Part shown: positions 1 through 51,200 of the stretch, one piece after another
Position numbering within the stretch: position 1 is the stretch's first letter
How the letters are laid out: the number at the start of each line of letters is the position of its first letter
Assembly (NCBI GenBank): GCA_016757515.1
Contig: JAERIN010000007.1
Span: 1 to 51,200, forward strand
Reading direction: 5' to 3'
DNA: 51,200 bases
From: Alphaproteobacteria bacterium
Lineage (GTDB): Bacteria; Pseudomonadota; Alphaproteobacteria; Micavibrionales; Micavibrionaceae
Notes under the pieces: model-generated
What the model saw: the letters and a program-made list of their open reading frames with translations, nothing else
Databases searched by the model: none
What the model was told of the DNA's origin: nothing
Translations under genes and position numbers: made by a program

Positions 1-477
1 GAGGAGGACCGGGCGGGCCTCCCGTTCGTGGGGGAGAGCGGGCGGCTGCTGGACCGGGTGCTGGGCGCGGCGGGGTGGAGCCGGGCGCGGGATGTCTATA
101 TCACGAACGCGGTGCTGTGGCGCCCGCCGGGGAACCGGACGCCCACGGAGGGGGAGGTGGAGGCGTGCCGGCCGATACTGCTGCGGCACATAGAGCTGGC
201 CGCGCCGCGGGTGGTCCTGGCGTGCGGGAAGGTCGCGGCCGCGGCGCTGCTGGGCCTCGCGGACCCCATATCGCGCCTGCGGGGCCGGTGGCACGCGGGG
301 CCGGGGGGTGTGCCGGTGCGGGTGACGTACCACCCGGCGTATCTCCTGCGTACGCCGGCGCAGGGCAAGCCCGCAGCGTGGGCGGATGCTCTGGCGGTGC
401 TGGAGCACTTGAGAGAGGCCCGTCCTGAGCCTGGGCAGATCCAGGGCGCGCCTATTCCCGCTCCCCCCAGAGTTTGA
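1..477 (+). CDS. Uracil-DNA glycosylase, family 4 type (5' end outside window)
   Basis: The reading frame is open from base 1, so the start lies upstream; 158 residues are visible. The PFVGESG stretch is the family-4 uracil-DNA glycosylase loop, and RPPGNRTPT followed by EVEACRPILLRH matches the region that carries a cluster-binding cysteine in thermophile-type (Fe-S) enzymes. The C-terminal YHPAYLLR matches the HPS/HPA catalytic loop. The enzyme removes uracil from DNA at the start of base-excision repair. The 3' end overlaps the convergent Fur-family gene by 26 bp. Confident in family; the missing N-terminus prevents a check of the other Fe-S cysteines. Confidence 0.9.
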   Translation, partial: EEDRAGLPFVGESGRLLDRVLGAAGWSRARDVYITNAVLWRPPGNRTPTEGEVEACRPILLRHIELAAPRVVLACGKVAAAALLGLADPISRLRGRWHAGPGGVPVRVTYHPAYLLRTPAQGKPAAWADALAVLEHLREARPEPGQIQGAPIPAPPRV

Positions 478-856
478 CGTGGTAGTCTGCCAGGCGAAAG
501 CCGCGCGCCTGGGCTATGGCCTGGAGTGTGGTCTCCAGGGCGGGGTCTGTGAATTCCACCACTGTACCGCTGTCGCGGTCAATGATGTGCCCGTGCTGCT
601 GCGTGGCCAGCTCGTAACGGGCGTAGCCCTCACCAAAGGCGTGCCGGGTGACGATCCCTGCCTCCTCAAGGATGCCCAGGTTGCGGTAGACTGTGCCCAA
701 GGCGATGGCGGGGTCGTGAGCGCGGGCGCGGGCGAAGATTTGGTCCGCAGAGGGGTGGTCTGTGGCCTCGCGCAGCACGCGCAGGAGGACCCGCCGGGGC
801 CGGGTCAGCCTCAGCCCCACCGCCGCGCACAGGGCCTCTGTCTCGTGCTCTGTCAC
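452..856 (-). CDS. Fur-family transcriptional regulator
   Basis: 134 residues with an N-terminal winged helix (PSADQIF then ALGTVYRNLGILEEAG, the Fur recognition helix, residues about 36-66) and a C-terminal dimerisation domain. In place of the usual HHDH and CxxC, it reads QHGHIIDRDSGTVVEF, so the structural zinc cysteines are absent, as in many alphaproteobacterial Fur/Irr/Mur proteins. Its ATG overlaps the stop of the upstream sulfite reductase gene by 4 bp, so the two are translationally coupled. I infer a metal- or haem-linked regulator tied to sulfite reduction, an enzyme that needs siroheme and an Fe-S cluster. Which metal it senses cannot be told from sequence. Confidence 0.88.
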   Translation of the reverse strand: MTEHETEALCAAVGLRLTRPRRVLLRVLREATDHPSADQIFARARAHDPAIALGTVYRNLGILEEAGIVTRHAFGEGYARYELATQQHGHIIDRDSGTVVEFTDPALETTLQAIAQARGFRLADYHVKLWGERE

Positions 857-2511
857 GAACCCGCACCGCGCGCAGCCAGAGTGTCGCGGGTGAGGGGCCC
901 GACGCGGTGGCAGAAGTCCCCGAAGCCTTCCCCGTCGAGCCTGTCCTTTGCGAAGGCGGCAAAAAAGGGCGAGAGAAAGGAAGCGATGTAGTCAACCTGC
1001 ACCTTGTCCGCCACGCGGTATGAAAGGCGTGTGCCGGAAAAATCTCCACCGACGTACACGGCATACATGCCCGGTGCCCGGCCCACGATACCGATGTCAC
1101 CCGTATAGGGGCGAGAGCAACCGTTTGGGCAGCCGGTGATGCGTACGGAGAGTTTTTCGCGCGCCAGGCCATGCCGCTCCATCTCCGCCTTTATGGCGGC
1201 GATGATGGGCTCTCGCGCCCTTTCGCCCTCCGTCAGGGCCTTGCCGCAGGTGGGCAGGGCCACACAGCTCATAGCGTGCAGATCCACGGGGGCGTGGTCT
1301 GCGGCTAGCGGTATGCCGTGGGCGCGGAAAACGTCTTCTACGGCAGCCTGATCCTCAGGCGCAATGTCGGAGAAGATAAGATCCTCCGTGGGCATGGCAA
1401 TAAGTGGCGTGTGAAAGCGCTCTACGAGCTCCCGGATGGCGGCGCGCGTTGCGCCCTTGATGCGCCCACTGGTGACGGGCAAACCAAAATAAAGCAGGCC
1501 ATCGCCTTGGTCGTGCCAACAAAAGTGGTCTGCCACCTCTATGCGCGGTAGGGGCGGCGGAGGTGCGAGGGGCGTGTCCAGGTAAGAGTCTAGGATGGCC
1601 TTGATCCACTCTGGTCCCCTCTCCTCCACCACGTACTTCAGGCGGGCGTGCTGGCGGTTTTCTCGGTCCCCGTGGTCGCGCAGGAGGGCCACGACGGCCA
1701 GGGCAGCCTCTACCACACGATCTGGCGTTGCAAAGGCGATGGGCGTGGCCATGCGGGGGTAGGTCTCGGGCTTGTTGTGTTTACAGCCGAACCCGCCGCC
1801 TAGGCACAGGGTGTAGCCCTGTATCCCCCCGCCCTCCACGCGGGCCAAGAGGCCCAGGTCGTTGGTCAGGACGTCTATGGTGTTGTCGTCAGGCGCGGCG
1901 ATGCCGATCTTGAACTTGCGCGTGAGGTAGGCGTCCTTGTACAGCGGCTCCTCCACGATGTCCTGCTTGACCCCGTCGGCCCAAATCTCGTGGTACGCGG
2001 TGGAGCGGGGCAGGGTCGCGGCGTGCAGCGCCTGCGCCAGAGTCTCCATAGCGGCGTTCACAGGCGTTCTGGCCGGAGCGAAGCAGGTTACGTTGCGCAC
2101 CACGTCCCCGCACGCGCCAAAAGTGGTTATCATGGCGGCGTTTATCCCCGCGATGAGGGGCTTGAGATTCCCCTTCCTTACGCAGTGGAACTGCACCCCT
2201 TGGCGGGAGGTGATGCGCAGGCTCCCGTTGCTGTGCGGGTCCGCGAGGGCGTCCAGGGCCAGATACTGCGACGGGGTCATGCGACCACCGGGGAGCTTCA
2301 CGCGGACCATGAACTCCCATTCCTTGTCCAGCTTTTGCTTTTTGCGGGCCGTGGCCGTGTCGCGGTTATAGCCCTGGTAGGAGCCGTGGAACTTCAGCAG
2401 AACCTCGTCGTCGTCTGACAAGCGCGGCAGCGCGGGGTCGGCCAGGGCCGCGGCGATGCCACCGCGCAGCTGGTGGGAGGTGGTTTTGATTTCTTCTGCA
2501 GCGCTGGACAC
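853..2511 (-). CDS. cysI: Sulfite reductase hemoprotein subunit (assimilatory)
   Basis: 552 residues, close to the usual length of about 570 for CysI. It reduces sulfite to sulfide using siroheme coupled to a 4Fe-4S cluster. The four cluster cysteines are visible: C416 and C422 in SCVALPTC, and C461 and C465 in TGCPNGC. Two ferredoxin-like half domains and the NVTCF region fit the nitrite/sulfite reductase fold. The start is GTG with a strong AAGGAGG ribosome-binding site 7 nt upstream. It is first of a two-gene operon with the Fur-family regulator (4-bp overlap). No flavoprotein subunit lies nearby. A ferredoxin-dependent enzyme cannot be excluded. Confidence 0.92.
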   Translation of the reverse strand: MSSAAEEIKTTSHQLRGGIAAALADPALPRLSDDDEVLLKFHGSYQGYNRDTATARKKQKLDKEWEFMVRVKLPGGRMTPSQYLALDALADPHSNGSLRITSRQGVQFHCVRKGNLKPLIAGINAAMITTFGACGDVVRNVTCFAPARTPVNAAMETLAQALHAATLPRSTAYHEIWADGVKQDIVEEPLYKDAYLTRKFKIGIAAPDDNTIDVLTNDLGLLARVEGGGIQGYTLCLGGGFGCKHNKPETYPRMATPIAFATPDRVVEAALAVVALLRDHGDRENRQHARLKYVVEERGPEWIKAILDSYLDTPLAPPPPLPRIEVADHFCWHDQGDGLLYFGLPVTSGRIKGATRAAIRELVERFHTPLIAMPTEDLIFSDIAPEDQAAVEDVFRAHGIPLAADHAPVDLHAMSCVALPTCGKALTEGERAREPIIAAIKAEMERHGLAREKLSVRITGCPNGCSRPYTGDIGIVGRAPGMYAVYVGGDFSGTRLSYRVADKVQVDYIASFLSPFFAAFAKDRLDGEGFGDFCHRVGPLTRDTLAARGAGS

Positions 2512-2681
2512 TCAGGGGCCTCCTTGTCACACCTCGGCACACGCCGGGATGGTAATATTGGCCTTTTTTGGTCTTGTCTTCAAGGGCCGCGCCCAGGATG
2601 TCGCGCAGGGGGGCGCCGTTCGTGCTGCACCATCGCGGCCATGTTGCGCCAGCTGGGCCAGTGGGGCATAGTATTGCCCCT

Positions 2682-3386
2682 ATGCGTGAGGTTGTCCTAG
2701 ACACAGAGACCACGGGGATGAGCCCCTCTGACGGCCACCGCCTGGTGGAGGTGGGGGCAGTGGAACTGGAAGGACACATCGCCACGGGCCGCTCGCTCCA
2801 GCTATACATGAATCCCCAGCGCACCGTGCCGCCAGAGGCCGTAGCAGTGCACGGCCTGACGAACGCGTTTTTGGCAGAAAAGCCCTTTTTCGCGCAGGTT
2901 TATACGGACTTTTTGGACTTTATCGGTGACGCGCGGTTGGTCATCCACAATGCCGCTTTTGATATGGGCTTTTTGAATTGCGAGCTAAAGGCCGTGGGAC
3001 ACCCGGGACTAGAGGCATCACGGGTTGTGGACACCCTGGACATGGCACGGCGGAAGTTCCCCGGCTCCCCGGCGAATCTGGACGCTCTGTGCCGCCGTTT
3101 TGGGATAGACGCGACGGCACGGGACTACCACGGGGCGCTGCTCGACTCGCAGTTGCTGGCCGAAGTGTACCTGGAGCTTCTGGGTGGGCGGCAGCACGGC
3201 CTGAACCTCGCACAAGAAGACGAGAGCGGAGGGGAGCAGGGTGCAGGTTCCGCCGGTGGAGGGTTGACGCCGCTCCAGCGCCCTGTACGCCCGGCTCGGC
3301 ACCATGCACCTTCTGCCGAAGAGTTGGCGGCCCACACCGCGATGCTGGCAGGCATAAAGGGCGCCTTGTGGGCGCATGCAGCCTAA
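2682..3386 (+). CDS. dnaQ: DNA polymerase III epsilon subunit (3'-5' proofreading exonuclease)
   Basis: 234 residues. The DEDD exonuclease motif I is VVLDTETTG (catalytic D7 and E9), motif II is VIHNAAFDMGFLN, and motif III is DYHGALLDSQLLAEVY. This is the proofreading subunit of the replicative polymerase. The C-terminal tail beyond residue about 175 is low-complexity and would bind the alpha subunit. I chose the ATG at 2682 because the exonuclease fold starts there and because a -10-like TAGTAT (2669-2674) ends 7 nt before it with no Shine-Dalgarno sequence, suggesting a leaderless transcript. It is divergent from cysI. Confidence 0.9.
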   Translation: MREVVLDTETTGMSPSDGHRLVEVGAVELEGHIATGRSLQLYMNPQRTVPPEAVAVHGLTNAFLAEKPFFAQVYTDFLDFIGDARLVIHNAAFDMGFLNCELKAVGHPGLEASRVVDTLDMARRKFPGSPANLDALCRRFGIDATARDYHGALLDSQLLAEVYLELLGGRQHGLNLAQEDESGGEQGAGSAGGGLTPLQRPVRPARHHAPSAEELAAHTAMLAGIKGALWAHAA

Positions 3387-3402
3387 CGTCTGTCCGGGCA
3401 AT

Positions 3403-3924
3403 CTAGCGGTATTTTTCTATCGCCGCGCGAATCGCAGCCTTGAGCTGCTGCGCCATAGCGTCTCCGCCGCCGACCACTCCTGCACGCAGGGCAGCAGCCA
3501 GAGTATCTACGTGGGCCTGAACAATAACGCGCCGCGCATCCATGTCCAAAGTCGCGCGATCTATGTAGTCCCGCAGGCTCTCCGCAAACTCTGCAATAAG
3601 GTCATAGCCGCACAGGGCCGCCATGTCCTTGATCTCATGCGCGAGAAAGAATACCGCGCTTCGTGCCTCGCGCGCTTTGTCCTCCGGCGCACCAGCGGGC
3701 ATGTCCCGCAGGGTTATCCAGGCCTTGGTCAGGCGGTCTATCACCTCCGCCAGGCGCTCTTTGCCCTCCACCACGGCCTGGGCCACCACAGCGTCCGCCG
3801 CCTCAATCGCCTTCGGGTCAATCTGGCCCGGCGTGGGGTCCGTAAGGCTACCCCCCACGCGGAGCTTTAGGCGGTTCACGCGGTGAAGAACCTCCACCAG
3901 GGCGGGCGTTTTAGAGTTGCTCAT
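3403..3924 (-). CDS. Histidine phosphotransfer (HPt)-like protein
   Basis: 173 residues, all helical in appearance. The stretch FFLAHEIKDMAALCGY places H96 in the HPt signature (A-H-x-x-K-x5-G), and helices flank it. HPt proteins pass phosphate between receiver domains in a phosphorelay. The start overlaps the end of the upstream response-regulator gene by 14 bp, so the two are co-translated and probably work together. No hybrid kinase lies beside them; the nearest kinase (8170-10665) has no receiver domain. The HPt call rests on motif and context, not on an alignment. Confidence 0.7.
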   Translation of the reverse strand: MSNSKTPALVEVLHRVNRLKLRVGGSLTDPTPGQIDPKAIEAADAVVAQAVVEGKERLAEVIDRLTKAWITLRDMPAGAPEDKAREARSAVFFLAHEIKDMAALCGYDLIAEFAESLRDYIDRATLDMDARRVIVQAHVDTLAAALRAGVVGGGDAMAQQLKAAIRAAIEKYR

Positions 3925-4552
3925 GGCGCACCTTTATCAGTTCTGCAGGCATCACCCGCCGGTCCGGACCCTGAAAGTGTAGGTCCTTGCGGCGCCGGTC
4001 CGGGCCAAAGAAGCCCGGCGCGCGGACGAAGGGCCGAGGGTTGTCTATGAGGTTCAAGATGCGCGCGGCCAGATTCCCCCCCGCAATGGGCTTTACCAGG
4101 GCCTCATTCGCCCCATGGTCGCGCGCCTGCCGGACAATCTGCCCCGTGGTATGCGCGCTGATGATGATGATGGGCAGGAAGTGAATCTCCTCGTCCTTGT
4201 GGGACCGGATCCAGTCCACAAGGTCCAGCCCCGTTCCGTCGGGCATCATATAGTCCGTCAGGACAATGTCGATCGCCCGGACGTCTGAACCCTTCTTCCG
4301 GGACTGCGTGAAGGTGACGAGGCCCTGGGCATCCAGAGCGCTGTTAGCCGCCAGGACATCATGCACACCAAAGGCCCGGAGCATGGAGGTCAATATACCT
4401 TGCATAGAGGGCGAGTCCTCCACCAAAAGGACCGTGATCTGGCTAAGGTCGTACGTCTTGGCCTTTGGCCGCGCGGTCAAAAGGGCCGTCGCCCCGCCCC
4501 CGCCCTTGGGCGGCGCGCCGTCCTTCCCCTTGCTAGGTTGCTGAATCGCCAT
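3911..4552 (-). CDS. Single-domain response regulator (CheY-like)
   Basis: 213 residues. After a 35-residue charged leader comes one receiver domain: acidic pair in LLVEDSPSM, phospho-acceptor D100 in VLTDYMMPDGTG, signalling S/T in IIISAH, and K154 in ALVKPIAG. The C-terminal tail (about residues 175-213) has two PDRR repeats (FGPDRRR and GPDRRV) seen in some alphaproteobacterial receivers, and no output domain. It precedes and overlaps the HPt-like gene. A promoter TTGGCC-N17-TACGAT on the minus strand ends 8 nt before the ATG, with no ribosome-binding site. Confidence 0.88.
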   Translation of the reverse strand: MAIQQPSKGKDGAPPKGGGGATALLTARPKAKTYDLSQITVLLVEDSPSMQGILTSMLRAFGVHDVLAANSALDAQGLVTFTQSRKKGSDVRAIDIVLTDYMMPDGTGLDLVDWIRSHKDEEIHFLPIIIISAHTTGQIVRQARDHGANEALVKPIAGGNLAARILNLIDNPRPFVRAPGFFGPDRRRKDLHFQGPDRRVMPAELIKVRHEQL

Positions 4553-4560
4553 GAGCGCCT

Positions 4561-4632
4561 ATCGTAGCCTAAGGAGCGCCCTGGGCCAAGGTGCTTGTTG
4601 CCAAGCGGCTGCGGGGGCGTGTAGGTAGCCCC
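4561..4632. promoter_or_regulatory. Divergent pair of leaderless-type promoters (response regulator / metF)
   Basis: Minus strand: -35 TTGGCC (4584-4589), 17-nt spacer, -10 TACGAT (4561-4566), then 8 nt to the ATG at 4552. Plus strand: -35 TTGCCA (4598-4603), 18-nt spacer, -10 TAGGTA (4622-4627), then 5 nt to the ATG at 4633. Neither start codon has a Shine-Dalgarno sequence. The two promoters lie back to back in an 80-bp gap. Confidence 0.6.
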
Positions 4633-5433
4633 ATGCGCTTTTCTTTTGAGCTGTTCCCCCCCAAGACGCCCCAGGCCACCGCCGCCCTGGAGGCAGCCCT
4701 CCCGCGCCTCGCAGTCCTGAATCCCGCGCTCTTCACCGTCACCTACGGCGCGGGGGGCACGACAAAGGACGGCACTCTGGCCACCGCTGCGACGGTCGCC
4801 GCGCGCACGGGCGTCCCCGTGGCCGCTCACCTGACCTACCTCACCACACCCCGCGAGGCGCTGTTGGCCTATGCGCAAGACCTGTGGGGCAGGGGGGTGC
4901 GGCACATCCTGGCCCTGCGCGGGGACCTGCCCCCGGGGCGCACCTTCGCGGACTTCGCCGGACCCCAGTACTTCCGCAGCACGGCGCAGTTTATCGCCGC
5001 CCTGAGGGATGTGCACGATTTTGAGATCTCCGTGGCCGCGTACCCAGAGGTCCACCCCGACGCCGCCGACGCGGCCGAGGACATAGAGACCCTAAAGGCC
5101 AAGGTCGCCGCCGGGGCGGAGCGCGCCGTGACGCAGTTCTTCTTTGACAACGCGGACTACTGGGCCCTGGTGGACCGCGCCCGCGCGGCAGGCGTCGCCG
5201 TGCCCATCGTCCCCGGCCTCCTGCCCGTCCACGACTTCCCCGCCATGGCCCGATTTGCCGCAAAGTGCCGCGCCCGCGTGCCCGCCGACCTGGAGGCCCG
5301 CCTCGCCGCCGAAGGCCCAGCCGCCGTCCTGGCCGCCCAGATCCGCGACCTTAGGGCCCAGGGGGCCGCGCACGCGCACATCTACACCCTCAACCGCGCC
5401 GACATCGTGGAGCAGGCCCTGGCCAAAATTTGA
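4633..5433 (+). CDS. metF: 5,10-methylenetetrahydrofolate reductase
   Basis: 266 residues with a TIM-barrel fold. FSFELFPPKT at the N-terminus is the MTHFR signature carrying the catalytic glutamate; VTYGAGGTT, HLTYL, ILALRGD and the QFFFDNADYW motif follow in the expected order. It reduces methylene-THF to methyl-THF with FAD, supplying methyl groups for methionine synthesis. It is slightly shorter than E. coli MetF (296 residues). The ATG at 4633 is preferred over the GTG at 4591 because the FELFPPK motif should lie near the N-terminus and a promoter ends just upstream. Confidence 0.93.
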   Translation: MRFSFELFPPKTPQATAALEAALPRLAVLNPALFTVTYGAGGTTKDGTLATAATVAARTGVPVAAHLTYLTTPREALLAYAQDLWGRGVRHILALRGDLPPGRTFADFAGPQYFRSTAQFIAALRDVHDFEISVAAYPEVHPDAADAAEDIETLKAKVAAGAERAVTQFFFDNADYWALVDRARAAGVAVPIVPGLLPVHDFPAMARFAAKCRARVPADLEARLAAEGPAAVLAAQIRDLRAQGAAHAHIYTLNRADIVEQALAKI

Positions 5434-5459
5434 CACGCACCCGCGCCCCCCACTACAAT
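5430..5459 (+). promoter_or_regulatory. Sigma70-type promoter for the lytic transglycosylase gene
   Basis: A perfect -35 TTGACA (5430-5435), an 18-nt spacer and a strong -10 TACAAT (5454-5459). The -35 hexamer contains the TGA stop codon of metF. The resulting leader of about 50 nt carries a GGGAGG ribosome-binding site (5504-5509), 6 nt before the ATG at 5516. Confidence 0.75.
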
Positions 5460-5515
5460 GGGGGTGTAGTAGAAGTAAGAGTCCCGAAAAGGGGCCTGCA
5501 TGAGGGAGGTGTGGG

Positions 5516-6706
5516 ATGGGTTTCTCAAAAGATTTTCGTGCGGCTGGCGGTTCCAGCGCTCTTGTTGGGCCAGACGATGTCATGGGCGCCCCAAAAGACA
5601 GAAGACGGGAACCAAGTGAGGCTTATATCTTTGCAATTATATCAGAAATAATTCGGGCCGATCAAGACAGCGCAACTTCTTTTATACAGGACGCCTTCAC
5701 CTACCTCTTTGACCTAGAGAACGGGGTGCGCGGACCGGAGGGGTTTGGACTCGGCGAAGGCGGTGTCCAGGGTTGGCTGCGCGACCTGACGGGAACCTTT
5801 AACCGCACATTTGGAACGAATTTTGACCAAAACGCCCTGGGCGGCGTGTATGCAGAATGGAAGAAGATAGCAGAACCGGAATTAAATGCGAGCAAAGATG
5901 CCGTTAAACAGAAAATACTTGCAACAATTGACCGCGAGATGGCGGGACAATCTCCCAAAGCAATAGCTAGGGCAAAAAATGACATATTAAGTATAGTTAA
6001 AGTTGAAAGCAATTTCAGGCCAACGGCCCGACCTATAGACCCTAAAACGGGCGAAAGGTTGAGTAGTGCCTATGGTATAGGGCAGTTTATTAAAGGCACA
6101 TGGCAGGAAGTTATGCCGGGCGTGTCTCTTGAGGCGCGCGCGGACGTGGCCACGTCTACAGTAGGCCTTCTGAAACTCAGGCAACAGAATATAAATCACT
6201 TGCGCAGCGCCGGTGTGCATAATCCGGATGTGGTGGATGTCTATCTGGCACACTTTATGGGGGCCGGTACAGCTGGACAGTTTTTGAGAAGACCAGATAA
6301 CGCTATAGCCGCCGATTGCGTGAGCCAGAGAGCTAGACTGGCAAATGATTGGGTTTTTTATGATAAAAAAACACGTCGCCCCTATAAAGTTGGTGAGGTA
6401 AAAGCAAACTTCGCCAAGAAACTGAACGTAGACTGGGATATAGGCGCTAAGTCGGACCCAGCACCCGCAGCAGAGGCCGCAGCACCCGCGGCGGAGTCCG
6501 CGGCCCCTGCGGAGGCTGAAGCGGCTGCGACTCCATCCCAACCAATAAAAGTTGACCTGGGCGCTCTTGGGAAGCCAGAGCCCGGCGGCCTTGCGCCCAC
6601 ATTTGCAGATGTTCTAAACGCAAAGGACCCCATAAAGGTAGAGGTCACCTTTACCCCCGGCGTTCTTGACGCAAAACCTGCCGCCGGCCCACACCTGAAC
6701 GCCTAA
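5516..6706 (+). CDS. Lytic transglycosylase (SLT-like) with low-complexity tail
   Basis: 396 residues. The central part (about 150-270) is an SLT-type domain: IVKVESNF carries the likely catalytic E164, SSAYGIGQFIKGTW follows, and VYLAHFMGAGTAGQFL matches the second half of the fold as seen in phage-tail and secretion-linked transglycosylases. These cleave peptidoglycan with 1,6-anhydro ends. There is no signal peptide. Residues about 310-345 are Ala/Pro/Glu-rich and look like a linker. Much of the gene (5.6-6.45 kb) is AT-rich compared with its neighbours, suggesting transfer. No phage or secretion genes lie next to it. Confidence 0.75.
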   Translation: MGFSKDFRAAGGSSALVGPDDVMGAPKDRRREPSEAYIFAIISEIIRADQDSATSFIQDAFTYLFDLENGVRGPEGFGLGEGGVQGWLRDLTGTFNRTFGTNFDQNALGGVYAEWKKIAEPELNASKDAVKQKILATIDREMAGQSPKAIARAKNDILSIVKVESNFRPTARPIDPKTGERLSSAYGIGQFIKGTWQEVMPGVSLEARADVATSTVGLLKLRQQNINHLRSAGVHNPDVVDVYLAHFMGAGTAGQFLRRPDNAIAADCVSQRARLANDWVFYDKKTRRPYKVGEVKANFAKKLNVDWDIGAKSDPAPAAEAAAPAAESAAPAEAEAAATPSQPIKVDLGALGKPEPGGLAPTFADVLNAKDPIKVEVTFTPGVLDAKPAAGPHLNA

Positions 6707-6748
6707 CCCCCCTATCCCTATCCCAAAACTTAAGGTAGAGTGTGGCGC

Positions 6749-7534
6749 ATGGCGAGCGTGGCACAAGATATGGGCACGGCGGCGGGCGCGGCGGTGCGGC
6801 ACCTGGAGCGGGGGGGCGGCCTGCCGCGCCTGGCGTACCGCTACACGCCGCCGCGCAATCAAAACCTCGCCACGGCGGTGTTCCTTTCGGGCTACGCCTC
6901 GGACATGGCGGGGGCGAAGGCCACGCACCTGGAGCAGGCCTGCGCGCAGCGGGGGCAGGGGTTCCTCAGGTTTGACTACTCCGGGACCGGCCTATCGGGC
7001 GGGCGATTCGCGGACGGGACGCTGGGCGCGTGGCTCGCGGACGCGCGGGCCGTGGTGGAGCACGCGACGGAGGGGAGGCCGCTGACCCTCATCGGTTCCT
7101 CCATGGGAGGCTGGGTGGCGCTGCTTTTGGCGTTGTCAGAGCCACGCGTGCGGGCCGTGGTGACCATCGCCGCCGCGCCGGACTTTTCGCAGTGGGGGGT
7201 CCTGGACAAGCTGGACGCCCCGCGGAAGGCGGCGCTGGACAAGGACGGAAAGTGCACCTTCATGGGCAACACATATACAAAGGCCCTGTTGGACGAAGCG
7301 CGGGGGCACATGCTTCTGGAGCGCACGCACGACCTGGCTACGCCCATCACGATGTTCCAGGGGCGGGCGGATGCCGTGGTGCCGTGGCGCACCGCAGAAA
7401 AAATCCGCCGGGCCTTTCCAAAGGCCGCGCCGCGGCTCATCCTGATTGAGGACGGGGACCACAGGCTCTCGCGCGAAGCGGACCTTCTTATGATAGACCG
7501 GCAGGTGGCCAAGGCGTCCGCTCTTGCGTCTTGA
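6749..7534 (+). CDS. Alpha/beta hydrolase (ABHD10/thioesterase-like)
   Basis: 261 residues. The nucleophile elbow is GSSMGG with S118; the acid is in GRADAVVPW and the histidine in EDGDHRLS, giving a full Ser-Asp-His triad. LSGYASDM, then GFLRFDYSGTGLSGG, match the oxyanion region of the family related to mitochondrial ABHD10 acyl-protein thioesterase. The substrate is unknown. I chose the ATG at 6749 over the GTG at 6740 because TAGAGT (6736-6741) ends 7 nt before it, as in other leaderless-looking genes here. Confidence 0.85.
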   Translation: MASVAQDMGTAAGAAVRHLERGGGLPRLAYRYTPPRNQNLATAVFLSGYASDMAGAKATHLEQACAQRGQGFLRFDYSGTGLSGGRFADGTLGAWLADARAVVEHATEGRPLTLIGSSMGGWVALLLALSEPRVRAVVTIAAAPDFSQWGVLDKLDAPRKAALDKDGKCTFMGNTYTKALLDEARGHMLLERTHDLATPITMFQGRADAVVPWRTAEKIRRAFPKAAPRLILIEDGDHRLSREADLLMIDRQVAKASALAS

Positions 7535-7560
7535 CCGGGCGCGGGCCGGGCGGCTAAGTT
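7531..7560 (+). promoter_or_regulatory. Leaderless-type promoter for the zapA operon
   Basis: TTGACC (7531-7536), an 18-nt spacer and TAAGTT (7555-7560), then 6 nt to the ATG at 7567. The -35 hexamer overlaps the TGA stop of the hydrolase gene, as also seen after metF. Confidence 0.55.
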
Positions 7561-7566
7561 GTCCAC

Positions 7567-7809
7567 ATGGATGGTGATGCCGCGCTGGTTGAGGCTGTAG
7601 AGGCCGTGCGGGGTGCTGTGGCGGCGCTGGAGGGCGCAACGGCGCACGCGCAGGGGGCCATAAAGGGCACACAGAGAGATATGTTTGGGGGGCCAGCGGT
7701 GGTCCCCGGCCAGGCCGCTTCGGCGGATGCCCGGGCAGAGGCCGTGGCGGCGCTGGACCGTGCGATACAGGGTATTGAGGGCGTTCTGGGCGAGGACACA
7801 CAGGCATGA
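7567..7809 (+). CDS. Small helical protein encoded upstream of zapA
   Basis: 80 residues, Ala-rich and probably all helical or coiled-coil, with no motif I recognise. Its TGA overlaps the ATG of zapA, so the two are coupled. In alphaproteobacteria a small coiled-coil gene often sits just before zapA, so a division-linked partner is possible, but that rests on position alone. Confidence 0.65.
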   Translation: MDGDAALVEAVEAVRGAVAALEGATAHAQGAIKGTQRDMFGGPAVVPGQAASADARAEAVAALDRAIQGIEGVLGEDTQA

Positions 7810-8153
7810 CCGCGCTGAACCTGACCATAAACGGGCGGACCTACGCCGTCTCATGCCCAAAGGGGCAGGAGGGGTCAGTGGGGGCGCTGGCTGAAGAGGT
7901 GGACGCCCTGGTGCGGGAGATTGTGGGCTCCGGCGCGGCGTCCGGGGAGGTGCAACCTCTTGTTTTGGCCGCGCTTATGCTGGCGGAGGAGGCCAGAAAG
8001 AGCCGGGAGGATGCAGCGCAGCTGCGGGCGCAGCACGCCGCCACTGCTCTCGCGCAGGAGGGGCCCAGCGCGGCCCAGATGGCTGCTGCGAAGGCCCTGG
8101 CCGACATCGCGGGGCAGATACACTCTGTGGCGGGCCGTCTCCGGGCTGTCTAG
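7806..8153 (+). CDS. zapA: Cell division protein ZapA
   Basis: 115 residues. The N-terminal INGRTYAVSCPKGQEG and the following LAEEVDALV match the ZapA head domain; PLVLAALMLAEEARKS and the C-terminal helices form the coiled coil. ZapA crosslinks FtsZ filaments at the division ring. It is second in a two-gene operon and ends 16 bp before the 3' end of the convergent kinase gene, so its usual alphaproteobacterial neighbours (6S RNA and a formyl-THF cyclo-ligase) are absent. Confidence 0.85.
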   Translation: MTALNLTINGRTYAVSCPKGQEGSVGALAEEVDALVREIVGSGAASGEVQPLVLAALMLAEEARKSREDAAQLRAQHAATALAQEGPSAAQMAAAKALADIAGQIHSVAGRLRAV

Positions 8154-8169
8154 GCCCCTGGCACCGCCG

Positions 8170-10665
8170 CTATCCTTCACTCCCCACCCGTTCCGGGGGA
8201 AATGTGAGGGTGACGGTCGTGCCGATGCCCTTTTGGGAAACGATGGCGATTTCGGCACCGTGCAGGCGAGCGAGGGCCTGGACCAGGGTGAGGCCCAGGC
8301 CGGTGCCAGACCCCTCTCGGTTGAGGGCGCTCTCCACCTGCCCGAAGGGGGTCAAAGCTTTTTGGGCCTCCTCGGGGTCCATCCCTATACCCGTGTCCGT
8401 CACAGACAGGGTCAGGCCGCCGCCCTCTATCCGCCGAGCCTCCAGGCGGACTTGTCCTCCGGCGGGGGTGAACTTGATGGCGTTAGACAGGAGATTCAAG
8501 AGCATCTGCTTCAGGGCTCGCTCCTCGCCGATGAAGGGCAGGGGTCCAGAGACTGCGTTCACAAGGCGCACGCCGGCCTCCTCTGCCCGCAGAGCCACGG
8601 CCACACAGACACTCTTTGCCACGATGGCCAGGTCCAACGCGGCCTCGGACAGGTGACGCTCTCCAGCCTCAATGCGGGAGATATCCAAAATCTCGTTTAT
8701 GACGGTCATAAGGCGCCGCCCACTTTCGTGAATTTCTGCTGCGTACTCTTTGTACTCAGGAGAGCCGATGGGCCCCAGTGCCTCACCCCGGATAATCTCT
8801 CCAAAGCCTATGATGGCGTTCAGGGGGGTGCGCAGCTCATGACTCATGTTCGCTAAGAACTCTGTCTTAGATCTGTTGGCAGCCTCGGAGGCCAGCTTGG
8901 CCTCACGCAGCGCACGCTCCGCCGCCCGGCGGGCCGTCACGTCTTCCAGGGAGCCCTCGTAGTACAGAATGGCCCGCCTGTCGTTCTCTTGGTCCCGGAC
9001 CGCCCTGGCGTTCTCACTCACCCAGATGTGAGTCCCGTCCTTCCGGACGACCTCTACCTCCGGCGCGTGGGCCTGGCCCCGTTCCTCAAGGGTCTTGATA
9101 AAGGCAGCACGGGACGCAGGGTCAGCATAAACCGCCCGGTGAGCGTTCTTCACGTTGCGCATCAGGTCCTGAGGACTGTCGTAACCCAGAATGCGGGCCA
9201 GGGCCGGGTTCGCGCTGATATACAGCCCTTCGCGCGTCATCTGGTATATTCCGCCTGCCGCGTTTTCCACAATCGCACGGAATTTCTTTTCGGCCTCTAT
9301 AAGGGCCGCCTGGGCTTGCGCCCTCTCCTCCACATCCGTCATTGTGCCCACAATCCGTGGTGGAGCCGCTCTGCCCTGTTCTATTCGGCGCAGCGTCATT
9401 TCCACAGAGCGGAAAGTGCCCCCCGCAGTGCGGAGGCCAGTCATAAGGCGCTGTGTGTCTGGGGTGTCTTCTGTATCCCCACTCATAAGAGCAAACAGGG
9501 CCGCATGGGCCCGACGCTGATCTCTCTCGGGCAAAAAAGCAAAGAGCTCTGTCTGCAGAGCGTCATCAGGCTCCGTGCCCGTCACGACCCGCCAGGCTGC
9601 GTTGAGGAACAGGAGGTGTCCTTGCCTATCTATCTCAAAAATAACATCACTTACAGAGTTTATGATGGAGCGGTTTTCTTCCTCTGCCTTGCGCAAGGCC
9701 TCCGTCGCCTGCTCACGCGCGACCAAGGCGCGTTCCATCTGGGTGTTCTTGTTCTCCAGCGATCTGTTGGCCTGAGCCAAGCGACGGGCGGCCTGCCCCT
9801 GTAGCCGGACAAAAAAGAGGAGAAGGAGGGTGATAAATGCACCAGCCCCTCCAGCGTAGAGGGGCAAATAGGTCAGAAAGTGGGCCCCAGAACCCAGGTC
9901 AGGCTCTACCCTAACTTCCCATACGCGCCCTGCAGCAGACAGGTGGAATGCAGCGCCTTCACCTTTGCTCTGGACGCCTCCATGGGCATAGAGCGGTGTG
10001 CGAGGATCTTGCTGTCCGTCCTGCATGACCAAGGACACTGCAATGCCGCCAGGGGCACGCTCCCCCAGGAGGGTGGAAAAGCGCGTTAGGCCTATCAGGA
10101 GAATCGAGTTTGTTTCTTCCGTTCCTAAGGCATGGACCATCACAAAGGGAAGGTCTGCCCCGCCTCTCTGTAGAGGGGCCTCGAGACCCGGAAACTCAGA
10201 AAAGACATGGACGTGTGACGTTTCAGTAAGCTGGACATGGCGAGCCCAACGGCCAAAGTCCGTAGGGGGTGTCCAGCGCACCCCGCGCTCGCTCTCAGGA
10301 GCGGGGTAGACGTAAATGTCCTCAAAAGTCCATATCCCGGGGCGATCCTCGCGCGCGAGGAGGAGGTGATCAAAACTCTTGGGTGGGGGTAGACCCTCCA
10401 TTTCTTGCCCGGAGCGCAGAAGGGTCGCAGCGGTGCGCAGAGCGCCCTCCGCTATTTCTAAACTTTGCGTCACCCTGGACAGGGCTGCATCCCGCGCGAC
10501 AACTTTTTCTGCACGCAGAACCCCATCCAGGAACAGGGCCAGGGCCAAGCAAATCACAAGCGTCGTGACAGTCCCCCCAAGGAGCACGCCCAGCTGTGCC
10601 ATGCTGTCCGCTCCGGACACAGCCGCGGGCGCAGAAGTGCGGCTGTTTGTGCGCTGTGGAATCAT
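8170..10665 (-). CDS. Membrane PAS sensor histidine kinase
   Basis: 831 residues. TM1 (about 24-48) and TM2 (about 263-286) frame a periplasmic sensing region of about 210 residues that I do not recognise. A coiled coil, two PAS domains (about 335-450 and 460-580), a HisKA domain (SHELRTPLNA, phospho-acceptor H609) and an HATPase domain follow (N box N728, DTGIGM near 757, GTGLGL near 787). There is no receiver domain, so it must phosphorylate a separate regulator; none is adjacent. The response-regulator/HPt pair at 3.4-4.6 kb is a possible but unproven partner. It is divergent from the chemoreceptor gene. Confidence 0.9.
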   Translation of the reverse strand: MIPQRTNSRTSAPAAVSGADSMAQLGVLLGGTVTTLVICLALALFLDGVLRAEKVVARDAALSRVTQSLEIAEGALRTAATLLRSGQEMEGLPPPKSFDHLLLAREDRPGIWTFEDIYVYPAPESERGVRWTPPTDFGRWARHVQLTETSHVHVFSEFPGLEAPLQRGGADLPFVMVHALGTEETNSILLIGLTRFSTLLGERAPGGIAVSLVMQDGQQDPRTPLYAHGGVQSKGEGAAFHLSAAGRVWEVRVEPDLGSGAHFLTYLPLYAGGAGAFITLLLLFFVRLQGQAARRLAQANRSLENKNTQMERALVAREQATEALRKAEEENRSIINSVSDVIFEIDRQGHLLFLNAAWRVVTGTEPDDALQTELFAFLPERDQRRAHAALFALMSGDTEDTPDTQRLMTGLRTAGGTFRSVEMTLRRIEQGRAAPPRIVGTMTDVEERAQAQAALIEAEKKFRAIVENAAGGIYQMTREGLYISANPALARILGYDSPQDLMRNVKNAHRAVYADPASRAAFIKTLEERGQAHAPEVEVVRKDGTHIWVSENARAVRDQENDRRAILYYEGSLEDVTARRAAERALREAKLASEAANRSKTEFLANMSHELRTPLNAIIGFGEIIRGEALGPIGSPEYKEYAAEIHESGRRLMTVINEILDISRIEAGERHLSEAALDLAIVAKSVCVAVALRAEEAGVRLVNAVSGPLPFIGEERALKQMLLNLLSNAIKFTPAGGQVRLEARRIEGGGLTLSVTDTGIGMDPEEAQKALTPFGQVESALNREGSGTGLGLTLVQALARLHGAEIAIVSQKGIGTTVTLTFPPERVGSEG

Positions 10666-10841
10666 GGGCGGCCTTTCTGGGCGGGCTGAGGAACTGTGGG
10701 AGGCCCACGCATGGTACTGTTGCCACCCCGCCTTGTATAGGGCATGGGGCGCTTACTCATGAATGTAGGGTTGCATGTCTACACCTAAAAGGCGACACTG
10801 GGCCTGGGCGTTCGTCACGTCAGGAGGGGGACACTAGAATC

Positions 10842-12080
10842 ATGGCAAGTGGGTCCCGCGCGGCCTCAACACAGGAAATGATTGACGCTGCCGTTAGCGT
10901 TTCCTTGGAGGCCAATCACATCTTCCTAGCGGCTCTTAAGGCCATCGAGGCCACGCGCAACGTGGATTCTGGTGTCAACGCCATCGCGGGCGCGGTGGAG
11001 GAGATGACCGCCACCATAGGGACCATCACGGACAACACCCAAAGCGCACTGGACTCTTCTGAGCAGACGCGAGAGGCCAGCGTCAGCGGTGGGGCGGTCG
11101 CCCGGGAAGCCATAGAGGCTATGGGCTCCATCCACGCCACGGTGGCCCAGACTGCAGGAGAGGCAGATCGCCTGTCTGAGTCTTGCAAACAAATGGAAGG
11201 GATTATCTCCCGCATCCAAAACATCGCGGAACAAACCAATCTCCTGGCCCTGAACGCCACCATAGAGGCCGCCCGCGCAGGAGAGGCCGGGCGGGGCTTT
11301 GCCGTTGTGGCCAGCGAGGTGAAGGGCCTGTCCAACGAAACCAGCCGGGCCACACAGGAAATTGGGGATATAATCCGTGAGTTTGTAGCCGCGATCCAGG
11401 ACATAGCCGCCTCGATGCAGGCCGTTAACCGCTCTGTGGAGAGCGGGCGCAAGGTGAGCCAAGAGGTGGGCGCGCGCATGGAGGAGATAGAGGGATATGC
11501 CGGACAGGTTACCACCCGTATGCACGACATCGCAGGGGCACTGAAGGAGCAGAACCAGACCTCCACCGAGATGGCACGGGCCTGCGCCTCTATCATGGAG
11601 ACCTCCCGCGTTAACAGGGCGGGGACTGAGGAGAACGTCAAAGGCTTCCGCCTTCTGGGGGACAAAATTTCGCGTTTGATGGCTGTCCTTTCTCAGGGCG
11701 CGGCCATGACGGCAGGGGTTCTTACACGTCTGGCAAAATACGACCACGCGGTGTGGCGGCGCAAGTTGGCCGACAGCCTTGTCAGTGGAGCAGCTTTGGA
11801 CCCGGCGGAACTGAAGGACCACACGCAATGCCGCCTAGGAAAGTGGTACACCGGGCAGGGGCAAGCTGAGTGTGGAGGTTTGTCGGCCTACCAGGCCCTG
11901 GAGGCCCCTCACGCTCAGATTCACAGGCTGGGCCTTGATGCCATGGCTCTGTACGCTCAGGGAAACAGGGTCCAAGCCTTGGAAAAGCTGGACGCGATGG
12001 AGCCCGTTTCTGAGGAAGTTGTGCGCTTGCTGACCGAGATTGGTGAAAGCCTGCCCAGCGCTAGCGAAAGAAACGAATAA
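10842..12080 (+). CDS. Soluble chemoreceptor with C-terminal CZB zinc domain
   Basis: 412 residues without a transmembrane segment, so cytoplasmic. The MCP signalling hairpin is clear: EQTNLLALNATIEAARAGE followed by GRGFAVVASEVK at the tip that contacts CheA and CheW. The C-terminal part (HAVWRRKL, then LKDHTQCRLGKWY, and a later PHAQIHRLG) is a chemoreceptor zinc-binding (CZB) domain with its His/Cys ligands; such domains sense zinc or oxidants such as HOCl. The start is the ATG at 10842, with AGGAGGGGG 12 nt upstream. No other che genes are present in the window. Confidence 0.88.
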   Translation: MASGSRAASTQEMIDAAVSVSLEANHIFLAALKAIEATRNVDSGVNAIAGAVEEMTATIGTITDNTQSALDSSEQTREASVSGGAVAREAIEAMGSIHATVAQTAGEADRLSESCKQMEGIISRIQNIAEQTNLLALNATIEAARAGEAGRGFAVVASEVKGLSNETSRATQEIGDIIREFVAAIQDIAASMQAVNRSVESGRKVSQEVGARMEEIEGYAGQVTTRMHDIAGALKEQNQTSTEMARACASIMETSRVNRAGTEENVKGFRLLGDKISRLMAVLSQGAAMTAGVLTRLAKYDHAVWRRKLADSLVSGAALDPAELKDHTQCRLGKWYTGQGQAECGGLSAYQALEAPHAQIHRLGLDAMALYAQGNRVQALEKLDAMEPVSEEVVRLLTEIGESLPSASERNE

Positions 12081-12083
12081 TTC

Positions 12084-12112
12084 TTGACATACGGCCCAAA
12101 TAGGCATAGGCT
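12084..12112 (+). promoter_or_regulatory. Candidate promoter upstream of a small conserved-looking gene
   Basis: A perfect -35 TTGACA (12084-12089), a 17-nt spacer and a -10-like TAGGCT (12107-12112). It would make a leader of about 30 nt for the gene at 12149. Confidence 0.5.
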
Positions 12113-12148
12113 TCATCCGTATCTACGCAGAATGGGGGGACTTCCACC

Positions 12149-12439
12149 ATGCTGGAGATTCGTGCAGCCGCCTCTGCGCCTTTTGTTGCTCCCGATTGGG
12201 AGGTGTCCGTGTCCGCCGTGGCGGTGGAGCCCTGCGGACTGGACCCCTTGGGCTTCCGCGCTGTGTTCCGGCAGGGCGAGCGGGTGTTTTATGTCGGTGC
12301 CTCCCTATTGCCCATGCGTGCAGCGCGCCTGGAGCGTGCTGGCTACATCGCCTCTCGGACTCAGGAAGCCATAGACCTTCTAGAAGTGCGGCTAGGCCAT
12401 GCTCTGCCCCTCGCTGTGGGATGGGGAGAGGACACTTAA
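12149..12439 (+). CDS. Hypothetical protein, 96 residues
   Basis: I do not recognise this protein. It has no signal peptide or membrane segment, and codon use matches its neighbours. A promoter with a perfect -35 lies upstream, and a G-rich ribosome-binding stretch precedes the ATG. It sits between a chemoreceptor gene and a TadZ/CpaE-like gene, with its own promoter-like signals on both sides, so context gives little help. Confidence 0.6.
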   Translation: MLEIRAAASAPFVAPDWEVSVSAVAVEPCGLDPLGFRAVFRQGERVFYVGASLLPMRAARLERAGYIASRTQEAIDLLEVRLGHALPLAVGWGEDT

Positions 12440-12472
12440 AAGAGATGGCGCCGTGGGCCAGACAGGGGCGCG

Positions 12473-12501
12473 TTGTCATGGCGGCGTGAGGGCTGTAGGA
12501 T
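12473..12501 (+). promoter_or_regulatory. Leaderless-type promoter for the cpaE-like gene
   Basis: TTGTCA (12473-12478), a 17-nt spacer and TAGGAT (12496-12501), then 8 nt to the ATG at 12510. There is no Shine-Dalgarno sequence. Confidence 0.6.
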
Positions 12502-12509
12502 GCCCTCCC

Positions 12510-13769
12510 ATGTCCTCTTCTGCCCCCAGCCATCAGACCGCCGTCCTCTTACCTACGGCCTCTGTCGCCATCTTCTCTCGCCATGCGGAGACTTTGGAAG
12601 CCGCCCGTGCTCTCACGCAAGATTGGCGTTTTGCTCGTGTCACCGTGGAGGCCCATGAGGGAGACACAGACACGGCCATTGCGACGTATCAGCGCAACTC
12701 CTCCCCTGACATGCTGATGGTCCAAACGGACAACATAGACGAAGGGTTTACGGACAAATTGGGGGAACTGGCCGGCTGCTGTGAGGAAAAGACCGCTGCC
12801 GTGGTCGTGGGCCCTGTGAACGACGTAGCCCTCTATCGCCGTCTTATAACCATGGGAGTGAGCGACTACTTGGTTCATCCCGTGAAGGTGGAGACCCTGG
12901 CAGAGGTCATCGCACGGGCCCTCCTAGAACGCTTAGGTGTGATGGACAGCCGCCTTCTTGTCCTCCTGGGCACAAAGGGCGGCGTGGGGACAAGTGCTCT
13001 GGCCCAGGCCGCCGCTTGGACAGCCGCTGAGAAGCTGGGGCAAAAGACTCTCCTTCTCGATATGGCTGGTGGGTGGTCTTCTTTGGGCGTGGGCATGGGC
13101 TTTGACCCCACGACAACCCTCTCTGAGGCCGCGCGGGTGTCCAACAGGGGGAGTGCGGAGGACCTCCAGAGGATGTTCCACGCAGCTTCCCCAAAACTCT
13201 CTGTTCTGGCCAGCGGGGGCGACGTGATGCTGGAGCGCGCCATCGCCCACGGGCAGATGGAGAGCATTTTGGACATGGTCCTGCCCCAGTTTCCCCTTGT
13301 GATCCTGGACACCTCCGGTGCACCTGAGTCCGTTCGGCAAAAAGCCGTTGTCCGCGCAAACGGCTTGTTTTTGGTCTCCACGCCTGCCTTGTCCGCGCTC
13401 CGCTTGAGCCGAACCCTCATACAAGAAATACGCAGTCTGCGTGCCGATGCGGACAAGGTCCTGCGCCTTGTCATCAATATGGCCGGGACAAACCCCGCGA
13501 GCGAAGTCCGGGAGGGGGACATAAAAGAGGCGCTGGAGGTGGAGCCCTCAGCGGTTATTCCCTTTTTGCCAAAGCTGTTCATGGGCTGCGAAAGTGAGGG
13601 CCAAAAAATCCTGGATATCCGGGAGGGGGAGGCCCTGGCCATGAGCAAGATCGCTCCCCTTATGCGGTCTACAGTCCTACAGGGCATGCTTGAGGGCTCG
13701 GCGGATAAGGACAAGGACAAGGCCGACGCCGGCGGCGGGTTCCTGGCCAACCTGTTTAAGAAAAAGTAG
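12510..13769 (+). CDS. cpaE: TadZ/CpaE-like pilus localisation ATPase
   Basis: 419 residues. The N-terminal part (about 10-140) resembles a receiver domain without a clear phospho-site, and the C-terminal part is a MinD/ParA-type ATPase. The P-loop is LLGTKGGVGTSAL, a deviant Walker A as in TadZ proteins, with LLLDMAGGW and VILDTSGAP after it. CpaE places the Tad/Flp pilus machine at a cell pole. No secretin, CpaF ATPase or pilin gene is in the window, so this is a solo copy; another MinD-like localisation role is possible. The C-terminus ends in a lysine-rich tail. Confidence 0.8.
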   Translation: MSSSAPSHQTAVLLPTASVAIFSRHAETLEAARALTQDWRFARVTVEAHEGDTDTAIATYQRNSSPDMLMVQTDNIDEGFTDKLGELAGCCEEKTAAVVVGPVNDVALYRRLITMGVSDYLVHPVKVETLAEVIARALLERLGVMDSRLLVLLGTKGGVGTSALAQAAAWTAAEKLGQKTLLLDMAGGWSSLGVGMGFDPTTTLSEAARVSNRGSAEDLQRMFHAASPKLSVLASGGDVMLERAIAHGQMESILDMVLPQFPLVILDTSGAPESVRQKAVVRANGLFLVSTPALSALRLSRTLIQEIRSLRADADKVLRLVINMAGTNPASEVREGDIKEALEVEPSAVIPFLPKLFMGCESEGQKILDIREGEALAMSKIAPLMRSTVLQGMLEGSADKDKDKADAGGGFLANLFKKK

Positions 13770-13850
13770 GCCGCACCTTTGGGGCACCCCAAAAAGCGTC
13801 CGCAACATGGCGCAACAAAGGGTGATTTGGGTAGGGCAGGGCGCTGCCCT

Positions 13851-14795
13851 ATGATGAAAGGCATGCAAACGACGCTTAAAGGCGCGGTGGAGGTCAGGGG
13901 CGTGGGGCTGCACAGCGGCTCTGGCGTGCGCATGCGCCTCGCCCCGGCCCCCGTGAATCACGGGGTGATCTTTATCCGCACAGACATGGGCGGCGCGGAG
14001 GTCCCGGCCCTGTGGAATCGCGTGGTGGACACGCGCCTGTCCACTGTTTTGGAGGATGCGGTCACGCGCGCGCGCGTGGGGACGGTGGAGCACCTGATGG
14101 CCGCCCTCGCGGGCGTGGGCGTGGACAACGCACGGGTATACCTGGACGGGCCGGAGGTCCCTGTGATGGACGGCTCCTCGGCCCCCTTTGTGGAGGCCAT
14201 AGAAACCGTGGGCCTTGCACGGCAAGGCGCGGCGCGGCGTTACATTCAGGTGCGCAAGCCCGTGCGTGTGTCGGGCGGAGCAGGGCAAGCCGCTATGCTC
14301 GCCCCCGCAGAGGCCGCGCATTTTGCGTGCAGCATTGACTTTGCCCACCCCGCCATCGGGCGGCAGGACGCGGCTCTGACCCTCACCCCCGCGGCCTTCC
14401 GGGCCGAGGTGGCCTCTGCCCGAACCTTCGGCTTCGCCTGCGAGGTGGAGGCCATGCGCGCGGCGGGTCTGGCCCGGGGGGGCTCCCTGGAAAACGCCGT
14501 GGTCTTTGGAAACTCCGGCCCCCTGAACCCGGAAGGGCTCCGCGCCCCGGATGAGTGTGCGCGGCACAAGCTGCTGGACGCCGTGGGGGACATGGCCCTG
14601 GCTGGCACACCTATGCTCGCCGCATACACCGCAGAGCGGCCCAGCCATGGGCTGAACAACGCCCTCCTGGCCGCCCTGTTTGCGGATCGGAGTGCCTGGA
14701 CCTTGGTGGAGGAGGGGGTGGCCGACATCGCCCAGGCCGCTCTCCTTGTGTGCGCCAGGGGCAACCGCCGTCCGGCCCAGATCGCGCGCGCGTAA
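13851..14795 (+). CDS. lpxC: UDP-3-O-acyl-N-acetylglucosamine deacetylase
   Basis: 314 residues. LpxC removes the N-acetyl group in the first committed step of lipid A synthesis, so the organism makes LPS. The zinc ligands H81 (TVEHLMAAL), H239 and D243 (HKLLDAVGD), and the catalytic H266 (SHGLNN) are each exactly one residue later than in E. coli LpxC (79, 238, 242, 265). The GVGLHSG motif is near the N-terminus. Three in-frame ATGs (13851, 13854, 13863) are possible starts; I took the first. It stands alone, not beside ftsZ as in many bacteria. Confidence 0.94.
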   Translation: MMKGMQTTLKGAVEVRGVGLHSGSGVRMRLAPAPVNHGVIFIRTDMGGAEVPALWNRVVDTRLSTVLEDAVTRARVGTVEHLMAALAGVGVDNARVYLDGPEVPVMDGSSAPFVEAIETVGLARQGAARRYIQVRKPVRVSGGAGQAAMLAPAEAAHFACSIDFAHPAIGRQDAALTLTPAAFRAEVASARTFGFACEVEAMRAAGLARGGSLENAVVFGNSGPLNPEGLRAPDECARHKLLDAVGDMALAGTPMLAAYTAERPSHGLNNALLAALFADRSAWTLVEEGVADIAQAALLVCARGNRRPAQIARA

Positions 14796-14922
14796 ACGGA
14801 ACACACATTGCATACACACCCTGCGCGCTTAGGGTCCCCACCTAAAGAGTATTTTATGCCTCTTACTCCTTGTCTTAGGTCCGGAAGGTTTCGCGCCGCC
14901 GAGACTTGCAAAATGGGTCGAT

Positions 14923-17502
14923 ATGTCATACCATGCTTTGCCTATGGCTGTGGCAGATGCACGCAAACTCCTAGGCGGGATGACCCAAGTCAGGACCACT
15001 GAGGCGGCGGCCCTCACCCGCGCGGCGCTGGATGAGCGTCATGAGAAACTCAAGCGTCTGCCCCTTATCGACGCGGGCCGGGCGTGGACCCTGGCGGCGC
15101 ACCTCCTCCTTCCCAAGGGGTCTAAGATTGCGCTCCTGGGCTGTGGAGAGGGGGCAGTGGCCTACGCTCTCGCGGTCTTGCGCCCCGACATGCGTATCTT
15201 GGCTACAGATACAGACCGGCGGCTGCTGAATCGGGCCCGGGCGCTTTACCACCTGCACAACTTGCACTTTTCTATTGGCGTGGGTGCCGAGGCCCTCGTC
15301 CCTCCCTTTGCCCCCGGTGCGCTAAACGCTGTGGTCTTGGACGGGGCCTTGCACAGGGCCTACTCCGCTGCGCGGTACAACACAGCGGCACCCAAGCAAG
15401 CCCTGACCAACGCGGTGGACCTGCTGCACGACGGGGGTTTTCTCTTGGTCCAGGACCATGTGGCCCCGCGGGAGGGGTTTGTACTCTTGGACCTTGCGGA
15501 CATCCCGTCTCCGGCGGACGCGAAACCGGAACAGCTTTTGGATGCAGATTTCCTGGTGTGGTTCTCAGAGCACGCGCGGCCGGAAAGGGGCCTGGGTTGC
15601 TCAGGTTTTTTCCTGGAAGAGCTGGCCCCGCCAGAGCGGGGCCGCTGCCTGTTTCGCCTCCCGCACAAGTGGGCGGCTGAGTTTCTTATCCGCCGCTCTA
15701 TGGGGCCCCAAGCGCGCTCTCAAAATATGGCGCTGGAGTACGCGGCCCTCACGGCAGCGGATTTGCGCGACACACTCTCCTCTCTGGGCTTGCGCTTGGC
15801 CTACAGCGCCCCGCAGTGGGAACCTGGAGGCTCTATGCCGGGAGAGGAGCCCCCCGTGCGCCTGTTCACGGAAGAGGGGCAGGCGTTATCTCTCCCGCCG
15901 GTAGGGGGGTTTGTGGCCGTAGCGCAAAAATTGCCCGAGCGCGGAAGTCTGCGCATTACAGAGCGCCGCACGGCGCCGGGCAAGCCCCAACAGGTGACAA
16001 TCCGCGCCATGCGGAATGAGCGCACGGGGGCCCTGGTGGACATAGCAAGTCGGGGGGTTGAGGAGGCGCAGGCCATCTTGCCTTACCACCTGGACGCAGA
16101 GACGGGGCAGTTGTCTGTTTGGCTGCACGACGGCCTGGCCCGGGGGATCGTGAATGCCGCCCCGCGCCGGGGGGCAAGCATAGACGACCGGCGGTGGTCT
16201 GGGCACATGGTAGAGGCCCCGTCCTTTCCCCTGGAGGTGATGGAGGCGGCCGAAAAAACGGATAGCCCCACGCAGGCACTGTGCACGGCAAACCTCTTGA
16301 TGGCACCCGATGGGGAGGCAGTCTTGACCAAGGGGCCCCTTGTGTACCCCGCCCCGGATCAGATCGAGGAACGCACACAGACTTGGTTCCTGGCCGTAAA
16401 CCCGCCGCCAAGGCCGGTGCAGCCACGCGGAGCCCTGGCCACGCCTGGTAAATTCCACGCGCGCGGGCCTCTGCGGGCTTTTGACGCGCAAGGGGTCCTG
16501 GACGCTATCAGCGTGGGCCTCGTGCCAAACGCACAACTGGAGATACAGCTCTTGGCGCTGTTCGCCCTTCTGGGCTTGCCGGTAGAGAGTCGCACGCGCG
16601 GATCCCTGGTATTGCATGTGACGGAGGTGACGGGCCGTAAGGGCCTGCGCGAGTGGCTGGACGCTAAGGAAGAAAAGGGCGATCGCTTTATCGGCACAGC
16701 GGGGACGGCGGGGACGCTGCGCGCCGTCCACTCTCTATTCGTGGAGGAGGGGCGCACCGAGGGTGGGGTTGCAGGCCTGGCCTCACAAGACTTGGACTTT
16801 GTGGTGCCCGAGGGGGGACGAACGCTGAACACGGCTATTGTCTTGCCCCTTACGCAAAACGCCAAGGGCGTGGTCCACGCTATGGCAGAGGTGGAGCACC
16901 TGCCGGTGCCCCAACGTTTTGAGGGCAACGCCCGCGTTCTCTGCCTCCCGTCCTTCAACCTGCCCGAAGACATCGCCACACCTGAGGCCGCCCGGACCTA
17001 TGTGGCGGAGCGGATGGGGGTCTTGCCGGATATGGTGGTGGACCTGGGCGCACCGTACCATACCCACGCTGGACTAACCCCGCAGCGCGTCTTCCCCATG
17101 GCTGTGGCAACCCCGCCTGCCATGCAAAAGGGACAAGATACCATTTTTATAGCGCTGCCGGAGATTCCTCTGTTCTGGAGCCAAATGCGCAGCCAGCACA
17201 CGATGGTTATTATGGCCCAGGCCTACAGACGCCTGCCCGATGCAATTAGGCTGGAGTTTGCCCGGCAGGGTATGGAAATGCGTGCCACAGCGCAGGAAGA
17301 CATCACGCCCTATTTGCCGACCCTGGGCCTCCCGCGCAGTATACCGGCCTTGCCGGAGGTGCAAGTCGCGCCGCCGCCCCAGCCCGCAAACACCCTGAAG
17401 GCCGGCCCTTGGGCCGATGCAGAGGCAGAGTGGCCAGAGGAGGAGAAACGCCCGGCGGCAGGTGGGCACAATAGCGATTGTCCGGAGACTCCAAGACCGT
17501 AG
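14923..17502 (+). CDS. Large methyltransferase-fusion protein of unknown function
   Basis: 859 residues. The N-terminal part (about 45-190) is a Rossmann methyltransferase-like domain: IALLGCGEGAVAYAL is the SAM-binding motif I, and ATDTDRRLLNRAR fits motif II. The remaining 600 or so residues are soluble, with no motif I can name; several stretches look beta-rich and the last 80 residues are Pro/Ala/Glu-rich. It is not in an operon: lpxC ends 127 bp upstream, and tatD converges from downstream. Start alternatives are the ATGs at 14944 and 14980. The substrate is unknown. Confidence 0.75.
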   Translation: MSYHALPMAVADARKLLGGMTQVRTTEAAALTRAALDERHEKLKRLPLIDAGRAWTLAAHLLLPKGSKIALLGCGEGAVAYALAVLRPDMRILATDTDRRLLNRARALYHLHNLHFSIGVGAEALVPPFAPGALNAVVLDGALHRAYSAARYNTAAPKQALTNAVDLLHDGGFLLVQDHVAPREGFVLLDLADIPSPADAKPEQLLDADFLVWFSEHARPERGLGCSGFFLEELAPPERGRCLFRLPHKWAAEFLIRRSMGPQARSQNMALEYAALTAADLRDTLSSLGLRLAYSAPQWEPGGSMPGEEPPVRLFTEEGQALSLPPVGGFVAVAQKLPERGSLRITERRTAPGKPQQVTIRAMRNERTGALVDIASRGVEEAQAILPYHLDAETGQLSVWLHDGLARGIVNAAPRRGASIDDRRWSGHMVEAPSFPLEVMEAAEKTDSPTQALCTANLLMAPDGEAVLTKGPLVYPAPDQIEERTQTWFLAVNPPPRPVQPRGALATPGKFHARGPLRAFDAQGVLDAISVGLVPNAQLEIQLLALFALLGLPVESRTRGSLVLHVTEVTGRKGLREWLDAKEEKGDRFIGTAGTAGTLRAVHSLFVEEGRTEGGVAGLASQDLDFVVPEGGRTLNTAIVLPLTQNAKGVVHAMAEVEHLPVPQRFEGNARVLCLPSFNLPEDIATPEAARTYVAERMGVLPDMVVDLGAPYHTHAGLTPQRVFPMAVATPPAMQKGQDTIFIALPEIPLFWSQMRSQHTMVIMAQAYRRLPDAIRLEFARQGMEMRATAQEDITPYLPTLGLPRSIPALPEVQVAPPPQPANTLKAGPWADAEAEWPEEEKRPAAGGHNSDCPETPRP

Positions 17503-17533
17503 GGAGCGATCGTTTTTTGGGTGATAATTAATA

Positions 17534-18313
17534 TTATGACAAATAATCGCGAGCCTTTGTGAACAGGGCGAAAAAGTTCGCCCGTGTGGCCTGCGCCAGC
17601 GCTTCCACGGATTCGCCCCGGATGTCGGCCAAGCACTGGGCCGTGTGGCGTATGAACGCTGGCTCGTTGCGCTCGCCCCGGTGCGGCACGGGCGCCAGGT
17701 ATGGCGAATCGGTTTCAATCAGTAAGCGATCCTCAGGCACCCAAGCCGCAATGTCGCGCAAAGCCTGGGCATTTTTGAAGGTGATGATGCCCGAAAACGC
17801 GATGTATAGACCCAGGTCCAGCGTTGCGCGCGCCAGGTCCGCAGAGCCTGTGAAGCAGTGCATGACGCCCCGTGGCGTGTCACGCCATGTGTCACTTTGT
17901 AGCAGCGATAGCGTGTCCTCTTCTGCGGCGCGGCTATGGATCACAAGCGGAAGTGATGCTTTAAGAGAAGCCTCTATGTGTTTGGCAAAAGAGATTTTTT
18001 GCGATTCTTTATTTGAATTTTTATAATAAAAATCCAGCCCTGTTTCTCCCACAGCTACCGCCTTTGGTGTACTCAAGAGACGCTGTAAAAGGGTGCCAGA
18101 ATCGGTGCAGTCTGTGTCAGCCGCGTGCGGGTGTGTGCCTAGTGCACACCATACGCCCTCATGCGCAACAGAAAAATCAACAATATCATCGGCTTCCTCA
18201 GTAAAGTTCGTGCAAATTGTGAGCATAGTGGACACCCCAGCTTCCCGTGCCTGCCTCACGGCAGCATCTGGGTTGTCCAGCATGGTCAGATGACAGTGCG
18301 AATCGGCGTACAT
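17534..18313 (-). CDS. tatD: TatD-family metal-dependent deoxyribonuclease
   Basis: 259 residues, the normal TatD length. The metal ligands are visible in order: [37 protein letters not shown] and LIETDSPYL. TatD proteins are 3'-5' exonucleases implicated in DNA repair and quality control. A GGGAGG ribosome-binding site and a -10-like TATAAG lie upstream. Codon use is more AT-rich around residues 105-120. It is divergent from gapR; their promoters overlap in a gap of about 45 bp. Confidence 0.9.
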
Positions 18314-18318
18314 GCCCC

Positions 18319-18347
18319 TTGCGCCTCCCTTATTTGCCCCTTATACG
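18319..18347 (+). promoter_or_regulatory. Promoter of gapR
   Basis: TTGCGC (18319-18324), a 17-nt spacer and TATACG (18342-18347), then 10 nt to the ATG at 18358. The predicted leader is only a few bases and there is no Shine-Dalgarno sequence. Confidence 0.55.
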
Positions 18348-18357
18348 CCAGGGCACC

Positions 18358-18606
18358 ATGGAACAACACCACGACACGGCAACAGCCGCACGCCTGAAGA
18401 GCTATATTGAGCGCATCGAGCGCTTGGAGGAGGAAAAAGCTGGCCTGGCCGCAGACATAAAGGACGTCTATGCAGAGGCCAAAGGCGCGGGGTTTGACGG
18501 GCCGACCATCCGCAAAATTGTCTCCCTGCGCAAAAAGGACGACGCCAAGCGCGTGGAGGAGGACGCTCTTCTCAAGGCATACAAAGAGGCCATCGGCATG
18601 GTGTAG
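18358..18606 (+). CDS. gapR: GapR-family nucleoid-associated protein (DUF2312)
   Basis: 82 residues, the usual length. [15 protein letters not shown] and the following [15 protein letters not shown], then [11 protein letters not shown], match the GapR family closely. In Caulobacter, GapR forms clamps on overtwisted DNA ahead of replication and transcription and stimulates topoisomerases. It is almost confined to alphaproteobacteria, which supports the taxonomic call. The gene sits directly beside the parS cluster, 17 bp before the first site. Confidence 0.92.
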
Positions 18607-18622
18607 CCCTTCTGCCCAAAAG

Positions 18623-18638
18623 TGTTTCACGTGAAACA
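18623..18638. promoter_or_regulatory. parS centromere site 1 (perfect consensus)
   Basis: TGTTTCACGTGAAACA, identical to the consensus ParB-binding site. It is the core of a perfect 28-bp palindrome (18617-18644), so both flanks are also symmetrical. ParB loads here to organise and segregate the chromosome. Confidence 0.93.
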
Positions 18639-18647
18639 CTTTTGTGT

Positions 18648-18653
18648 TATACT
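18648..18653 (+). promoter_or_regulatory. -10 element of a leaderless gene beside parS
   Basis: TATACT ends 6 nt before the ATG at 18660. The -35 position (18625-18630, TTTCAC) falls inside parS site 1, so bound ParB should cover the promoter. The GGAGG at 18654-18658 is too close to the ATG to work as a ribosome-binding site. Confidence 0.5.
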
Positions 18654-18659
18654 GGAGGT

Positions 18660-18848
18660 ATGCTCCAAAAACGCACCCGCGTTGCGGTCTATGTCGGCGT
18701 AGGCTTGGCCCTTGCCGCCGCCGGGGGGGGTTCCCTCTTGGTCAGCCCCGGCCAGAACGCCCCCATGGCGGCCTCCGTTCGCGCCCTGTCTCAAGACACC
18801 GGCACCCTGGTGGACGACGTTATGGCAGACCTTGCGCATGACGCATAA
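18660..18848 (+). CDS. Small protein with N-terminal membrane/signal segment
   Basis: 62 residues. After a basic start (MLQKRTR) comes a hydrophobic stretch at about 8-27 (VAVYVGVGLALAAAGGGSLL), then a polar tail. It could be a membrane anchor or a cleaved signal peptide. I do not recognise the family. The gene lies 3 bp before the DHH phosphoesterase gene, so they form an operon, and its promoter overlaps parS site 1. Confidence 0.55.
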   Translation: MLQKRTRVAVYVGVGLALAAAGGGSLLVSPGQNAPMAASVRALSQDTGTLVDDVMADLAHDA

Positions 18849-18851
18849 TCC

Positions 18852-19823
18852 GTGGACACTGGACGCGTTGTGATCCCAGACCTTGACCCCGGACGCACCT
18901 ATCGCCTCCTCACGCGCAGTGACATGGACGGCATCGCCTGCGCGGCACTCCTGGCCGCTCGGAGCGCTGTGGAGTCCGTGTCTTTCGCCCACCCTAAGGA
19001 TGTCCGCGACGGCCTTGTGCCCGTGGAAGCCGGGGACATTATGGCCCACCTCCCGTACGTCCCCGGCGTGCACTTGGCCTTTGATAATAAACCCAGCGAC
19101 GTGGAGCGCTTGGGCCTGGCCCCCCGTCCTGCGCGCCTCGTCTGTGACGAGTCCGCCCCCAGCGCCGCACGCGTTGTGTGGGACCACTTCGGTGGAGCGT
19201 TCCCCGGCGTGGCCCCGGCCCTAGTGGCCGCCGCAGACCGTTTTTGTGCTGCAGACTTCGCCCGGGGGGAGATCCTGGAGCCCAGCGGTTGGGCCCTTTT
19301 GGCCACCATCGCGGACCCGCGCACAGGTTTGGGGCGCTTTAGACACTTTACAGTCTCTAACTACCGTCTGATGGAGCGCTTGGTGGGGCTGGCTGCGGCG
19401 CACAGTGAACGGGTGGAGACCATCCTGGCAGACCCGGATATGCGCGAGCGCGTGACGTTCCTCTGGGATCACCGCGCGGACTTTGAGGCCCAGATTCGCC
19501 GCTGCACCCGTCTCCACCCCGGGGGCCTTGGGGTGTTGGACCTGCGCGGTGAGGAGGTCATTTGGCCGGGCTCGCGTTTTGCGCTCTACGCCCTCCTGCC
19601 GGAAATACGGGTCTCGTGCCATGTCTTCTGGGGCCGGAATCGTCAGAATACCGTGTTTGCCCTGGGGCGCTCTCTCTTCCAGGCCAAGGCGAACGATGTG
19701 GACCTGGGGGCCCTGTGCCTGGAGCACGGCGGAGACGGCGCGCCGGGCGCGGGGACATGCCAGGTGGACAACGCCCACGCGGAGGAGGTCTTGGCCAATT
19801 TTGTTATATGCCTGTCCGCGTGA
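18852..19823 (+). CDS. DHH-family phosphoesterase (exopolyphosphatase-like)
   Basis: 323 residues starting at GTG. LLTRSDMDGIACAALL is the N-terminal DHH-type metal motif, and VCDESAPSAARVVWDH is the later metal-binding motif. The C-terminal FALGRSLFQ, then NVDLG-like and HGGDGAPGAGTCQV, correspond to the DHHA1 glycine-rich substrate loop. Related proteins are annotated as exopolyphosphatase or as nanoRNA/pAp phosphatase; the substrate cannot be decided from sequence. The gene lies between parS sites 1 and 2; its stop codon ends 2 bp before site 2. Confidence 0.75.
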   Translation: MDTGRVVIPDLDPGRTYRLLTRSDMDGIACAALLAARSAVESVSFAHPKDVRDGLVPVEAGDIMAHLPYVPGVHLAFDNKPSDVERLGLAPRPARLVCDESAPSAARVVWDHFGGAFPGVAPALVAAADRFCAADFARGEILEPSGWALLATIADPRTGLGRFRHFTVSNYRLMERLVGLAAAHSERVETILADPDMRERVTFLWDHRADFEAQIRRCTRLHPGGLGVLDLRGEEVIWPGSRFALYALLPEIRVSCHVFWGRNRQNTVFALGRSLFQAKANDVDLGALCLEHGGDGAPGAGTCQVDNAHAEEVLANFVICLSA

Positions 19824-19825
19824 GG

Positions 19826-19841
19826 TGTTTCACGTGAAACG
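19826..19841. promoter_or_regulatory. parS centromere site 2 (15/16 match)
   Basis: TGTTTCACGTGAAACG, one mismatch at the last base of the consensus. It begins 2 bp after the DHH gene's stop codon. Confidence 0.88.
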
Positions 19842-19916
19842 CGCGCGCGCCTCACCCCGCCGAAAGGTGAGATCGGGGCATGCTTTCTTTCGCCGGGGGG
19901 CGAGCCGTTCGCAAAG

Positions 19917-19932
19917 TGGTTCACGTGAAACA
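19917..19932. promoter_or_regulatory. parS centromere site 3 (15/16 match)
   Basis: TGGTTCACGTGAAACA, one mismatch at position 3. The flanks AAAG and CTTTT extend the symmetry, as at site 1. It lies 97 bp before the hemA start. Confidence 0.88.
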
Positions 19933-20028
19933 CTTTTGGGCGCGCGTTTTATACATCAAAAAAAAGCATAAAGAGCATTTTTGGCCCTGTCCCTTTATGT
20001 TGACCCGTCATGGACGTATACTCCGCCC

Positions 20029-21252
20029 ATGGCCTGCGATAAATATTTCACAGATTATCTGGCCGCGCTGAAGGCCGAGGGGCGCTACCGCCGCTTTGCG
20101 ACTCTGGAGCGGGTGGTGGGCCGATTCCCTCGGGCCCTGTTGCACGAAGACAGCTCCACGCGGGAGGTCACCGTCTGGTGCTCCAACGATTACCTAGGCA
20201 TGGGGCAGAACACCAAGGTCATCGCCGCAGCGCGGGAAGCCCTGGAGCGGAGCGGCGCGGGGGCCGGCGGCACGCGGAATATTTCTGGCACCATGCGCCA
20301 CCATGTGGACCTGGAGCGCACTGTGGCAGCGCTGCACGGCAAGGCTGCGGCTCTTGTTTTTTCAAGCGGATATGTGGCGAACGAGGGAGCCCTGGCCGCT
20401 CTGGGCCGCCTCCTGCCCGGCTGCATAATGTTCTCTGACGCCGGGAACCACGCCTCCATGATCCACGGCATCCGCGATTCAGGCTGCGCAAAGCAGATAT
20501 TCCGCCACAACGACATGGCCCATTTGGCGGCCCTGCTGGCTGCCGCGCCCGTGAACGCGCCTAAGATCGTGGCGTGCGAGAGCGTGTACTCCATGGACGG
20601 GGACATCGCCCCCCTGGCCGAGGTTGCGGCGCTGGCCCGGCACTATGGGGCCCTGACCTATCTGGATGAGGTGCACGCTGTGGGTATCTACGGCCCTGGC
20701 GGGGCGGGCGTCGCGTCGCGGGATGGCGCCACATTTGACGTGATTGAGGGCACCTTCGGCAAGGCCTACGGCGCGCAAGGGGGCTATATTGCGGGCTCTG
20801 AGGTCCTGGTGGACGCCGTGCGCAGCGCGGCCGGGCCGTTTATCTTCACGACCTCCCTGCCCCCAGCGACCCTGGCCGCTGCGCGGGCCGCTGTGGAGCA
20901 CTTACAGCAAAGCGGTACAGAGCGAGAGCGCCTCTGGACCAACGTGGTCCGGCTGAAGGCGGGCCTGCGCGCTGCGGGCCTGCCTTTCATGGACGGGCCA
21001 AGCCATATTGTCCCCCTCATCGTGGGAGAGCCAAACTGCTGCCGCGCAGTGACAGACCGTCTCTTGGGCGAGCACGGGATATACGTCCAGCCCATCAACT
21101 ACCCCACCGTGCCCAGGGGTACGGAGCGCCTGCGCCTCACGGCCACTGCGGCGCACAAAGCTGCAGACGTAGACGCCCTGGTGGCCGCCCTGGCAGACCT
21201 ATGGCGCAGCGAGCATATCCCTGCTGCCTGCCACCGACAGGCCCACGGGTGA
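20029..21252 (+). CDS. hemA: 5-aminolevulinate synthase
   Basis: 407 residues. It condenses glycine and succinyl-CoA to 5-aminolevulinate, the C4 entry to haem typical of alphaproteobacteria. The PLP lysine is K245 in [16 protein letters not shown], close to K248 of the Rhodobacter enzyme; [25 protein letters not shown] and [15 protein letters not shown] are other family motifs. I took the ATG at 20029 because the ALAS fold begins there and a perfect-looking -10, TATACT (20017-20022), ends 6 nt before it. Glycine C-acetyltransferase is a less likely relative. Confidence 0.92.
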
Positions 21253-21261
21253 GGCCCCCCC

Positions 21262-21597
21262 TCAGAACACCACAGCCACGCCAACGGCCTGTGCGCCCAG
21301 GAGGCCAGGCTTGCGCAGCGCCACGCGCCCGCCGCGCACGCCGGGGTTGGCCCGCGCGAGGGCGGCCACCTCAGCCGCCAAGGTCTCCAGCAGATCCCGG
21401 TGTCTCTGCGCGGCCAGGGATCGGATGTCCTGCGCGAGGGTCTCATAGTCCACGGCCTGGGCTATAGCGTCGTCGGCCGGGGGCTCCACCTCCAAGGTGA
21501 CGTCCAAAAGGAGGCGCTGCGGCCCCGCGCGTTCGGCCGGGTGGACACCCACAGGGGCCAGAATCTCCAGACCCTCAAGAACAACAAACGTTTGCAT
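21262..21597 (-). CDS. folB: Dihydroneopterin aldolase
   Basis: 111 residues. LEGLEILAPVGVHPAER carries the FolB glutamate/tyrosine region (here the tyrosine position is V/H), and VDYETLAQDI with LLETLAAEVA match the second half, including the conserved glutamate. FolB makes 6-hydroxymethyl-dihydropterin in folate synthesis. The start at 21597 is chosen because the fold starts at MQTFVVLEG; longer versions add unrelated sequence. It is convergent with hemA and divergent from miaA, with no folate neighbour. Confidence 0.85.
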   Translation of the reverse strand: MQTFVVLEGLEILAPVGVHPAERAGPQRLLLDVTLEVEPPADDAIAQAVDYETLAQDIRSLAAQRHRDLLETLAAEVAALARANPGVRGGRVALRKPGLLGAQAVGVAVVF

Positions 21598-21654
21598 GCG
21601 TGACACACCCCATAGCGCCTTTGCGCCGCCTGGGCCAGCCCCCGCGCGCGTGCT

Positions 21655-22593
21655 ATGACGCCCCAGATGCCGACGACCGTCCACGTCATCGCCGGCCCCA
21701 CGGGCGCGGGGAAGTCCGCCTTAGCGCTGCGCATGGCGAGCGAGGTGGGGGGAGTCATCATCAACGCCGACGCGCTCCAGATCTACGCTGCCCTCCCCGT
21801 GCTGACGGCCCAACCGACACCAGAAGACCTAGCCGCCGCACCCCACGCGCTCTATGGCGTCCTGGACCCGGCAGGGCCCCCCTGCTCCGCAGGACACTGG
21901 CGGGAGATGGCCCTGGCCTCTATAGCGTGGGCACTCGCCGCCGGGGCGGTGCCCATCGTTGTGGGGGGCTCTGGGCTCTATCTCAAGGCTCTTATGGAAG
22001 GCCTGGCTCCCATCCCGGACATACCGGAGGCGGTTCGGGCCTGCGCGGCGGCGGAGCGCACACGCCTCGGCCCGGAGGCCTTCTTCGCCGAGGTCCGGCG
22101 GCGTGACCCGACCCTGGCCGCACGCCTGCACGCGGGGCACAAGGCCAGGGTTCTGCGTGCGTGGGAGGTGCATGAGGCCACGGGGCGCCCTCTGTCCGTC
22201 TGGCAGACGGAACCGCCGGAGGGCCCACCCCCGCACTGGCACTTTGCGGTGACGGTTCTCGCGCCCCCGCGGCCCGAGCTCTACGCCCGCTGTGATGCAC
22301 GCCTTCTGGTCATGCTGGAGGCCGGGGGATGGGCGGAGGCTGCCCGCTTTGAGGCCGATGTCGCCGCAGGCCGCCTACCGGAGGGCCCCCCCTCCGCCCG
22401 CGCACTGGGCCTGGCCCCCCTGCGGGCGCACATCCGGGGGGAACTGGGACAGCCTGAGGCCGTGGCCAGGGCCCAGGCAGACACAAGGCACTATGCAAAG
22501 CGTCAGGGGACCTGGCTGCGCACGCAGCTGCGTCCTGGCCCGCGCATCGCCCTAAAAAAACCGCCGCCTGGCACCCCAGGCGGCGGACTATAG
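21655..22593 (+). CDS. miaA: tRNA dimethylallyltransferase
   Basis: 312 residues. The P-loop is IAGPTGAGKSALA, and INADALQIYAALPV replaces the usual D-S-x-Q-Y-R motif, with VVGGSGLYLKALMEG after it. MiaA adds the isopentenyl group to A37 of tRNAs that read UNN codons. The conserved SxQVYR is changed to ALQIYA here, which may matter for substrate binding. The last codons (PPPGTPGGG) are formed by a perfect 11-bp hairpin that is a terminator on the other strand. Confidence 0.9.
   Translation: MTPQMPTTVHVIAGPTGAGKSALALRMASEVGGVIINADALQIYAALPVLTAQPTPEDLAAAPHALYGVLDPAGPPCSAGHWREMALASIAWALAAGAVPIVVGGSGLYLKALMEGLAPIPDIPEAVRACAAAERTRLGPEAFFAEVRRRDPTLAARLHAGHKARVLRAWEVHEATGRPLSVWQTEPPEGPPPHWHFAVTVLAPPRPELYARCDARLLVMLEAGGWAEAARFEADVAAGRLPEGPPSARALGLAPLRAHIRGELGQPEAVARAQADTRHYAKRQGTWLRTQLRPGPRIALKKPPPGTPGGGL
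22551..22586 (-). terminator. Intrinsic terminator on the minus strand inside the miaA 3' end
   Basis: Perfect 11-bp GC-rich stem (22561-22571 with 22576-22586), a 4-nt loop, and a run of seven A at 22554-22560 on the plus strand, i.e. seven T after the hairpin on the minus strand. There is no T-run on the plus side. It would stop antisense transcripts entering miaA. Confidence 0.65.
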
Positions 22594-22701
22594 CGGCTGT
22601 GCAACCCCACAAAGCCAAAAGAACAAAAGTTTCTATCATCAGAATGGCATGCGATTGTGGTGGAAATATGGCGTGAGGCGGGCGATACTGGGGCGCGGGC
22701 C

Positions 22702-22776
22702 GGGTGGTTAGCTCAGCGGTAGAGCACCTCGTTTACACCGAGGGGGCCGGGGGTTCGAAACCCTCACCACCCACCA
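22702..22776 (+). tRNA. tRNA-Val (anticodon TAC)
   Basis: 75 nt. The acceptor GGGTGGT (22702-22708) pairs with ACCACCC (22766-22772), followed by discriminator A and an encoded CCA. The D arm is TAGCTCAGCGGTAGAGCA, the anticodon stem is CCTCG/CGAGG with loop TTTACAC, and the T arm is GGGGGTTCGAAACCCTC. All arms pair as expected. Confidence 0.95.
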
Positions 22777-22823
22777 CCGCACCCATCTTCCCCCGCTCCT
22801 GTTGTGATGCTACACCCTTTTCT

Positions 22824-23810
22824 ATGTCCACCATACGGGCGTCTATCGTAGGGGTGACGGGCTTCACGGGGCTGGAGCTTCTGCGCCTTTTGCGCGCGCA
22901 CCCGCAGGTCTCCCTCGCGCACCTGACCTCCCGCCAGCACGCGGGGGAGCCCATCGCAGCGCTCTATCCGCACCTGGCTCCCCTGCCCCACCGAATCACA
23001 AGCCCCGACTACGACACCCTGGCGCGCGACAGCGACGTGGTGTTCCTGGCCCTGCCGCACAGGACCGCGCAAGGGGCCGTGGCCGCGCTGCACGGCAAGA
23101 CAAAGGTCATTGACCTGTCTGCGGACTACCGCTTGCCCGACCTTGAGCTATACCAAAAACACTACGGACCCCACGCGCACCCAGAGCTTCTGGGCCGCAT
23201 CCCTTATGGCGCGCCGGAGATTGTGGGGCGCGCGGCCATCGCCGCCGCCACGACGGTGGCCAACCCTGGGTGCTATGCTCTTTTGGTTCAGTTGCTCCTG
23301 TTCCCCTTCGCGGGGCGCATCGCCCACGCGGACGTCATCGCCATCACAGGCTCGTCCGGCCTGGGGCGGGAGGCGCGACCCGCCGCGCACCACGCCACGC
23401 GGACCCTGCGCAGCTACAACATAAACACGCACCGCCACATCTCCGAGATCGCCCGTGGTGCGGCCACGCCGGCAGAGCGCATCAACTTCCTGCCCACCTC
23501 GGGCCCCTTTGTGCGCGGGATATTTGCCACCGCGTTTATAGATATCGCAGAGCCCGTGGCCGAGCCCGGCGCGGTGTACGCCGACGCCCCCTTCGTACGC
23601 ATCACGGACAGCGTGGCCCTGGCCAGCGTCGTCGGCTCCAACTACGCCGACGTGTCCTTCGTAGCGGGGCAAGGGGGCCGCGTCATCGCGCAGGGTGCCC
23701 TGGACAACCTGGTCAAGGGCGCCGCGGGCGCCGCGCTGCAAAACATGAACCTGATGTGCGGCTTGCCAGAGACCGCGGGGCTGGATACGCTTGGATCGGT
23801 GTGGCCATGA
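22824..23810 (+). CDS. argC: N-acetyl-gamma-glutamyl-phosphate reductase
   Basis: 328 residues. The N-terminal NADP motif is ASIVGVTGFTGLELLRLL, and the catalytic cysteine is C150 in VANPGCYA; GSSGLGREARP and the later HRHISEI are family motifs. It makes N-acetylglutamate semialdehyde in arginine synthesis. I chose the ATG at 22824; upstream in-frame codons run into the tRNA-Val. TACACC (22811-22816) ends 7 nt before the ATG. It is first of a four-gene run (argC, membrane protein, argB, glutaredoxin) with overlapping ends. Confidence 0.93.
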   Translation: MSTIRASIVGVTGFTGLELLRLLRAHPQVSLAHLTSRQHAGEPIAALYPHLAPLPHRITSPDYDTLARDSDVVFLALPHRTAQGAVAALHGKTKVIDLSADYRLPDLELYQKHYGPHAHPELLGRIPYGAPEIVGRAAIAAATTVANPGCYALLVQLLLFPFAGRIAHADVIAITGSSGLGREARPAAHHATRTLRSYNINTHRHISEIARGAATPAERINFLPTSGPFVRGIFATAFIDIAEPVAEPGAVYADAPFVRITDSVALASVVGSNYADVSFVAGQGGRVIAQGALDNLVKGAAGAALQNMNLMCGLPETAGLDTLGSVWP

Positions 23811-25198
23811 CCTCGCACAGCCCAGGACCCATCTCGCGCAGAGCGTCGTCCAAGATCTTTGGCGCTCGCCTTGCGGGGGCACTAGACGCGCAGCGGGATG
23901 CGCGGGGAGCCTTCTTTTTCTACCTCTACGGCGTGGTGCTTATCTCTGCCGCAGTGATTGTTCTTGGTCTTGCGGCCCGGGGCCTGCCCCCCCTCGGGCC
24001 CACGCCCGTGCCGGACCGGCCCGGCCTGGAGCACCCGCAGGGCCAAGCTCTCACCCCCGCCTTTGACAGCATAAGCCACGGCATCACGCGGGAGGAGGTG
24101 GAAAAGGGCCGCGCGGCGAACAAGGCCGCAGAACAACAGGCCCAGGGGCGGCGGGCGTTGTCCACCTTCCTTTGTGTGCTCCTCCTGTTCCTTATCTTGA
24201 AGCGGCGAAACGCCTTGTGGTCCGGCTGGGGCCTGATAGGCCTCCCCCTGACCGTGGCCATGGGCGGCTGGGCCGGGTCGTTCACGGCCATGGCCCCCGT
24301 GGCCTTCGCCACCACCCTGCCGCCCGGCGCGCGCCTGGCCAAGACGGTGGACGCGCCGACAGCCTTGGCCGCAGGCATAAGCCTGGTCACCGGTTCGTTC
24401 TGGGGAACCGCCCTGGTTTATCTCGCGGATAAGGGTCTTCCCGTTTTTTGGGGCAGGTTGTCCCCAGAAGCACAAACCAAGATCTTGGATACCCCCAAGA
24501 ACGCCCACCGCGCCGCGAAAGAGTCGTTGTCCCGCATATCTGTACCCAATCTGGGGGTGCGCGCCGGTGCACGTGCTTTCTGGAACAACACAAAGCAGTT
24601 TACGGAAGACACCGTTTTGTCCGATCCGCCAAAACAGGGAAAAACGGAAAAGCCCCATCAACATGTCGTTATCAGAGAAGCAGAACCAGGATACTCTCTT
24701 ATGTGGGCGTGCATATTTTGGATATATAGCTCTATATCAGTTATTTTATTATCTATTTGTATTTTTGTAATTTTAATGGCTTTTTTATCTATCTTTCTTA
24801 TTCCTGCTGGAAGTATTGGATTGGGAATTGCGGTTTTGATGGCCGGGGTTCTTTTTGTTGCAGCTATAGAGGCATGGTGGGGTCTCATTGTCCCGCACGC
24901 CGGTCTCCTGTTTTCTGCAATGACATACTTTGAGAACCCGGAGTATCCAGACAAAATGGGCGCCCCTATTTTCTGGATAATATTCTCTTCTCTGATTTTT
25001 ATTCAAGCCGCATCTTGCATATTTTATGCTTTCTCTGTGCGAGAAAAGAAAAACCGCGAGGATACGGACGGCTGGCTCGTTTTCTTTGCGGGGCTTTACG
25101 GTCTTCTGGGTGGCGTGATCCTGGGCATGATCCCTGTGGCCATCTTGAAAATGAAGCCGACTTTGGATAGGGGTGGGGGCGACAATGTCCAGCGATAG
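23807..25198 (+). CDS. Multi-spanning membrane protein of unknown function
   Basis: 463 residues with about seven to nine hydrophobic segments. TM candidates lie near residues 36-58, 118-132, 140-168, 185-208, 300-330, 335-365, 395-420 and 430-455. A polar loop of about 90 residues (210-300) splits two halves. Bases from about 24650 to 25070, which encode the second half, are distinctly AT-rich compared with the first half and with argC/argB. The ATG overlaps the argC stop (ATGA), and the end overlaps argB. I recognise no family. Position suggests co-expression with arginine genes, not a role. Confidence 0.8.
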   Translation: MTSHSPGPISRRASSKIFGARLAGALDAQRDARGAFFFYLYGVVLISAAVIVLGLAARGLPPLGPTPVPDRPGLEHPQGQALTPAFDSISHGITREEVEKGRAANKAAEQQAQGRRALSTFLCVLLLFLILKRRNALWSGWGLIGLPLTVAMGGWAGSFTAMAPVAFATTLPPGARLAKTVDAPTALAAGISLVTGSFWGTALVYLADKGLPVFWGRLSPEAQTKILDTPKNAHRAAKESLSRISVPNLGVRAGARAFWNNTKQFTEDTVLSDPPKQGKTEKPHQHVVIREAEPGYSLMWACIFWIYSSISVILLSICIFVILMAFLSIFLIPAGSIGLGIAVLMAGVLFVAAIEAWWGLIVPHAGLLFSAMTYFENPEYPDKMGAPIFWIIFSSLIFIQAASCIFYAFSVREKKNREDTDGWLVFFAGLYGLLGGVILGMIPVAILKMKPTLDRGGGDNVQR

Positions 25199-26105
25199 CC
25201 TCCCCCCCTTCTTCCTGAACGCGTTTTATGAGGCCAAGTTCGCCGGCGCGCTGTTCGTCGTGAAGGCGTCCGGCGACGTGGTGGACGATGACGCGGCCCT
25301 GGCCGCGCTGATGGACGACATAAAGGCCCTCATCTTCCGGGGCATACGGGTCCTGCTCGTCTACGGTGGCGGCGGGCCGGTGGACGCGGCGCTGGAAAAA
25401 TCCGGGGTGCCGGTGGTCAAGCGCGAGGGCCGACGCGTGACGGACGCCAAGACTCTACAGGTCCTCCAAGCCGAGATTGGCGGGCGCATCGCCCTGAAGG
25501 TCCACGCAGCCATGGCCAAGGCGCGGATGGAAGCCCTGGCCTTCAACGCCGTGCCCCCCGGCTGGCTGGACGTGCGCCTGCGCCCGAAAGAGCCGCATGA
25601 CTTTGGCCTTGTGGGGGACATCGCCGGGGCCAGCGGGCGGGACATCGCCCGCGCGTTCAGGGCTGCCCCCTGCCTGGCCACCGCGTGCCTGGCCGCCACG
25701 GCGGACGGCACCGCCGTGAACATCAACGCGGACACCGTGGCCACGGATCTGGCCATCGCCGCAGGTGCGGACAAGCTCTTGTTTTTGTCTAATGTGTCGG
25801 GGGTCTTGGTAGACGGCGCGCGGGCCTTCACCCTCGCAGACGCGGATATCCCCGGCCTTATAGCGCGCGGCGCGGCCACAGGGGGGATGCGCGTGAAGCT
25901 GGAAAACGCAGCGCGGGCCCTTGCCGCCGGGGTGGGCCGGGTGCATATCTTAAGTGGCCTAGAGCCGGGTGCCTTGGGGCGGGAGGTCTTTGAGTCTGTC
26001 GGCCCTGGGACGATGGTACTCAAAGAGGCCGAACGAGAAGCGTACCTGCGGGAAATTGAAATCCATAGGCGTATAGAAAGGGTTGCGAACCATGCCGGAA
26101 GTTGA
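25185..26105 (+). CDS. argB: Acetylglutamate kinase
   Basis: 306 residues of the amino-acid kinase fold. The substrate loop is LLVYGGGGPVDAAL (a Y where H is usual), followed by GRRVTDAKTLQVLQ, NINADTVATDLAIAAG, LFLSNVSGVLVDG and GGMRVKLENA, all in ArgB order. It phosphorylates N-acetylglutamate, the step before ArgC. The ATG at 25185 is preferred over 25173; the gene overlaps the membrane-protein gene by 14 bp and the glutaredoxin gene by 14 bp. Sequence is rather divergent from textbook ArgB, but argC in the same operon supports the call. Confidence 0.85.
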   Translation: MSSDSLPPFFLNAFYEAKFAGALFVVKASGDVVDDDAALAALMDDIKALIFRGIRVLLVYGGGGPVDAALEKSGVPVVKREGRRVTDAKTLQVLQAEIGGRIALKVHAAMAKARMEALAFNAVPPGWLDVRLRPKEPHDFGLVGDIAGASGRDIARAFRAAPCLATACLAATADGTAVNINADTVATDLAIAAGADKLLFLSNVSGVLVDGARAFTLADADIPGLIARGAATGGMRVKLENAARALAAGVGRVHILSGLEPGALGREVFESVGPGTMVLKEAEREAYLREIEIHRRIERVANHAGS

Positions 26106-26349
26106 GATCTACACCTGGAACCACTGCCCCTACTGCGCACGGGCAAAGACCCTTTTGACCTCCTACAGCGTTCCCTTCACGGAGTACGACATCACGGGGA
26201 ACGACGCAGCGCGAGAGGCCATGGTTGAGCGCACGGGCGGGCCGCGCACCGTGCCCCAGATCTTCATCGGCGGTGCCCACATTGGGGGGTGTGATGACCT
26301 CTTTGCCTTAGACCGGGACGGGCGGCTGGGCGGCCTGCTCAAGGGGTGA
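26092..26349 (+). CDS. grxC: Glutaredoxin 3
   Basis: 85 residues. The dithiol active site is C12-P-Y-C15 in YTWNHCPYCARA, with TVPQIFIGG and HIGGCDDL forming the glutathione-binding part. It reduces disulfides and glutathionylated proteins. It overlaps argB by 14 bp, and its 3' end overlaps the convergent methyltransferase gene by 42 bp. Confidence 0.93.
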   Translation: MPEVEIYTWNHCPYCARAKTLLTSYSVPFTEYDITGNDAAREAMVERTGGPRTVPQIFIGGAHIGGCDDLFALDRDGRLGGLLKG

Positions 26350-26913
26350 ACCGATCCGATAGGCATAGGCATAGGTCCGCAATGTGGGCCCCGTATGCGT
26401 GTCTAGGGGCACAAGGCCCGGAACGGGAAACACCGCACTGACCAACACACAGCCCTTTGGTAAGCGCCCGGGCAGGCCCCGCAAGACATCAGGAAGGAGG
26501 AATCCCACAGCTGCGGCACACGGAGCAAGCTCCAGGGCGCGGAAATCCTCCCGGATAAAGGACAGGTTGCGGCATCGCCCTAGGGCGTGGGCCAGAATCA
26601 GGCGAGCCCGCGACACCCAGTAGGGCAAGGTCCGGCATTCCACGCCCACAACGTGCGCTTCAGGAAAATCCCGCGCGATGGCCAGCGCCAAGCCCCCCCA
26701 ACCGCTGCCTAACTCCCACACGCGGGCACCGGCGGGGGTGCTGCACCAGTGGCGACGCAGAGCACCCAAGACCGCCCGGCGCACCCTGGGGACCGAAGGA
26801 ATGGGCGGTACGCGCCCTATGTATGGCTGCGCGGCCTCCAGCGCCACGACGGTCCCCAAAACGCCCAGGGCCAGACCCGCATAGAGCGCAAGGAAGCATG
26901 GATCTAGGAGCAT
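26308..26913 (-). CDS. Membrane-anchored class I methyltransferase (copy 1)
   Basis: 201 residues. An N-terminal hydrophobic helix (about 7-27) is followed by PPIPSVPRVRRAVLGALRRH, then the SAM motif VWELGSGWGGLALAIA and an acidic residue in VVGVECR. The same order occurs in the next gene upstream, so the two are tandem paralogs. A G-rich ribosome-binding site precedes the ATG at 26913. A membrane anchor plus a small methyltransferase resembles the mitochondrial FAM173 lysine methyltransferases in layout, but motif I differs (GSGWGG, not GSGDGR). Substrate unknown. Confidence 0.75.
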   Translation of the reverse strand: MLLDPCFLALYAGLALGVLGTVVALEAAQPYIGRVPPIPSVPRVRRAVLGALRRHWCSTPAGARVWELGSGWGGLALAIARDFPEAHVVGVECRTLPYWVSRARLILAHALGRCRNLSFIREDFRALELAPCAAAVGFLLPDVLRGLPGRLPKGCVLVSAVFPVPGLVPLDTHTGPTLRTYAYAYRIGSPLEQAAQPPVPV

Positions 26914-26926
26914 TGGATTCCCCCCC

Positions 26927-27460
26927 CTAAGACGGTATTTTGTATATGTATACGGAGAACAGCGGTCCGCCGATTTGGTCTTGTGGGGTGACGCCCTTGA
27001 GTGGGAAACCTGCGGCGACGAGAAGGCAGCCTGCGGGCAGGCGGCCTGGCACGTCGCGCAGAACACGGGGCAGGAGATAACATACCGCCACGTCATAGTC
27101 TGAGAGGTCTTGCGTTAGGAAATCCGCCTTCCTGAACTTTATGTTCCTTGGGGGACCGATCATTGCGCGGGCTTGCGCGAACCCATAGGGCAAGCCAGAC
27201 AGCTCAAACCCTGTGACCTGCGCCGCAGGGAAGGCCTGCGCCAGGGCGAAGGCCAGGCCGCCCCACCCGCTGCCCAGCTCTGCGATTTTCCGTGCGGCGG
27301 GGGCGTGACGCCTTAGCGCCCTGACAACATTGCGCCGGAGCCAGGGCAGGCTTGGCACCGGTGGCACGCCATAGGCGCGGGCCTGCGCGCGCTCCAGCGC
27401 CACCACCAGGCAAGGGATGCCAACGGCCAGGCCAGCAAAAAGGACAGTGGTAAGAGGCAC
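26927..27460 (-). CDS. Membrane-anchored class I methyltransferase (copy 2)
   Basis: 177 residues starting at GTG. It has the same layout as copy 1: a hydrophobic helix (about 5-22), PPVPSLPWLRRNVVRALRRH, the SAM motif IAELGSGWGGLAFALA, and VTGFELSGLPYGFAQAR. About a third of the core residues match copy 1, so an old tandem duplication is likely. The C-terminal part ends shortly after the fold. It lies 13 bp upstream of copy 1 in the same operon. Confidence 0.75.
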   Translation of the reverse strand: MPLTTVLFAGLAVGIPCLVVALERAQARAYGVPPVPSLPWLRRNVVRALRRHAPAARKIAELGSGWGGLAFALAQAFPAAQVTGFELSGLPYGFAQARAMIGPPRNIKFRKADFLTQDLSDYDVAVCYLLPRVLRDVPGRLPAGCLLVAAGFPLKGVTPQDQIGGPLFSVYIYKIPS

Positions 27461-27523
27461 GGGTCCAGGCTCTAAACCATCGCTAACGGTATGTCACCCG
27501 ACCCCCCGCATGCCCCGGAGTGG

Positions 27524-27832
27524 CTACTTCTGCAGAGCGGCGAGGAGGGCCTTGGCCCGCCGGTCTTCCAGGCGTCCAAGGAAGGCCAGAACCGCAGCAG
27601 GAGCAAAGTGGACAAGACAAATGAGGATCAGGCTGAACCCGGCACCAGAGGCCTGTATATCCCCCTCGTAGACACCGAAGTATACGTATGCAAAGAGCAG
27701 GGCCCCTACGGCAGCGAGAATGAGGGCGAACAGGCCATACAGCCGCGCCCGGGCCACCATCCGGCCTATCTCCCTCCTTCGAGAGCGGGCGTCCGGCACT
27801 TCAGAACCTGTGTCCTTCCTAGCGGGCGACAT
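27524..27832 (-). CDS. Small membrane protein, two transmembrane helices
   Basis: 102 residues. A basic, soluble N-terminus (1-32) precedes two hydrophobic segments (about 36-57 and 66-88), then a basic tail. I do not recognise the family. The ATG at 27832 is chosen because longer versions have an Arg-rich, unlikely N-terminus. It lies 10 bp downstream of plsC and is probably co-transcribed with it. Confidence 0.6.
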   Translation of the reverse strand: MSPARKDTGSEVPDARSRRREIGRMVARARLYGLFALILAAVGALLFAYVYFGVYEGDIQASGAGFSLILICLVHFAPAAVLAFLGRLEDRRAKALLAALQK

Positions 27833-27842
27833 GTATACAATC

Positions 27843-28619
27843 CTACTCCCCGCCCCTGCCCCCTGCAAGCGCTTCTCGCACAAGACCCGCGCATGCGGCC
27901 TCCAGACGCTCTTCCAGCGTGGCCATAAGGGCACGCTTGGACAGGCCCGCAGGCAAGGGCTCTAGGAAACGGAACACCACCACCCCGCCGCGCTTGACCG
28001 AGGGGCCGCGGGGCCAAAACACGCCAGAGTTCATGGCCAAGGGAACCACAGGCAGGCCCGTGGCGGCGGCTATCTGGGCCACGCCGGGGCGATAGGGCTT
28101 ATGTCCTGGCGTATCGGTCACGGCCACACGCGTGCCCTGCGGAAAGATCACGATGGACTGCCCCCGCGCTGCCGCCGCCTGCGCCGCCTCCGCCGCCGCG
28201 CGCAGGGCGTCCACCCCGCGCGAGCGGTCTATGGGCACGGCCCCCGCCCGCGCGAGGAACCAGCCCCACAGGGGGATGCGCAAAAGCTCCCTTTTCAGCA
28301 CAATCGCCGGGTGGGGCAAAAGGAGGTGGAGCTTTAAGGTCTCATACGTGCTGTAGTGTTTGGCCGCCACGATGCACCCGCCCAGCGGGAGGTTCTCCAG
28401 GCCCCGGACCTCATAGGACAAGCCGAGGACCGCGCGCTCCAAAAGGGCCAGCGCCCGGGCGTAGCCCCGCACAGCGGCCAGGGGTCCGCCGGGGACCAGC
28501 AACGCGGGCAGGGCCACCACACACGCGGTGGCGGTCAGAACGTAAAACGCGACCACAAACAGAGCGGAGCGAATCGGGCGGGGGGGGCTTGCAACAGGCA
28601 CGGGCACACTAGAGCGCAC
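27843..28619 (-). CDS. plsC: 1-acyl-sn-glycerol-3-phosphate acyltransferase (PlsC-like)
   Basis: 258 residues from the GTG at 28619. A hydrophobic segment near the N-terminus (LFVVAFYVLTATACVVALP) is followed by motif I KHYSTYETL (H-x4-E, not the usual H-x4-D, as in many alphaproteobacterial PlsC), VPIDRSRG, and FPQGTRVAV in place of FPEGTR. It makes phosphatidic acid at the inner membrane. The start is uncertain: an in-frame ATG at 28682 would overlap the divergent winged-helix start, and a GTG at 28607 is also possible. Confidence 0.85.
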   Translation of the reverse strand: MRSSVPVPVASPPRPIRSALFVVAFYVLTATACVVALPALLVPGGPLAAVRGYARALALLERAVLGLSYEVRGLENLPLGGCIVAAKHYSTYETLKLHLLLPHPAIVLKRELLRIPLWGWFLARAGAVPIDRSRGVDALRAAAEAAQAAAARGQSIVIFPQGTRVAVTDTPGHKPYRPGVAQIAAATGLPVVPLAMNSGVFWPRGPSVKRGGVVVFRFLEPLPAGLSKRALMATLEERLEAACAGLVREALAGGRGGE

Positions 28620-28667
28620 GCTCGGCCTCAGGGCAAGGCACCCCTGCACTCGCTGGGGCGATTCGGG

Positions 28668-28673
28668 TATACT
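28668..28673 (+). promoter_or_regulatory. -10 element of a leaderless winged-helix gene
   Basis: TATACT ends 7 nt before the ATG at 28681, with a weak -35-like CTGCAC (28644-28649) 18 nt upstream. There is no ribosome-binding site. Confidence 0.45.
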
Positions 28674-28680
28674 CTGGCCC

Positions 28681-29253
28681 ATGACAGCCCCCACGCCGCC
28701 GCCTCTGGACACCCGCCGCAAGGCCCCCAGCCGGGGGGCGAAAGCTGCGGCGATTGTGGATTTTTTGGTGGAGGCCTTGGATGGAGACCCGTCCTCGTCC
28801 CTCCGCCGGGCGCTTATTCTGGCCGACATCGCCGCAAACCCCGGCACCACGCAGTCCCAGGCTATGGCCCGCCTGGACATACCAAAATCCGCCATGATTC
28901 GAGAGGTGGAGTGGCTGTTTGACCACGGCTGCGTGCAGCGGGAGGAGAGCGCCGCAGACGCGCGTGCGCGGCCCCTGTTTGTCTTTGGCCCCGCGCGGGA
29001 GGCCCTGGACGCGGCCCTGGCCGTGGTGGACGGAGACACAAGAAGGTTGCAAAATTTTCTCAAAGGGTTTATAACTGTAATTAAGAAGGAGCGTCCGACG
29101 CTCCGCGATGCGAAGATTCTTTCGGTCCTCTATGACCGGGGCAGCGCGGAGAAGAAGGACATCATAGCGGCTCTCTACGACGGGTCGCCAACGACGGAGT
29201 ACCGGGCGCTGGCGGAGCTGATTGAAGAAGGGATGATTAGGGACGATGATTAG
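28681..29253 (+). CDS. Winged-helix DNA-binding-like protein
   Basis: 190 residues. Residues about 35-110 form a helix-turn-helix with a wing (TTQSQAMARLDIPKSAMIREV, then the DHGCVQREE wing), resembling MarR-type readers. The C-terminal part (about 130-190) looks like a second winged helix (KKDIIAALYDGSPTTEYRAL). I know no named member. It is divergent from plsC, so it may regulate that gene, but this is inference. A 56-residue open reading frame overlaps its last 8 bp. Confidence 0.7.
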   Translation: MTAPTPPPLDTRRKAPSRGAKAAAIVDFLVEALDGDPSSSLRRALILADIAANPGTTQSQAMARLDIPKSAMIREVEWLFDHGCVQREESAADARARPLFVFGPAREALDAALAVVDGDTRRLQNFLKGFITVIKKERPTLRDAKILSVLYDRGSAEKKDIIAALYDGSPTTEYRALAELIEEGMIRDDD

Positions 29254-29416
29254 GCTGGAACTTGAAACGTTTAAGGTAATGGATCGCCATCTTGGCCCAG
29301 GTGCTCTCAACTCCATGACGTTTGATCTCGCGTACGCTGCCCCTGTGCTTGACGCTGCCCCCGCGACCGAAGCCATCCACAGCGACGTTGCTGCGCCCAA
29401 CGCCTACACCCCATAG
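29246..29416 (+). CDS. Possible small protein overlapping the winged-helix gene
   Basis: A 56-codon frame starts at an ATG inside the stop region of the winged-helix gene (8-bp overlap), the usual spacing for translational coupling, and ends 51 bp before the ELM1-like gene. The peptide begins MIRLELETFKVMDRH and is Ala/Pro/Thr-rich later. GC at third codon positions is only moderate, which argues against strong coding selection. It could be a real small protein or just chance; I give it moderate to low weight. Confidence 0.35.
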   Translation: MIRLELETFKVMDRHLGPGALNSMTFDLAYAAPVLDAAPATEAIHSDVAAPNAYTP

Positions 29417-29467
29417 CGCGCACAGCCGGCGTGGCCAGGGCCCCCACGGGCGGTGTAGGCTGCGCCC

Positions 29468-30358
29468 ATGCGGTGCTGGATCATCGGGCAGGGCCTGGCG
29501 GGGACGCAGGCGCAGTGCGAGGCCGTGGCCGCCGCGCTGGGCGTGCAGGCCGTGGTCAAGCGCGTGGACCTCCGCCCGCCGTGGCGGTGGCTCTCCCCCC
29601 CTCTCGCGCACCTGCCACCCTGGGCTTTTTCCGGCGACGCCCTGGCCCCGCCCTGGCCGGACCTTGTGCTCGCCGCAGGCCGCCGAGCCGTGGCGGCAGC
29701 GCTGTATGTCAGGCGCATGTCGGGGGCATTCACGCTCTTCCTGCAAAACCCCCGCGTGCCCCCTGCCCTGTTTGACCTCGTGGCCGCGCCCGCGCACGAC
29801 GGCCTGAGCGGCCCAAACGTGGTGGAGACCCTTGCCGCGCCGACCCGCGTCACGCCACAAACCCTGGCCCCAGCAGGGGCGGAGTGGGCACACCTGTTTG
29901 CGCCCCTGCCCCGCCCGCGCGTGGCGCTGTGCCTCGGCGGGCCGAGCCGCGCGTTTCACTTTAGGCCGGACCTGTCGGCCCTCGCCCCGTGGGCCGACGG
30001 CCTGATGGTGACGCCCTCGCGCCGCACGCCGCCGGTGGCCCTGGAGGCCGCCTATACCTACGACGGGTGCGGGCCGAACCCCTATCTGGGCATGCTGGCC
30101 TGGGCGGACCACATCGTCGTCACGGCGGACAGCGCCTCCATGCTCTCGGACGCGGCGAGCACCGGCACGCCGGTCCACATCCTGCCCCTGCCCCGGCGCA
30201 GAGCAGGAGCCGCGCGCCGGCTGGAGCGCCTCCACGCGAACCTCATCGCCCACGGCGCCGCCCGCCCCTTTTCCGGGGCCCTGGACACCTGGGCCTACGC
30301 GCCATTAGATGACGCGGAGGAAGTCGCGGAGGTTATCAGAGAAAGGATGGGGGCATGA
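29468..30358 (+). CDS. ELM1-like putative glycosyltransferase (DUF1022)
   Basis: 296 residues. The C-terminal half has the mitochondrial-fission ELM1-like pattern: RVALCLGGPSRAF, GLMVTPSRRTP, then HIVVTADSASMLSDAASTG, which matches the nucleotide-binding end of a GT-B fold. Its function in bacteria is unknown; a surface glycolipid role is possible. TAGGCT (29456-29461) ends 6 nt before the ATG. It is first of an operon with a GNAT acetyltransferase and trxB, joined by 4-bp overlaps. Confidence 0.78.
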   Translation: MRCWIIGQGLAGTQAQCEAVAAALGVQAVVKRVDLRPPWRWLSPPLAHLPPWAFSGDALAPPWPDLVLAAGRRAVAAALYVRRMSGAFTLFLQNPRVPPALFDLVAAPAHDGLSGPNVVETLAAPTRVTPQTLAPAGAEWAHLFAPLPRPRVALCLGGPSRAFHFRPDLSALAPWADGLMVTPSRRTPPVALEAAYTYDGCGPNPYLGMLAWADHIVVTADSASMLSDAASTGTPVHILPLPRRRAGAARRLERLHANLIAHGAARPFSGALDTWAYAPLDDAEEVAEVIRERMGA

Positions 30359-30783
30359 TTGACGGAGCCGCCGCCGCGGATGGGCCCGCCTTGGCGGCCC
30401 TGTGGGAGGCCTGCGGCCTCACCCGCCCGTGGAACGACCCTATCGCGGACATAGAGCGGGCCCTGCGCGGGCCATCCTCCACCATCCTGGTGGCGCGGGA
30501 GGCGGGGGCGGTTATAGGCTCCGTCATGGTCGGCTGGGACGGGCACCGGGGGTGGATGTACTACCTGGCCGTCGCGCCCGCCCATCGCGGGCAAGGCCTG
30601 GGCCGGGCGCTGGTCCACGCGGCGGAAGAGTGGCTGCGTGCGCACTATGATATACCCAAAGTACAGCTTATAGTCCGCGCAGAAAATCCAAACCTGGAGA
30701 CGTACTATCAGGCTCTTGGATATGTGCGCGCAGACGTGCTTTTGATGATGCGCCGCATGAACGAGGAGGAAGATACAAAGTGA
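30355..30783 (+). CDS. GNAT acetyltransferase, YpeA-like
   Basis: 142 residues. The acetyl-CoA motif is [22 protein letters not shown] (Q/RxxGxG/A), with [15 protein letters not shown] near the C-terminus, the typical YpeA/RimI-relative ending. The substrate is unknown. It overlaps both operon neighbours by 4 bp. Confidence 0.85.
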
Positions 30784-31673
30784 CACACGAGAGGCTCATC
30801 ATCATAGGCGCCGGGCCTGCGGGCTGGACAGCGGCCATCTACGCCGCGCGGGCGGGGCTTAGCCCCCTCATCCTCACGGGGCCGGAGCCTGGGGGGCAGC
30901 TGATGACCACCACGGACGTGGAGAACTACCCCGGCTTTGTGGAGGCCGTGACGGGCCCGGACCTGATGGCCGCGATGCGCGGGCAGGCGGAGCGCGTGGG
31001 GACCCGCGTGGTGGAGGAGGCCGTGGAGGCGGTGGACTTTGCCGCAAGTCCCCTGCGCGTGGGGCCGCACACGGCGGACGCCGTCATCATCGCCACGGGC
31101 GCAAAGGCGCGGTGGCTGGGCCTGCCGAGCGAGGAGGCGTTCAAGGGCCGGGGCGTGTCCGCGTGCGCGACCTGCGACGGGTTCTTCTTCCGGGGGCAGG
31201 ACGTCGCCGTTGTCGGCGGGGGGAACGCGGCGGTGGAGGAGGCGCTGTACCTGTCCGGCCTGTGCCGGAGCGTGACGCTGATTCACAGGCGCGACGCGCT
31301 GCGGGCGGAGAAAATTGCGCAAGACCGGCTGTTCGCGCGTAAGAACATCGCGGTGAAATGGAACGCCCAGGTGGCGGAGGTCGTGGGCGACGCGTCCGGC
31401 GTCACGGGCGTGCGCCTCACCACTGGGGAGATTCTGGGCGTAACGGGCCTGTTCGTGGCCATCGGGCACGACCCGGCCACTGCGCCCTTCGCGGGGCATG
31501 TTCCCCTAGACAGCGAGGGCTACATCGTGGTGGAGCCGGGCACACCGTGCACCGCAGTCCCCGGGGTTTTCGCGGCGGGGGACGTGGCGGACAAGACCTA
31601 CCGACAGGCCATCACGGCAGCGGGCATGGGCTGCATGGCCGCGCTGGAGGCGGAGCGGTTTTTGGCGCATTGA
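30780..31673 (+). CDS. trxB: Thioredoxin reductase
   Basis: 297 residues starting at GTG (overlapping the previous stop). FAD motif [17 protein letters not shown], redox-active C129-A-T-C132 in [15 protein letters not shown] motif [17 protein letters not shown] and the C-terminal [16 protein letters not shown] are all present. It reduces thioredoxin with NADPH. It is shorter than E. coli TrxB (321) but complete. No trxA is in the window. Confidence 0.95.
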
Positions 31674-31805
31674 GGTCCCAGATCCATACTGCCCCGCAGA
31701 TTTTTTTCCTTGCCCCCAGAAGAAAAATGGTGTATAGTCAAAAGCGTAACCGGCCCCGCGCGCCCAAAATCCACCGGGATCGCGCCACCGCGCAGCCACC
31801 GCTGT

Positions 31806-31871
31806 GATACCGCCCTGCTACCGCACAGATACCGCCGCGCCGCCGCTGGGATACCGCCCAGACACCGCCGG
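31806..31871. repeat. Three tandem 22-bp degenerate repeats
   Basis: Units at 31806-31827, 31828-31849 and 31850-31871 each begin GATACCGCC, and the rest varies but is rich in ACCGC. They fill part of the 243-bp gap between trxB and the convergent pyrF. No gene is seen in that gap. Confidence 0.6.
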
Positions 31872-31916
31872 GCCACCATAATGGGGGCACGCGTGGCGCG
31901 CAAACCGCACCCCAGA

Positions 31917-32603
31917 TCACTGCTCCGAAGGAATTGAGGCCAAAATGGCGTTTGCCGCATCCGCAGGATCGGGGGCCCCCGTAATGGGCCGGCCAACGAC
32001 CAGGTGCGTGGCCCCGGCGTCCAGGGCCTCACGCGGGGTGGCCGTCCGGGCCTGATCTCCCGCGTTTGCCCCGGCAGGGCGAATACCGGGGACCATAAGG
32101 GTGGCATCTGGCCCCAATGCGGTGCGCAGGGATCGGGCCTCGCGCGCAGAGCACACGGCCCCCCCTGCCCCGGCCCGCTGTGCCAGGCGCGCAAGGCGCA
32201 GCGCCTGGGCCTCTGAGTCCGCGCCCTGCCCAACAGACTCCAAAGACGTCGCGTCCAGGGAGGTCAGGACTGTCACGGCCAAAAGGGTTGTGCCCGCCGG
32301 GGCGACCTGCGCGGCCGCTCTCACCATGGCGGCTCCGCCGGAGGCGTGCAGCGTGAGGTACCGGGGTGCGAGGGGGGCCAGGGCCCGCACCGCACCGGCC
32401 ACAGTGTTCGGGATATCGTGTAGCTTCAGGTCCAGGAACAGAGCGGTGCCTGGGCAAGCTGCGCGCACGGCTTCTACGCCACGGGGGCCATGCGCGGCCC
32501 AGAGCTCTAGGCCAACCTTCAGGGCCCCGGTGACGGGCCCCACAGCGCGCGCCAGGTGGACCGCGCGGTCCAGGTCTGGTGTGTCTATGGCGACAAAGAT
32601 CAT
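31917..32603 (-). CDS. pyrF: Orotidine 5'-phosphate decarboxylase
   Basis: 228 residues. The catalytic stretch LFLDLKLHDIPNTV carries the D-K-x-x-D motif, and MVPGIRP and LVVGRPITGA form the phosphate-binding end. It makes UMP in pyrimidine synthesis. The ATG at 32603 is chosen because the barrel starts there and the upstream TTGACG-N16-TACACC fits a promoter 10 nt before it; the TTG at 32633 is unlikely. Confidence 0.93.
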   Translation of the reverse strand: MIFVAIDTPDLDRAVHLARAVGPVTGALKVGLELWAAHGPRGVEAVRAACPGTALFLDLKLHDIPNTVAGAVRALAPLAPRYLTLHASGGAAMVRAAAQVAPAGTTLLAVTVLTSLDATSLESVGQGADSEAQALRLARLAQRAGAGGAVCSAREARSLRTALGPDATLMVPGIRPAGANAGDQARTATPREALDAGATHLVVGRPITGAPDPADAANAILASIPSEQ

Positions 32604-32650
32604 GGTATGCGCAGGTGTAGCGCCTTCCCCCAACCCGTCAAGGCCTCTTT

Positions 32651-33463
32651 TCAGTCTCCATGCTCCACCCGGCGTACGGCTGTGCCATACAAATGCTGGG
32701 TGAGGTCTCGGTCTGTGTAGAGGTCATAGCGCTCCAAGACGGCCAGGAGGTGGGGAATGGGCGGTGCGCCCCTTTTTCCGGAATTATAGAACGCTGCCCC
32801 TGTGGCAACAAAGCGCAGCTTGAGAACGAGGTAAGCCTGGCGCAAAGCTGCTATACGCTGCGGAGTGCGCTCCGACGGCGGCAAGGCATCCAAAGCCTCA
32901 GCCACACCGGAAAGATAAGCCTCGGCAAAATCCAGGGTCACGGGGATCCTTCTGAGGGTGAAGGGATGGCCCAGCTCAAAGATAAATATGGGGGAATAGC
33001 CGGGAACAAAACTCTCTAGCCTCAGGGGATCGCACAGCATCTCCGTGACGCCCGAGGCCCGCACCTCAAAGAGCTTCATGCCCCAGATGGCAGTATCTGT
33101 ACTGAGGACGAAAACCCGTTTCTTCGGGTCGTAAGGGCCCAGGGTGACAGGCTGGACCAAGGCCAAGCGTTTGGGGAAGGCAACCTTGGCCGCCGCTATG
33201 GATGCCCGCGCGTCCTCCCGGACCTTGGCCCAGGCGATGTCGTTTGAGCGCAGGCGCTGGTACAGGGGGCACTCCCGTATGCGCAAGTAGCCCTCCACGG
33301 CTTGGTCATCCGCCGTGTCCAGCAGACCTACAGCCCAGTAGAGCAGGGCCACATTCGCGTATGTCATGGGGGCGTAGTAGGTATCAGCAAAGTCCTGCTC
33401 CTTCCCCCGCGCGGGTGGGGCCAGGGCCAGACAGAACAGCATCAGGAACACAGCCGCGCGCAT
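32651..33463 (-). CDS. Secreted protein of unknown function
   Basis: 270 residues. The N-terminus MRAAVFLMLFCLALAPPARG is a good signal peptide with likely cleavage near residue 20. The mature part (DFADTYYAPMTYANVALLYW and so on) has no motif I can name; it may be the DUF4852 type, but I am not sure. An upstream ATG at 33481 is also possible. The first part of the gene and its promoter region (33408-33511) are duplicated exactly, in inverse orientation, at 38617-38720. Confidence 0.75.
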   Translation of the reverse strand: MRAAVFLMLFCLALAPPARGKEQDFADTYYAPMTYANVALLYWAVGLLDTADDQAVEGYLRIRECPLYQRLRSNDIAWAKVREDARASIAAAKVAFPKRLALVQPVTLGPYDPKKRVFVLSTDTAIWGMKLFEVRASGVTEMLCDPLRLESFVPGYSPIFIFELGHPFTLRRIPVTLDFAEAYLSGVAEALDALPPSERTPQRIAALRQAYLVLKLRFVATGAAFYNSGKRGAPPIPHLLAVLERYDLYTDRDLTQHLYGTAVRRVEHGD

Positions 33464-33511
33464 AGGGCCACACAGCACCATTTTGCGGGGATGTTCAAGC
33501 GCCCCCGGGCC
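33408..33511 (-). repeat. 104-bp inverted repeat, copy A
   Basis: Identical over 104 bp to the reverse complement of 38617-38720. It covers the upstream region, start codon and signal peptide of the secreted-protein gene. This copy is in its native context because the gene continues past it. Confidence 0.9.
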
Positions 33512-33561
33512 GTCAGAGACCCGGCCCGGATACGGGCGTTCATCGGGGCCGCGCAGGGCGC

Positions 33562-33590
33562 TTGACAATCGGACAGGAATGTCCGATTCT
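33562..33590 (+). promoter_or_regulatory. hicAB promoter with embedded operator
   Basis: -35 TTGACA (33562-33567), a 17-nt spacer and -10-like GATTCT (33585-33590). A perfect inverted repeat, AATCGGACA (33567-33575) and TGTCCGATT (33580-33588) with a 4-nt spacer, fills the space between the hexamers. This is the expected place for autorepression by the HicB helix-turn-helix domain. Confidence 0.75.
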
Positions 33591-33663
33591 GGAGCACGTT
33601 AAGCACAGGGAGAAAACTCATCATGTTCACACCATATGATCCAATCAAGAAAGGAATCCGATT

Positions 33664-33876
33664 ATGGATGACAAAGATTTCCGTTCTCTTCTCCGCAAAC
33701 TCGCCAAGGCCCGGGGCCTGGACTATCAAGAAACCCGCTAGGGCAAGGGCTCGCATGAGCGGGTCTACCTGGGGGACCGCATGACCACGGTCAAAAGGGG
33801 CGAGATCGGCCCCGGCCTGCTGGCCGCCATGTGTAAGCAGCTGGGCATCACACGAAAGGACCTGGACGATGGATAA
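33664..33876 (+). pseudogene. hicA: HicA-like toxin interrupted by an amber codon
   Basis: 71 codons from ATG to TAA in one frame, with one internal TAG at 33739-33741 (codon 26). The later part reads GKGSHERVYLGDRMTTV, then EIGPGLLAAMCKQLGI, which is the HicA double-stranded-RNA-binding-like fold with the active histidine in GSH. HicA is an mRNA-cleaving toxin. The stop falls before the active histidine, so the toxin should be inactive unless the codon is suppressed. A C-to-T change in a CAG codon would explain it. The reading frame after the stop is undamaged, so the mutation is recent or the codon is read through. It overlaps hicB by 8 bp. Confidence 0.82.
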
Positions 33877-34348
33877 CGCAACGACATTTGCCTACCCCTA
33901 TGACCTGGCCGAGGCGGGCGGGGAGTGGGTTGTGACCTTCCCGGACCTTCCGGGGGCCATCACGGGCGGGGCCACGCGGGCCGAGGCCCGGGCCCTGGCG
34001 CGGGACGCCATGGTGGCCGCGCTCGGGGGCTGTATGGAGACGCGGGACGACATCCCGCCCCCCTCAGCGCCCGCAAAGGGGCAAGAGGTGGCGTACCTGG
34101 ACCCGCTGGAGGCCGCGAAGGTGGCCCTCTACATCGCCATGCGGGGGGCGGGCCTGACCAACGTGGGCCTCGCGGCCAAGCTCCGCATGGACGAGAAGGC
34201 CGTGCGGCGGATGCTGGACCTGGACCAGCGCACCCGCATAGACGCCATCCACGACGCCCTGCGCGGCGTCTTCGGTGTGCGCCTCGTCACCGCCATGTGC
34301 CTGGCCGGGGGGAGCGGCCTTGCGCACGGCGGGGCGCATGAAGGATAA
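33869..34348 (+). CDS. hicB: HicB-like antitoxin with C-terminal helix-turn-helix
   Basis: 159 residues. The N-terminal HicB fold (about 5-65: YDLAEAGGEWVVTFPDLPG, ARALARDAMVAAL) is a partial RNase H-like domain that blocks HicA. The C-terminal part (about 90-140: GLTNVGLAAKLRMDEKAVRRML) is a helix-turn-helix that would bind the operator at 33567-33588. It is intact although its toxin is broken. It overlaps hicA by 8 bp; trpB follows after 6 bp, so trpB may be transcribed from the hic promoter. Confidence 0.85.
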   Translation: MDNATTFAYPYDLAEAGGEWVVTFPDLPGAITGGATRAEARALARDAMVAALGGCMETRDDIPPPSAPAKGQEVAYLDPLEAAKVALYIAMRGAGLTNVGLAAKLRMDEKAVRRMLDLDQRTRIDAIHDALRGVFGVRLVTAMCLAGGSGLAHGGAHEG

Positions 34349-34354
34349 AGCACC

Positions 34355-35575
34355 ATGCTCCGCAATGACACCTTCACAAGCCAGCCCGACGCCGGGGGGC
34401 ACTACGGCCAGGGCTGGGGCGGGCGGTATGTGGCCGAGACGCTGATGGCCCCGCTGCTGGAGGTGCAGGAGGCGTGGGAGGCGGCGAAACAAGACCCCGC
34501 GTTTTGGGCGGAGTACGAGGCCCTGGCGCGGGACTACATCGGCCGGCCCAGCCCCCTCTATTACGCCAAGGCCACGACCAGGGAGCTGGGCGGGGCGAAG
34601 GTGTACTTCAAGCGGGATGAGCTGAACCACACCGGGGCGCACAAGATAAATCACTGCGTGGGGCAGGCCCTCCTCGCCCGGCGCATGGGCAAGACCCGCA
34701 TCATCGCCGAGACCGGCGCGGGGCAGCACGGCGTGGCCACGGCCACGGTCTGCGCCCTGTTCAAGGTCCCGTGCGTCATCTACATGGGCGCGAAGGACAT
34801 GGAGCGGCAGGCGCCCAACGTCTTCCGCATGCGCCTTTTGGGCGCGGAGGTTCGGGCCGTGGAGGATGGCTCCCGCTCCCTGAAAGACGCGATGAACGCC
34901 GCGCTGCGGGACTGGGTAACCCACCCGCGCGAGACGTTTTACATCATAGGCACCGTGGCCGGCCCGCACCCGTACCCCGCTATGGTGCGGGACTTCCAGA
35001 GCGTGATAGGGCGCGAGACGCGCGCGCAGCTGGCCGAGCGGGAGGGCAAGGGGCCCGACACCCTGGTCGCGTGCATCGGCGGGGGCTCCAACGCCATGGG
35101 CCTATTCGCGGACTTCCTGGACGAGCCGGGCGTGCGCCTGGTGGGCGTGGAGGCCGCGGGCCTGGGCGTGGACAGCGGCAAGACCGCCGCGAGCATTGCC
35201 TCCGGCCGCGCGGGGGTGCTCCACGGGATGAAAAGCTGCTTCCTCCAGGACGCGGACGGGCAGATCACCGAGGCGCACTCTATATCGGCGGGCCTGGACT
35301 ACCCCGGCATTGGGCCGGAGCACGCGTTTTTGCACGAGAGCGGGCGCGTGGAGTACGCGAGCGTGACGGACGGCGAGGCGCTGGAGGCCTTTCAGGCCCT
35401 GGCGCGGCTGGAGGGGATCCTGCCCGCGCTGGAGCCCGCGCACGCCTTCGCGCACGTGATGAAACTCGCCCCGACCCTGCCGCCCGAGCACATTATGGTC
35501 ATGAACCTGTGCGGCCGGGGGGACAAGGACATCTTCACCGTGGCCGAGGCCCTGGGGCAGGGCATAGCGCCCTGA
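34355..35575 (+). CDS. trpB: Tryptophan synthase beta chain
   Basis: 406 residues, the usual length. The PLP lysine is K97 in [34 protein letters not shown] and LCGRGDKD are further TrpB motifs. It joins indole and serine to make tryptophan. trpA, which normally follows it, is absent from the window; an eroded copy of the trpB 3' end occurs about 1 kb downstream (36573-36622). AAGGA precedes the ATG. Confidence 0.95.
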
Positions 35576-35699
35576 TGTCTCGCAAAGGCCGGGGCGAGCC
35601 GACACACAAATATTTCAAGTTCCAGCAAGAATTATATTTTTGTTAATATCCCTGGCAGAAAATAGAGGAGTAAAGACAGCGAACTTTGGGTGTGCGGCG

Positions 35700-36524
35700 A
35701 TGGGTTTGTCTCAGGTGTTCTCTTGGTTTAGGGCTAGGCCTGTCCAGACCTTCATGGAGCGTCTTCCAGATCGGACACACCCTGCAATCGGCCGCTATAG
35801 ATCTATAAATCTTGCAAGATCGCTCCCTCAAACAAGTATTGCTCCCGAGAATCTGCCGCCCGTTCTGCGTGAACCTGTCCTTGCGGCCAGCGGACTCCGG
35901 GCGTCTGGAAGAGAAGATGAGGCTCTAGATATCCTTTTTAAGACTGCAAAATCTCATTTTATTGCTGAGGAGACAGATTGGCGTGATGAAGGTATTCCTA
36001 AATTGCAAGAATATTTGGATACAATAGAAAGCGGTCAAAAAGTTATTGGTGATTGTAGCACATTTATTAATCTGATTGACATGCTTGTTGGTTCGGCTGG
36101 CTTTGAACCACAAAAGAGAATTTTTATAAAGCTTTCTGATGCATCAATAAGTGTAGATGGCTTTACAGAAAGAGGAATTCATGATACCTATATTGTGGAG
36201 AATGTACCTGGGAGCGCGCCAGAATATACTATATTAGATGTTAATTTCGACTCTCCTGTTCCATTCCACGTTGGGAATGGAAGTGCCTATGGACACTCAA
36301 CATATGGACCAGGCGAGCGATCGGCAGTCACCTTGCGATTAGAGCAGATGACCATCATAGGCGATGCATCTGGATATGCAATATTTAACACAGAAAGATT
36401 TAAAGAAATTTCTGATTCCCTCACAGGCGAAGAAAACGTTCCGGCACCTCATCCTTTGCCAGGAACGGACATGCCCTTTGATCTTGGGCCGCCGCCGCGT
36501 TTTGACATGCCCGCTGTAAGATAA
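35700..36524 (+). CDS. AT-rich gene, transglutaminase-like candidate
   Basis: 274 residues. C119 (VIGDCSTF), H161 (RGIHDTYIVE) and D180 (TILDVNF) have the order and spacing of a transglutaminase/papain-type triad, with predicted beta strands around the last two. This is a motif match, not a proven family. There is no signal peptide, and the C-terminus is Pro-rich. Base composition is far more AT-rich than the flanking trpB and purF, so it was probably acquired. An upstream TTG (35640) is an alternative start. Confidence 0.65.
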   Translation: MGLSQVFSWFRARPVQTFMERLPDRTHPAIGRYRSINLARSLPQTSIAPENLPPVLREPVLAASGLRASGREDEALDILFKTAKSHFIAEETDWRDEGIPKLQEYLDTIESGQKVIGDCSTFINLIDMLVGSAGFEPQKRIFIKLSDASISVDGFTERGIHDTYIVENVPGSAPEYTILDVNFDSPVPFHVGNGSAYGHSTYGPGERSAVTLRLEQMTIIGDASGYAIFNTERFKEISDSLTGEENVPAPHPLPGTDMPFDLGPPPRFDMPAVR

Positions 36525-36572
36525 TTTTACTTTTCATTGTACCAAAAAAATATTTTTGTGAATTGTATGTTT

Positions 36573-36622
36573 ACGGTCATGAACCTCTGCGGCGCTGGGC
36601 CAAAGCATAGCGCCCTGATGAC
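36573..36622 (+). repeat. Degenerate copy of the trpB 3' end
   Basis: GGTCATGAACCTCTGCGGC, then (after an internal loss of about 40 bp relative to trpB) a match through CATAGCGCCCTGATG, copies the last codons and stop of trpB at 35505-35577. The two copies flank the AT-rich gene. Confidence 0.65.
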
Positions 36623-36675
36623 GCGCCAGAAAGCCTGGATTTCCCTGCGGGGCCGGTCTATGCTCCCCTCGCACC

Positions 36676-38139
36676 ATGGGTGACGGCTTTCACGACGAGT
36701 GCGGGGTCTTTGGCATCCAGGGCCACCCGGACGCAGCGGCCCTGGCCGCGCTGGGCCTCCACGCGCTCCAGCACCGGGGGCAGGAGGCCTGCGGGATCAT
36801 CACCCATGACGGCGCGCACTTCTGGGCCGAAAAGGCCCTGGGCCTGGTTTCTGAAGCCTTTGGGGACGCGCAGACCATAGACCGCCTGAAGGGCGACATG
36901 GCCATCGGGCACAACCGCTACGCCACCACGGGCGATGGGGCGCGCCGGAACGTGCAGCCGCTCTACGCAGACCTGGCCTCGGGCGGTTTTGCCCTCGCGC
37001 ACAACGGGAACCTGACCAACGCCATGGCCCTGCGCGCCTCTCTTGTCACAAACGGGGCGATTTTTCAGTCCACCAGCGACACGGAGGTCATCGTGCACCT
37101 TGTGGCCCTCTCCCGCGCGCGGGGCGGCCCTGCTGAGCGCCTGGCCGACGCGCTGCGCAAGGTGCAGGGGGCCTACTCCCTGGTGGCCATGGCGGGTGGG
37201 GAGGTCATCGGCGCGCGGGACCCCCTGGGCATCCGCCCCCTCACCCTGGGCCGCCTGGGAGACGCGCATGTGCTGGCCTCTGAGAGCTGTGCCCTGGACA
37301 TTATCGGGGCAGAGTGCGTGCGGGAAGTCGCCCCCGGGGAGATGGTGGTGCTGGGGCCCGGCGGCCTGAAGAGCCTCTTCCCCTTTGAGCGCACGGACAG
37401 GCCCAGATTTTGCGTGTTTGAGTATGTGTACTTCGCCCGCCCGGATAGCTTCATGGAGGGGCGCAGCGTCTACGCCGCGCGCAAGGCGATCGGTGCGGTC
37501 TTGGCCGCCGAGGCCCCGGTGCCGGGGGCGGACATCGTGGTCCCCGTTCCGGACAGCGGGACGCCTGCGGCTATAGGCTACGCCCAGGCCGCGGGCCTGC
37601 CCTTTGAGCTGGGCATCATCCGCAACCACTATGTGGGCCGGACGTTTATAGAGCCGGGGGCGGGGGTGCGGCACCTGGGGGTGAAGCTAAAGCACAACGC
37701 GAACAAGCGGTTTTTGAAGGACAAGAGCGTCGTACTGGTGGATGACTCCATCGTCCGGGGCACGACGTCCAAGAAGATTGTAGAGATGGTCCGGGCCGCC
37801 GGCGCGCGGGAGGTGCATATGCGCATCGCCTCACCGCCCACAGCGCACAGCTGCTTTTACGGCATAGACACACCGGCGTCTGCGGACCTCCTCGCGCACA
37901 CCATGGATACGGAGGGCATCCGGGCCATGATCGGCGCGGACAGCCTGGCTTATATATCGCTGGACGGGCTGTATAAGGCCGCGGGGCAGGCTGCGGGGCG
38001 GGACCCGCGTGCGCCCGCGTTCTGCGACGCGTGCTTCTCTGGCGACTACCCCGTGCCCCTGACGGACCACGCCGCGGGCCGGACGGGGGCGGAGGTGACG
38101 GGCCTCCTGCCCGGGCGGCGGGGCAAAAAGGGCGCATGA
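36676..38139 (+). CDS. purF: Amidophosphoribosyltransferase
   Basis: 487 residues. The N-terminal nucleophile is C9 in HDECGVFGI, exposed after removal of a short propeptide; the glutaminase domain continues with GHNRYATTG and AHNGNL. The C-terminal phosphoribosyltransferase domain has VVLVDDSIVRGTTSKKI, the PRPP motif. It starts purine synthesis. TATGCT (36659-36664) lies 11 nt before the ATG. The next gene overlaps its stop by 4 bp. Confidence 0.95.
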   Translation: MGDGFHDECGVFGIQGHPDAAALAALGLHALQHRGQEACGIITHDGAHFWAEKALGLVSEAFGDAQTIDRLKGDMAIGHNRYATTGDGARRNVQPLYADLASGGFALAHNGNLTNAMALRASLVTNGAIFQSTSDTEVIVHLVALSRARGGPAERLADALRKVQGAYSLVAMAGGEVIGARDPLGIRPLTLGRLGDAHVLASESCALDIIGAECVREVAPGEMVVLGPGGLKSLFPFERTDRPRFCVFEYVYFARPDSFMEGRSVYAARKAIGAVLAAEAPVPGADIVVPVPDSGTPAAIGYAQAAGLPFELGIIRNHYVGRTFIEPGAGVRHLGVKLKHNANKRFLKDKSVVLVDDSIVRGTTSKKIVEMVRAAGAREVHMRIASPPTAHSCFYGIDTPASADLLAHTMDTEGIRAMIGADSLAYISLDGLYKAAGQAAGRDPRAPAFCDACFSGDYPVPLTDHAAGRTGAEVTGLLPGRRGKKGA

Positions 38140-38633
38140 CGGGCGCGCGCCGGTTTTGGGTCGCCCTGGCCCAGGTTGTCCTCATCGCCGCGCCGGTGAC
38201 ATTCATTTACGGTGTCCCATCTTTGGCCTTTGCCCTAAAGGGCCTTGCGGACCTACTGACGCTCATGGGGTTTGGGCCAGACGCCGCGCGCGAGCGGCTT
38301 GCGTGGATTGCAGGCCTCCTGGAAGTGGCGGGCGTTTTAGCCCTCTTGGGCATCGCCGGGATGTGGGCCGCCTTTGTGTGCGGGCCGGTCCTCCGGCGCA
38401 GGGGCGGGCGCTGGGCCCAGGCCGTGGCGGGCCTCATCGCCTGCGGCATCGCGGCCACGGCCTGCGTGACCGGGTTTGGCGTCTTAAATATTGTGTACGC
38501 GAGCACCGCCAACGCAGATGGTGGCATCTTGGCATTTCTGCTAACTGTCTTGAGTGTGCCCTGGGCGCTGTCAGCCTATGGCGCGTGGCACATCCGCCTC
38601 CTCCTGTGTGCGCCCCGGCCCGGGGGCGCTTGA
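38136..38633 (+). CDS. Membrane protein, about four transmembrane helices
   Basis: 165 residues with hydrophobic segments near 7-33, 64-88, 98-120 and 125-155. The family is not recognised. It is coupled to purF by an ATGA overlap. The last codons (38617-38633) lie inside the 104-bp repeat, so the original C-terminus may have been replaced when that repeat was copied here. Confidence 0.65.
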   Translation: MTGARRFWVALAQVVLIAAPVTFIYGVPSLAFALKGLADLLTLMGFGPDAARERLAWIAGLLEVAGVLALLGIAGMWAAFVCGPVLRRRGGRWAQAVAGLIACGIAATACVTGFGVLNIVYASTANADGGILAFLLTVLSVPWALSAYGAWHIRLLLCAPRPGGA

Positions 38634-38720
38634 ACATCCCCGCAAAATGGTGCTGTGTGGCCCTATGCGCGCGGCTGTGTTCCTGATGCTGTTCTGTCTG
38701 GCCCTGGCCCCACCCGCGCG
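38617..38720 (+). repeat. 104-bp inverted repeat, copy B
   Basis: Identical to the reverse complement of 33408-33511. It carries an ATG and the signal-peptide code of the secreted-protein gene out of context. It ends exactly where the transposase remnant begins. Confidence 0.9.
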
Positions 38721-38854
38721 TCCGCGCCGAGCGCGCCATCGGGCGCATGAAACGCTTTCGCATCCTGTCCGACCGCTGGCGCTACCCCCGCGCGGCGCAC
38801 AGCGCAGTCTTTTCCATCATCGCCAGCATCACCAACCTCATGGCCGGCTTCTAG
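38720..38854 (+). pseudogene. C-terminal remnant of an IS transposase (DDE type)
   Basis: 44 codons ending in TAG. The peptide reads VRAERAIGRMKRFRIL, then HSAVFSIIASITNLMAGF, which matches the last part of IS5-group/DDE_4 transposases. There is no N-terminus, terminal repeat or target duplication, so it cannot move. Confidence 0.7.
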
Positions 38855-38950
38855 GCAGCCAAGCGCCCGGAGCCCCTGCGCCTCATGGTGAGTTGGGAGT
38901 GAGGCCCGACTTTCGCAAGGGGTCTATTTGTGTGTAGAGGTCGTCAGACA

Positions 38951-39012
38951 TGGTGCGGGCGGGGGGACTCGAACCCCCACGGGCTTGCGCCCAGCGGATT
39001 TTAAGTCCTGCC
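38951..39012 (-). other. 3' fragment of tRNA-Leu (TAA), probable old attachment site
   Basis: On the minus strand it has an anticodon loop CTTAAAA (anticodon TAA), 3' anticodon stem TCCGC, a long variable arm (TGGGC-GCAA-GCCCG), a perfect T arm and an encoded CCA. The 5' half is missing: the sequence upstream has no D arm or acceptor strand, and the 5' anticodon stem only partly pairs. Elements that integrate into a tRNA leave such 3' pieces. I find no integrase gene here. Confidence 0.75.
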
Positions 39013-39247
39013 AATACCGTAAATCACAAAAAACCGCAAAACAAAACAAAAAGTAAATCAGCGCTTTAGGCTTTTCTCCCTTTTGCAGAATGCGGCCCTG
39101 TTTTGCCGTTTTTTGCCCCTCAGTGCCCCATGAGTGCCCCAAGAAAACCCCCTTATTTCGGCCTGTTCCAGCTGTTCTCAAAAAGACTGCAAGAGGAATC
39201 TGGGGTGGTGGCGCGGCACCGTTCCGACCCCTGCCCAGAGGTCAACA
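39013..39247. other. Non-coding AT-richer gap next to the tRNA fragment
   Basis: No convincing gene. The stretch has runs of A and several GTGCCCC-type repeats (near 39121-39140). It looks like the att-flanking DNA of an integrated element. Confidence 0.4.
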
Positions 39248-39276
39248 TTGAAAACGGGCCATGCGTGGGGTAGCGT
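39248..39276 (+). promoter_or_regulatory. Leaderless-type promoter at the head of the polysaccharide cluster
   Basis: TTGAAA (39248-39253), a 17-nt spacer and TAGCGT (39271-39276), then 8 nt to the GTG at 39285. Confidence 0.55.
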
Positions 39277-39284
39277 GCCCGCCC

Positions 39285-40475
39285 GTGCACATCCTTCTCA
39301 CGCATGGCCTCTACGCGCCGCAGGTCTATGGCGGGTCGGAGCGATCTCTGCAGCACCTGGCCGAGGCGCTGGCCGCCCTGGGGCGCAGGGTCAGCGTGGT
39401 GGTGCAGGGCCCACCGCGCCTACCCGAGCGGGAGGCGATGAACGGCGTGGGAGTCGCGCGCATTCGGCAGGGCTTTCCTTGGGGCCTGCCTTCACCGCAG
39501 GGGCTGTCGTTCACCAGAAGGTTTGCGCGCCGGGTCCTTGGGCCTTGGAGACCCGACCTCACGGCGGCCTATCTGGAGCGCATCGCGGCCCTGCGCCCCG
39601 ATATCGTGAACACCAATTTCGGCGGCGACCTGGGGCGCCTGTGGGCTGGGGTACGGGCCCTGGGCATCCCGGTCGTGCACACCCTGCGCACGCACAAACT
39701 CCTGTGCCTGCGGGGCAACATGGCCCGCGATGGGGGCCCCTGCCCCCGGCCCTGCCCGGCGTGCGTGGCGGGCTGTGCGGCGTGGCGGGAGGCTGGGGCA
39801 CAGCACCTGTCCGGAGTGATTGGCATCAGCCGCTATATCCTGGAGGCGCACAAGGCCGCAGGCTGGGCCCCCGGTGCGCCTATGCAGGTTATTCCCAACG
39901 CCGTGCCCGCCGTGCTCGCGCCAACGCCTAGGCCCCCACCGGCGGTGCCGCTGCGCCTGGGCTACCTGGGCCGCCTGATACCGGAAAAGGGGGCCGGGCG
40001 CCTTCTGGAGGCGGCCCTGGGCCTAGGCCCCCGTGTGACTGTGGCCATAGCGGGCCAGGGCCCCCGGGACTATGTGGCCCACCTCACCCGCCGCTACGCC
40101 CGGCCCGACGTGTGGTTTGCGGGCTTCCAAGACCCCGGCGCGTTCCTGGCCCAGGTGGACGTTTTGGCCATGCCCTCCCTGTTTCCCGAGCCCTTCGGGC
40201 GCGGGGCCATAGAGGCGTTTGCCCATGGCGTGCCGGTCCTGGCCGCGCGCACGGGGGGCCTGCCCGAGGTCGTGGACGAGTCCACGGGGTGGCTCTTTGA
40301 CCCCTACGACCCTGCGGACCTTGCGCGGTGCATCGCGGACATCCTGGACACGGGGCCGGACGCCTGGCGCGCACGGCAGGGTGCGTGCCTCGCCGCCGCG
40401 CAGCGCTATAGCCCTGAGCGCGTGGCGCGGGCAACGCTGGATTTTTATGAAGCCGTGCTGCGGGGGGACATATAG
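39285..40475 (+). CDS. Glycosyltransferase family 4
   Basis: 396 residues. The N-terminal HILLTHGLYAPQVYGGSER is the acceptor-side start of a GT-B fold, and the C-terminal PSLFPEPFGRGAIEAFAHG with the E-x7-E pattern binds the nucleotide sugar. It transfers a sugar to a growing surface glycan. A Cys-rich loop (CPRPCPACVAGC, near residue 150) is unusual for GT4 and common to a clade that may bind a metal. The GTG start is chosen over the ATG at 39261 because the first beta strand begins there and a promoter ends 8 nt upstream. Confidence 0.87.
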   Translation: MHILLTHGLYAPQVYGGSERSLQHLAEALAALGRRVSVVVQGPPRLPEREAMNGVGVARIRQGFPWGLPSPQGLSFTRRFARRVLGPWRPDLTAAYLERIAALRPDIVNTNFGGDLGRLWAGVRALGIPVVHTLRTHKLLCLRGNMARDGGPCPRPCPACVAGCAAWREAGAQHLSGVIGISRYILEAHKAAGWAPGAPMQVIPNAVPAVLAPTPRPPPAVPLRLGYLGRLIPEKGAGRLLEAALGLGPRVTVAIAGQGPRDYVAHLTRRYARPDVWFAGFQDPGAFLAQVDVLAMPSLFPEPFGRGAIEAFAHGVPVLAARTGGLPEVVDESTGWLFDPYDPADLARCIADILDTGPDAWRARQGACLAAAQRYSPERVARATLDFYEAVLRGDI

Positions 40476-41288
40476 ATGCGCTTTCTCACCCCCGCCCAGC
40501 GCAAGCGCCTCCTTTGGGCCTATAGGCTCTGCCCCGCCTCCCCATGGTACCGGGCCGCGCGAGCCCGGCTGTGCGCCGCCCGGCCCCTGGTCAGCATCCT
40601 TGTGCCCACCTTCAACCGCGCCGACATGATCGGGCCCGCCGTGGAGTCCCTCCTGGCCCAGTCCTGGCGGCACATAGAGGTCCTGGTCATAGACGATGGG
40701 AGCACGGACGAGACCCCCGCCGTTGTGGAGGGCCTCGCCCGCCGGGACGAACGCGTGCGCCCCTTGCGCCTGCCCGCGAACGTGGGCACCTACGCCGCCC
40801 TCAACCACGGCCTGGCCGCCGCACAGGGGCAATTCTTCACCACCCACGGCTCCGACGATCGCGCCCACCGACGGCGCGTGGAGGTGCACCTGTTGCCCTT
40901 CTTCGCCGCGCCCGCGCCCGTGGCCACCGCGACCGACTACATCCGCGCGCCCTCTGACCGGGCCTGGGCCGACCGCCGCCGCTGCCTGTGCCTCATGATC
41001 GACCGCGCGCGGATGCTGGAGGCCGTAGGGGGATATGACCCCGTCCGCAGGGGCGGGGACTTTGAACTCTATGAGCGCTTGAAGGTCGCCTTTGGCCCCC
41101 GCGCCGTCACGCACATCCCCCGCGTCCTGTACTACGCCCTGGCCCACGCCGGGAGCCTAACCAGCGACTCCGACATCGCCGCCGGGCACCTGTCTGCCGA
41201 GCGGCAGGCGTACATAGAGCACTTCCGCGCCTGGCATGCAGCAGAGCTGGCCGCCGGGCGGTTGCCCCACCGGCCGCTTCGTGAATAA
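40476..41288 (+). CDS. Glycosyltransferase family 2
   Basis: 270 residues. VSILVPTFNRADMIGPAV starts the GT-A fold; VLVIDDGSTDET binds the nucleotide, and THGSDDRAHRRR stands where the DxD metal motif should be. Its ATG directly follows the stop of the GT4 gene, so they are co-translated. The sugar is unknown. Confidence 0.88.
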   Translation: MRFLTPAQRKRLLWAYRLCPASPWYRAARARLCAARPLVSILVPTFNRADMIGPAVESLLAQSWRHIEVLVIDDGSTDETPAVVEGLARRDERVRPLRLPANVGTYAALNHGLAAAQGQFFTTHGSDDRAHRRRVEVHLLPFFAAPAPVATATDYIRAPSDRAWADRRRCLCLMIDRARMLEAVGGYDPVRRGGDFELYERLKVAFGPRAVTHIPRVLYYALAHAGSLTSDSDIAAGHLSAERQAYIEHFRAWHAAELAAGRLPHRPLRE

Positions 41289-41293
41289 GTCCC

Positions 41294-41323
41294 TTGACGC
41301 CCCACGCGTGCACCGCCTATCAC
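41294..41323 (+). promoter_or_regulatory. Leaderless-type promoter of the wbpA-like gene
   Basis: TTGACG (41294-41299), an 18-nt spacer and TATCAC (41318-41323), then 7 nt to the ATG at 41331. There is no Shine-Dalgarno sequence. Confidence 0.65.
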
Positions 41324-41330
41324 CCCCTGT

Positions 41331-42695
41331 ATGCACAAGGGCGCACAATTACAGGTGGTGGAGGGGGGCGCGTGCGACCCCTACGCCGCCCTGAAGGCCA
41401 AGGTAGAGACGCAGCAGATCACCATCGGGGTCATCGGCCTGGGCTACGTCGGCCTGCCCCTGTCCATCGCGGCGGTGCGCGGGGGCGTGTCCGTCTTGGG
41501 CTTTGACATCGCCAAATCCCGCGTGGACATGCTCAACCAGGGCGGATCGTTCCTAAAAACCATCGGCGCGGAGGCCGTGCAGGGTATGGTGGACAGCGGG
41601 CGGTTTGAGGCCACGGCCACCATGGCCCGCCTGTCGGAGCCCGATATCCTGATTATTTGTGTCCCCACGCCCCTGTCGCGCAACAGGGAACCGGACCTGA
41701 CCCACGTGCGCACCACGGCCGAGACCATCGCGCAGCACCTCCGCCCGGGGCAGTTGGTGTGCCTGGAGTCCACAACCTACCCCGGCACCACGGACGAGGT
41801 CATCCGGACCATACTGGAGCGCAGCGGCCTGCGCTCGGGCGAGGATTTTTTCCTGGCCTACTCCCCCGAGCGGGAGGACCCCGGCAACCTGCGCTTTTCC
41901 ACCGGCACCATCCCCAAGGTCGTGGGCGGCCAGGGGGAGAGAGCCACGGAGCTGGCCACCGCCGTCTATAGCCTGTTCATAGACAAGGTCGTGCCCGCGT
42001 CCAGCGAGCGCGTGGCCGAGGCCGTGAAGCTGACCGAAAACATCTTCCGCTCCGTCAACATCGCCCTTGTGAACGAACTAAAGGTCATATTCGGCCAGAT
42101 GGGCATTGACGTCTGGGAGGTCATTGAGGCCGCGAAGACCAAGCCCTTTGGCTACATGCCCTTCTACCCCGGCCCGGGCCTGGGCGGGCACTGCATCCCC
42201 GTGGATCCCTTCTACCTGACCTGGAAGGCGCGGGAGTACGGCATCTCCACCCGGTTCATAGAGCTGGCCGGGGAGATCAACCGCGCCATGCCCGCCCACG
42301 TGGCGCAGGCCACCGCCGATGCCCTGAACCGCCACCTCGCCAGGGCCCTGAACGGCGCGCGCGTCCTGGTCGTCGGCGTGGCGTACAAGCGGGACATAGA
42401 CGACTGGCGCGAGAGCCCGGCGCTGGACGTCATCCGGCACCTGCGCGCGGCGCAGGCGCGGGTGGACTACCACGACCCCCATATACCGGTGCTGGACGCC
42501 GAGGCCCTGGGCGGAAAGATGCAGGGCGTGGCCTGGGACCTGGCGGCCCTGGCGGCCTATGACGCGGCCGTCGTGTGCACGGATCACAGCGATATAGATT
42601 GGCAGGCCCTGGCCAACGCCGTGCCCCTGGTGATAGACACCCGCAACGCCCTGGCCGGGGTGGAGGCCGCGCGGGGCGTGGTGGTGAAGGCTTAG
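41331..42695 (+). CDS. wbpA: UDP-N-acetylglucosamine 6-dehydrogenase, WbpA-like
   Basis: 454 residues. NAD motif IGVIGLGYVGLPLS, the VPTPL loop, YSPEREDPG, and the catalytic cysteine in GPGLGGHCIPVDPFYL are all present; VVGVAYKRDIDDWRESPA is the C-terminal UDP-binding part. The YSPEREDPG and HCIPVDPFY forms are those of the WbpA/WbpO group, not UDP-glucose dehydrogenase. It oxidises UDP-GlcNAc to the uronic acid, the first step of UDP-ManNAc3NAcA synthesis. All four later enzymes are encoded downstream. Confidence 0.88.
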   Translation: MHKGAQLQVVEGGACDPYAALKAKVETQQITIGVIGLGYVGLPLSIAAVRGGVSVLGFDIAKSRVDMLNQGGSFLKTIGAEAVQGMVDSGRFEATATMARLSEPDILIICVPTPLSRNREPDLTHVRTTAETIAQHLRPGQLVCLESTTYPGTTDEVIRTILERSGLRSGEDFFLAYSPEREDPGNLRFSTGTIPKVVGGQGERATELATAVYSLFIDKVVPASSERVAEAVKLTENIFRSVNIALVNELKVIFGQMGIDVWEVIEAAKTKPFGYMPFYPGPGLGGHCIPVDPFYLTWKAREYGISTRFIELAGEINRAMPAHVAQATADALNRHLARALNGARVLVVGVAYKRDIDDWRESPALDVIRHLRAAQARVDYHDPHIPVLDAEALGGKMQGVAWDLAALAAYDAAVVCTDHSDIDWQALANAVPLVIDTRNALAGVEAARGVVVKA

Positions 42696-42706
42696 GGGGC
42701 AGCATC

Positions 42707-44413
42707 ATGATGAGCGCTGTACTGGGCATGATTAGAAAAAGGACGAATGAATCTCAAGCTCCCGCACAACCCGTTAGGCCAAGTGACATAAATTCCTCCT
42801 CCCGATCCATTTGCACCTCTGTAGACGTTATTACGGAAGCCTGGAAGCTCATAAAAGCCGCCCCCAGTAGAACGACCCATGCTTGGGTTCATATGCCCCT
42901 TTTTTTGCTGACCAGAAAGCCAAAAAAGGCTTTCATGTTGCAGTTTATATCTTCCACGGATATCCTTCGTTCCTCTGGGCCCGAGGAAGACGAGACTATA
43001 TTTACAGTGCGATGCCGTTTCCTGGATGCGGACGGGAACGCAATACCTCTTCAAAGTGGAGAGGGCCACTTAGACTTGCGTACTTTTTCCGGATCCGAGG
43101 AGCGAAAAGCAACATTTCGTCTACCAATTGTGGAAGGAGCAGAAAGCATACAGATCTCATTCTATGTGCCAAACGCCTTCTGTGGAGAGACGCGCTTTAA
43201 GAAATTTCATATCATATGCGACCAAGAGGTGGGAACCCTCTCGGGCGCACGCATTGCGTGGGCCCCGATAGACTTCTCCAAGACGTGGCATCAAAAAGGT
43301 AGAAAGGTTTTTGTAAAGAGTTTTTATGGAACCCATTGGGCGGAGATGCCTAAGGGATGGAGATTGAAGAAGGTTCACCCAGCCGCATTGAAGATAGCAG
43401 AATCCTATCTATTCAATAACATGGAGTGCACGACCTTCGGTCTGTTAAGAGACAATCCGTGGGATTTTGATTTTTCAAAGTCCAGAAAACCTGGCAATTC
43501 TCTTCTACTCAGCTTCTCCGCAGGCGCAGACTCGACAGCGGCTCTGGCTCTTCTTCCAAAAGACACGATAAAATTTTTGTCAAAAAGGGGAAACGATCAC
43601 ATATATCTCTTCAATGGCAAGAGGTACATCTACCCTAAAAAGAGCGCGCTCGATTCTTGTATAGATTCTTACGATGACGTTGTGATCGTAGAACAAACAT
43701 TCGATGAAATTCCTATAGGAATAGGGCTAACTGTTGGAATCAAGGACCCTACAGGCTATGCGGTTTATGGGGTTCTGATGGCTGATTATTTCAATGCAGG
43801 AGCTCTGGCATTTGGGTCTGTGATGGAGCAGTGTTTCATGCGAAGCGGGAACAGGTTCTCAGATTCCATAAAGCACGAGAGATCGGGCATGAATAGAATA
43901 AAGAAGATTCTTTCTTATGCTGGCCTAAATTTTACTATGCCAACAGCGGGGCTATCAGAAGTTGTCACAGATAGGATATCGCTAAGATATCCATCTATTT
44001 CTTGTGGAAATACAGATGAAAATGGAGTGCCGTGCGGTACATGCTTCAAATGTTTTCGGAAAATGCGATTGATGTCATCGGATGTTCCAGAGCCAAGGCA
44101 ATCTGTTATAGATATACTTAAGAAATATCCACTAAAGAGCGCGACAAGTGTGATATACGCATGCCAAAAATCTGGATGGTCCTGCCCAGAGATCGAGAGG
44201 TACTTGGGCGCGGATCTCGGCTTTCTGGAAAGGTATTTTGGAAAGTCAATGGACTATTTTGTTCCAGAACAATATCGTGCCCACGTCAAGGGTGCCTTAG
44301 CTGAGCACGGGATAGACCCGATGTCCGAGGAAGACGAGCAGCGTCTGCGTCAAGTGGCCAGGATATTCCTTCCGGAGGAATTTTCCCTTGATTTGGCGAA
44401 TGTGCAGGAGTAA
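42707..44413 (+). CDS. PP-loop ATPase with QueC-like zinc site, unknown role
   Basis: 568 residues. About 265 N-terminal residues look beta-rich and unassigned. Then comes an ATP-pyrophosphatase PP-loop, LLSFSAGADSTAAL (269-276), and near the C-terminus C433-x9-C443-G-T-C446-F-K-C449-FRK, which matches the QueC zinc site (CxxCxxC after an earlier Cys). PP-loop enzymes activate carboxylates or amides by adenylation. In Pseudomonas the sugar amidotransferase WbpG, another PP-loop protein, works beside the same five enzymes encoded here. I infer a sugar modification, possibly amidation or amidine formation. The gene is AT-rich, so likely acquired. Confidence 0.75.
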   Translation: MMSAVLGMIRKRTNESQAPAQPVRPSDINSSSRSICTSVDVITEAWKLIKAAPSRTTHAWVHMPLFLLTRKPKKAFMLQFISSTDILRSSGPEEDETIFTVRCRFLDADGNAIPLQSGEGHLDLRTFSGSEERKATFRLPIVEGAESIQISFYVPNAFCGETRFKKFHIICDQEVGTLSGARIAWAPIDFSKTWHQKGRKVFVKSFYGTHWAEMPKGWRLKKVHPAALKIAESYLFNNMECTTFGLLRDNPWDFDFSKSRKPGNSLLLSFSAGADSTAALALLPKDTIKFLSKRGNDHIYLFNGKRYIYPKKSALDSCIDSYDDVVIVEQTFDEIPIGIGLTVGIKDPTGYAVYGVLMADYFNAGALAFGSVMEQCFMRSGNRFSDSIKHERSGMNRIKKILSYAGLNFTMPTAGLSEVVTDRISLRYPSISCGNTDENGVPCGTCFKCFRKMRLMSSDVPEPRQSVIDILKKYPLKSATSVIYACQKSGWSCPEIERYLGADLGFLERYFGKSMDYFVPEQYRAHVKGALAEHGIDPMSEEDEQRLRQVARIFLPEEFSLDLANVQE

Positions 44414-44469
44414 GATTTGTTGCCAGAGGAAGATCTTTACAAGAACACAAGAAAGGCGGCGGGCTAAGC

Positions 44470-45432
44470 GTGGCACAAGTGGCGGTCATAGGCTGTGGGC
44501 ACTGGGGCAAGAACCTGGTGCGCAACTTTGCGGGGCTTGGTGCGCTCACGGCCGTGTGCGATGCGGACGCCGCGCAGGCGGAGCGTTTGGGCGCGGAGCA
44601 CGGCGCTCCCGCGCTCTCCTGGGATGCTGTCTTGGGCGATATAGCCATAAACGCCGTGGCCATTGCGGCCCCGGCGCCCCTGCACCACCCCCTGGGCAGG
44701 CAGGCTTTGAGGGCCGGAAAACACGTCTTCATGGAAAAGCCCCTGGCCCTGACCGCCGGCCAGGCGCAGGACCTCATCGCCGTGTCCCGCGAAAAGGGCC
44801 GCACGCTGATGGTCGGCCACCTGCTCCACTATCACCCCGCCTTTGTCGCCCTTAAGGGGCTTGTGGCGGCGGGCCGGCTGGGCACTTTGCGCTACGTCCA
44901 CTCCCGCCGCCTAAGCACGGGGCAGGTGAGGGCCGAGGAAGATGTGTTGTGGAGTTTTGCCCCGCATGATCTGTCCATGGTCCTGGCCCTTATGGGCGCG
45001 GAACCGGGGGACGTGAAGGCCCGTGGCGCGGCCTATATCACGCCGGGCATCGCGGACTATGCCGATGTACGCATGACATTTCCGGGGGGCGCCGTGGCCA
45101 AGGTCTCGGTGTCTTGGCTCTACCCGGAAAAGGAACACCGCCTGGTCGTGGTCGGGGACGGGGGCATGGCCGTGTTTGACGATACCCGTCCGCTGGAGCA
45201 CAAACTCGCCCTCTACGCCCACCGGGTGGAGGAGAGGGCGGGCCGACCGATTCTGCACAAGGCCGTGCCCGAGTACATCGCCCTGGAGGCGGCGGAGCCT
45301 CTCCGCGCAGAGTGCGCGCACTTTCTTCATTGCGTGGACACGGGACAGGCCCCCGTGACAGATGGGCAAGAGGGCCTGCGCGTTGTGCGCCTTTTGGGGC
45401 GCGCACAGGCGTCTATGGAAAGCGGGGTCTAG
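44470..45432 (+). CDS. wbpB: Gfo/Idh/MocA oxidoreductase, WbpB-like 3-dehydrogenase
   Basis: 320 residues starting at GTG with AAAGG upstream. NAD motif VAVIGCGHWGKNLVRNF, then the EKPLAL motif with the catalytic lysine, GHLLHYHPAF, and WSFAPHDLSM are the family features. In the inferred pathway it oxidises the 3-hydroxyl of UDP-GlcNAcA. It is GC-rich, unlike the AT-rich genes around it, so the cluster is a mosaic. Confidence 0.85.
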   Translation: MAQVAVIGCGHWGKNLVRNFAGLGALTAVCDADAAQAERLGAEHGAPALSWDAVLGDIAINAVAIAAPAPLHHPLGRQALRAGKHVFMEKPLALTAGQAQDLIAVSREKGRTLMVGHLLHYHPAFVALKGLVAAGRLGTLRYVHSRRLSTGQVRAEEDVLWSFAPHDLSMVLALMGAEPGDVKARGAAYITPGIADYADVRMTFPGGAVAKVSVSWLYPEKEHRLVVVGDGGMAVFDDTRPLEHKLALYAHRVEERAGRPILHKAVPEYIALEAAEPLRAECAHFLHCVDTGQAPVTDGQEGLRVVRLLGRAQASMESGV

Positions 45433-45435
45433 GCC

Positions 45436-46329
45436 ATGAGAACGATCGATTCCTGTATGCTTGCCGAGGCGTTAGGGCTTAAGACGCAAGGACTGCGTTT
45501 TTGTGGCTTGGGCGTATCGTGCGCAGAAGACGGGACGGACCTCTTATCCTTTCTGGGTGACGCGAAGTTTGCCGCACAGATCAATGATAACCCTCGGATT
45601 CGGGGGGTTTTCGTGGAGAGAACGCATGCCGATCTCGTCAGCGATGACAAGGAGAAGGTGATCGTCGAGGACCCGAAATGGTTTTTTTTTAAGCTCCTAG
45701 ACCATCTGGCAAAAACCAAACAAAAGAACCCTAACTCCATATCAAGAAACGCTCGCATACACGACTCCGTAACCATCGCTCAGAAGGGCGTTGTAATAGA
45801 GGACGACGTCTATATAGAGCCTGGAGTCGTTGTACTTGAAGACGTAACAATACGAAAGGGGGCCGTGGTGCGCGCCGGTGCCGTCCTCGGGGTAGATGGC
45901 TTTGAGCACAAGAAGACCTCGCGCGGCATCGTGAGCGTAACGCATGACGGTTGCGTCGTTGTTTGCAAAGAAGCCGAGGTTGGTCCCCTGAACGCCATCA
46001 TAAAGGGGTTTAGCTACCGGAGCACCATCATCGGGGAACAAACCAAATTGGACGCCCATATCCACTACGCGCACGGCGTACAATCTGGGCAACGCTGTCT
46101 CATTGCTGCCTCGACCATTCTTGCTGGGCACGTTTCTATAGGGGATGATGTTTGGATAGGACCTGGGTCTGTGGTGTCCAATCGGATCTCTATAGGCGAC
46201 GGTGCCTTTATAACCTTGGGATCTGTGGTATCTCGTGATGTTCCCCCAGGCCAGAGAGTTACGGGCAATTTTGCTATCCCGCATGCTGTCTTCATGGCAG
46301 ACCTCAAGAAAAAGGCTCAGAGCGCATGA
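45436..46329 (+). CDS. LpxD-like hexapeptide acyltransferase, probable WbpD-role enzyme
   Basis: 297 residues. The N-terminal domain (1-100) resembles the uridine-binding domain of LpxD, and the rest is a left-handed beta helix with hexapeptide repeats (IEDDVYIEPGVVVLEDV and so on). HIHYAHGVQSG keeps the LpxD catalytic histidine context. The position between dehydrogenase and aminotransferase genes fits N-acetylation of the new 3-amino group. It is larger than known WbpD proteins (about 190 residues), so it may add a different acyl group. Its ATG is 3 bp after the wbpB stop. Confidence 0.75.
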   Translation: MRTIDSCMLAEALGLKTQGLRFCGLGVSCAEDGTDLLSFLGDAKFAAQINDNPRIRGVFVERTHADLVSDDKEKVIVEDPKWFFFKLLDHLAKTKQKNPNSISRNARIHDSVTIAQKGVVIEDDVYIEPGVVVLEDVTIRKGAVVRAGAVLGVDGFEHKKTSRGIVSVTHDGCVVVCKEAEVGPLNAIIKGFSYRSTIIGEQTKLDAHIHYAHGVQSGQRCLIAASTILAGHVSIGDDVWIGPGSVVSNRISIGDGAFITLGSVVSRDVPPGQRVTGNFAIPHAVFMADLKKKAQSA

Positions 46330-47447
46330 TCCCCTTTATCGATCTCCAGGCCCAGCAAGAGCGCATCGCGGACAAGCTCCGGGCGCGCATCGCTGCGGTT
46401 CTGGAACACGGGGCCTATATCATGGGGCCCGAGGTTGGGGAGCTGGAGGAGCGTCTCGCGGACTCCTGCGGCGCCAAGCACTGCGTCACCTGCTCCAACG
46501 GCACGGACGCGCTCCTCCTGCCCCTGCGGGCCAAGGGCATCGGCCCGGGCGACGCCGTATTTGTGCCCAGCTTTACCTTCGTGGCCACGGCCGAGGTTGT
46601 CTCCGCCCTCGGCGCTACGCCCCTCTTCGTGGATGTCCTCCCCGACACCTTCAATATGGGCGCACAGAGCCTTGAAGCCGCCATTGCCTTTGCCCGCACA
46701 CGGGGCCTGACCCCGCGCGCCGTCATCCCCGTGGACTTATTCGGGCAGCCCGCCGACTATGACGCCATTGCGGCGGTGGCGCAGCAGAATGGCCTATGGG
46801 TCCTGGCCGACTCCGCGCAGGGCTTCGGGGCTACCTATAAGGGCCGCCGCACCGGCACCCTGGGCCTGGCCACCGCAACCAGCTTCTTTCCAGCAAAGCC
46901 CCTGGGCTGCTACGGCGACGGGGGGGCCATCTTCACCGACGACGACGCCCTGGCCGCCGTGCTGCGCAGCCTGCGCGTCCACGGCAAGGGCGCGGACAAG
47001 TACGACAACGTGCGCATCGGGATGAACGCCCGCCTGGACACCCTCCAGGCCGCCATCCTTCTGGAAAAGCTCGCGATATTCGAAGACGAGATAGAGCGCC
47101 GCAACGCCGTGGCGGCCCGCTACAGCGCGGCCCTCGCGGGCACAGTGCACGTCCCCGCCGTGATGGACAACGCCGTGTCCACCTGGGCCCAATACACCAT
47201 CCGCGTCCCCGCCCAGCGGCGCGATGCCATGGCCGCACACCTCAAAGCCCAGGGCGTGCCCACCGCCGTCTACTACCCCACGCCGCTCCACCGCCAGACG
47301 GCCTATCGCGATGCCCCCGTCATGCCCGGCGGCCTGCCCGTGTCCGAGGCCCTGGCGCAGGAGGTTCTGAGCCTCCCCATGGGGCCGTATCTGAAATCAA
47401 GAGAGACAAAAATTATATTTAATGCCATTCACTCATTTAATAAATAA
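46326..47447 (+). CDS. wbpE: DegT/DnrJ/EryC1 sugar aminotransferase, WbpE-like
   Basis: 373 residues. The PLP lysine is K191 in TSFFPAKPLGCYGDGG, the DegT signature; MIPFIDLQAQ opens the protein, and HGKGADKYDNVRIGMNARLDTLQAA is the dimer region. It would transaminate the 3-keto sugar made by the WbpB-like enzyme. It overlaps the acyltransferase gene by 4 bp. Confidence 0.9.
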   Translation: MIPFIDLQAQQERIADKLRARIAAVLEHGAYIMGPEVGELEERLADSCGAKHCVTCSNGTDALLLPLRAKGIGPGDAVFVPSFTFVATAEVVSALGATPLFVDVLPDTFNMGAQSLEAAIAFARTRGLTPRAVIPVDLFGQPADYDAIAAVAQQNGLWVLADSAQGFGATYKGRRTGTLGLATATSFFPAKPLGCYGDGGAIFTDDDALAAVLRSLRVHGKGADKYDNVRIGMNARLDTLQAAILLEKLAIFEDEIERRNAVAARYSAALAGTVHVPAVMDNAVSTWAQYTIRVPAQRRDAMAAHLKAQGVPTAVYYPTPLHRQTAYRDAPVMPGGLPVSEALAQEVLSLPMGPYLKSRETKIIFNAIHSFNK

Positions 47448-47476
47448 TAATATTTTTCAAGGATAAGGTAAAAGTC

Positions 47477-49222
47477 ATGCGAATAGTTTCAGTAGTCCCC
47501 AATTCTGCTGTGCGGGATATACGCGTTATGAAGCAGGCTCGTTCGTTGCAAGAAGCAGGGCACGATATTAGCATTATTGGAGTCAAAGAGGCTGGGGCAG
47601 AAAGTTATAGATCAATTACAAAAGAAGGAATATATATATACAGGGCTCCGGTAAAAGAGACAGCATCAAAAATCTATGCAAGAATTCTATTCTTTATTAA
47701 TGCGTCCATCTTATCTATTTTATCTCTAATTTTTAGTTCGATGGCGTTTGTGTGTTGGCCCAACAATCAAGATCCAACAGATCTTATTTTATTTATAATA
47801 AAATTGTTATTTATATTTATTATTTTGTTTTTTATATACCACAAGGGGGTAAAAATTATCAAAGCACAAACTATCAGAAAATGGGAAAAATATATTAATT
47901 TATATTGTAGGAGGAGGGCTATGCTCATCGAGATTTTACCTCTTGTAAAGCAATTAAGCCCAGATCTGATTTATTGTCATGAGTGTATCGCTCTTGAAGC
48001 ATGCATGAGCGCCAAAAAAGATCTTCTCGTACCTCTTGTTTATGATGCACATGAATTCTATGAAGATATTTCTGGGGATGATGCAAAATTAGTGTCAAGA
48101 ATATTTAAGGATATACATAATAGATATATCAGAAAGATAGACGCTTTTGTTACGGTGGGTCAGGTGGCCCTTGATATGTACAAAAATGCTTATCCAGAAG
48201 TTATAAAAAATCATATGATATTACCCAACTCTGTTGAGCCTAAATATCTCAGAAAATATGATGGAAGACTGCACAAGAAAGCCGGTATCTCTTTATATAA
48301 AAAAATACTCTTATACCATGGGGGCGTCTCAAAGCACAGAAAAGTTGATCAGGTTATAAACGCATCTAAATACCTTACTGAGGATTGGCATGTGGTTGTC
48401 ATGGGAATGGGCGCAGATTTGCCGTATTTTAAAGATATTGCGGCATCCATAAATAATGAACATTCCAGAAGTGAAGCAGAGAAAATCATTTTAGATATAT
48501 ATGAGAAAGATTTTCAGCATGCAAAAAAAGAAAATTTGAAAAATATACAAAGTTATAGTAATCATTTTATAAAAGATCGCGAATATATGCGTCCTCTCAT
48601 CTCTTCAGAGATAGAAAAATACAAGGAGACAATCAGAGAAAAAATGATTTTAAATAGAAGGCGCAAATTAAAGGAGCAAATTACTGAAAAATTAATAGAA
48701 ATAAACTCCCACAGATCCGTTATAGGAGACCTGATCGAGAGCGCCCGATCTGAAGATTGGGCGCTGGCCTCTAGACTCGCGCTGGAAGACATTATACAAA
48801 TACAAAACATAGATGTTTCCAAAAGAGTCTCTATAATAGATCCTGTTCCATACGATGACCTATTGGACTGGGCCCAAGGTGCGCATATAGGTATTATACC
48901 CTACCCTATTACAAACGCCAACCATTGGGGCGCAGCCCCAAATAAACTTTGGGAATTTCCAGCCGCAGGAGTTCCTGTATTAGTCACGCCTTCCCTGGAA
49001 ATGTCTTCAACTATCCAAGAGTATGGTATAGGCTGGATGATTTCAGCAGACCCAACGGGAGAGGAGATTGCTCACAAAGTATTGTCTATCCATGAAAGCG
49101 AGATAACATTAGCAAAAGAAGCGTGCAAAAAGTTTATTATAGAAAGCAACTGGACCGTCCATGTGGCGCCCTGGATTGCTTTATTGGAAAAATTGTATGG
49201 CATATATAGGGAACAGAATTAG
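47477..49222 (+). CDS. Glycosyltransferase with a long helical insertion
   Basis: 581 residues, much longer than typical GT4 enzymes (about 370-400). The N-terminal VPNSAVRDIRVMKQARSL, YDAHEFYED and the C-terminal GIIPYP, then APNKLWEFPAAGVPVL, define a GT-B fold. Two hydrophobic segments (about 70-95 and 103-125) are inserted early. About 120 charged helical residues (340-460) are inserted between VVMGMGADLPYF and VSIIDPVPYDDL. The gene is AT-rich. Acceptor and donor are unknown. Confidence 0.8.
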   Translation: MRIVSVVPNSAVRDIRVMKQARSLQEAGHDISIIGVKEAGAESYRSITKEGIYIYRAPVKETASKIYARILFFINASILSILSLIFSSMAFVCWPNNQDPTDLILFIIKLLFIFIILFFIYHKGVKIIKAQTIRKWEKYINLYCRRRAMLIEILPLVKQLSPDLIYCHECIALEACMSAKKDLLVPLVYDAHEFYEDISGDDAKLVSRIFKDIHNRYIRKIDAFVTVGQVALDMYKNAYPEVIKNHMILPNSVEPKYLRKYDGRLHKKAGISLYKKILLYHGGVSKHRKVDQVINASKYLTEDWHVVVMGMGADLPYFKDIAASINNEHSRSEAEKIILDIYEKDFQHAKKENLKNIQSYSNHFIKDREYMRPLISSEIEKYKETIREKMILNRRRKLKEQITEKLIEINSHRSVIGDLIESARSEDWALASRLALEDIIQIQNIDVSKRVSIIDPVPYDDLLDWAQGAHIGIIPYPITNANHWGAAPNKLWEFPAAGVPVLVTPSLEMSSTIQEYGIGWMISADPTGEEIAHKVLSIHESEITLAKEACKKFIIESNWTVHVAPWIALLEKLYGIYREQN

Positions 49223-49224
49223 TC

Positions 49225-50298
49225 ATGAAAGAGAAAATTAAAATACTTACCTTTGTTGGGGCGAGGCCGCAATTTATTAAGGCCGCAACGGTTAGTCGAG
49301 AAATAAAAAAATGGCCCCTTATTCGCGAAGTTCTCGTTCACTCCGGGCAGCACTACGATCACGATATGAGTGACGTTTTTTTCTCCGAGCTCAACATGCA
49401 AAACCCAGAATATAATCTTGGCATTGGTTCCATGAGTCATGGGGCCGGAACCGGTCGCATGATTGAAAAGTCAGAGGAAGTTATTCATAAAGAGAGGCCA
49501 GACGGAATATTTGTATATGGTGATACAAATACGACTATAGCAGCGGCACTGGCGGCGGTTAAAATGCATGTGCCGATATTTCATGTAGAGGCCGGACTGC
49601 GTATTTATGATATGCATTCTCCAGAAGAGGTAAATCGCCGTGTTGTTGATCATGTTTCGCAGGTTCTTTTTGCGCCCTCCAGAAACGCAGTCACAAATTT
49701 AGAGGCGGAGGGTATTGTAAAGAATGTCTTCTGTGTAGGGGATGTTATGTATGACTCTGTTAATTTTTTTAAAGATAGTATAAAAGAATTAGGAAGCGCG
49801 TATTTTCCAGGACAGAGGTTCATACTTCTAACAATACATAGACAAGAAAATACAACCAACGAAGAAGATCTTATAAAGATATTTTCTGCTTTATCTAAAA
49901 TAAACATTCCTGTTCTTTTTCCTTTACATCCCAGGACACGAAAATTTCTATCAAATTCAAACGTAAAGTTGCCTGATAAGTGTAAAGTCATCAATCCGAT
50001 AGGATATCTGGATATTTTGCGGGAAGTGTGCGCGTGCGCTATGGTAGCAACAGATTCTGGTGGCCTTCAGAAAGAAGCTTTTTTTATGGGAAGGCGAGCA
50101 ATTGTTCTCCAAGACCAGAGCGGGTGGCCAGAGCTTGAAGAGTGTGGCGCAAATATAGTATGCGGAACACGGACAGAAAAAATCTTGTCAGCGTATGAAA
50201 GAATATCTGAAGCGCCCAATCCTCCGGAAATATATCCGTATGGGAATGGTACCGCTTCTAAACAAATATGCGATAGGATAACCAAGTATTTCTCGTGA
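49225..50298 (+). CDS. wbpI: UDP-N-acetylglucosamine 2-epimerase family (WbpI-like)
   Basis: 357 residues. FVGARPQFIKAATVS, HSGQHYDHDMS, VYGDTNTTIAAALAA, HVEAGLR and TDSGGLQKEAFF are diagnostic for the family. WbpI converts the 2,3-diacetamido uronic acid from gluco to manno form; a WecB role on UDP-GlcNAc is the alternative, but the four preceding pathway genes favour WbpI. AT-rich; starts 2 bp after the glycosyltransferase stop. Confidence 0.88.
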   Translation: MKEKIKILTFVGARPQFIKAATVSREIKKWPLIREVLVHSGQHYDHDMSDVFFSELNMQNPEYNLGIGSMSHGAGTGRMIEKSEEVIHKERPDGIFVYGDTNTTIAAALAAVKMHVPIFHVEAGLRIYDMHSPEEVNRRVVDHVSQVLFAPSRNAVTNLEAEGIVKNVFCVGDVMYDSVNFFKDSIKELGSAYFPGQRFILLTIHRQENTTNEEDLIKIFSALSKINIPVLFPLHPRTRKFLSNSNVKLPDKCKVINPIGYLDILREVCACAMVATDSGGLQKEAFFMGRRAIVLQDQSGWPELEECGANIVCGTRTEKILSAYERISEAPNPPEIYPYGNGTASKQICDRITKYFS

Positions 50299-50324
50299 TG
50301 GGGTGCGGTCTTTGATTGTTAGTC

Positions 50325-50498
50325 TCAACCACTATAATCCCCGGCGTATACGGCGCGGGCCTCGCGCTGGAGGTCGGCGAAGGCCTCGGCCTCCTGCCGT
50401 GAGGGGAACCTGCGCGCCATCGCGTGGCCTGAGGCAAGCGGCCATGAGACCTGGGCCTGGCCGTCGGGCAGATCGGTGATATAGGGCGGGGGGTGCAT
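50325..50498 (-). CDS. Small hypothetical protein, 57 residues
   Basis: Begins MHPPPYITDLPDGQAQ and has a short helical end rich in Ala and Arg. Its composition looks coding, but I recognise no family. It is convergent with wbpI, 26 bp apart. Confidence 0.45.
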   Translation of the reverse strand: MHPPPYITDLPDGQAQVSWPLASGHAMARRFPSRQEAEAFADLQREARAVYAGDYSG

Positions 50499-50606
50499 GC
50501 TGTGTTCTCCGGGGCGTGCTGCATTGCGCTGCGCGTATGTTCCTGCGGACTGTTGCACGGCCCGGGGCGCAAGTCCACACCCACTGCACTTTGCCGCCCC
50601 CGGTGG

Positions 50607-50636
50607 TTGCACCCGCGCCCCTTTGTGTCCTACACT
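50607..50636 (+). promoter_or_regulatory. Candidate promoter of a structured RNA
   Basis: TTGCAC (50607-50612), an 18-nt spacer and TACACT (50631-50636). It lies about 200 bp before a strong terminator, with no clear gene between. Confidence 0.5.
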
Positions 50637-50642
50637 CCCCGT

Positions 50643-50848
50643 AGGCGTGCGCGGACAACCGCGTGCGCCCGGGGCTTGATAACCCCACATCAAGCGGGCG
50701 GCGTGCCCGTCATCACGTCGCTTCTCGGCTCACGGCCGGGGGGCGGCGGCGTATGTCCAGGACCCCGGTCTAAAGGCCGTCGCGGTCGTCTTGATGCGGC
50801 TTATCAACTCCCGGTCACCAGAGCAGGACAGCTCTGGTGGCTCTTTTT
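50643..50848 (+). ncRNA. Candidate small RNA or leader RNA
   Basis: About 205 nt between a promoter-like pair and an intrinsic terminator. It holds a perfect 7-bp hairpin (50674-50680 with 50689-50695) directly followed by a 5-bp one (50695-50699 with 50705-50709). I recognise no known RNA family. It could be an independent small RNA or an attenuated leader of the small gene at 50874. Confidence 0.35.
50816..50848 (+). terminator. Intrinsic terminator
   Basis: Perfect 9-bp stem CACCAGAGC/GCTCTGGTG (50816-50824 and 50831-50839) with a 6-nt loop, followed by CTCTTTTT. It lies 25 bp upstream of a small gene. Confidence 0.8.
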
Positions 50849-50873
50849 GTTGTTTAACAGGGAGTTGCACACC

Positions 50874-51023
50874 ATGAAAACCGCTGTTTTGATCCTCACC
50901 TTCGCGGTCACCGCCGCCTTTTGCGTCACGGCCCAGGCCCACGGCGGCGGGTGCCGGAAAGATTCCCCGCCCGGCCAGTGCTGCCACATGGACAACCGCA
51001 CGGGCACCGTGCACTGCCACTAA
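50874..51023 (+). CDS. Small secreted Cys/His-rich protein
   Basis: 49 residues. A signal peptide (MKTAVLILTFAVTAAFCVTAQA) ends before HGGGCRKDS. The short mature part ends GQCCHMDNRTGTVHCH, which resembles the metal-binding-like GCHxNRKTGxYHCH ending of YHYH-type small secreted proteins. The function is unknown. GGGAG lies 11 nt before the ATG. It is followed by another exported-protein gene 30 bp downstream. Confidence 0.7.
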   Translation: MKTAVLILTFAVTAAFCVTAQAHGGGCRKDSPPGQCCHMDNRTGTVHCH

Positions 51024-51053
51024 AGGCGCGCGCGAGGAAAGGAGGGGTCGATC

Positions 51054-51200
51054 ATGCCGCGTCTTGCGTCTGGAGGTGTCTTGGTCCTGTGTGTGGCGGC
51101 CCTGATCCTGCTGCCCCTGCCCGCGTGCGCGCAGGCGGCCGATGGCGTGTCCATCACGCCGGAGATGGTGGCGCGCCTGCACCGCACGGAGTCCCGGCTG
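51054..51200 (+). CDS. Exported protein, 3' end outside window
   Basis: 49 codons are visible. A GGAGG ribosome-binding site lies 8 nt before the ATG. The N-terminus MPRLASGGVLVLCVAALILL is a signal peptide, with LPAC a possible lipobox and ACAQA a possible signal-peptidase I site. The rest is cut off. Confidence 0.6.
   Translation, partial: MPRLASGGVLVLCVAALILLPLPACAQAADGVSITPEMVARLHRTESRL

Follow-up and report, generated by a model that had tools for sequence, protein, structure and literature searches.

The pair formed by ParB and its centromeric site parS ranks with the best conserved of bacterial protein-DNA partners. Nucleation takes place at parS, from which ParB spreads as a clamp. 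Additional clusters attract ParB and, when they are not near the native one, can impair segregation, extra parS placed away from the native cluster being reported as harmful in both Caulobacter and B. subtilis (PMC5815017, PMC7614844, as far as the excerpted texts go). Departures from a single origin cluster have nevertheless been described. In Caulobacter a second, ectopic parS cluster was engineered (PMC5815017), and in P. aeruginosa six of the ten parS sites are dispersed, secondary copies which, according to the excerpted account, cannot replace those at oriC (PMC4368675). Noc, which functions in nucleoid occlusion, belongs to a paralogous protein family and binds a related 16-bp site, the NBS.

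Here we describe three parS sites in a stretch of 51,200 bases, the window, which is a whole contig (C57) of the draft genome analysed (G000). The system shares with chromosomal ParABS of the alphaproteobacterial type (TGTTTCACGTGAAACA) the 16-bp palindrome, a chromosomal ParA and ParB, and a main cluster in mnmE-mnmG-rsmG-parAB, but differs in having a second cluster, no less than 87 kb away from parAB, in AAAG arms flanking the sites, and in a ParB with serine at the position of Gly201. As with the dispersed sites of P. aeruginosa, there are extra copies away from the main cluster; those are reported to carry two mismatches each, whereas the window holds one perfect and two one-mismatch sites clustered in 1.3 kb (PMC4368675). 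As with the Caulobacter construct, a second cluster of ParB sites occupies one alphaproteobacterial chromosome, engineered there and natural here (PMC5815017). We consider it probable (about 0.68) that ParB does nucleate at the window sites and that they make up a second, accessory parS cluster. Among the papers listed in searches of the open-licence literature, no title or abstract opening reported this cluster or such arms.

Results

Within the 51.2-kb window, TGTTTCACGTGAAACA is matched with at most three mismatches at three places alone (0, 1 and 1 mismatches; Table 1), a shuffled window holding 0.09 matches on average. The original prediction had reported one perfect and two 15/16 matches within 1.3 kb, the first embedded in a 28-bp palindrome; we recovered the same positions, found three matches in 0 of 100 shuffles, and found the palindrome around site 1 to be perfect. 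Its description of one site per intergenic region must be amended to two gaps: one, flanked by gapR and a 62-codon ORF, holds site 1, and the other, from the end of the 18852-19823 gene to hemA, holds both site 2 and site 3, 91 bp apart. All three fall within the one to two mismatches from the 16-bp palindrome by which parS is recognised and, judged by sequence, are genuine parS sites, far beyond chance.

Table 1. Features at and around the parS sites of the window
Feature	Position	Strand	Details
TatD family nuclease	17534..18313	-	TIGR00010, 259 bits
gapR, nucleoid-associated protein GapR	18358..18606	+	Pfam PF10073, E 1.2e-30; cut-off passed for NCBIfam PRK13694 but not for the GapR equivalog model
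28-bp perfect palindrome CAAAAG-parS-CTTTTG	18617-18644	.	CAAAAGTGTTTCACGTGAAACACTTTTG; core is site 1; candidate extended parS
parS site 1	18623-18638	.	TGTTTCACGTGAAACA, 16/16
Promoter-like TTCACG-16-TATACT	18626..18653	+	overlaps parS site 1; consensus match only
Small ORF, 62 aa	18660..18848	+	no family match
Conserved protein, 323 aa	18852..19823	+	in 55/61 family genomes; no Pfam or NCBIfam match
parS site 2	19826-19841	.	15/16; begins 3 bases past the end of the preceding stop codon; without AAAG arms
parS site 3	19917-19932	.	15/16; AAAG arms at both sides
hemA, 5-aminolevulinate synthase	20029..21252	+	TIGR01821, 567 bits (scanned from 20032); start codon checked

Across the whole assembly of this Micavibrio-like alphaproteobacterium (1.75 Mb in 90 contigs, 98.94% complete and 1.44% contaminated), parS sites with at most two mismatches number 14, comprising seven on contig C1 (68285-72566), the three in the window, two on C4 and one each on C56 and C20, and the reversed pattern, used as a control at the same threshold, gave 0 sites. 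The genome's one ParB_N match (C1:73469) directly follows the C1 sites, in a protein that matches a solved ParB at E 1.3e-61, in agreement with the prediction that parA and parB would lie outside the window. We take the ORF order at this main cluster to be mnmE, mnmG, rsmG, parA, parB, with the presumably ParA-like ORF just upstream of parB, and a cognate chromosomal ParB and ParA-like ORF, as true parS sites call for, are both present. Some of the C1 sites lie inside coding sequence. SMC-like proteins are encoded on C35 and C11 (SMC_N matches), and dnaA on C7. As read from this assembly, the window sites are a second parS cluster, separate from the main one on C1.

Among the remaining copies, C4 holds another off-cluster pair, in which a perfect site (C4:16527) and a two-mismatch copy (C4:16554) lie 27 bp apart in intergenic DNA (L017:9527-9569). 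The sites at C56:2299 (one mismatch) and C20:3995 (two mismatches) were set aside as probably due to chance, because both lie inside called ORFs and lack AAAG arms.

The bases AAAG abut the 16-mer on at least one side at 10 of the 11 sites with zero or one mismatch (C1 7/7, C4 1/1, window 2/3), a count that covers C1, C4 and the window, becomes 10/12 with the armless C56 site, and leaves the two-mismatch C4:16554 outside. The background rate of AAAG adjacency is 0.7% of positions, which gives a binomial P of ~5e-21, a post hoc value (the arms were noticed first) that assumes independent sites. Arms on both sides are found, among the sites read, at window sites 1 and 3 alone, and AAAG-parS-CTTT without mismatch at site 1 only, in the 269 kb of the genome read. 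In the main (mnmG) loci of relatives, an AAAG arm accompanies one of 207 sites, these being spread over 72 of the 80 loci, the rest having no site. As the arms are common to both, they tie window sites 1 and 3, if not the armless site 2, to those of the parB locus, and together with the sequence matches they uphold the earlier assignment of the sites to the ParB-site kind. They are equally common to the C1 and C4 sites and in this way bind the contig to its genome; with the shuffle control, this makes a chance or assembly artefact, the worry raised by a draft in 90 contigs, highly improbable. In our best reading the 28-bp palindrome is an extended parS in its complete form, which intergenic DNA may permit and which would be only half realised at the mostly coding C1 sites.

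Arms could also be common because the sites copy one another, as functionless repeats that decay or are passively carried along. Such an origin would fit sites that seem lineage-specific, of which two have lost one base and one is without arms, and a relative (G059), also site-rich, with its own repeated AAA flank. We nonetheless regard it as unlikely: several C1 sites lie in coding sequence, and the arm at MnmG codon 398 probably arose by local change and not by copying together with the site, because the counterparts in relatives have other flanks (40 matches in relatives carry the site, and the six flanks printed differ from this genome's arm). The named MnmG relatives are mostly Micavibrio-like or alphaproteobacterial metagenome-assembled genomes, with some Inquilinus, Rhodospirillaceae and Defluviicoccus, at best identities of ~65%.

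We aligned the C1 ParB (G000:C1:73469 region, L016:13379-14242) with the ParB of 71 relatives, drawn from 80 loci of which the rest had no long enough match. It carries Ser185 where 71/71 relatives have Gly, Arg155 where 70/71 have Lys, and Ala146 where 54/71 have Gln. By motif alignment to the solved ParB and published residue numbers, these are the equivalents of G201, K171 and Q162, all three named as parS-contacting, and position 201 is described as a specificity residue in ParB/Noc (PMC7383237, from the part of the text consulted). The glycine at 201 in Caulobacter is reported to be absolutely conserved in ParB orthologues, and in a published one-hybrid screen, as excerpted, serine at 201 was tolerated for parS binding and common in dual-specificity variants. 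A single base error is unlikely to account for Ser185, because its codon, TCC, is at least two changes from any Gly codon. As many as three changes at contact residues occurred in 0 of 72 compared proteins (the 71 and that of G059). Two points speak against a causal link between arms and ParB changes: the changes are only weakly enriched at contact positions (Fisher 0.046 for columns at least 95% conserved, 0.12 at 90%), and the arms do not require a changed ParB, because AAA flanks recur in G059, whose contact residues are the usual ones. A Noc/NBS identity, for which Q173/R201 would be the residues, was rejected: this ParB has R173 and S201 equivalents, and a search with the NBS sequence gave no site within two mismatches in the 269 kb read of 1.75 Mb. 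Our best reading is that the parS/ParB interface has probably drifted in this lineage.

We compared parS positions (zero or one mismatch) with those of parB in 60 relatives of the family, among which this genome is the single one of its genus. Sites are present in 55/60; 134 lie within 30 kb of parB and 32 elsewhere, in 16 genomes, and a further six fall in two genomes with no tabulated parB place (G028, with a weak parB match only, and G060, with no parB found). Perfect sites away from parB occur in 7/60. No convincing second parS cluster was found in the 60 relatives. The sole other pair away from parB (G015:C53) was set aside as probably a split main locus, since its spacing resembles mnmG/rsmG-side pairs elsewhere, though its contig is separate from that of parB. 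The off-cluster perfect sites whose context was fetched comprise six in intergenic DNA whose 16-mer is adjoined by an A run (two each in G018, G023 and G059) and two without the run (G015:C282 and G047). Off-cluster perfect sites also occur at G020:C423 and G041:C79.

An orthologue of the gene at 18852-19823 is found in 54/60 relatives, with parS within a few kb of it in one of the 54 (G059, a perfect site ~0.75 kb away); 48 of these neighbourhoods were read, and the other six were judged by contig, parS being on other contigs or absent. By this comparison the window cluster is not conserved among relatives. The G059 site (G059:C143:24242, L095:8243), from another genus, lies between two convergent ORFs. 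One-mismatch sites at L178:4036 and L181:4022, in two genomes of one genus, fall within a similar ORF (LILIALGANLPS), presumably folK-like, and those at L176:18609 and L179:19272, on the parB contig in two genera, fall in ORFs with like starts (FNLGGPDSRETI) that we take to be hemH-like.

The genes with family matches near the window sites are mostly housekeeping, which speaks, if indirectly, against a mobile element or integrated plasmid. The adjoining chromosome-structure gene gapR is as predicted (GapR_DNA-bd), and we take the product of the 18852-19823 gene to be 'DHH-like'. At the contig end (47000-51200), GC falls to ~0.39-0.50 against ~0.6-0.7 elsewhere, and the ORFs there are presumably glycosyl/polysaccharide-like. 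The RNA of site 1 folds at -15.4 kcal/mol (z -2.6); an intrinsic terminator (GC-rich stem, then T run) was rejected for the 28-bp palindrome, there being no terminator-like call at any of the three sites.

This setting raises the question of whether the cluster acts mainly as a regulatory operator, at which ParB would repress or tune gapR, the small ORF, the 18852 gene or hemA with no role in segregation. Immediately ahead of the small ORF is a promoter-like sequence whose -35-like hexamer is overlapped by site 1, the other two sites occupy the gap preceding hemA, and in P. aeruginosa ParB is reported to repress the genes beside parS3/parS4 (PMC5521831, as excerpted). The promoter, however, is a mere consensus match in a GC-rich alphaproteobacterium (two such matches in the 2.6-kb region against 0.6 expected by chance), and the arrangement is not conserved in relatives; we hold a mainly regulatory function to be rather unlikely.

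The original prediction had further placed the window in the origin-proximal part of the chromosome, near the replication origin as parS sites are in most bacteria, a view that many parS copies far away would undermine. For parS we take this part to be the origin-proximal fifth. The whole-genome search goes part of the way in that direction, with the main cluster of seven sites and parAB on another contig at a distance of at least 86.9 kb (68.3 + 18.6 kb, a lower bound from positions on two contigs). The origin is not readable from GC skew in this genome, because skew stays within +/-0.062 along C1 with no switch at parABS, and no DnaA-box cluster was found in C1, C4, the window and part of C7. 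Two relatives were more informative. The sampled skew of G022, a single contig, reverses near 0/2.46 Mb and again in the 1.22-1.32 Mb interval, and parB sits at 21 kb; in G023, which is near-complete, the sampled minimum lies between 1.86 and 1.99 Mb, with parB at 1.928 Mb. As parB coincides with these skew positions, parABS is origin-proximal in both.

G023 carries two further perfect parS away from parABS, at 312 kb and 902 kb, which would lie mid-arm and near the terminus if its 2.13-Mb main contig is taken as the whole circle. A parS copy alone would for this reason not mark the origin in this family. Both sites (G023:C1:312429, L165:4030; G023:C1:901896, L166:3997) are intergenic, the second near the skew maximum, and have GTTCACGATATGTTTCACGTGAAACATTTT in common in opposite orientations. 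Synteny was rejected as a means of placing the window: the seven window-gene orthologues matched in the sampled G022 and G023 stretches lie at 0.40-0.81 of the origin-to-terminus distance, but the test has no power, because the positive control, C1 genes that share a contig with parABS, shows the same scatter (13 and 15 matches, means 0.55 and 0.42).

The window cluster may still belong to the parS array of the origin as an ordinary outlier, a matter of location that is compatible with an accessory cluster. In Caulobacter a second cluster is reported to be best tolerated within ~500 kb around the native one (PMC5815017, as excerpted), and by that analogy an origin-side placement is quite possible. 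A distance of 87 kb is compatible with it but is a lower bound only, gene order lends no support, and the G023 sites lie elsewhere on the chromosome; we put its probability somewhat short of even.

Discussion

In the reading that we favour, the window sites are an accessory cluster for ParB nucleation. The one chromosomal ParB, whose gene lies on C1 beside the seven-site cluster, would most likely recognise an extended parS made of the 16-mer and its AAAG arms, and would load as a sliding clamp at the gapR-hemA segment as well, adding there a second ParB domain and a second entry point for SMC. If Caulobacter is a guide, such an arrangement would be best tolerated with the segment close to the main cluster. 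As a side effect, the gapR-hemA stretch, where site 1 overlaps promoter-like sequence, may be regulated locally. In support of an accessory cluster, three relatives (G018, G023 and G059) also have perfect intergenic sites away from parB; weighing against it are the armless site 2 and the lack of conservation. The cluster could be inert, because ectopic parS are harmful in other bacteria and the dispersed sites of P. aeruginosa are no substitute for those at the origin.

A bolder reading, which we offer tentatively and consider doubtful, is that of a lineage with a re-tuned centromere, in which ParB would have acquired G201S, K171R and Q162A, parS would have grown from 16 to 24-28 bp by its AAAG arms, and a second cluster, home to the only extended sites read that are fully symmetric, would have appeared at gapR, providing a natural example of an intermediate thought unused.

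The finding bears on where extra parS sites are tolerated. A natural second cluster, together with an altered residue at the ParB interface and an extended site peculiar to this lineage, would make it possible to test directly how ParB and parS co-evolve and whether two ParB domains can serve one chromosome. Should the cluster alone prove real, it would still mean, together with the G023 sites, that in this family the presence of a parS copy is not enough to locate the origin.

Follow-up and report, generated by a model that had tools for sequence, protein, structure and literature searches.

The AT-rich gene that lies between the wbpA-like and wbpB-like genes of the window (the whole stretch of 51,200 nucleotides analysed here) encodes a member of the Pfam family DUF6395 (PF19932), and we consider it very likely that this family consists of QueC-fold enzymes serving glycans. 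By analogy with QueC, the family could be a QueC-type uronamide synthase that takes its nitrogen from ammonia, matching WbpS in function without being homologous to it; we give this proposal about an even chance, and we infer its substrate, nitrogen donor, and product.

Neither QueC-fold enzymes nor uronamide synthases are new in themselves. What the literature searched does not describe is a QueC-fold branch linked to uronic-acid glycans across archaea, bacteria, and phages. Our literature search found no paper naming DUF6395, for which Pfam gives the function as unknown, and the analysis provides a testable role for this hitherto uncharacterized family. So far, QueC-type enzymes have been described in the base modification of tRNA and DNA and in defence against phages, and a surface-sugar branch, if true, would be another field for them. 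It would also represent a second, unrelated route to uronamides besides WbpS. Moreover, as phages carry DUF6395 too, they may modify acidic surface sugars.

The protein and its predicted fold

The gene starts 11 bp past the end of wbpA on the same strand, with AGGGGG just before its ATG. Its composition (GC 0.46, GC3 0.47, vs. 0.67/0.90 for wbpA and 0.67/0.80 for wbpB) agrees with the sequence-only reading, which had described an AT-rich gene between these two flanks. The profile search suggested by that reading matched the window protein to DUF6395 with 66.2 bits (E 4.8e-18, residues 398-549; curated cut-off of 25 bits). This was the sole family in the Pfam search, which found no asparagine-synthase or glutaminase domain. 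The Pfam QueC model PF06508 (cut-off 22 bits) gave no match to the window protein and weak scores of 15.9-20.0 bits, below the cut-off, to some phage relatives. No match was found in NCBIfam (including TIGR03573), PADLOC, or PHROGs, and the sequence search of solved chains gave no convincing one. Searches of Pfam, the plasmid collection, and the fetched loci found nothing related to the first 190 residues; the low-confidence model of this region was beta-rich, and its fold matches, to jelly-roll and carbohydrate-binding domains, were weak.

We modelled the protein using its relatives as alignment. Residues from about 190 to 565 were confident, and the core alone reached a pLDDT of 88 and a pTM of 0.89. 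Among the VIA-align matches listed for the core, QatC was on top (Z 11.2, 4.4 A, 241 aligned), followed by QueC (Z 10.1, 3.6 A, 184 aligned; and Z 9.9) and Cap9 (Z 9.4, 2.9 A, 154 aligned), with other PP-loop enzymes at Z 8.0 or less. The whole protein gave the same order of QatC, QueC, and Cap9. The WbpG-family structure 8WEX was absent among the matches listed, which excludes nothing. Foldseek placed a phage QueC on top when run against viral models (BFVD; E 9.1e-5) and gave no match at E 0.001 or better against the PDB; the fold claims rest on VIA-align and on the viral models. Profile alignment of DUF6395 with QueC was collinear through the PP-loop and the zinc site, but weak (9.8% probability), and with WbpG there was none. 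In this confident model, QueC, QatC, and Cap9 are the predicted closest folds of the catalytic domain, above other PP-loop enzymes.

The PP-loop and the zinc site at C433, C443, C446, and C449, both pointed out from the sequence alone, were present and conserved across alignments of 61-62 sequences, whose other rows were about 19-43% identical to the window protein. S271, G273, D275, S276, A278, G370, E418, C433, C446, K448, C449, and K452 were invariant, and C443 nearly so. Given this conservation across such divergent sequences, the PP-loop and the zinc motif are more than chance. The scan for relatives used either the PP-loop pattern or the zinc pattern, and circularity was checked by cross-retention: the zinc motif was kept in 41/42 relatives matching the PP-loop pattern only, and the PP-loop in 6/6 relatives matching the zinc pattern only. 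Loss of the PP-loop in relatives, which the sequence-only reading had named as a point against itself, was therefore not what we found. The zinc motif (CxnCxxCxxC) was downstream of the PP-loop in 62/63 sequences, with the QueC spacing of C-x8-C-x2-C-x2-C in 46/62.

The survey by Libby et al. 2026 (PMC13329287) maps the PF06508 superfamily into canonical QueC, QatC, Cap9, LarE, a purine-salvage group, a group with WbpG, and GMP synthase; the parts of it consulted make no mention of DUF6395. DUF6395 uses a QueC-like scaffold and is a member of none of the groups described there. Fold (Z ~10), zinc order, and zinc spacing in most members support the proposed likeness to QueC (PF06508 cluster 1), with the family now refined to DUF6395. 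However, the QueC substrate motifs YxQxHxxE, VPxRN, and YPDC were found in 0/63 DUF6395 sequences vs. 6/6 QueC controls. DUF6395 proteins are also longer, and their neighbours, in the window and in the Pfam tallies of other loci, are sugar and glycan genes rather than queD/queE. The missing motifs, together with the lack of a PF06508 match in the host genome at E 0.001, ruled out a canonical queC.

QatC, from the qatABCD anti-phage system, is similar in size, with extensions at both ends, and gave the best fold match among those listed, whereas its CGxCxxRR zinc variant was seen in 0/63 DUF6395 sequences and the sugar operon is a different context. The PADLOC defence models found no family match for the four DUF6395 members tested, and a defence gene identity was rejected on that basis. 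Cap9 (type IV CBASS) shares the QueC-type fold but keeps a 7-deazaguanine-binding YxDC motif that is absent in DUF6395, and its gene context is another one.

WbpG/WbuX (NASAT, TIGR03573; PF06508 cluster 5) are likewise PP-loop zinc enzymes of O-antigen sugar operons and have a conserved tetracysteine zinc motif (PMC10607449). Their zinc cysteines, however, lie before the PP-loop (PMC10607449), an order found in 0/63 DUF6395 sequences; the 16 NASAT controls were chosen by this very pattern and hence are no independent control of order. WbpG/WbuX also need an N-acetyl substrate. Zinc order, no model match, and no profile alignment ruled out membership of the WbpG family, in line with the earlier claim that a different enzyme family is at work here.

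The host operon and the insertion

The neighbours wbpA, wbpB, wbpE, and wecB/wbpI (Table 1) support the placement of the gene in a uronic-acid sugar operon. By the Wbp pathway, this gene set should make a 2,3-diamino-2,3-dideoxy-hexuronic acid. The GC3 of wbpA, wbpB, and wbpE is 0.80-0.90; the DUF6395 gene shares its AT-richness with the acyltransferase, the last glycosyltransferase, and wecB.

Table 1. Coordinates of the operon genes and of the DUF6395 protein features in the window
Feature	Positions	Strand	Basis or remark
Glycosyltransferase, group 1 type	39261-40475	+	
Glycosyltransferase, family 2	40476-41288	+	
wbpA-like UDP-sugar 6-dehydrogenase (makes C6 carboxylate)	41331-42695	+	TIGR03026 over cut-off; PDB matches
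DUF6395 gene, 568 aa, QueC-like PP-loop enzyme	42707-44413	+	ORF, ATG 42707 to TAA 44413
N-terminal region, residues 1-190	42707-43276	+	No detectable relative; low-confidence beta-strand model
Catalytic domain, residues 191-568	43277-44410	+	Common to all DUF6395 relatives
PP-loop S271-A-G-A-D-S276 (ATP pyrophosphatase motif)	43517-43534	+	
Zinc site C433-x9-C443-x2-C446-x2-C449	44003-44053	+	
wbpB-like Gfo/Idh/MocA oxidoreductase (3-keto step)	44470-45432	+	Orthologues adjoin wbpA in relatives
LpxD-like left-handed beta-helix acyltransferase, wbpD position, AT-rich	45436-46329	+	
wbpE aminotransferase	46326-47447	+	WbpE structures 3nyu/3nu7, E ~1e-117
Glycosyltransferase, group 1 type, very AT-rich	47477-49222	+	
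wecB/wbpI-type UDP-HexNAc 2-epimerase	49225-50298	+	TIGR00236 over cut-off

Eleven fetched loci from relatives in the same taxonomic order carry the operon genes with no DUF6395 or NASAT match. In L130, L131, L132, L133, L135, L137, and L138, wbpA is directly beside wbpB, and in most of these the pair is followed by a gene of ~190-230 aa at the wbpD position and then by wbpE. Judged by this comparison of sequences, the DUF6395 gene between wbpA and wbpB is a lineage-specific insertion, for which the relatives show empty sites. The scan of the host family found DUF6395 over the cut-off in no other genome of 99, and the phylum sample in 1 other of 398 genomes, with a protein 19% identical. A gene this rare, added late to a pathway that already worked, is more in keeping with a decorating than with a core step. 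Horizontal transfer, possibly by way of phages, is the probable origin of the gene. In the host genome we found no WbpG family match, and its strong asparagine-synthase-type enzyme is an N-acetylglutaminylglutamine amidotransferase.

Besides, the LpxD-like acyltransferase at the wbpD position has 297 aa and a GC of 0.53, and relatives carry a gene of about 190-230 aa there. This looks like a second replacement in the operon, possibly for a longer N-acyl group. From 47477 to 50298, the GC falls to 0.37 (last glycosyltransferase) and 0.41 (wecB) on a contig mostly at ~0.65. As the contig stops at 51200, there may be more of the cluster elsewhere.

Distribution and genomic neighbours of the family

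A single-protein query of genome contigs retrieved no relatives; only the profile reached them, with 44 genome loci and 14 IMG/VR loci. The carriers include many Poseidoniales archaea, Halobacillus, Lysinibacillus, Microbulbifer, Arthrobacter, Helicobacter valdiviensis, Rhodobacteraceae, a myxococcote, a Dehalococcoidia bin, and Streptosporangiaceae; another copy is on a Priestia plasmid. The viral loci include genuine phages, with terminase, portal, and DNA polymerase genes nearby. In the tree, which was rooted at midpoint only, the window protein fell closest to the tandem pair of phage copies in L010 (support 100/98), and five further phage proteins joined them at the next level (97/89).

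Two weak Pfam matches were discarded, one with two internal stop codons (G100) and one PhaR-like by its sequence (G792), and the G731 group (L004, 19% identity), a more remote PP-loop protein, was omitted from the main alignment. An apparent fusion in Arthrobacter (L048_7, L048 4397-6820) was also rejected: its N-terminal part looks like a transposase read-through, possibly from an insertion sequence, with DUF6395 in frame behind. The DUF6395 copy of L015, labelled Gammaproteobacteria, is nearly identical to that of the Poseidoniales locus L014; L015 is probably a mis-binned archaeal contig and hence adds no independent lineage to the counts.

A UDP-sugar 6-dehydrogenase was found within 10 kb of 19/33 DUF6395 copies, in 14/20 genomes. 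As a control in the same genomes, 6/129 GT2 genes away from DUF6395 were near such a dehydrogenase (Fisher p 3e-11), a comparison in which the rows are not independent, many related Poseidoniales being counted repeatedly, and the GT2 genes include housekeeping ones. The unrelated linked carriers are Halobacillus, Microbulbifer, a Firmicutes bin, Arthrobacter, a myxococcote, and the window. No 6-dehydrogenase was seen within 10 kb of the Helicobacter, Rhodobacteraceae, and Streptosporangiaceae copies, and no dehydrogenase near the phage copies. In Poseidoniales and a myxococcote, a WbpP/WbgU/TviC-like 4-epimerase gene is directly upstream (within ~11 bp, often overlapping), and the 6-dehydrogenase tested at a DUF6395 locus is related to TviB among others. 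By known pathways, a set of 4-epimerase and 6-dehydrogenase makes UDP-GlcNAcA and UDP-GalNAcA.

At the cellular DUF6395 loci we saw no WbpB relatives, and WbpE relatives in few. The survey of wbpA/B/D/E/I neighbours called for by the sequence-only reading thus upheld the linkage to the UDP-sugar 6-dehydrogenase, while WbpB and WbpE relatives were mostly missing. Because they are mostly absent, the shared substrate feature is the carboxylate, and the common DUF6395 substrate is probably a hexuronic acid. Homologues found mainly outside polysaccharide loci would have spoken against the sequence-only reading; they lie mainly in polysaccharide loci or near phage glycosylation genes.

Other arrangements were seen around the family. 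DUF6395 is fused behind GT2 domains in archaea. In phage L012, an ORF of 1051 aa (4797-7952) directly after a LicD-like gene has DUF6395 ahead of glycosyltransferase-like sequence. The phage contig L010 (regions 4329-6725 and 811-4182) carries its two tandem DUF6395 genes, then an alanine-dehydrogenase-like gene, and also a long terminase ORF with an apparent intein inside. In phage L011, a Gfo/Idh/MocA oxidoreductase weakly similar to the window wbpB is just downstream of DUF6395.

Proposed reaction and alternatives

QueC converts a carboxylate to an amide and then to a nitrile with ATP and ammonia (PMC13329287). Given this amide chemistry and a hexuronic-carboxylate gene common to most DUF6395 loci, a C6 uronamide is the simplest reading. 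In the proposed mechanism, WbpA would oxidise C6 of the UDP-HexNAc to a carboxylate, and the DUF6395 enzyme would bind ATP at its PP-loop and activate this carboxylate as an acyl-adenylate, releasing PPi. Ammonia would then attack the acyl-adenylate to give the uronamide and AMP, with a stand-alone enzyme and no glutaminase. Once placed between wbpA and wbpB, the gene would have given the pathway an optional decoration. In Porphyromonas, the uronamide step on a Wbp-pathway sugar is carried out by WbpS, an asparagine-synthase-type enzyme (PMC7468200). WbpS/WbqG would share with DUF6395 the reaction (uronic acid to uronamide) and share the Wbp operon context, but they belong to another PP-loop family and have a glutaminase domain, which DUF6395 lacks.

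The sequence-only reading had left two options, a WbpG-type or a carboxylate-amidating step. Amidation of the carboxylate fits better, and the WbpG-type step is less supported, since most loci are without WbpB/WbpE relatives and share the 6-dehydrogenase. Still, DUF6395 might do the job of WbpG by convergence, turning the C3 N-acetyl of a diamino-uronic acid into an acetamidino group: the window operon (wbpA, wbpB, wbpE, wecB/wbpI) makes the sugar type that WbpG modifies, the host genome lacks a WbpG family match of its own, and both are zinc PP-loop enzymes. With the zinc cysteines on opposite sides of the PP-loop, no profile alignment between the two, and the neighbours of most other loci, we regard this as rather improbable. 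We also judge it unlikely, if somewhat less so, that DUF6395 uses acyl-adenylate chemistry to link the uronic carboxylate not to ammonia but to another amine, such as an amino acid, an amino sugar, or a protein N-terminus. QatC and Cap9, both among the closest folds, act on protein N-termini; Cap9 does so by linking a carboxylate to an N-terminal glycine. Moreover, the glycosyltransferase fusions in archaea and a phage suggest that the substrate may be a polymer and not a free nucleotide sugar. In the Pfam tallies, however, no gene for an amine supplier or a carrier protein is a conserved neighbour.

A nitrile or a thio-acid as product, by the full QueC reaction or by LarE/TtuA-like sulfur transfer, seems very unlikely. 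We know of no bacterial glycan with a cyano or thio uronic acid, which argues against both. The step from amide to nitrile is one that QueC itself takes (PMC13329287), and sulfur-transfer PP-loop enzymes come next in the VIA-align fold list; yet the four cysteines match the zinc pattern of QueC and not the three-cysteine cluster of LarE. The least probable reading, to which we give little credence, is that the gene has nothing to do with the sugar and is a phage or defence gene (QatC-like or with 7-deazaguanine chemistry) that landed in the operon. In favour of it, the gene is acquired and AT-rich, phage proteins are the nearest to it in the tree, and QatC is the closest fold among the matches listed. 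Against this, PADLOC found no match, both the QueC substrate motifs and the QatC CGxCxxRR are missing from all 63 sequences, and the gene is co-oriented with wbpA and close behind it. The linkage to sugar-acid genes also recurs in unrelated cellular lineages, and phage copies too are beside, or fused to, glycosylation genes.

The uronamide synthase stays our preferred reading. A broader outcome, which we likewise hold to be unlikely, would make DUF6395 a so far unrecognised glycan branch of the QueC-like enzymes, common to marine archaea, bacteria, and phages. It would decorate hexuronic acids not with a simple amide but with a conjugate (to an amine, an amino acid, or a protein) or with a nitrile, and phages and cells would be exchanging a new kind of surface-sugar chemistry.

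Finally, one neighbour of the family was seen repeatedly. Locus L040 encodes on its minus strand (10986-12329) a protein of ~447 aa with no Pfam or NCBIfam match, and relatives of this protein adjoin DUF6395 in many archaeal loci and a myxococcote. This group probably represents undescribed glycosyltransferases; one of its members, from Halobacillus (L029), contains a glycosyltransferase-28 C-terminal domain.
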